A stretch of 26,657 bases of DNA, taken from the NCBI GenBank assembly GCA_002712305.1, contig PATE01000092.1, forward strand, positions 1 through 26,657. The letters are read 5' to 3'. Positions 1 to 26,657 of this stretch are shown piece after piece (positions within the stretch are counted from its first letter, which is position 1; each line of letters opens with the position of its first letter). A program made the translations under genes and the position numbers. Source of the stretch: Gemmatimonadota bacterium. Lineage in GTDB: Bacteria; Latescibacterota; UBA2968; UBA8231. The notes under the pieces were generated by a model. That model was not told the origin of the DNA. It did no database searches and saw only the letters and a program-made list of their open reading frames with translations.

Positions 1-378
1 AGGACTGCTCCATGAATCACCGCCATCATCACTGATCCAGATCCAGTTGCTCTGCTCGCCGCCGATATTCCCTCCCCCACGGCCGGCAATTCGATCGCAG
101 ACCACGATCAGACGACCGTCGCTCAAGCAGCTCACGCGGGGACAATTCCACCACGGATCGACCTTCGGATCGCCGCGCAGGGCGTCACTGATCGGCGACT
201 TTGCCGACCAGGTCCGGCCCCGATCATCGGAAGTGATCATCATGACTCGGGTGTACGATCGATCCCGATGGTGGGTGCACTCGGCAAAGACACACACGAG
301 TCGTTGCGACAGCGTGAGGGCCACGTCCGGGAAGGCTTCGTAGATCTCGTCGTCACGACTGACGATGAACTGTTCCAT
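1..378 (-). CDS. Sialidase-like Asp-box (BNR) protein, N-terminal part
   Basis: An open frame starts at the ATG at 378 and runs off the left edge, giving 126 codons with no stop. Two Asp-box motifs are visible, SDDRGRTW and SDDGGDSW. These mark the six-bladed propeller of exo-sialidases and related BNR-repeat proteins. No signal peptide is seen, so this may be a cytoplasmic or catalytically unrelated member. The start lies 8 nt after the stop of the upstream serine hydrolase, which suggests one transcript. An in-frame TGA lies just upstream of this start, so the start cannot be far off. The catalytic Arg triad cannot be judged because most of the gene lies outside the window, and the substrate is unknown. 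Confidence 0.75.
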   Translation of the reverse strand, partial: MEQFIVSRDDEIYEAFPDVALTLSQRLVCVFAECTHHRDRSYTRVMMITSDDRGRTWSAKSPISDALRGDPKVDPWWNCPRVSCLSDGRLIVVCDRIAGRGGGNIGGEQSNWIWISDDGGDSWSSP

Positions 379-385
379 CACATTC

Positions 386-1690
386 TCATCGATAAGGTTC
401 GAATCGACTCAGATCGGGTCGATGGCGTCGTGGTCGATCCACCTCGTATGCGTGAATCGCCCGACCCAGATTCGCCAGGAAAGGAAATCCGATCTCATCG
501 TAGGCATACTTCCCGTCGTCGAAGATGCCATTCTCGTTCACACAGATCACTGCTGTGAGCAGATACTCAACCCCTTCGTCGTAGTCGATGGTGTAGGCGT
601 TCTCCGTCATGTAGCCATACGCCACGCCCACCTTGTTGAAGACACGGATTCCAGGTTCGATCCGCTCTTTGTTGTCACCAAAGAGGGTGAACTTCACGTA
701 GCCATCCCAGTAGTGCTCGTCCTCGTACTTCGCGATACCACTCTCTCGCGGCAGTTGAGACATGGCCCGATAGATCAGGTCGAGATCCTGTGGCCCCAGA
801 TCGAAGCGTTGCTGTTCGGGCACGGCGTCCGGAAACAGCACCGCCTTCAGCATCGCCTGCAGATCACCGACGGCGATATAGTTCTTGCCGGTGAAATTCA
901 TCGGCTCTTCCACGAGCTGACCATCAGACACGTAACCCTTCCCCCGCAGAATCGGTGCTGGGGGCAGATAGGAATCATCGTTGCACACCAGAGGTTGCTC
1001 GTGCAGTACGTCGCCCGTCTCCGGATCGTAGAAGGTGATCGGATTCGTGCAGGCGTTTTCCTCGGGGGTGCGACTCACGGCAAGACGATGGTTGAGCCGG
1101 ACATGCTCGTAGCCCTTCGCCCACAACGCTTCATTGAGTTGCTTCTGACCGAGGAACTCGTAGAGGCGATTGTGTGCATCGTTGTCGCTGACAAGGAAGA
1201 TCTTTTGGATGTAGTGACCGATAGAAGGCACGCCAGCAGGGGTCGAGGCGTCATGGAGCACGGCGATCTGACCAGGGGCGGCGCTGTCGATGCGCACCGG
1301 CGTGTACGGGCCGACTCCCGCATGACTACGTCCCAGCTGTCTGATTTTCTCCAACGCGAGAAAGGCGACAGGCATCTTCACCGTGCTCGCCGGGTAGAAG
1401 TAGGCGTCCGGGTCTACGCGGTAAGCGTGTGAAGTGAACTCGGGGAAATTGTTCTGATCCCGATCGATCTGCGTGTAGAGGATCTGGATCTCGTAGTCGG
1501 TGGCTCGCCGGATGACGTGATCGGACCAATCAGGATGTTGCCGCAGGATCTGTTCGATGAGATTCTGCGGGCTACCGGCAGAATGTGTCATCGAACCACA
1601 GGACACCACCAGGAGCCAGGGCAGGATCCCGGCGAACAGCCAGCGGCAGCGAAAAAGGCCGGAATGACTGAAACGAGGTATGTCAGGCAT
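386..1690 (-). CDS. Class A beta-lactamase-fold serine hydrolase, lipoprotein
   Basis: Starting at the ATG at 1690 gives 434 aa with a clean signal peptide: basic n-region, hydrophobic stretch at about residues 17-30, and lipobox VVSC with Cys31. Two further in-frame starts exist up to 1735 but would put extra residues before the signal. The family motifs are present: STVK (Ser102, Lys105) as SxxK, SDN at 168-170, and KVG at about 353-355 in place of KTG. The protein is longer than ordinary class A beta-lactamases (about 290 aa), with an insertion between SDN and KVG. It is therefore more likely a periplasmic or surface peptidase or esterase of the beta-lactamase2 family than a resistance enzyme. 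It is followed at once by the sialidase-like gene. Function beyond serine hydrolase is not known. Confidence 0.8.
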   Translation of the reverse strand: MPDIPRFSHSGLFRCRWLFAGILPWLLVVSCGSMTHSAGSPQNLIEQILRQHPDWSDHVIRRATDYEIQILYTQIDRDQNNFPEFTSHAYRVDPDAYFYPASTVKMPVAFLALEKIRQLGRSHAGVGPYTPVRIDSAAPGQIAVLHDASTPAGVPSIGHYIQKIFLVSDNDAHNRLYEFLGQKQLNEALWAKGYEHVRLNHRLAVSRTPEENACTNPITFYDPETGDVLHEQPLVCNDDSYLPPAPILRGKGYVSDGQLVEEPMNFTGKNYIAVGDLQAMLKAVLFPDAVPEQQRFDLGPQDLDLIYRAMSQLPRESGIAKYEDEHYWDGYVKFTLFGDNKERIEPGIRVFNKVGVAYGYMTENAYTIDYDEGVEYLLTAVICVNENGIFDDGKYAYDEIGFPFLANLGRAIHAYEVDRPRRHRPDLSRFEPYR

Positions 1691-1789
1691 GGGCGCACGA
1701 TGCAGCATCGTAGCCTGAGGCCCAGGTAGTGTCAACCGACAGCGGATCCGCGCGGGCGAAGTCAGCGCTTGAGGCGTTCTTCCGGCGGT

Positions 1790-2146
1790 CTATCCAGACA
1801 GCTGCCAGGTGACGGCGAGGCGCACATCCGCCCCATTGTACTGTCGGCGACCACCGATGGGGGCCGCGAAGTCGTCCATCAGGGTGTATCCGACGCGCGC
1901 CCCGATAGAGAGGAATCTGACGGCGGGGAAATCCACGCCCGCACCGAATCGAAGCCCCAGAGTGCTCTTGTTCCTCTGCCATTTCTGCTCATCGAGCAAC
2001 AATCGACCTCTTTCCTGACTAAAGATCGTCGCCAGAGAAGCACTCAGAAAAGGCAACCAGCCCGACTCGCGCAGGAACCAGCGTCCACCCAACTGCCACG
2101 ATGTGAGACGAATCTCACGCAGACTCGACTGGCCATGGTGAAACAC
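1790..2146 (-). pseudogene. Outer-membrane beta-barrel fragment, 5'-truncated
   Basis: The 118-aa frame opens at a GTG and is preceded by an in-frame TGA. It reads as alternating hydrophobic and polar strands typical of a small barrel, for example FGAGVDFPAVRFLSIGARVG and a final strand VRLAVTWQL. There is no signal peptide, and only about 80 nt separate it from the divergent response regulator, so an export signal cannot fit. I read it as the C-terminal remnant of a barrel protein that lost its 5' part. Other possibilities are a frameshifted gene or chance. It is the only coding-like sequence between the serine hydrolase and the response regulator. Confidence 0.4.
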
Positions 2147-2186
2147 CGCTGGGCCAGCACAATGTCACCGGGCCCGATCGAAAAAA

Positions 2187-2205
2187 GTTACCTTAGGGGG
2201 GTAAC
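2187..2205. promoter_or_regulatory. Inverted repeat upstream of response regulator
   Basis: GTTACC, seven bases, then GGTAAC forms a perfect 6-bp dyad. It lies 21 bp before the response-regulator start and in the divergent intergenic region. It could be an operator or part of a promoter. There is no T-tract, so a terminator is less likely. Confidence 0.3.
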
Positions 2206-2226
2206 CTACGGAAGGAAGTTCGGGGA

Positions 2227-2594
2227 ATGGTCAAACCCGTTCTGATCGTCGATGACGACGAAGACATTCGCCTGATGCTGCGGACCTACCTGCGGCGATT
2301 CGACTTTGAGACTCGCGAGGCGGGCAATGCGTGGCAAGCGCTGGCTGCGGTACAGCAACCCGTCGATCTGATCGTCCTCGACCTGAGAATGCCTTTGACG
2401 TGAGTGGGGCAGATCTGATTCAGACCCTCGAGAGCCTGGGTCGGACGACGCCCATCATCGTGTTGTCCGGTTGGACCCAAGACCTCGACCGAGCCGCGCT
2501 GCCGAGCTTCGTGCGCGCTGTCATCGACAAGCCTGTCAAACTCGAGGCTTTCAAGGCTGCCATCGACCAGGTCCTACAGGGCGATCCGAGCTGA
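2227..2594 (+). pseudogene. Single-domain CheY-like response regulator, frameshifted
   Basis: The ATG at 2227 follows a purine-rich ribosome site (GGAAGGAAG) and opens a receiver domain. The acidic pocket (VDDDED), the phospho-acceptor Asp in LIVLDLRMP, and then a premature TGA at 2401 are seen. The rest of the domain continues in another frame from 2394: VSGADLIQ, the switch residue in IIVLSGW, and the invariant Lys in IDKPVK, ending at 2594. One base added after 2393 would join the two halves into a normal receiver of about 122 aa. All catalytic residues survive, so the break is either recent or an assembly or base-calling error next to CCTTT. There is no output domain, and no histidine kinase is visible nearby. 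Confidence 0.8.
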
Positions 2595-2616
2595 AGACGC
2601 GAGGCCGCCTGCTCGA

Positions 2617-4041
2617 CTACTCAGCCGCCAGCTCCGCCTCCACCTGCGCAAGCCGGCGGCGAATCCACACAGCCGCGACGATCGAAGACAACACGGCGGA
2701 TCCGACGAAGGACCACCAGACCGCCTGCAACCCCATGCCATAGAGTCGGGTCAGCACCCATGCGACGGGTACCGACACGAGCAGGACGCGCAATGTCGTG
2801 GTCACCAGGCTGGGCAGGCCGCTTCCCAGGCCTTGGAAAACCCTTCCGCTGATGATGCCGACGGTGACGAAGGGAAACCCGAGACACACGGTGCGGACGT
2901 AGTGGGTCGCCACGTCGACCACGCGAGGATCGGTTGTGAAAAGCCCTGCCAGCGAGGGTGCAAACAGCCAGAAGATGATAGCCATGCAGATGGCCATCAC
3001 CTCTCCCCAGAAGATCGTATAGCGAAGCGTCTCACGGATGAGGTCGACCCGCCGCGCTCCGATGAACATCCCCGCCAAAGTCACCTGGCTCGAGGACAGG
3101 GCGATCATGGGCAGGATGTAGATAGCATCCATCCGACCCCCGATTCCGAGACCCGCCACGGCTTCGGTGCCGAAGACGGACACGATTCGATTGTAGAACA
3201 TGCCACCCACGGCCATGATCATCATCGACGTCGAAGCGGGAAAACCCACCCGCAGAATGTCTCCGATGATCCGGGCAGAGGGGACGAAGTGTCTGAATCG
3301 GAACTCCACATACGACTGTTTACGTACGAGGATATAGACGATGAACGCAGCGAAGGCGGCGGCCTGACTTACGACGGTGGCCGTGGCCGCACCACGGATT
3401 CCCATATCCGCGCCAAAGATGAACAACGGGTCGAGAATGATGTTGAGGATCGTCCCCATGCCCTGGATCGCCATGGGTGTTCGTGTGTCCCCTTCGCCGG
3501 ATAAGATCGAACTGCAGGTCACGTTGACGATGGCCAGCAGAAAACCGGGGGCCACAATGCCGAAGTAGGCCGCTGCCATGTGCAGGGCTTCTCCGTGGGC
3601 ACCGAGTGCGGCCAGGATCGGCACGCGCAAACCCAGGGCCATCGCCACGATCCCGATCCCCACACCGACGGCCAGAACCAGGGCGTGTTCGGCCGCATTG
3701 TCGGCAGCGGTCTTGTCATCGCCACCGATGTGCCGTGCGATGAGGGAAGTCGCCCCTGTTCCGAGGCCGAAGGCGATGCCGATGAAAAAGAAAGCCAGGG
3801 GCAGGTTGAAGGTCAGCGCCGCAACGGCGTCCCCGCCAAGACGCCCCACGAAGGCCATGTCTGTCAGATTGTAGAGCATCTGGATGCCCATCCCCGCCAT
3901 CACGGGCAGCGATAGCTTCCAAACGGCCCGGCGAGGATTGGCGATGAATTCGGCGGTTCGATTGCGGTTGTCGACTGCGCTCACAGCTCCGTCCCTGCCG
4001 GGCGCATCCACAGCATCGCCGTCGTGTCGAGTTTCGGTCAT
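2617..4041 (-). CDS. MATE-family multidrug/Na+ (H+) antiporter
   Basis: This 474-aa polytopic protein has about 12 hydrophobic segments after a hydrophilic N-terminal tail of about 40 residues. The MATE pattern is clear near the N-terminus (LPVMAGMGIQMLYNLTDMAF, FVGRLGGDAVAAL) and the two halves are homologous, the second beginning around VGFPASTSMMIMAVGG. MATE proteins export cationic drugs or metabolites using ion gradients in the inner membrane. The start lies just after the end of an open frame that appears to extend the upstream permease, so it probably belongs to the metal-transport transcript. No strong Shine-Dalgarno sequence precedes the ATG. The substrate cannot be predicted. Confidence 0.9.
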   Translation of the reverse strand: MTETRHDGDAVDAPGRDGAVSAVDNRNRTAEFIANPRRAVWKLSLPVMAGMGIQMLYNLTDMAFVGRLGGDAVAALTFNLPLAFFFIGIAFGLGTGATSLIARHIGGDDKTAADNAAEHALVLAVGVGIGIVAMALGLRVPILAALGAHGEALHMAAAYFGIVAPGFLLAIVNVTCSSILSGEGDTRTPMAIQGMGTILNIILDPLFIFGADMGIRGAATATVVSQAAAFAAFIVYILVRKQSYVEFRFRHFVPSARIIGDILRVGFPASTSMMIMAVGGMFYNRIVSVFGTEAVAGLGIGGRMDAIYILPMIALSSSQVTLAGMFIGARRVDLIRETLRYTIFWGEVMAICMAIIFWLFAPSLAGLFTTDPRVVDVATHYVRTVCLGFPFVTVGIISGRVFQGLGSGLPSLVTTTLRVLLVSVPVAWVLTRLYGMGLQAVWWSFVGSAVLSSIVAAVWIRRRLAQVEAELAAE

Positions 4042-4168
4042 TTACGTTTTCTAAGAGGATTCGGACTCGGGCGGCTTCGCACCGATCTGCAGAACCTCGC
4101 CGTGCGATCGCGTGATGACAAGCACCACCGGAAGATCGCCAGGTGCAGTGGGACTGATATCCAGCAGG

Positions 4169-5455
4169 TCAGTGATTCTGCGAATCGTCAGGAATTCGCT
4201 TACCCTGCGGATCCAGACCGACATCAGCAACCAGCCCGCCAATCTCCTGCCGCAAGGATTGGTCGAGGTAGTGTTCGACGGCATCCGCCGGGCCGTGCAC
4301 GTGATCCTGCGGAAGTCCGAGTTGGTTGAGGTAGGTCTCCCACAGCCGATGACCACGCAATAATTGGAGCCCCTGACGGCGACCATCGGCGGTCAGATCT
4401 ACGGTGGCGTCTGCTTCAAGGGCCACCAGCCCCTTGCGACGCAGCAAGCGCATCGCCTGCCGTGCCATCCATGGATGCACCGAAGCCAGCCCAAGGGCAT
4501 CTCGTAGACGCCAGGTCTGGTCGGCACCAGTTTCGACCTGACGCACCATCCCCAGCAGGATGTGATCCTGGGCGACCTGGATGCTCAGCCGACCTCGCTG
4601 AAGGAGCTTGGCAAGCAAGCCCTGGCGCGGTGCGACCAGAACCGAAACTCCGAAAATTACCCCCAGCACCACGACGATGGCCCCTGCGATCGAGCTGTTC
4701 CATAGACCTGCCAGGTAGTAGCCCACCACGGCACTGACAGCCCCGAAGATGACGGCCAGGCCGAGGATCCGCGGCAGTCGATCACTCCACAGATAGGCAG
4801 AGGCACCGGGCACGATCAGCATGGCCACCACCAGAATGGCGCCCACGGACTCAAAGGAGGCGACGGTGGTGATCGAAACGGCACCCATCAACAGGTAGTG
4901 GATGAGGGTGGCACTGACGCCCACCGACAAGGACAGCCCCGGGTCGAAGGACGCCAGCGTCAACTCCTTGTACAGCAGACCGACAAACAGCAGATTGAAG
5001 ATCAGGACACCAGACAGGATCCACACCGGACGCGGTCCGTATTCCTGGTTGTCCCACAACAGCGTATCGAAGGGTGTGTAGGCAATCTCTCCGTACAGGA
5101 CGCACTCCTGATCGAGATCGACCTGTCCCGCGTAGACGGAGATCAGCACGACGCCCAGGGCGAACAGCGCAGTGAAGACGATGCCGATACTGGCATCTTC
5201 GGGGACGGCCCAGCGTCGGTGGAATGCTTCCACGAGCAGGGTCGTGAGCAGACCGAAGGCGGCAGCGCCAATGAACATGGGCAGGATGGCGCGCGAATCG
5301 CTCAAAAAGAAGGCAATCGCGATGCCAGGCAGCACGGCGTGGCTCAGCGCGTCACCGAGAAGGGACATTTTGCGCAGCACGAGAAACGTCCCCAGTAGCG
5401 CACAGGATGTGGCGGCCAACACACCCGTGAGAATAATCCAACCGGCGTCGGTCAT
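4169..5455 (-). CDS. troD: Metal ABC transporter permease fused to DtxR-like domain (TroD-like)
   Basis: Residues 1 to about 270 form an ABC-3 family permease for Mn, Zn or Fe with eight or nine membrane segments, beginning TGVLAATSCALLGTFLVLRK and containing the conserved GDALSHAVLPG loop. Residues of about 285-428 are a winged helix plus metal-binding and dimerisation helices of the DtxR/MntR type: GHRLWETYL, then DAVEHYL with the conserved Glu-His pair, then DPQGKRIP. The start overlaps the end of the preceding permease by 4 nt (ATGA). The annotated end comes soon after GKRIP. A second frame continues for about 45 codons to a stop at 4051, so the true C-terminus may have been altered by a frameshift. 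It would pair with the upstream permease to form the membrane channel. Confidence 0.9.
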   Translation of the reverse strand: MTDAGWIILTGVLAATSCALLGTFLVLRKMSLLGDALSHAVLPGIAIAFFLSDSRAILPMFIGAAAFGLLTTLLVEAFHRRWAVPEDASIGIVFTALFALGVVLISVYAGQVDLDQECVLYGEIAYTPFDTLLWDNQEYGPRPVWILSGVLIFNLLFVGLLYKELTLASFDPGLSLSVGVSATLIHYLLMGAVSITTVASFESVGAILVVAMLIVPGASAYLWSDRLPRILGLAVIFGAVSAVVGYYLAGLWNSSIAGAIVVVLGVIFGVSVLVAPRQGLLAKLLQRGRLSIQVAQDHILLGMVRQVETGADQTWRLRDALGLASVHPWMARQAMRLLRRKGLVALEADATVDLTADGRRQGLQLLRGHRLWETYLNQLGLPQDHVHGPADAVEHYLDQSLRQEIGGLVADVGLDPQGKRIPDDSQNH

Positions 5456-6792
5456 GTGCCGACCTCATTCCGTTCACGACCGGCGGGTCGATACTGGCTG
5501 CCACTGCCATGAATATCGACGACTCGCTCGGTATCGATTCCATGATCTCGCTGCAGGATCTCCTCCAATCGCTCGAGAATATCCGGTGTGAGGAGATGCT
5601 CGACCTCGTCGGCGGGTCGATCGACGTGGTCGGCGCTCAGAATGTCGCGATAGACAAGGTAGTGTTCCCACAAACGATGGGACTTCACGACGAAGGTGCC
5701 TTCGGCCAAACCCTGTGCCGTTGCCTGCACGTGCCCATCTCTGCAATCCACAAGATGGAGACGCCGCAAGCGACGCGCTTCACCGGCGACACGACGGCGT
5801 TCCCAGCCAAGTTCCTGCACCAGTTCGTCCACGCGAAAACGGGTCGCATTGTCGGAGCGTTCCTGCAATACGACCAGTGCTCGCAGGAGATGATGGCGGC
5901 GCTCTCGTAGTACATTAGAACGCTGTCGTCGCCATCGCGCCAGCAACCCACGCCGGGGCGCCAGCAACCCGGACAGGACAAACAGACCTGTCGCCACCAG
6001 CACCATGACCGGACCGGTCGGCACTCGAGGTGCCTGGGCGCTGAGGAAAGTACCCGACGCGCCCGAGAGACCGCCGATGAATGCAGCCAGCACGACCATC
6101 ACGTGCAGCCGTTCCGTCCAAAAGCGCGCTGCCACGGCAGGCGTGATCAGCATGGCCGCAATGAGGACGACCCCCACTGCCTGCAGACCCACCATGACGG
6201 TCAACACGATGAGTCCCATGAGCGCGAGATCCACACGCTGCAGAGAATAGCCGAGAGACTGCAGGAATTTCGGATCGAAGATCAGGGCCTTGAATTCTTT
6301 GTACAGCAAGAGGACGACGACTATGATAAGCAGACTCATCACCGACATGACGCGTACGTCGTCTTCCACCATCGATGCGGCCTGACCAAAGAGAAACTTA
6401 TCCAGCCCCGCTTGATTGCCGACCAGACTCCGCTGGATATGGGTCAGCAGAACGATACCGATCCCAAAAAAGACGGTGAGCACGATTCCGATGGCTGCAT
6501 CCGCCTTGATGCGGGTCCGCGTGGTGATGAACTGAATCAGGAGCACACCGAGCACACCGGTACAGGTGGCGCCACTGATGAGCACAGGCAGCGATTTACT
6601 GCCCGTCCACAGAAAGGCGAGGGCCACTCCCGGCAGCGCCGCGTGGGCAAGCGCGTCCCCCATGAGCGAGCGTCGCCGCAGGACCGCGAAACTGCCGAGG
6701 ACACCGCCCGTTGCGCCGATCAGGAGTGAGCCGAACAGGACGGAGCGAACCGTCGCATCGTGCAGGTGCAGAACATGGAGGAAATCAAACAC
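5452..6792 (-). CDS. troC: Metal ABC transporter permease fused to DtxR-like domain (TroC-like)
   Basis: The 446-aa protein begins with an ABC-3 type permease of about 280 residues with the conserved loop GDALAHAALPGVALAFLW and eight or nine hydrophobic segments. After a basic linker (LLARWRRQRSNVLRERR) comes a winged helix (about 305-355) and a DtxR-like dimerisation segment with SHRLWEHYL and DEVEHLL. The His, Glu and Glu-His positions used as metal ligands in DtxR proteins are kept, so this domain may sense cytosolic metal and gate transport. The gene starts 10 nt after the ATPase stop and overlaps the second permease by 4 nt. Fusions of this kind are known in several phyla, but their role is not well settled. 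Confidence 0.92.
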   Translation of the reverse strand: MFDFLHVLHLHDATVRSVLFGSLLIGATGGVLGSFAVLRRRSLMGDALAHAALPGVALAFLWTGSKSLPVLISGATCTGVLGVLLIQFITTRTRIKADAAIGIVLTVFFGIGIVLLTHIQRSLVGNQAGLDKFLFGQAASMVEDDVRVMSVMSLLIIVVVLLLYKEFKALIFDPKFLQSLGYSLQRVDLALMGLIVLTVMVGLQAVGVVLIAAMLITPAVAARFWTERLHVMVVLAAFIGGLSGASGTFLSAQAPRVPTGPVMVLVATGLFVLSGLLAPRRGLLARWRRQRSNVLRERRHHLLRALVVLQERSDNATRFRVDELVQELGWERRRVAGEARRLRRLHLVDCRDGHVQATAQGLAEGTFVVKSHRLWEHYLVYRDILSADHVDRPADEVEHLLTPDILERLEEILQRDHGIDTERVVDIHGSGSQYRPAGRERNEVGT

Positions 6793-6802
6793 GTCCAGGT
6801 CC

Positions 6803-7720
6803 TTATCCTCTGCCGCGTTCGTAGTCCTGCACAGCCTGAGCTGCTTGCGAGAGCACGGTCAGACGGCCGCCGTAGGTCTTGTTCAGCGTTGTATCGTTGA
6901 ACACTTCCTCCGTCGGGCCACTGGCCACGACACGCATATTGAGCATGATGAGCCAATCGAAGTAGCGGGTCACCGTCTGCAGATCGTGATGCACCACGAG
7001 AATCGTCTTGCCTTGAGCCCGCAGTTCCATGAGGATGTCGATGATCGCACGTTCCGTCGCCGCATCGACACCGGCGAAGGGTTCATCCATCAGGTAGACC
7101 TTCGCATCCTGAGCCAGAGCTCGAGCCAGGAAGACTCGCTGCTGTTGACCACCAGACAACTGGCTGATCTGCCGATGGGCATACTCTCCCATGCCCACCT
7201 TTTCCAGGGCCTCGTGTGCTAGTTGCTTGTCCTGTTTCGACGGACGCCGAATCCAGCCCACGTGACCGAATCGCCCCATGGTGACCACCTCGAGGGCGCT
7301 GATCGGAAAATCCCAGTCCACAGACTCGCGCTGGGGCACATATCCGACGATGCGGCGCATCTCTTCATAGGGCTTGCCATAAATCCGGACCCACCCGGAT
7401 GCCTTGGGTACCAGATTCATGATTGCCAGGATCATCGTGCTCTTGCCGGCGCCATTGGGACCCACGATCCCGACGAGTTGCCCTTCGGGCACGTCGAGGT
7501 CCACGTCCCACAGAACCGGCTTGCGATGGTAGGCGATGGTCATATCGTGAATACGAATGGGAATCGACGCAGGATCGAGATCGGGCAATAGTTGAATCGA
7601 TGGCGAATCCGTCGATGGGTCTGCCGCCTGATTGATCGAATCGCCGGTTGAGGCACCGGCTGAGCGCGATGCCCCTTCGACATCTTGCGGTGCACCATCA
7701 GGTCGAGACGCGTCCGTCAT
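6803..7720 (-). CDS. troB: Metal ABC transporter ATP-binding protein (TroB-like)
   Basis: This is a 305-aa cytoplasmic ATPase. Walker A is GPNGAGKST at 87-95, the signature is LSGGQQQRVFLARAL, Walker B is VYLMDEPFAGVD, and the H-loop His sits in ILVVHHDL. The first 55 residues are a low-complexity acidic and Ser-rich tail that most homologues lack. An internal Met at residue 60 would remove it, but the ATG at 7720 overlaps the troA stop by 4 nt (ATGA), which supports the long form. The protein powers metal import through the two downstream permeases. Confidence 0.93.
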   Translation of the reverse strand: MTDASRPDGAPQDVEGASRSAGASTGDSINQAADPSTDSPSIQLLPDLDPASIPIRIHDMTIAYHRKPVLWDVDLDVPEGQLVGIVGPNGAGKSTMILAIMNLVPKASGWVRIYGKPYEEMRRIVGYVPQRESVDWDFPISALEVVTMGRFGHVGWIRRPSKQDKQLAHEALEKVGMGEYAHRQISQLSGGQQQRVFLARALAQDAKVYLMDEPFAGVDAATERAIIDILMELRAQGKTILVVHHDLQTVTRYFDWLIMLNMRVVASGPTEEVFNDTTLNKTYGGRLTVLSQAAQAVQDYERGRG

Positions 7721-8673
7721 CGTAGAGCTTCCACGATGGTCGTCACATTCGTGCGGACCATCCCGATATAGGTATCAGCGCCACTGCCCGCCTCACCCAT
7801 CGCATCGGAATAGAGCGTACCGCCGATCATCACCTCGTGTCCCCGCGCCAGGCAGCCTTCACGAACTGCATTGATCGATCGCTCGGGCACACTGCTCTCG
7901 ACGAAAATCGCGGGAATCTTCCGGTCGGAGATCAGATCCACGAGGCGGCGCACGTCGTTGACGCCGTATTCTGCAACCGTCGAGATCCCCTGCAAGCCGA
8001 GGACCTCGAGGCCATAAGCCTGCCCGAAGTATCCGAAGGCATCGTGTGCCGTGACCAGAACGCGACGCTCCGGTGGAATCGAGGCGACCTTTTCACTGAC
8101 CCAGGCATTCAGGTCCACCAGTTGACGATCGTATCGTTGTGCCCGCACCTGAAAGGAGTCCGCATGAGCCGGCGCTGCCTCACTCAGAGCGGTCTGGACG
8201 GCGCTGATCGTCTGTCGCCAGAGCCCCACATCAAACCAGATGTGGGGATCGAAGTGCCCTTTAAATTCCGGTGGACGTCGCAGGGATGACTCATCGATGA
8301 CATGGGAGACGGCCACGACGGTTTTGTTCCTCGACATCTTGATGAAGATGTCCTCCATCTTTCCTTCGAGGAACAGGCCGTTGTAAACGATCAGATCTGC
8401 ATTCGACAGATGGCCGAGATCACCTTGGGTCGCCTTGTAGTAGTGAGGATCGACACCGGGCCCCATCAGACCGACGACGGAGACCCGATCGCCCCCGATC
8501 GTGCTCACCAGATCGGTGATCATGCCCGTTGTGGCCACGATCTGCAAACGATCAGACGTGTCGCCTTTGTCGGGGCTCGAACAGCCTGAGAAGATCACGG
8601 GGATACAGATCAGGACACAGAAAAGTGACATGATCCGTCGAGACGGATTCGGGACCAGAGTGCGCTTGGGCAC
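7717..8673 (-). CDS. troA: Metal-binding periplasmic lipoprotein (TroA-like)
   Basis: The 318-aa cluster A-I solute-binding protein has a lipobox ending FSGC at Cys31. Likely metal ligands are the His in GVDPHYYKA, the His in FDPHIWFDV, the His in TAHDAFGYFGQAYG, and the Asp in GGTLYSDAMGEAG. From memory, the third ligand is His in Treponema TroA and zinc binders but Glu in the Mn binder PsaA, so the preferred metal (Mn, Zn or Fe) is open. The start is a GTG with GGAG nine bases upstream; an internal ATG at 8631 is the alternative. This is the first gene of a troABCD-MATE operon, with the promoter and operator just upstream. Confidence 0.92.
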   Translation of the reverse strand: MPKRTLVPNPSRRIMSLFCVLICIPVIFSGCSSPDKGDTSDRLQIVATTGMITDLVSTIGGDRVSVVGLMGPGVDPHYYKATQGDLGHLSNADLIVYNGLFLEGKMEDIFIKMSRNKTVVAVSHVIDESSLRRPPEFKGHFDPHIWFDVGLWRQTISAVQTALSEAAPAHADSFQVRAQRYDRQLVDLNAWVSEKVASIPPERRVLVTAHDAFGYFGQAYGLEVLGLQGISTVAEYGVNDVRRLVDLISDRKIPAIFVESSVPERSINAVREGCLARGHEVMIGGTLYSDAMGEAGSGADTYIGMVRTNVTTIVEALR

Positions 8674-8742
8674 GTGACATCGCTCCGATGGGAATTGCTG
8701 TCGGCGTGAACCGGGCAGGTGGAACTCGTGTATAGGCGAGCG

Positions 8743-8771
8743 AATTTAGCCATGACTAAATCCAATGTCAA
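8743..8771 (-). promoter_or_regulatory. Candidate sigma70-type promoter of the metal transport operon
   Basis: On the minus strand TTGACA (8766-8771) is followed after exactly 17 bases by TAAATT (8743-8748). This is a good match to the -35/-10 consensus, and it points at troA, whose start is 70 bp downstream. The dyad at 8744-8761 covers the spacer and most of the -10, an arrangement expected for repression by the divergent DtxR/MntR regulator. Confidence 0.7.
8744..8761. promoter_or_regulatory. DtxR/MntR-type operator palindrome
   Basis: ATTTAGCCATGACTAAAT matches its own reverse complement at 16 of 18 positions, with perfect 6-bp arms ATTTAG/CTAAAT and a CATG core. Size, AT-rich arms and location between a DtxR-family gene and its metal transport operon all fit a DtxR/MntR/TroR binding site. 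I see no second copy in this intergenic region. Confidence 0.7.
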
Positions 8772-8861
8772 GCACTTGCTAAGACACGATTACTTGGCGT
8801 GCTTATAGAGAATGCAGCGTCCAGGAATCACGTCCCTTTCTTGGTAGCCGGAGGTCCGTCG

Positions 8862-9533
8862 GTGCTCAGTGAAGCCGTTCAAGACTACCTGAAATCGATC
8901 TACAAGCTCTCCCATGCGTCGCAGGCAGGAGAGATGGTCACCACTTCTCTCATCGCCGAACGCATGCAGGTTTCGGCGGCTTCGGCGACAAACATGATCA
9001 AGAAGCTGGCTGAGCTCCGACTCCTCGACCATACGCCCTATCAAGGTGTGGAGCTGACACCAACAGGCGTGAAGATGGCCCTGGAGATCGTTCGCCATCA
9101 TCGGCTCCTGGAGTTGTATCTGCGTCAATCTCTGGGTTATGACTGGGATCAGGTCGACGCGGAAGCCGACCGCCTCGAACACGCCATCTCAGAGGATTTC
9201 GAAGACCGCATCGATCGAGCCCTCGGTTTTCCGACGGTGGGGGCCCATGGCGAGCCCATCCCGTCCAAGGAGGGCGATATCGCCGTCCACAACTATCGCC
9301 GACTGGCTGACATGGCTGAGGGCGAGCGCTGCTGGATCCGGCAGGTCAGCGATCGAGATCCTGCCCTGCTGCGCTACCTTGATGAGCACGGGCTGATTCT
9401 TGGGACCGAGGTCGAGATCAGAGAGCGAGCGCCATTCCGGGGTCCGCTGCGAATCGCCATCGGTGTCGATCGCGAACACCATCTTGGCCTCGAAGCAGCC
9501 GAGCAGATCTATGTGGAGATCGCTGCCGCGTGA
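8862..9533 (+). CDS. mntR: DtxR/MntR-family metal-dependent repressor
   Basis: I place the start at the GTG at 8862 because GGAGGT lies six bases upstream. A longer frame from a GTG at 8799 lacks such a site. The resulting 223 aa contain a winged helix (AVQDYLKSIYKL, then IAERMQVSAASATNMIKKLA), a dimerisation and metal-binding domain (RHHRLLELYL, DRLEHAISEDFEDRID, GEPIPSKEG), and a C-terminal FeoA/SH3-like domain (about residue 150 on). The Asp in QDYL sits where MntR has a metal-ligand Asp and DtxR has Met, which leans towards Mn specificity. It is divergent from the troABCD operon and probably represses it when metal is plentiful. Confidence 0.92.
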   Translation: MLSEAVQDYLKSIYKLSHASQAGEMVTTSLIAERMQVSAASATNMIKKLAELRLLDHTPYQGVELTPTGVKMALEIVRHHRLLELYLRQSLGYDWDQVDAEADRLEHAISEDFEDRIDRALGFPTVGAHGEPIPSKEGDIAVHNYRRLADMAEGERCWIRQVSDRDPALLRYLDEHGLILGTEVEIRERAPFRGPLRIAIGVDREHHLGLEAAEQIYVEIAAA

Positions 9534-9554
9534 AGCGACCTTGGCATCGAATGT

Positions 9555-10232
9555 TCAGTCGCCGGTGGTATGACCGTTCGTCTTGACCCGGCGCTGCCGA
9601 TCCTGACGTTTTTGCATCGTGGGGAGCAGGTCATCCAGCAGGTCAGCCAGATACTGCAAGCGCGCGTTTTCGCTCAGCAATTCTAGCAGCGCTTGCCGAC
9701 GAGAGGGTTCCAGGCCGATTCTTTGGGCGATGACGAAGGCGTCGCCAACGTCGAGGGCATCGAGAGACTGTTCCGGATCATCGTCGTGCGAGCCGTAACC
9801 GAGACTACCCATGTCCTGGGCGGCCAGATCGGTCAGTTGTCCCAATCGCTCACGAACCAGCAGCCGGATTGAGGGGTCGACGGGCCCGACCTCTTCGTCA
9901 TCGAGGCGCTCCACGTGAGCCATGAGATATGATCTTTCATGTTCTCGGACTTCGAGGGTCCGATAGCGCCAGACCGCACGACAGACGATGTCGAACGTGC
10001 CATTGCTATACTGCCGTGTCACCTTCATCACTTGAACAGCGCAACCGACGGGAGCGACGTTCCCTTCGTGTTCGAAACTGAGACCAAAGGGCTCATATTC
10101 TCCCTCCCCTTCGGCACAGCAGTCGGCGATCATCTCCTTGTAACGATCTTCGAAGATGTGCAGGGGCAGCGCCTGATCCGGAAACACGACGATGCCCAGA
10201 GGGAACAGGGGGAGTATTTGTCCATGGTCCAT
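9555..10232 (-). CDS. LON substrate-binding domain protein
   Basis: This 225-aa protein is a stand-alone LON N-terminal domain. The opening LPLFPLGIVVFPDQALPLHI and the following FEDRYKEMI are the family hallmark, followed by GTFDIVCRAVWRYR. The C-terminal half is helical and ends in a basic, disordered tail. No ATPase or protease domain is present, so it is not Lon itself. Such solitary proteins (PF02190) are common but their role is poorly known; substrate or polypeptide binding is the usual guess. It converges on mntR with 21 bp between stops and is divergent from the small HNH gene. Confidence 0.88.
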   Translation of the reverse strand: MDHGQILPLFPLGIVVFPDQALPLHIFEDRYKEMIADCCAEGEGEYEPFGLSFEHEGNVAPVGCAVQVMKVTRQYSNGTFDIVCRAVWRYRTLEVREHERSYLMAHVERLDDEEVGPVDPSIRLLVRERLGQLTDLAAQDMGSLGYGSHDDDPEQSLDALDVGDAFVIAQRIGLEPSRRQALLELLSENARLQYLADLLDDLLPTMQKRQDRQRRVKTNGHTTGD

Positions 10233-10284
10233 GAATGGGCCTGCGATCAGCGATGCGAAAGCGCCAGAGGCGCGAGGAACTGCC

Positions 10285-10593
10285 GTGGAAGAGTACTACA
10301 CACCTGCCTCTGACGAGCATATCGCTCGAGAGCGCCATCAGGCACGCGATCTGCGTCAATCACAGTGGTGGAAACGTCAGCTGGCAGAAGGTCGTTGTCA
10401 CTACTGTCGCCAGGAGTTCTCGCCCAGAGAGCTGACGATGGACCACGTCGTGCCCGTCGCACGAGGAGGGTATTCCCGGCGCGGCAACGTAGTGCCCTGC
10501 TGCAAAGACTGCAACAACCAGAAGCAGAGCATGCTGCCCGTCGAGTGGACGCAGTATCTCGAGGGCTTGGGCAAGCCAGCAGACAGTGAATGA
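10285..10593 (+). CDS. Small HNH endonuclease
   Basis: I choose the GTG at 10285, giving 102 aa, because GAGGA lies about six bases upstream and the earlier in-frame ATG at 10231 overlaps the divergent LON-domain gene. The core is a classic HNH with structural zinc: CHYC (38-41), the catalytic segment MDHVVPVARGG with Asp53-His54, RGNVVPCCKDC, and the NNQK segment. Such free-standing HNH proteins (HNH_5 type) occur in many genomes with no known partner. Nothing nearby points to restriction, phage or an intron, so its biological role is open. Confidence 0.88.
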   Translation: MEEYYTPASDEHIARERHQARDLRQSQWWKRQLAEGRCHYCRQEFSPRELTMDHVVPVARGGYSRRGNVVPCCKDCNNQKQSMLPVEWTQYLEGLGKPADSE

Positions 10594-10623
10594 GGCCCAG
10601 GTCACCGCGCAGCCGGGACTCGC

Positions 10624-10818
10624 TTACTTGGCCTCCTGAGCCGCCGTACGCACCTCTGACTTTACGGCGCTGCGAACGGCAGAATCCAGTTCGGCTTCGG
10701 CATACGCCCGGACACGATCAGGCGCCTCGAAGAGGAAGTGAGCGATCACGGCAATGATCCCGCAGGCGACGGTGAGGCCCGCGTAAATCTTGATGTTGCT
10801 GCTTTTTCGTTGGCGCAT
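10624..10818 (-). CDS. Small single-pass membrane protein
   Basis: The 64-aa protein has a basic N-terminus (MRQRKSSNIK), one hydrophobic helix at about 12-29 and an amphipathic, charged C-terminal helix (about 32-64). AGGAG lies seven bases before the ATG, which makes it a convincing gene despite its size. It follows the second DHDPS-family gene by 24 nt and so may be co-transcribed. I recognise no family. The positive-inside rule would place the long helix in the periplasm. Confidence 0.7.
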   Translation of the reverse strand: MRQRKSSNIKIYAGLTVACGIIAVIAHFLFEAPDRVRAYAEAELDSAVRSAVKSEVRTAAQEAK

Positions 10819-10842
10819 CGAAAAACTCCTGCGCTGGCGATG

Positions 10843-11784
10843 TTAGTGATACGACAGGATCGGCTCGATCGCGGCACGCACTTCGGCCGATACCGCCTCA
10901 GGCACGGGGGGGTTGAAGGGCCCCCCGGCACCACCCTCGACATCTTCCCATGTCCCAAGACGAAGGGCCTCCACGACGGCGGAATAGTTGTACTGCCGTC
11001 CGTTGCGAAAGCGGATTTCCTCGAGGGGAGCCATGAGGGCTTCTATCTTGTTGGACTGATCGTAGTCTCCCTGGCGCTGGGCGTTGTTGATCGCGTCGGA
11101 AGCCTTCGCGAAGCCGATATTGATGCCCGATGTGTGACCCTTCGCTCCGGCCACGGCTGGAGCCGTGCTGCGGTCTCCCACACCCCAGATCACCGTACCG
11201 GCGTCGGATCGAACCTGGTCGACGATCCCCTTCACATCATCAGGGGTCGTTCCGACCTTGATCCCCAAAAATCGCGGTGAATCATTAACGAGGCGGACGG
11301 CCGTGTCAGCCTCACGATCCTGACGCAGGTAATACAGAAACCGCGCACCTGTCGAACTGAGCCGCTCACCCAGGGCCATGTACCCCTGATAGATGCCTTC
11401 GGGATCGGCCACGCCCGTGAGGGGCATCAGCAAAAATGCGTCGGGTGGGTGGGTGAATTGTGCCTGGCCCTCGATCAGTCGCTCAGCCTCAGCGAGTGGA
11501 TTTGGCGCGATGCCCGCGATGAAGAGGCCACGACCTGCAATCCGATTCGTGGTGAACTCCATCAGTCGCATCTGCTCATCTGCGGCGATGTGGTGGATGA
11601 GGCTTGTGCCGGCCACACACAGAACCCGCCGTCGGCCGCCCTCCAACTCATTGGTCGACAGGAGATAGTCGATGTTCTTGCTATGGCCGTCGTAGTCAAT
11701 AGACCCCTCGGCGGTGAATGGAACGGGCGGGATAGAAATCACCGTATCGAGGGCATCCAGCAATTCTTCGTTGCTCAGCGGCAT
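10843..11784 (-). CDS. DHDPS/NAL superfamily lyase, divergent member
   Basis: Starting at the ATG at 11784 gives 313 aa; the frame is open to 11868 but those residues do not look like the family. The beta/alpha-barrel begins VPFTAEGSIDYDGHSKNIDY. The Schiff-base Lys is probably Lys176 in FLGIKVGTT, and a Tyr pair lies at 151-152 (FLYYL), replacing the usual YNxP. The superfamily covers dihydrodipicolinate synthase, N-acetylneuraminate lyase, keto-deoxy-sugar aldolases or dehydratases, and hydroxyproline-pathway enzymes. It is far from the aldolase encoded at 13209-14408. A candidate promoter and an upstream hairpin suggest transcription apart from the BMC operon, though on the same strand. 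The substrate is not identifiable. Confidence 0.8.
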   Translation of the reverse strand: MPLSNEELLDALDTVISIPPVPFTAEGSIDYDGHSKNIDYLLSTNELEGGRRRVLCVAGTSLIHHIAADEQMRLMEFTTNRIAGRGLFIAGIAPNPLAEAERLIEGQAQFTHPPDAFLLMPLTGVADPEGIYQGYMALGERLSSTGARFLYYLRQDREADTAVRLVNDSPRFLGIKVGTTPDDVKGIVDQVRSDAGTVIWGVGDRSTAPAVAGAKGHTSGINIGFAKASDAINNAQRQGDYDQSNKIEALMAPLEEIRFRNGRQYNYSAVVEALRLGTWEDVEGGAGGPFNPPVPEAVSAEVRAAIEPILSYH

Positions 11785-11838
11785 GGCAGATCGTAGCTCC
11801 GGTGGGTGTGATGGGGGGCTCACTTGAGGGTGTGTTGC

Positions 11839-11868
11839 AGCATACGGGTGACGACTGCAGACTGTCAA
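11839..11868 (-). promoter_or_regulatory. Candidate promoter for second DHDPS-family gene
   Basis: On the minus strand TTGACA (11863-11868) is separated by 18 bases from TATGCT (11839-11844). It lies 55 bp before the chosen start at 11784 and after a strong hairpin, so a new transcription unit could begin here. Confidence 0.5.
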
Positions 11869-11915
11869 TCTCTTACTCCGTCTTTCAACGCCCGGACGAC
11901 TGATTTCCGGGGCTT

Positions 11916-11941
11916 CGATCGTCCCTGGCCTGGGACGATCG
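11916..11941 (-). terminator. Strong hairpin after the FAD oxidase gene
   Basis: CGATCGTCCC (11916-11925) and GGGACGATCG (11932-11941) form a perfect 10-bp stem with a 6-base loop, 15 bp past the oxidase stop. No U-tract follows in the minus-strand direction, so it may be an atypical terminator, an mRNA-stabilising stem or a protein-binding site. Confidence 0.5.
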
Positions 11942-11956
11942 CTGAACCAGCACCCT

Positions 11957-13051
11957 TCAGCGTCGGATACGGAAGGGGCTCAGGTCGATCCCTGGTTCGC
12001 CTTCAACGATCCACCGCGCCAGGGCCTGGCCCGTGGCAGGCGCCATGAGCACACCGTTCTTGTAGTGACCGGTGGCCAGGAAGATGTCAGCATCCGCGAT
12101 TCGATCGATCACGGGACGACCACGGCGGGGCTTGGGACGCAGCCCGCCCTCATGCGCTACGACGGTCCCACCTGTACCCAGCAGCCGCTCGACCACCCCC
12201 ATCAGTTGGACACGAGCTTCCTCCGACGTCGCCGCGGGAATCCCTTCGCCCACGACGGGTTCATTGGTCGCCCCTACAGCGATCGTCCCTTCAGGGGTCG
12301 GCACCATGTGATATCCAGCCCAATGCACAATCCCGGACACGGTCGCCGAGGTCTGCAGCCTCAGACTTTGACCAGGTGCAGCACGCACGACGCTCGAGGG
12401 CAGGCCAAGATCCGCGAGCAGGCCATGAGAGTGGGCCCCGGCACACAGAATGATGGCATCCGCTTCAAGCCGCTCCCCCGTCGTCAGCAGGGCGGCGGGA
12501 TTCCCCGCCATGTCGAATCCACGCACACAACCGGTTTGGTAGCGGGCTCCTCGTTGCTCAGCGCCGCTCCACAGAGCGCGTGAGAGCCGCTGCGGATCGA
12601 CCTGATGATCCGCTGGCCAGAGGCACGCCGCCGACGGGGCGCTGACCAGATCAGGCTCTCGTGCGGCAACTTGCTCGGATGTCAACCACTGGCAATACGC
12701 CCCACGCTGCTGCAAGCGCTGCACGTGATCGTGAAGCGTCGTCGACTCCTGGTCGTCGTAGGCGACCTCCACGCCACCACAGGCCGTCCAACCGACATCG
12801 ATGCCCGTTTCTTGAACGAGTTCAGCAGCCAAAGACTGGTACAGGGCGTGGCTGACCCGATAGAAATGCGAAAGGGCGTCCAGCGACGTTGTCGGCCGGG
12901 TGAGCACGCCGAGACTTGCCCGGGTGGGTGGAGACAGGACCTCGACGGGGTCCTCGTCGATGACGAGGATGTGGGACGTGAACCGGGAGAGGTAGTAGGC
13001 GACGCTGCGACCGATGAGGCCGCCACCGACGATGAGGCAGGAGATGGGCAT
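11957..13051 (-). CDS. thiO: ThiO-like FAD-dependent amino-acid oxidase
   Basis: The ATG at 13051 (364 aa) puts the FAD dinucleotide motif VGGGLIG right at the N-terminus; a longer frame reaches 13093. Also seen are the DAO-type AIILCAGAHS and the C-terminal signature ATGHYKNGVLMAPATG, which closely resembles glycine oxidase ThiO, as does the FRIRR end. ThiO oxidises glycine to the imine or glyoxylate with release of H2O2, normally for thiamine synthesis. No thiamine gene is in the window. Its place between two DHDPS-family genes, next to a microcompartment operon, suggests a catabolic amine or imino-acid oxidase instead. A 157-bp gap separates it from the aldolase, so co-transcription is uncertain. 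Confidence 0.82.
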   Translation of the reverse strand: MPISCLIVGGGLIGRSVAYYLSRFTSHILVIDEDPVEVLSPPTRASLGVLTRPTTSLDALSHFYRVSHALYQSLAAELVQETGIDVGWTACGGVEVAYDDQESTTLHDHVQRLQQRGAYCQWLTSEQVAAREPDLVSAPSAACLWPADHQVDPQRLSRALWSGAEQRGARYQTGCVRGFDMAGNPAALLTTGERLEADAIILCAGAHSHGLLADLGLPSSVVRAAPGQSLRLQTSATVSGIVHWAGYHMVPTPEGTIAVGATNEPVVGEGIPAATSEEARVQLMGVVERLLGTGGTVVAHEGGLRPKPRRGRPVIDRIADADIFLATGHYKNGVLMAPATGQALARWIVEGEPGIDLSPFRIRR

Positions 13052-13208
13052 GGTCCTACGATCTGTGCAGGACGGGTTCAAGCTACCGGGCACTCTCGGG
13101 GCCCTGAAAGCGTATCAGCGAAGGCTCGAAAGCGCGACGACGAGAGGACGTCTACCGCCGCCGCCGCACGGCTCTGGCTGCGGCGCGCCTTCTACTGTGC
13201 CGCACTGG

Positions 13209-14408
13209 TTAGCTGCGCCGCACCAGGGGTGGTAGGTGCGTCACGGGACAGCCCTGCGCGCCGGTCACTGAGAATCCCATGTCGCTGAGAACACAACTGA
13301 TTTCCAACTCGAGTTCCTGCAGGTAGTCGCGTTCCTCGCTGCTCATGACCGTGCGAGCGGGGCCCACGTCGAAACCTCGCACTGCGACACCGGTCTTGAA
13401 GCCCTCCGGAAAGTTGACCCCCAACAACATCAGATTGATCAGCGGGAGGATGCGATACTGGAGTTCGCGGGCGCGATCGAGATCCATGGCCAGTGTTCGA
13501 TCATACAGTTCGACGATGATCTCCGGAATGATCCCGGACGTGGCAATGGTGCCCCCATTTGCGCCCATGATGATCGATGGCAGCAGAATCTCTTCGCAAC
13601 CATTGAGGACGACGTAGTCTGGACGGTGTTTCCGCAGGCGCTGCATCGTGTTGATGATTCGTGGCAGGTCGCGGCTTGAATCCTTGGTCCCGAAGATCTT
13701 GTCGAAGGCCAGCAACTCCTCCATGATCTCCAGAGGCAACTCCTGTGTGAACTGCGGGATGTTGTACAACAGGATATCGAGGGGCGAATTGCGCGCAATC
13801 TCGGCGAAATACTCGTAGAGACTCGTATCGGAAATCTTATAGTAGTACGGTGGAACCAGACTGATCGCATCGGCCCCCAGGTCGGCGTAGTACTGGGCCA
13901 TCTGCAACACGTCGCGCACATTCGCTTCGCTGGCGCCGGCCAGAATAGGCACACGACCTTGATTCACGTCGGCGATCAGACGCACGACATCGCGACGCTC
14001 TTCACTGGACAACCGCACGAACTCCCCCGTGCTGCCGTTGGGATACAGCCCGTGGATACCAGCGTCGATGAGCCAGGCGATGTAGCGCTCCATCTCTTTG
14101 TAGTTGATGCTCCCCGCCTCATCGTAAATCACGATGTTGGGCGTGAAGATGCCGCTGAATCGACGGCTCCGTTCGGTGCCACCCGGCGCCTCTGGCACAC
14201 CTGCCGGCTGCTGCACACTCGCCTGCGGTGCCGGGGCTGAAGATCCATGGGCCGTACGCTTGACCACTTGAATCTGTCGAGCGCGGAGCAGATCGAGAGC
14301 AGACGGGGTCAGCTTCGCCCGTGGGCAGATCTCGACTTGGCGCTCGTTACCAGAGAGGCGTGTCTCCAGTGTCTGGGCAGTGATCAGACTGTCGTCGATT
14401 CGGACCAT
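13209..14408 (-). CDS. DHDPS/NAL-family aldolase with EutT-N-like leader domain, BMC-associated
   Basis: Residues 1-50 form a small domain (DDSLITAQTLETRL, then AKLTPSALDLLRARQIQVVK). It matches the start of the Cys-rich protein encoded at 16199-16702 and resembles the N-terminus of EutT. A Pro/Ala/Ser-rich linker (52-80) leads to a full DHDPS-fold barrel with GSTGEF (125-130), the YNIP Tyr215, and the Schiff-base Lys242 in GTKDSS. The enzyme should make or break a C-C bond between pyruvate and an aldehyde. It starts 30 nt after the four-domain shell gene and is the best candidate for the aldehyde-producing signature enzyme of the compartment, with the leader as a possible cargo tag. Biosynthetic DapA is unlikely because of the leader and context. 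Substrate unknown. Confidence 0.88.
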   Translation of the reverse strand: MVRIDDSLITAQTLETRLSGNERQVEICPRAKLTPSALDLLRARQIQVVKRTAHGSSAPAPQASVQQPAGVPEAPGGTERSRRFSGIFTPNIVIYDEAGSINYKEMERYIAWLIDAGIHGLYPNGSTGEFVRLSSEERRDVVRLIADVNQGRVPILAGASEANVRDVLQMAQYYADLGADAISLVPPYYYKISDTSLYEYFAEIARNSPLDILLYNIPQFTQELPLEIMEELLAFDKIFGTKDSSRDLPRIINTMQRLRKHRPDYVVLNGCEEILLPSIIMGANGGTIATSGIIPEIIVELYDRTLAMDLDRARELQYRILPLINLMLLGVNFPEGFKTGVAVRGFDVGPARTVMSSEERDYLQELELEISCVLSDMGFSVTGAQGCPVTHLPPLVRRS

Positions 14409-14438
14409 TTGGCTCCAAGCTCCTGCTGCGTCGTCACC

Positions 14439-15611
14439 CTAGGCATGGGACAGACGATCGGTCACTTGCGAATAAGGAAGGGCGATGACGTGACGGGCGA
14501 CGAGCTCGCCGTGCCGCTGAGCGGCTCGCCCTCCCACATCGAGGGCGTTGTTCACGGCACCCAGTTCGCCACGAATGACTGCGGCGGTCAAGAAGTACCC
14601 GACCTTGTAGCGCCCCTCATACGAGACCTCCGAACTCTTCAACATCGCGTCGACGGCACTGACCAGACCCACCGTTGTGCGTGTTTCCAACAGGCCGAGA
14701 GCCTCACCTGTGGGGTGTGTCGTTGCCGGGGGGGGATCGGCGAAGGCGGCCACAACCTGTGGATCGGGATTTGTGATCAGGGCCTCACCATTGTTCTCGG
14801 CCACCTGTGCCATGTCTTCGGACGCGCTGGATACGGCCGCCTTGACGTCATCGAGAGCACCCGAGGCGATCGTGGCGACGCGCCCCCCACTACCTATGGT
14901 CAAACGCACGATCTCGACAGCGGCCTCTTTCACCATTCGGTCCGCCCCGTGAACGGCTCCCATGTATCCGGTGGTCTCCACGAGCCCGAGTGCTCCGACG
15001 CGGCGCTCGGTTCCTGCCTTGGCAGGCGGTAGCAGGTGGAACACATCCGGTTCCGGCTGTTCGAGCACGAGCTGACCCACGGGTTCACCAAACGTGGCGG
15101 CTGATTCAGCACCGGCGGCGATGGCGGTCTCCACGTCGCCGACGGAGCCACGAATCACAGCGTGCACGAGGGCGCCGCCGATGAATGTCCAGCCGAGCAG
15201 CTCGACATCCGCCGCCTTGACCATGCGATCGACAGCGATGGCGAGAGGAGCCACACCCATGGTCTCGAGCCAACCTAGTGCCTCGCCTGAAGTCGAATCG
15301 ATGTCGACGGCGGTGAGCGTGTTCTGCGCATGGGGCATGGTCGCGATCACTGCCGCTTCGGGGCGAGGCAGAATCGTCATCGTAATCAGTTCGCCTCCTT
15401 GCCGCTCAGCCGCCTGCCGACCTGCATGCATGGCGCTCTGCACGGCCGCCGTTGTCCCCTCGATCACGATCGTCAACCAGCCCGAACCGATGCCGTGCCG
15501 ACCCTGAAGTCGGATATCTGCAGCCTTGCCCATGCTGTCGAGGGCGGCAGCGAGGCTCGTCACGCCGCGACACTCGAAAATTCCTAGGGCGCTCATACCC
15601 GCGTCAGCCAT
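14439..15611 (-). CDS. Shell protein with four tandem BMC domains
   Basis: The ATG at 15611 shares its A with the TGA of the preceding shell gene, which fixes the start and gives 390 aa. Four copies of the BMC (PF00936) fold follow one another: about 6-86 (MSALGIFECRG... GIGSG), 109-188 (EALGWLETMGV), 205-287 (VGALGLVETTGY... IGSGG) and 302-381 (EALGLLETRTT... KVGYF). Each has the ALGxxE strand, the AxDxMxKxAxV helix, a pore-loop equivalent and the GxxxxVxxA helix. Linkers are rich in Pro, Ala and acidic residues. Normal shell proteins carry one (BMC-H) or two (BMC-T) domains. I see no stop or frameshift that would split it, so this looks like a genuine fusion of two BMC-T units. Confidence 0.92.
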   Translation of the reverse strand: MADAGMSALGIFECRGVTSLAAALDSMGKAADIRLQGRHGIGSGWLTIVIEGTTAAVQSAMHAGRQAAERQGGELITMTILPRPEAAVIATMPHAQNTLTAVDIDSTSGEALGWLETMGVAPLAIAVDRMVKAADVELLGWTFIGGALVHAVIRGSVGDVETAIAAGAESAATFGEPVGQLVLEQPEPDVFHLLPPAKAGTERRVGALGLVETTGYMGAVHGADRMVKEAAVEIVRLTIGSGGRVATIASGALDDVKAAVSSASEDMAQVAENNGEALITNPDPQVVAAFADPPPATTHPTGEALGLLETRTTVGLVSAVDAMLKSSEVSYEGRYKVGYFLTAAVIRGELGAVNNALDVGGRAAQRHGELVARHVIALPYSQVTDRLSHA

Positions 15612-16195
15612 CAGTTTCCACCCATTTTGGGCGTTTGCCCGAAAGCCTGAAGTGTGCTGAGTTGTGGTTGAGACAGGACGGCTGTGCCCATAAACCACTC
15701 ACTCGACGCCAAGGCATCGCGGGTGCGATCAATGGCACGTTCTACGGCGCCGAGTTCACCGGTAACCAGTGAACACACGACCCGATTGTGCACGGTGAGC
15801 ACGTTGATGAGATCGACACTCGCCTCTTTGATCATCCGGTCGTTGTTCTCGATGTGGACGCCGTAGCCTCGTGTTTCCACCAGCCCCAGGGCATCGGCTT
15901 CTGCGATCGAGTCATCGGCGGTGTCTGCACGGGCACTGATGAAGTTGTCACAGGCTGATTCGGGTTGGAGCAGAGAGTGACTCTCGACGTGGCCCGTCAC
16001 GTCGGCGGCAGCCGACGTCCCTGCACGCAGCGCGGACTCGATATCGCCGACGGCACCTCGAAAGAAGACGGTGGTGAACCCGCCGATCGATTCCCAACCA
16101 TCAAGATCAACCGAGGCTGCCTTACAAGCGGCATCGGCAGCGACAATAATCCCCGCCACACCTTCTACTTCGATCATCCCAAGTGCTCTTGCCAT
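15611..16195 (-). CDS. Tandem-domain BMC-T shell protein (divergent type)
   Basis: This 194-aa protein has two BMC domains: about 1-78 (ALGMIEVEGVAGIIVAADAA, pore region ESIGGF) and about 98-178 (DALGLVETRGYGVHIENNDR, pore region LTVHNR). They are joined by an acidic linker of about 18 residues, and a short tail ends in GGN. BMC-T proteins trimerise into pseudohexamers whose central pore can be gated. It differs clearly from the two near-identical BMC-T proteins in the same operon and is closer in style to the adjacent four-domain protein. It lies 3 nt after the Cys-rich gene and overlaps the next start, so coupled translation is likely. Confidence 0.92.
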   Translation of the reverse strand: MARALGMIEVEGVAGIIVAADAACKAASVDLDGWESIGGFTTVFFRGAVGDIESALRAGTSAAADVTGHVESHSLLQPESACDNFISARADTADDSIAEADALGLVETRGYGVHIENNDRMIKEASVDLINVLTVHNRVVCSLVTGELGAVERAIDRTRDALASSEWFMGTAVLSQPQLSTLQAFGQTPKMGGN

Positions 16196-16198
16196 CTG

Positions 16199-16702
16199 CT
16201 ACTGTTCCAATCGTGACATGATCTCGTCCGTCAATCGCTGAACGAGGGATTCTAGTTCCGCGTCGTTGCCAGGAACCGAGCAGTTCTCGCAGTCGCACCC
16301 CGGGGCACCATTTCGGCCGGCCTTGGCGCAGGCGTCGCAACAGGCTGGCTCGACGAAACCAGATCCAAACTCTTCATCGCGACACCCATAGGCCCGATCG
16401 GGGTGATCACAGCGCCCATGATAGAGCAGCCCACCTTCAGCACCCGGTGGCAGGATCTCCTGAATCGGCGTACCCCCAGATTGCCCCGCATAACCCGCCT
16501 GTCCCGCATTGCCTGTTCCTCCCGGGCCGGGCGACGCACTTGCACCTTCCTCGACGACGACGACGCTGTGGAGGCGTAGATAGTCGCGGGCGGAAGGAGT
16601 GATGATCGCCCCCGGTACGAGCCGTACAGCCCCTTCACCCTGATGCCGCTGGGCAAGAAGGGGCTCGGTGATCAAGGTCTCGTCGAGGGTGAGAATCTGC
16701 AT
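16199..16702 (-). CDS. EutT-N-like Cys-rich BMC-associated protein
   Basis: The 167-aa protein has three parts. Residues 1-52 (DETLITEPLLAQRH, then GAIITPSARDYLRLHSVVVV) resemble the N-terminal domain of cobalamin adenosyltransferase EutT and the leader of the neighbouring aldolase. A Gly-rich linker (55-90) leads to a cluster of eight Cys: C98, C107, C121, C122, C125, C136, C138 and C141, with nearby His95 and His100. It includes the CCxxC seen in EutT's metal site. The C-terminus (about 147-167, ELESLVQRLTDEIMSRLE) is an amphipathic helix like an encapsulation peptide. The adenosyltransferase domain is absent. I infer a metal or Fe-S protein packed inside the compartment; its function is unknown. 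Confidence 0.8.
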   Translation of the reverse strand: MQILTLDETLITEPLLAQRHQGEGAVRLVPGAIITPSARDYLRLHSVVVVEEGASASPGPGGTGNAGQAGYAGQSGGTPIQEILPPGAEGGLLYHGRCDHPDRAYGCRDEEFGSGFVEPACCDACAKAGRNGAPGCDCENCSVPGNDAELESLVQRLTDEIMSRLEQ

Positions 16703-16744
16703 ATCGATTCGCGAGCGAGTTCGTCGGTTGATTCGTCAGTGGGC

Positions 16745-17011
16745 CTAAAAACCCGCGTGGGTCTTGAGTGTGGTGATCGGGCGGGCAATGACATGTACGG
16801 AGCGCAAGTCGCCCACTCGCTGGGCCGACTCGGCCCCCGCGTCCACAGCGGCTTTCACGGCCGCCACATCTCCTTCGATGTGGACGCAGATCAGACCACC
16901 CCCGGCACGCCTTTGACCGGCATAACTCACATCGGCCGTCTTCAGCATCGCATCCAGAGCTTCCACGGCTCCGATGAGACCTCGTGTCTCGATCATACCC
17001 AACGCCGCCAT
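16745..17011 (-). CDS. BMC-H hexameric shell protein (copy 2)
   Basis: This 88-aa single-domain PF00936 protein begins MAALGMIETRGLIGAVEALD and ends shortly after VHVIARP. It forms hexagonal tiles of the shell facet. It is about 82% identical by my hand count to the BMC-H encoded at 20077-20343. Most changes cluster in the pore loop (RRAGGG here against KRVGSG there) and the following strand, so the two hexamers should have different pores. It lies 5 nt after a BMC-T gene, the same T-H order as the other copy. Confidence 0.95.
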   Translation of the reverse strand: MAALGMIETRGLIGAVEALDAMLKTADVSYAGQRRAGGGLICVHIEGDVAAVKAAVDAGAESAQRVGDLRSVHVIARPITTLKTHAGF

Positions 17012-17016
17012 ATCGC

Positions 17017-17574
17017 TTAGCTCAGGAAGAGCCGCACGGCGGCGGGTGCGGGACGAGGGATCACGTGGCGTGCGACAACGTCACCCACGCGCTCAGCAGC
17101 TTCAGCGCCAGCGGCGATGGCGGATTGGACCGAACCCACGTCGCCGGTGGCCAACACCGTGATGTATCCGCCGCCGATCTCCTGGGTGCGGACAACTTCG
17201 ACCTCGGCTGCCTTCTCCATCGCGTCTGCAGCTTCGATCGCTGCGGTGGCACCACGGGTCTCTACCATCCCAAGGGCACGGACCTCGACGGCGTCTGCCT
17301 GACCGACGCGCGGTACGATCGCCGATAGACCTTCGTGGGGCCTAGGAATCACGTGGACTCCATTCACTTCAACAATCTTCGCCGCCGATGTCGCTCCGGC
17401 GTCGACGGAGGACTTCACAGCCGCCACATCGCCTTCGCAAAAGACGGTCACGAAGCCGGACCCGACCTTGTCCCACCCTAGCAACTCGACATTGGCCGCC
17501 TTCGCCATCGCATCAGCACTGACGATGACGCCTGTGAGCCCTGTTGTTTCGACCATTCCTACAGCTTGAGCCAT
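17017..17574 (-). CDS. BMC-T shell protein (copy 2)
   Basis: The 185-aa protein has two BMC domains, about 1-80 (QAVGMVETTGLTGVI, pore KVGSG) and about 98-178 (RALGMVETRGATAAIEAAD, pore EIGGG). They are joined by a short linker after RPHEGLSAIVP. Three copies form a pseudohexamer in the shell. It is about 80% identical by hand count to the BMC-T encoded at 20390-20947, with the linker as the most variable part. It follows PduL and precedes a BMC-H gene. Confidence 0.95.
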   Translation of the reverse strand: MAQAVGMVETTGLTGVIVSADAMAKAANVELLGWDKVGSGFVTVFCEGDVAAVKSSVDAGATSAAKIVEVNGVHVIPRPHEGLSAIVPRVGQADAVEVRALGMVETRGATAAIEAADAMEKAAEVEVVRTQEIGGGYITVLATGDVGSVQSAIAAGAEAAERVGDVVARHVIPRPAPAAVRLFLS

Positions 17575-17623
17575 TGTTCGTTCCTATCCGTCTCTGCAAC
17601 CCTACGGTTCGATACTTGATCGT

Positions 17624-18289
17624 TCAGTGTGTACTCAGCGTGACTTCGCGTGCATTGACCAGATCCACGGCGTTGCCTTCATCCGTGTCCAAGTGCACTT
17701 CCAGTTTCGATTCAGGGGTGATTCGCACCACCACGTCATCCAGGACTCCCCCCTGCTCGCCTTCGACGACCAGACGCATCCGGTCCCCTTCGCCAACGCC
17801 GTGAGCCTGGGCCTCATCTGGACTCATGTGTACGTGGCGTGCTGCGCGGATCACCCCTTCCGGAATCTCCAACCCCCCGTGAGGACCCACCAGAAAACAG
17901 CCTGGCGAACCGGCCGTATTCCCCGAGATTCGGACGGGCGCGTCGATCCCCAGAAATCGGGCGTCACTGAAGGCCAGTTCCACCTGAGGCGCGTCTCGCA
18001 ATGGCCCCAGGACGCGCAGATTGGAGATCATCTGCTTCCGGGGACCGAAGATCGTTACCGTCTGATCCGAGGCGAAGGCCCCGGCCTGATAAAGGGGTTT
18101 CATCACCGTCAGCTTGGCATCAGAGCCAAACAGGATCTTCAGGGTTCCATCGTCCAGATGGCAGTGACGAGCCGAGATGTTGGCGATCAGGCGGGCACTG
18201 CCCTGCCCCCGCATGGAGCCACCCGGGCGGTGCCGAAGGAGTGCCGCGCGCACCATCTGTTCCACTGCGGCCCGTGAAACCGTCGTCAT
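17624..18289 (-). CDS. pduL: PduL phosphotransacylase
   Basis: This 221-aa PduL enzyme converts acyl-CoA plus phosphate to acyl-phosphate and recycles CoA inside the compartment. Two zinc motifs are present: SARHCHL (His42, His44) and AARHVHMSPDEA (His152, His154), with FGPRKQM and VLGPLR between them. Residues 5-20 (SRAAVEQMVRAALLRH) form an amphipathic helix of the encapsulation-peptide kind, followed by a Gly-rich linker, which marks it as luminal cargo. It sits between a BMC-P and a BMC-T gene. Together with the aldehyde dehydrogenase it forms the common metabolosome core. Confidence 0.95.
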   Translation of the reverse strand: MTTVSRAAVEQMVRAALLRHRPGGSMRGQGSARLIANISARHCHLDDGTLKILFGSDAKLTVMKPLYQAGAFASDQTVTIFGPRKQMISNLRVLGPLRDAPQVELAFSDARFLGIDAPVRISGNTAGSPGCFLVGPHGGLEIPEGVIRAARHVHMSPDEAQAHGVGEGDRMRLVVEGEQGGVLDDVVVRITPESKLEVHLDTDEGNAVDLVNAREVTLSTH

Positions 18290-18301
18290 CTGGAGCTCAC
18301 T

Positions 18302-18616
18302 CTAATCTTCATCGTGGACGATGCCCAGATCCATGGATTGCCCATCCGCATTGAGCGCATCGAGAATCCCAACGATCACCGCGTCGGTCGGCACTGCCCC
18401 CATCTCGGGTGCGCTACGGGCCGAGGACCCCATCACCGTGATGACCACTTCACCCGTCCCGGCACCGACCGCGTCTAGACAGACCATCTGTCGACCCGTG
18501 CGCTGCAAACCTTCGGGTCGCACCGTGACCACCTCTACGAGCAGAAGCTTGCGGCCTCCGAGCGTATCCAGCTTGGCGGTGGAAACAACGCTTCCCTTCA
18601 CTTCAGCAAGTAACAT
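18302..18616 (-). CDS. BMC-P pentameric vertex protein (EutN/CcmL family)
   Basis: This 104-aa EutN/CcmL-type protein shows LLAEVKGSVVSTAKLDTLGG, LLLVEVV, the CLDAVGAGTGEVV turn and VMGSSARSA, then VGILDAL. Pentamers of this family cap the shell vertices. It lies between the aldehyde dehydrogenase and PduL genes, apart from the three clustered BMC-P genes, and is most like the one encoded at 21519-21818. Confidence 0.94.
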   Translation of the reverse strand: MLLAEVKGSVVSTAKLDTLGGRKLLLVEVVTVRPEGLQRTGRQMVCLDAVGAGTGEVVITVMGSSARSAPEMGAVPTDAVIVGILDALNADGQSMDLGIVHDED

Positions 18617-18622
18617 GGCGAC

Positions 18623-20056
18623 TCAGGTGATGCGGAAGTAGTCGATGAGTGCGCAACGTCGACGACGCGTGAAGGTGCGTGCCGTCGTCATCCCTTCACC
18701 CGTAGGTCCTGCGATCGAGTAGGTCGCGTATCCCTCTCCACCGACACCGAGCCCCGCGAAAGAAGGGCCATTCTTCACGAAAACCGTCGTATCTACAGCC
18801 CGCGCCATGTTGTGCATGTTCTCGATGTTTCGCGAGTGAATGACCGCCGTGTGCCGATACCCATGTTCTGACTCGATGGCCGCCCGGATCCCCTCATCGA
18901 CGTTGCGGACCCGCACGATGGGCAGGAAGGGCATCATCTGCTCGACTTCGACGAAGGGGTGATGGGCGTCGGTCTCACCGATCAGCACGCGGAGTTCATC
19001 GTCGAGGGTCAGACCAATCGCGGCACCGAGGACGTTGGCATTGCGCCCGACGAAATCACGATTCACGTGAGGTTGGCCATCGTCGCCCTTTGGAAGAGCG
19101 ACCTCCGTCAATGCCTGAATCTGCGCTCGGTCGAGCTCAACGGCACTGTAGGCGAGCATTTCGCGTTTCAGCTCGTCGGCGACGGAATCGACGACAAAGC
19201 ACTGCTTCTCTCCGATGCACAGGACATTGTTGTCGAAGGCGGCACCGTCGATGATGTCCCGCGCCGCTCTCTTGATATCGGCGGTCTCATCCACGAGGAC
19301 GGGTGGATTCCCCGGACCTGCTGCGATGGCCTTCTTGCCGCTTCGCATGGCGGCCCGCGCCACGGCTGCGCCACCGGTGACCAGCACAAGACGCACGGTT
19401 CGATGGTGGAACAGCTGGTCTGCCGTCTCAATCGTCGGCTCTGACATGGCGGCAATCAGATTGGCTGGCCCCCCCGCTTTGACGATGGCTGCATTGAGCA
19501 ACTGCACGGCGTGGGCGGAGACCGACTTTGCGCCGGGGTGTGGATTCACAACCACCGAATTCCCGGCGGCGATGATGCCGATGGCATTGTTGACGAGGGT
19601 AGGTACGGGATGGGTCGACGGCGTGACGGCGCAGACGACACCGTAGGGGGCCATCTCTTCGACGGTCAGCCCATGATCCCCCGTCCACGAAACGGACTCG
19701 AGATCTTCAACTCCCGGTGTCAGGTCCGCCGCCAGGGCGTGCTTCTTGAGTTTGTCCTCAAGCCGTCCGATCCCGGTCTCTTCAAGGGCCATTCGCGAAA
19801 AGGTCTCGGCGTGATCCCGGGTGGTCTGGCGGATCGCCTCGATGATCTGCTTGCGCTGTTCAAGGGTGAGGCCGAGAAGCTCTTGCTGAGCACGATCTGC
19901 GGCGGCGACTGCCTCGTCGACGGAGGTGAAAAGTCCCACACCCGAGCCGCGACGGCCTGAGCCTGCGGCCGACCCAGCGGCCGCAGGCGTACGAACAACC
20001 CGCTGTACGACCTCTTCGACAATCTGTCGAACGCGATCTTCGTTGACGGTGTTCAC
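18623..20056 (-). CDS. CoA-acylating aldehyde dehydrogenase (EutE/PduP type)
   Basis: The 477-aa enzyme starts with an encapsulation-like amphipathic helix (EDRVRQIVEEVVQRVV) and an Ala/Gly-rich linker to about residue 40. The acylating aldehyde dehydrogenase fold follows, with APYGVVCAVTPSTHPVPT (136-153), GGAAVARAAM and the catalytic Cys280 in FDNNVLCIGEKQ. It should oxidise an aldehyde with NAD+ and CoA to acyl-CoA, which PduL then converts. The aldehyde chain length cannot be read from sequence. No alcohol dehydrogenase for NAD recycling is present in the window. It sits between the first T-H shell pair and a BMC-P gene. Confidence 0.95.
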   Translation of the reverse strand: MNTVNEDRVRQIVEEVVQRVVRTPAAAGSAAGSGRRGSGVGLFTSVDEAVAAADRAQQELLGLTLEQRKQIIEAIRQTTRDHAETFSRMALEETGIGRLEDKLKKHALAADLTPGVEDLESVSWTGDHGLTVEEMAPYGVVCAVTPSTHPVPTLVNNAIGIIAAGNSVVVNPHPGAKSVSAHAVQLLNAAIVKAGGPANLIAAMSEPTIETADQLFHHRTVRLVLVTGGAAVARAAMRSGKKAIAAGPGNPPVLVDETADIKRAARDIIDGAAFDNNVLCIGEKQCFVVDSVADELKREMLAYSAVELDRAQIQALTEVALPKGDDGQPHVNRDFVGRNANVLGAAIGLTLDDELRVLIGETDAHHPFVEVEQMMPFLPIVRVRNVDEGIRAAIESEHGYRHTAVIHSRNIENMHNMARAVDTTVFVKNGPSFAGLGVGGEGYATYSIAGPTGEGMTTARTFTRRRRCALIDYFRIT

Positions 20057-20076
20057 GAAATCAACTCAGCACCGAC

Positions 20077-20343
20077 CTACAGGCCGGCGCGTTCCTTCAG
20101 CGTGGCGATGGGACGCGGGATCACGTGCACCGAGCGCAGGTCACCGATACGCTGTGCTGCTTCGGCGCCGGCATCGACGGCTGCCTTCACCGCTGCTACG
20201 TCGCCTTCGACCAAAACGCTGACCATACCACTGCCCACGCGTTTCTGGCCCGCGTAGGAGACATCGGCCGTCTTGAGCATGGCGTCGAGTGCCTCGACGG
20301 CGCCCACCAAACCCCGTGTTTCGATCATTCCGAGTGCTGCCAT
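20077..20343 (-). CDS. BMC-H hexameric shell protein (copy 1)
   Basis: This 88-aa PF00936 protein begins MAALGMIETRGLVGAVEALD and carries the common pore loop KRVGSG. AGGAG lies seven bases before the ATG, so it is likely strongly translated and may be the main facet protein. Its paralogue at 16745-17011 differs at about 16 positions. Confidence 0.96.
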   Translation of the reverse strand: MAALGMIETRGLVGAVEALDAMLKTADVSYAGQKRVGSGMVSVLVEGDVAAVKAAVDAGAEAAQRIGDLRSVHVIPRPIATLKERAGL

Positions 20344-20389
20344 CTGTCTTCTCCTGTAGTCAATCCTATAATCGTTCTTTGAGGTCGTG

Positions 20390-20947
20390 TTAGCCGAGGA
20401 ACAACCGGACCGCCGAAGCGGCCGGACGTGGAATCACCAGACGCGTCACCAGGTCTCCGACGCGTTCTGCTGCTTCGGCGCCTGCAGCGACCGCTGATTG
20501 CACCGACCCCACGTCGCCCGTGACAAGGATAGAGATATAACCACCGCCGATCTCCTGGGATCGTGCCACCTCGACATCCGCCGCCTTTTCCATCGCGTCG
20601 GCTGCCTCGATGGCGCCCGTTGCGCCCTTTGTCTCGACCATACCGAGAGCGCCAACCTCTCCCACGTCAGATCCCGAAGCGACGGGTACGATGGCATCCA
20701 ATCCCGCGTGGGGTCGAGCGATCACGTGTACACCGCTCACCTCCACCACCTTTGCGGCGGAGCCCGCCGCAGCATCGACGGATGATTTCACCGCCGCCAC
20801 ATCGCCCTGACAAAACACGGTGACCATTCCTGCCCCCACCTTGTCCCAGCCTAGCAGTTCCACGTTGGCGGCCTTGGCCATCGCATCTGCACCCGCGATG
20901 ACACCTGTGAGTCCTACCGTCTCGACCATTCCTACAGCTTGAGCCAT
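20390..20947 (-). CDS. BMC-T shell protein (copy 1)
   Basis: This 185-aa two-domain shell protein has a first domain starting QAVGMVETVGLTGVIAGAD with pore KVGAG, and a second starting GALGMVETKGATGAIEAAD with pore EIGGG. It pairs with the downstream BMC-H and is paralogous to the T-H pair at 16745-17574. The first pore has Ala in place of the Ser of its paralogue. Its start lies 6 nt after the preceding BMC-P stop. Confidence 0.95.
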   Translation of the reverse strand: MAQAVGMVETVGLTGVIAGADAMAKAANVELLGWDKVGAGMVTVFCQGDVAAVKSSVDAAAGSAAKVVEVSGVHVIARPHAGLDAIVPVASGSDVGEVGALGMVETKGATGAIEAADAMEKAADVEVARSQEIGGGYISILVTGDVGSVQSAVAAGAEAAERVGDLVTRLVIPRPAASAVRLFLG

Positions 20948-20953
20948 CAGTCT

Positions 20954-21247
20954 CTACCTCTCGCTCGACGTTACGGCGCCTGGTTCTTCAAGATGAACTG
21001 TGTCTGCCCGTCCGATGACGACGGCATCCGCCGGAATCGGTGGGTCGAATGCGTTGCAGGCTTCACGGGCGACCTCGACGATGACGAGATCCTCGTCCTT
21101 CATCGCCTGCCAGGTCACGCAGACTTCTGGATCGCCGACGCCCTGCAATTGACGTCCAACGTCCTGGACCAGATGGAGCGTCTTGTCCTGCAGGGATTCG
21201 ATCGCCCGCGACAACACGACATGACCGACCACCCGACCCAGTTTCAT
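20954..21247 (-). CDS. BMC-P pentameric protein, divergent
   Basis: This 97-aa EutN/CcmL-family member opens KLGRVVGHVVLSRAIESLQD and closes with IPADAVVIGRAD. It lacks the usual DAVGAG and GSSAR turn, having instead EDLVIVEVAREACNAFDPP, so its pore and outer face should differ from the other three. It overlaps the preceding BMC-P gene by 4 nt. Similar divergent pentamers occur as second or third vertex proteins in other loci. Confidence 0.85.
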   Translation of the reverse strand: MKLGRVVGHVVLSRAIESLQDKTLHLVQDVGRQLQGVGDPEVCVTWQAMKDEDLVIVEVAREACNAFDPPIPADAVVIGRADTVHLEEPGAVTSSER

Positions 21248-21522
21248 AAGACAAGCTCTGCGACAGACTCTGCGGATGTGTCGATGATTCCGACGACGAC
21301 GCTTCGAACAGGCGGATACTCGACCCCTGTCGCTGCAGCACCCGCCGCACCCGAATCCGAGACCAGAACGACCGATCCAACACCGGCTCCGACTGCGTCG
21401 ATGGCCAACTGCAGCGGCGCATCGTCGTCACCCCGTTCATGGAGGACCAGGATCTTTCGGCGGTCCAGAGATGCGTGTTTTGCCTCTGCCACGACGTGTC
21501 CGATCACAGTAGCCTGTCTCAT
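21244..21522 (-). CDS. BMC-P pentameric protein
   Basis: This 92-aa EutN/CcmL-type protein has QATVIGHVVAEAKHASLDRR, an AIDAVGAGVGSVVLVSDSG turn and VGIIDTS near the end. The GSSAR motif is changed to SDSGAAGAAA. It overlaps the BMC-P genes on both sides by 4 nt each, so the three are translationally coupled. Confidence 0.9.
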   Translation of the reverse strand: MRQATVIGHVVAEAKHASLDRRKILVLHERGDDDAPLQLAIDAVGAGVGSVVLVSDSGAAGAAATGVEYPPVRSVVVGIIDTSAESVAELVL

Positions 21523-21818
21523 GCGACCACCGTATGGGCATGACCAAAGGCGGTCACCGTGTCGACGATACCGACGATGACGGCGTCCACAGGGGACCCT
21601 TTGTATCCGGGCGCGACACGCGCTGAGCTTCCTTGCACAATCACGACGATCTCGTCGATTCCTGCGCCGATGGCATCGACGGCCACCATATGTTTCCTCG
21701 TCTCTCCCAGTCCCTCGTCGGTTGCCGACAGCAACTCTACAAGCAGGAGCTTGCTCCCCTCGAGATTCTCGATCTTGGCGCTGGCGACGGCCGTTCCTTT
21801 TACACGTGCAAGGATCAT
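21519..21818 (-). CDS. BMC-P pentameric protein
   Basis: This 99-aa canonical EutN/CcmL protein shows ILARVKGTAVASAKIENLEG, LLLVELL, VAVDAIGAGIDEIVVIVQ, GSSARVAPGYKG and VGIVDTV. It is the first shell gene of the operon, starting 3 nt after the ispH stop, and is closest to the BMC-P encoded between AldDH and PduL. Confidence 0.94.
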   Translation of the reverse strand: MILARVKGTAVASAKIENLEGSKLLLVELLSATDEGLGETRKHMVAVDAIGAGIDEIVVIVQGSSARVAPGYKGSPVDAVIVGIVDTVTAFGHAHTVVA

Positions 21819-21821
21819 CGA

Positions 21822-23090
21822 TTACACCACATCTGCGGTGGGTTCGTGCAGAGAGAGACTGGACAACCCCGCCATGATGTCGCCCTGATCATAACCGTAG
21901 AAGGAAGCGATCTTCTCGACCACTGAATTCATCAGCACATCGGGGCAGGACGCACCCGACGTCACGGCGAGTCTCGTCGGAAGTTGCGGTCGCCACGCAT
22001 CGGTGACGGTCGTCGTCTTGGCCCCCAGATCGAAGTGACGGATCTGGTCTGGTGACAACAACTCCTCTGCACTGCTGATGAGGAAACTCGGCATGACCGT
22101 CTCGCAGATCTCCACCAGGTGGGCCGTATTTGAACTGTTATAGCCACCGACAATGACGGCTACGTCCGGTTCGGCGTCCAGCAGCGCTTTGGTCGCGTTC
22201 TGATTCCAATTGGTGGCATAACACAGCGTGTCATTCGTATCTGCGAAGTGCTCGTCGATGTGATCCTCGCCGAAACGATCTCGCATGGCCTCCCGAAGAA
22301 TGCCAGCGACCTGCTGCGTCTCTTCCGCCAGCATCGTCGTCTGATTGACAACGGCGACACGATCGAGATCGGTTGCTGGATCAAAACCTTGGGACCACTT
22401 GCCGCCAAACTCGGCGACGAAGGCATCCTGCGATGTGCGTCCCATGATGTAGTCGGCAACACGAGACGCTTCCTCCGCATCGCGCACGACGAGGGTCCGC
22501 GTATGCTGCTCGGTGTGCGAGTGAGTCGCCTGCGTCTCCTCGTGACCGAATTTCCCATGGATGATGATCGTGAACCCCTCTCGTCCTAGTTCCTCGCCAC
22601 GATCCCACACCTTGGAGACGAAGGGACACGTTGTGTCGTAGTTCTCACGGAAGGACACACTGGACGTATCCACACCACTTCGATGCAGGGACGCCTCAAT
22701 TTCAAGGGTTGTCCCAAAGGCCGGAATCAGGACCACGTCATCTCCGGATAGACTCTTCTCGGGAACCTGCCGCTGCCCATCGCTGTCGTAGAGGAACCGA
22801 ATCCCGCGCGTGCGCAGATCGTCGTTCACCAACGGATTGTGGATGATCTCGTTCACGAGGTGAATGTCACGGTCTGGATGGCGCTCGAGGGCCGAGAAGG
22901 CCATGTGGATCGCACGTTCCACGCCGAAGCAGAAACCGAAGTGGCGCGGTACCAGCACCTCGAGTTGGCCGATGGTCAGACGCGTCGGGGCAAGAGAGCG
23001 CTTGCCCTCCTCCTGACGGAAATTCTTGATCTGCTGGATGATCTCGCCGGCGTAGTGATTGGGGACGCGATCAAACTGCTTGAAGGCCAT
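21822..23090 (-). CDS. ispH: 4-hydroxy-3-methylbut-2-enyl diphosphate reductase (IspH/LytB)
   Basis: IspH is the last enzyme of the MEP pathway and reduces HMBPP to IPP and DMAPP with a [4Fe-4S] cluster. The three cluster Cys are present: Cys54 (GFCFGVERA), Cys155 (YDTTCPFVSKVW) and Cys290 (DTLCYATNWNQ). IIHGKFGHEE, VVNQTTMLAEET and YNSSNTAHL complete the active site. At 422 aa it is of the longer plant/cyanobacterial type, with an N-terminal extension (FKQFDRVPNHYAGE). The late motif reads GASCPD where many have GASAPD or GASTPD. It is the first gene of the minus-strand run leading into the shell genes, with 3 nt to the next start, which is an unusual setting for a housekeeping gene. Confidence 0.95.
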   Translation of the reverse strand: MAFKQFDRVPNHYAGEIIQQIKNFRQEEGKRSLAPTRLTIGQLEVLVPRHFGFCFGVERAIHMAFSALERHPDRDIHLVNEIIHNPLVNDDLRTRGIRFLYDSDGQRQVPEKSLSGDDVVLIPAFGTTLEIEASLHRSGVDTSSVSFRENYDTTCPFVSKVWDRGEELGREGFTIIIHGKFGHEETQATHSHTEQHTRTLVVRDAEEASRVADYIMGRTSQDAFVAEFGGKWSQGFDPATDLDRVAVVNQTTMLAEETQQVAGILREAMRDRFGEDHIDEHFADTNDTLCYATNWNQNATKALLDAEPDVAVIVGGYNSSNTAHLVEICETVMPSFLISSAEELLSPDQIRHFDLGAKTTTVTDAWRPQLPTRLAVTSGASCPDVLMNSVVEKIASFYGYDQGDIMAGLSSLSLHEPTADVV

Positions 23091-23212
23091 TCAGATACGT
23101 CCGACGGTACGGGTGGAGATCGGCAGCGGAGCATGGGCGATGCTCCGGAAATGCTCCCCCATCGCTTGGTTTGGCACTTCGGTCAACAACCCAGCAAAGG
23201 AAGGTTGGCGAG

Positions 23213-23240
23213 AATCTAAGCAACGCCCCTTACCTGTCAA
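23213..23240 (-). promoter_or_regulatory. Candidate promoter for ispH and the BMC operon
   Basis: On the minus strand TTGACA (23235-23240) is followed after 16 bases by TAGATT (23213-23218), about 120 bp upstream of the ispH start. This is the only convincing sigma70-like site in the 172-bp divergent region between ispH and queC. The long leader could hold further control elements, but I recognise none. Confidence 0.45.
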
Positions 23241-23262
23241 TCTTCCTATATTGATCCGCTCC

Positions 23263-23964
23263 ATGCCTGAGATCTCTCCATCCACACGCGCCGTCGCCCT
23301 GCTCAGTGGCGGCCTCGACAGCTGTGTCGCCACGGCCCAAGCCGTTGCCGCACATGGATGTAACGTGGCCGCCTTGCACGTGTCCTATGGCCAGCGAACG
23401 GCGCGACGAGAGCGGGAGGCATTCGAAGCGATCGCCGATCATTACGAGTTGACCCAGCGCCTTGTCGCCGATGCCGCCTACCTTGGCACCATGGGAGGTT
23501 CGAGTCTGACCGACCAGCAGGAATCCATTCCGGGCGCGGACGACGAGTCGCTTCTGCCGTCGACGTATGTGCCCTTTCGCAACGCCCATCTTCTGTCCGT
23601 CGCCGTAGCCTGGTCTGAAGTATTGGGAGCCGGGGAGATCTTCTGCGGTGCCCACGCTCCAGACTCTACCTATCCCGATACGCAGCCTCGTTTTTTTGAG
23701 GCCTTCCAGCACCTCCTCGACCATGCGTTGCCGACGGGGACCACAGTGCGCGTGCTGGCGCCTCTGCTGCACAACGACAAGGCAACCATCGTGCGCCGCG
23801 GAGTCGACCTGGGCGCACCGCTGCATCTGACCTGGTCCTGCTATGCAGATGAAGACGCGCCCTGTGGCCGGTGTCACAGCTGTCACCTTCGCCAGACTGG
23901 GTTCGACGCCGCCGGCGTCGACGACCCACTCACCTCCATGTCCGACTTTTCTCCAGGTAGATGA
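23263..23964 (+). CDS. queC: 7-cyano-7-deazaguanine synthase QueC
   Basis: The ATG at 23263 gives 233 aa with the PP-loop motif LLSGGLDS (13-20) near the N-terminus; the frame is open further upstream but lacks family features. Other marks are YGQRTARRERE, VPFRNAHLLSVA and the four-Cys zinc site in SCYADEDAPCGRCHSCHLRQ. QueC converts 7-carboxy-7-deazaguanine to preQ0 using ATP and ammonia. It is divergent from ispH and starts a plus-strand group that also contains queF. queD and queE are not in the window. Confidence 0.95.
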   Translation: MPEISPSTRAVALLSGGLDSCVATAQAVAAHGCNVAALHVSYGQRTARREREAFEAIADHYELTQRLVADAAYLGTMGGSSLTDQQESIPGADDESLLPSTYVPFRNAHLLSVAVAWSEVLGAGEIFCGAHAPDSTYPDTQPRFFEAFQHLLDHALPTGTTVRVLAPLLHNDKATIVRRGVDLGAPLHLTWSCYADEDAPCGRCHSCHLRQTGFDAAGVDDPLTSMSDFSPGR

Positions 23965-23967
23965 TCC

Positions 23968-25551
23968 ATGCTGATCGGCTATGTCAGTGATGAACGATAT
24001 GTTGCACTCCCCGATGTCTTGCTCGAATTCGTGTCGTCGGAAGGTGAATCGACCCAGACGCGATCACGCGCAACAGGTTCGGTCCATGCCGACCTGGCGC
24101 CGGGCCCATATCAGGTGACTCTGCACTCGCCCGGGTATGGTTTGAAACGTGTTTCCATGACCGTTGCCGAGAACCGGCCTTACCAGTTCCGTCTGTTGAA
24201 GGATGACCTGCTCGGCTACATGTGGCCCAAGTGGGTGCAGTCGGGGGATCGCTCTGAGTTTCGCGTGCACTGCGACGAGGCCTACAAACTCGAACTGTTC
24301 CGTTACGGCCTCGGAAAGGAGTTCATCCAGCCCATCGGCTGGTATGACGAGCACGGGCCAGGTGCCACTGTGCAGATCACTCCAGATGGCGATTACACCC
24401 AGACTGGTGTGCAATGGAATCGATTTGGATATACCAATCCCCACCACAAGCAGTATCTCACGGCACCCGAGCGCTCGGGACTCTACTACTGCCATGCCAG
24501 CACCGCGACGGGGAGGTTCTTCTCATTCCCTTGGATCGTGGCGCCCAAGACACCACAGCACTCGATCGCCGTATTGGCGAGCAACGTCAACTGGAACTGC
24601 TACAACAACTTTGGCGGTCGCAGCAACTACATCCATCCCGATCGAGTTCCACCGACCCCGACGGTGAATGCGCGGCTCGAACTCAAGCGCTACACTGATG
24701 GCGAGCACATCAACTATGGAACCGAAGACTACGACCCCCTGTCCTTCGACCGTCCCGAGCCGATCAATCACATCCCCCTGGAGGCCGGGCCGAAAGACCC
24801 GATCGAGGGTCGCGCTGCCTGCCACGTGGCCGAGGCCGAATGGCGTCTGTTGTCCTGGATGGAGCAGGAGGGATTCGAATACGATCTGTGGGCCGAAACG
24901 CACCTTCATTTCGGCCAGCTTAATCTCGACGACTACAAGGTCCTGGTGATCAGCACCCACCCGGAATACTGGTCGGAAGAGATGTATTTCGCTGTGAAGA
25001 AGTGGGTCTTCGAGCGGGGCGGGAAGTTGATGTATCTGGGTGGCAATGGACTCAACGCCAAAGTCGAATTCCTCGACGACCAGACCATGAAAGTGTGGAA
25101 TGGCGATGCTCGAGTGATGAAGGAGAAGGGGTTTGAGAGTCGTTTTCACATCTACGTCGAGTCCGAGGCGAATCTGCTCGGTGTCGTGTACTCAGACACG
25201 GGTATCATGACCGCTGCGCCATACAGGGTCATCGATGCAGATCACTGGATCTTCGAGGGCACGGGCAAGACAAATGGAGACCTCTTCGGAGAAGCGTCTC
25301 TTCACATGCGTATCCCAGGTGGTGCGTCTGGTCACGAAACCGACAAGGTCTCCCCGAGTTCACCGGCCAACGTGCATATCGTGGCCAAAGGTGAGAATCC
25401 GGACGAGGGAGGTGGCGAGATCGTGCACTTCGATACCGATTCGGGGGGTGGCGTGTTCTCGGTGGGGTCCATTTCCTGGCCCGCTTCGATTATGGTCGAC
25501 GAGACGGTATCGCGGGTGACAGCCAACGTCTTACGGCGATTTACCGGCTGA
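23968..25551 (+). CDS. N,N-dimethylformamidase large-subunit-like protein
   Basis: The 527-aa protein starts 3 nt after the queC stop. Residues 1 to about 75 form a small carboxypeptidase-regulatory or Cna-B-like beta sandwich (GYVSDERYVALPDVLLEF, LAPGPYQVTLHSPGYG). The rest resembles the large (beta) subunit of N,N-dimethylformamidase: VLASNVNWNCYNNFGGRSNY, LLSWMEQEGFEYDLWAE, VISTHPEYWS, RGGKLMYLGGNGL and VGSISWPAS. No signal peptide is present and the small subunit is absent. DMFase is an iron amidohydrolase, but most distant homologues have unknown substrates. Its tight link to queC may reflect operon history rather than function. Confidence 0.8.
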   Translation: MLIGYVSDERYVALPDVLLEFVSSEGESTQTRSRATGSVHADLAPGPYQVTLHSPGYGLKRVSMTVAENRPYQFRLLKDDLLGYMWPKWVQSGDRSEFRVHCDEAYKLELFRYGLGKEFIQPIGWYDEHGPGATVQITPDGDYTQTGVQWNRFGYTNPHHKQYLTAPERSGLYYCHASTATGRFFSFPWIVAPKTPQHSIAVLASNVNWNCYNNFGGRSNYIHPDRVPPTPTVNARLELKRYTDGEHINYGTEDYDPLSFDRPEPINHIPLEAGPKDPIEGRAACHVAEAEWRLLSWMEQEGFEYDLWAETHLHFGQLNLDDYKVLVISTHPEYWSEEMYFAVKKWVFERGGKLMYLGGNGLNAKVEFLDDQTMKVWNGDARVMKEKGFESRFHIYVESEANLLGVVYSDTGIMTAAPYRVIDADHWIFEGTGKTNGDLFGEASLHMRIPGGASGHETDKVSPSSPANVHIVAKGENPDEGGGEIVHFDTDSGGGVFSVGSISWPASIMVDETVSRVTANVLRRFTG

Positions 25552-25597
25552 ACGTTCGGTTGCGGGCAGACGCAGATCAGGTTGAGGTCTGATTGCC

Positions 25598-25617
25598 GTC
25601 CGAATGTCTGGTCGGAC
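25598..25617. repeat. Short inverted repeat between DMFase-like gene and queF
   Basis: GTCCGA (25598-25603) and TCGGAC (25612-25617) form a 6-bp stem with an 8-base loop, about 47 bp after the formamidase-like stop and 65 bp before queF. Only two T follow, so it is a weak terminator candidate at best. No preQ1 riboswitch was recognised here. Confidence 0.25.
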
Positions 25618-25681
25618 CTTGCCGGCCCACGGAAATCCCCTAGTTTCATGCAGATACCGGAACTTACAGACACGGACCGCG

Positions 25682-26029
25682 ATGGCGGACGACACCCAAG
25701 AACTGGAAATCTTTCCCAACCCGAACCCCGGACGCGACTTCACCATTGATATCGCGTGTCCTGAGTTCACATCGGTCTGTCCCAAAACAGGCCATCCCGA
25801 TTTCGGCACCATACTTATCAACTACGTGCCGGCGGACAGTTGTATCGAGCTCAAAGCGCTCAAGCTCTACCTTCAGTCATACCGACAGAAGGGCATCTTC
25901 TACGAGGCCGTGACCAACGCCATTCTCGATCACCTGGTAGCTGCCTGTGCACCACGGCGTATGACCGTCGTCGGTGACTTCCGCGCGCGCGGGGGCATTA
26001 CGACCAAAGTGACCGCATCATACCCCTGA
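25682..26029 (+). CDS. queF: NADPH-dependent preQ0 reductase QueF
   Basis: The ATG at 25682 gives 115 aa, the size of the short unimodular QueF type; an upstream frame to 25604 has no family residues. The catalytic Cys33 lies in [13 protein letters not shown] with Asp40 in the same motif, and the QueF motif appears as [15 protein letters not shown]. It reduces preQ0 to preQ1 in queuosine synthesis, the step after QueC. A 130-bp gap separates it from the formamidase-like gene. Confidence 0.94.
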
Positions 26030-26079
26030 GGGGGTGACGGCGACGTTGACCGGCGTCATCACTGAATTGGAGTCGATCC

Positions 26080-26657
26080 ATGTTTGCAGAAGAACAAGAG
26101 GAGGAGGCGTCTGTGTCTGATACCGACGCCGACGACCAAGAGGCACAGCCCGATCAGGACGAGAAGCCCTGGTATCCGTACATCACCAAGACCCAGTTTG
26201 AGAAGTTCCTGTCCCGCTTGCACGGGAAGATTCCAGAGGAGATCGATCGCGACTACGTGCGAGCCATCATTCGCACGCCGTCCATGATCTATCGTTTCCT
26301 CCGCGGAATCGAGGCGATGAAGCTCATCGACCATGAACAGCGCCCTACCGAACGCCTCGCCAAGCTGGTGGAGAAGGAAACGCGCCGCGAAACGCTCAGC
26401 GATGTGGTTCGTGATCTGTATCCCGAGCTGCTGAAGCAGTGGGAGGGTGCCGACGGCGAGATGTCCGACCGAGACATGGTCTCCTTCTTCCGCAAGGAAA
26501 CGGGGATGGGCAACGACTCGGCCAACAAGATGAAGATGTTCTTCAAGTATCTGTTGTCCGAATCTGACTTCACGCCGGGCGAAGGTGGCGACACCGAGGC
26601 GGCGGATGCCGCGCCCGCCGCCGAAGAGACACCTGCCGAAGAGCAGCCGGCGACGAA
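26080..26657 (+). CDS. DUF5343-like protein, C-terminus outside window
   Basis: The ATG at 26080 follows GGAG at seven bases and the frame stays open to the window end (192 complete codons). An acidic N-terminal tail (EEQEEEAS, DTDADDQEAQ) leads to a helical domain beginning KPWYPYITKTQFEKFLSRLH and containing MKLIDHEQRPTERL, which fits the DUF5343 pattern of a winged-helix-like fold. After SESDFTPGEG it becomes an Ala/Glu/Pro-rich disordered tail. The function of this family is unknown. It follows queF by 50 bp on the same strand and may be co-transcribed. Confidence 0.75.
   Translation, partial: MFAEEQEEEASVSDTDADDQEAQPDQDEKPWYPYITKTQFEKFLSRLHGKIPEEIDRDYVRAIIRTPSMIYRFLRGIEAMKLIDHEQRPTERLAKLVEKETRRETLSDVVRDLYPELLKQWEGADGEMSDRDMVSFFRKETGMGNDSANKMKMFFKYLLSESDFTPGEGGDTEAADAAPAAEETPAEEQPAT

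Follow-up and report, generated by a model that had tools for sequence, protein, structure and literature searches.

The shell proteins of bacterial microcompartments that carry the PF00936 domain have been sorted into a small number of architectures. The 2021 catalog of more than 7,000 loci recognises six shell-protein types, with one or two domains per chain (PMC8217296). BMC-H proteins such as PduA, EutM and CsoS1A have one domain and form hexamers with six identical positions, while BMC-T(s) proteins such as PduT, HO-5812 and CcmO join two canonical, non-permuted domains in one chain and form homotrimers (PMC8217296). All facet tiles of this catalog are rings of one- or two-domain proteins, so that, as homo-oligomers, their pores have six- or three-fold symmetry. 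Mixed hexamers of two BMC-H proteins are on record for CcmK3/CcmK4 (title cited in PMC10710832). We analyzed here a stretch of 26,657 nucleotides from a Gemmatimonadota bacterium (contig PATE01000092.1 of assembly GCA_002712305.1; hereafter the window), in which a PduL/aldehyde dehydrogenase metabolosome locus encodes a protein with four such domains in one chain, called q4.

A four-domain shell protein and its orthologues

A preliminary description, made from the sequence alone, had read four PF00936 repeats in one uninterrupted frame of 390 aa whose start is fixed by a TGATG overlap. This observation is confirmed. The coordinates are right, and the strand, which had not been given, is minus: translation from the ATG at 15611 to the stop at 14439 yields 390 aa, and the ATG overlaps the stop of the upstream gene in the string TGATG. 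The number of PF00936 hits had been set beforehand as a criterion, and a Pfam search returned four stretches. When the domains were scanned separately over the genome, each of them alone exceeded the Pfam cut-off of 24.5 bits (Table 1). All four domains are canonical; each matches PF00936 collinearly from position 1 and shows the canonical strand-helix order in the predicted structure, so that the circular permutation of BMC-T(sp), BMC-T(dp) and BMC-H(p) is absent.

Table 1. Features of the window (positions of the whole stretch; scores in bits).
Feature	Coordinates	Strand	Pore motif	Evidence
q4, four-domain BMC shell protein, 390 aa	14439..15611	-		PF00936 x4, 225; 24 full-length copies including this one; AlphaFold2 pLDDT 82.8, pTM 0.83
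q4 domain 1 (D1)	15360..15590	-	G-[S/A]-G-W	PF00936, 69.1
q4 domain 2 (D2)	15054..15281	-	G-G-A-L	PF00936, 69.5
q4 domain 3 (D3)	14769..14993	-	[S/T]-G-G-R	PF00936, 54.0
q4 domain 4 (D4)	14481..14702	-	G-Y-[F/Y]-L	PF00936, 60.8
d2a, divergent two-domain BMC protein, proposed ring partner of q4; its stop overlaps the ATG of q4	15611..16195	-	d2a-1, G-gap-G[F/Y]; d2a-2, H[N/D]RV	PF00936 x2; AlphaFold2 pLDDT 86.3, pTM 0.85
dapA, DHDPS-family lyase with an N-terminal extension of about 80 aa	13209..14408	-		PF00701, 202
b, conserved cysteine-rich protein of unknown family	16199..16702	-		no Pfam or NCBIfam match
h1, single-domain BMC-H	16745..17011	-		PF00936, 90
d2b, two-domain BMC protein	17017..17574	-		PF00936 x2, 167
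PduL-type phosphate propanoyltransferase	17624..18289	-		PF06130, 216; NF011652 above cut-off
BMC-P pentamer protein	18302..18616	-		PF03319, 87
CoA-acylating aldehyde dehydrogenase, PduP/EutE type	18623..20056	-		NF011927, 661 (cut-off 403)
h2, single-domain BMC-H	20077..20343	-		PF00936, 93
d2c, two-domain BMC protein	20390..20947	-		PF00936 x2, 155
BMC-P triplet, three consecutive genes	20954..21818	-		PF03319 in each, 44, 64 and 91
Two near-duplicate pairs (BMC-H + two-domain BMC protein)	16745-17574 and 20077-20947	-		
DAO-family FAD enzyme, two DHDPS-family genes and aldehyde dehydrogenase, as a set	10843-14408 and 18623-20056	-		
ispH (4-hydroxy-3-methylbut-2-enyl diphosphate reductase)	21822-23090	-		
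Two metal ABC-transporter permeases	4169-6792	-		PF00950, each with PF02742 fused at the C-terminus
DtxR-type regulator	8799-9533			

We then investigated whether the gene could be an assembly join, a collapsed duplication or a chance fusion of two genes, the first two having been named in advance as grounds for rejecting it. The window is contig 11 of a 4.77-Mb MAG of 146 contigs that is 90.9% complete. A search of 64 genomes of its phylum identified full-length orthologues without internal stops in 23 other genomes, 46-74% identical, which belong to two families of one class; the named records are labelled mostly as Latescibacterota or Gemmatimonadota MAGs. Two of the 23 are single-contig genomes (G050 and G051), which rules out an artefact; read coverage over the gene was not checked. 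Two further genomes hold pieces at contig ends. It had also been asked whether orthologues are always split into two genes, and they are not regularly split: the one broken copy, in a 780-contig MAG (G063; 9342-10545 of its locus L070), has a frame break in the D3-D4 linker with the two frames (3+1) overlapping, where a sequencing error and a real fission were not told apart. Among close pairs, dN/dS is 0.04-0.17 overall and below 0.4 in every domain, indicating purifying selection. A recent duplication is also rejected, because orthologous positions are 60-72% identical across genomes while different positions within q4 are only 34-43% identical, so the four domains were distinct before these lineages parted.

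Gene neighbourhood and the proposed two-domain partner

In the main family the gene order is conserved: ispH, BMC-P genes, two-domain BMC, BMC-H, aldehyde dehydrogenase, BMC-P, PduL, two-domain BMC, BMC-H, gene b, d2a, q4, dapA, FAD oxidoreductase and a second DHDPS-family gene. Many loci lack the first two-domain/BMC-H pair; in the window the two pairs are near-duplicates, and only some relatives have the second one. The CoA-acylating aldehyde dehydrogenase and the phosphotransacylase, together with the shell genes, make this an aldehyde metabolosome, whose substrate is unknown. The DAO-family FAD enzyme, the two DHDPS-family genes and the aldehyde dehydrogenase together resemble the gene set for hydroxyproline breakdown, and the nearest solved FAD enzymes are glycine oxidases. 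The presence of ispH next to the BMC-P genes in many of the loci is unexplained. Gene b is conserved in place in the main loci; its N-terminus looks by eye like that of dapA (LTPSA-like motif), but BLASTP did not confirm this resemblance. Elsewhere in the window, the two permeases with a fused iron-dependent-repressor metal-binding domain lie near a separate DtxR-type regulator. Two further single-domain BMC genes, possible satellite shell proteins, lie far from the main locus on contigs C86 and C101 of genome G000.

The gene directly upstream of q4 is d2a in all 24 intact loci, the start of q4 lying within -14 to +12 nt of the d2a stop. The two genes occur in the same genomes; in the one exception (genome G045) the contig starts inside q4. 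In five genomes of the second family (94-98% complete) only d2a, q4 and dapA remain together, and the whole PF00936 inventory consists of q4 (four domains), d2a (two domains) and two single domains elsewhere, so that d2a is the only other multi-domain chain. Adjacency and co-occurrence hold, however, for dapA too, which lies directly downstream of q4 wherever the contig continues, and they do not prove contact. The N-terminal extension of dapA, possibly a targeting domain, is present in all q4-bearing genomes, whereas the homologues in G016 and G017, two genomes that lack q4, match only from residue 77 on. In two genomes of another family of the phylum, a dapA homologue sits next to a different two-domain BMC gene whose first domain is very divergent.

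Arrangement of the domains and a proposed 4 + 2 ring

The preliminary description had argued that six-fold geometry does not divide by four, and that three chains (12 domains) would make two pseudohexamers, stacked or adjacent, with the linker between domains 2 and 3 as the tether. Its interpretation was only partly supported: the class is, as far as we could find, undescribed, but the assembly model is not supported. The three linkers measure 19-25, 19-22 and 20-23 aa in all 24 copies, the same as inside d2a (20-23 aa) and d2b (19-22 aa), so nothing marks the D2-D3 linker as special; this uniformity fits the same neighbour-to-neighbour step each time. AlphaFold2, run with seven sequences, predicts one well-placed body rather than two lobes; we take the pTM over four domains and 390 aa to mean that their mutual placement is predicted with confidence. 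The argument also overlooked the coupled two-domain gene just upstream, and the double ring, in which D1-D2 would lie in one pseudohexamer and D3-D4 in the other and d2a would make its own trimer, leaves the strict pairing with d2a unexplained. In its favour, the arithmetic works, two-domain BMC-T proteins are trimers (PMC8217296), and a domain tree forced to tandem-duplication pairing (D1+D3, D2+D4) is not rejected (AU p = 0.26). We consider this model unlikely.

The predicted models were then compared with solved structures. D3-D4 superposes on two neighbouring domains of the synthetic Haliangium BMC-H tandem fusion (PDB 6ner) over 178 residues at 2.0 Å, and d2a over 176 residues at 2.1 Å. 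AlphaFold2 was trained on structures up to April 2018, before 6ner (2019), so this is not a copy of that template. Only D3-D4 of q4 has a solved two-domain match, and to a synthetic protein; the comparison returned only the best-matching pair, without coordinates, and the placement of D1-D2 and D2-D3 was not examined directly. PduT and HO-5812 do not superpose as domain pairs on the q4 or d2a models (rmsd 15-17 Å), so the step from one domain to the next seems to differ from theirs.

Each of the six domains of q4 and d2a forms its own clade (UFBoot 99-100), with 60-72% identity within a position and 24-43% between positions. In the pore-loop columns each position keeps its own motif over 24 loci (Table 1), against GSG or GGG in the ordinary neighbours. 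The lysine that joins tiles is present in 24/24 at all six positions, while the arginine of the RP motif is kept mainly in D1 and D3 and is mostly replaced, commonly by Gln, in D2, D4 and both d2a domains. The domain phylogeny favoured ring-opposite sister pairs (UFBoot 82 for D1+D4, 87 for D3+d2a-2, 45 for D2+d2a-1). This is only weak support, since constrained trees were not separated by the AU test (ring pairing p = 0.47). A mirror-tree correlation of q4 with d2a (partial r 0.83) was no better than that with pduL (0.85) and does not single out d2a.

The most economical reading is that q4 is a facet tile of the metabolosome shell, whose four domains probably sit side by side as four positions of one pseudohexamer, and that d2a supplies the other two. 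One q4 plus one d2a would close a single ring in which all six positions differ, every edge keeps the tiling lysine, and the central pore is lined by six different, fixed segments. Such a tile would serve the DHDPS-family enzyme, aldehyde dehydrogenase and PduL chemistry and its intermediates as a dedicated pore or cargo-docking tile. The analysis itself establishes the four domains, their conservation, the pairing with d2a, the uniform linkers and the position-specific motifs, whereas the 1:1 stoichiometry, the ring closure, the asymmetry of the pore and the function are inferred. We hold this proposal with moderate confidence, and a fully desymmetrised tile that evolved naturally is slightly more likely than not; no multimer was modelled, and neither this assembly nor the double ring has been shown directly. 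Four domains plus two single-domain BMC-H subunits also make six. BMC-H genes are present in every q4 genome whose inventory was examined and in most main loci, and CcmK3/CcmK4 sets a precedent for mixed hexamers. In the second family, however, the BMC-H genes lie on other contigs while d2a is coupled to q4, and d2a is as divergent as the q4 domains, whereas the BMC-H look generic. This 4+1+1 ring, with d2a forming its own trimer, appears doubtful. Finally, q4 could be an open arc or scaffold, for instance an edge, seam or cargo-docking element, since four positions do not close by themselves and the gene is locked to dapA. This is improbable, because all four domains keep the inter-tile lysine and a normal predicted BMC fold, as expected for ring members.

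Comparison with described shell proteins

By its PF00936 domains and its location in a gene cluster with BMC-P, PduL and aldehyde dehydrogenase genes, q4 belongs to the BMC shell protein superfamily, but it lacks the defining features of BMC-H, BMC-T(s) and the permuted classes. No three- or four-domain shell class appears in the 2021 catalog (PMC8217296), and literature searches for four BMC domains, for triple or quadruple BMC proteins and for DHDPS-linked BMCs found nothing, although unnamed entries with four domains may exist in UniProt and InterPro, which were not queried. A conserved four-domain protein coupled to a two-domain partner would be a new shell-protein class. If the 4 + 2 ring is right, it would be, as far as we could find, the first natural tile in which every position can be addressed separately, giving six individually tunable edges, an asymmetric pore for an asymmetric substrate or a single cargo-docking face, and a ready-made chassis for engineering. 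The genes d2a-q4-dapA also provide a marker set for an undescribed metabolosome type.

The locus shares its core enzymes and the BMC-P triplet with the metabolosomes of the SPU, HO and FRAG types (PMC8217296), and differs by the DHDPS-family enzyme and the four- and two-domain shell pair. Like the BMC-T(s) proteins, q4 joins canonical domains by linkers in one chain, and PduT matches D2-D3 by sequence, but it has four domains instead of two. Whether q4 forms homotrimers was not modelled, and 3 x 4 domains cannot make one ring. Against the CcmO profile NF053792 it scored 201.5 bits, below the curated cut-off of 270. The proposed tile would resemble the CcmK3/CcmK4 heterohexamers in being made of two different shell proteins, which in CcmK3/CcmK4 are separate single-domain chains. 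The 6ner fusion is the best structural match for D3-D4 and for d2a, but it is engineered and has two BMC-H domains. With the BMC-H hexamers PduA, EutM and CsoS1A, q4 shares the fold, the edge lysine and the pore-loop position; it differs in having four domains at four different positions, and the GSG-type loop is changed at D2, D4 and both d2a domains.
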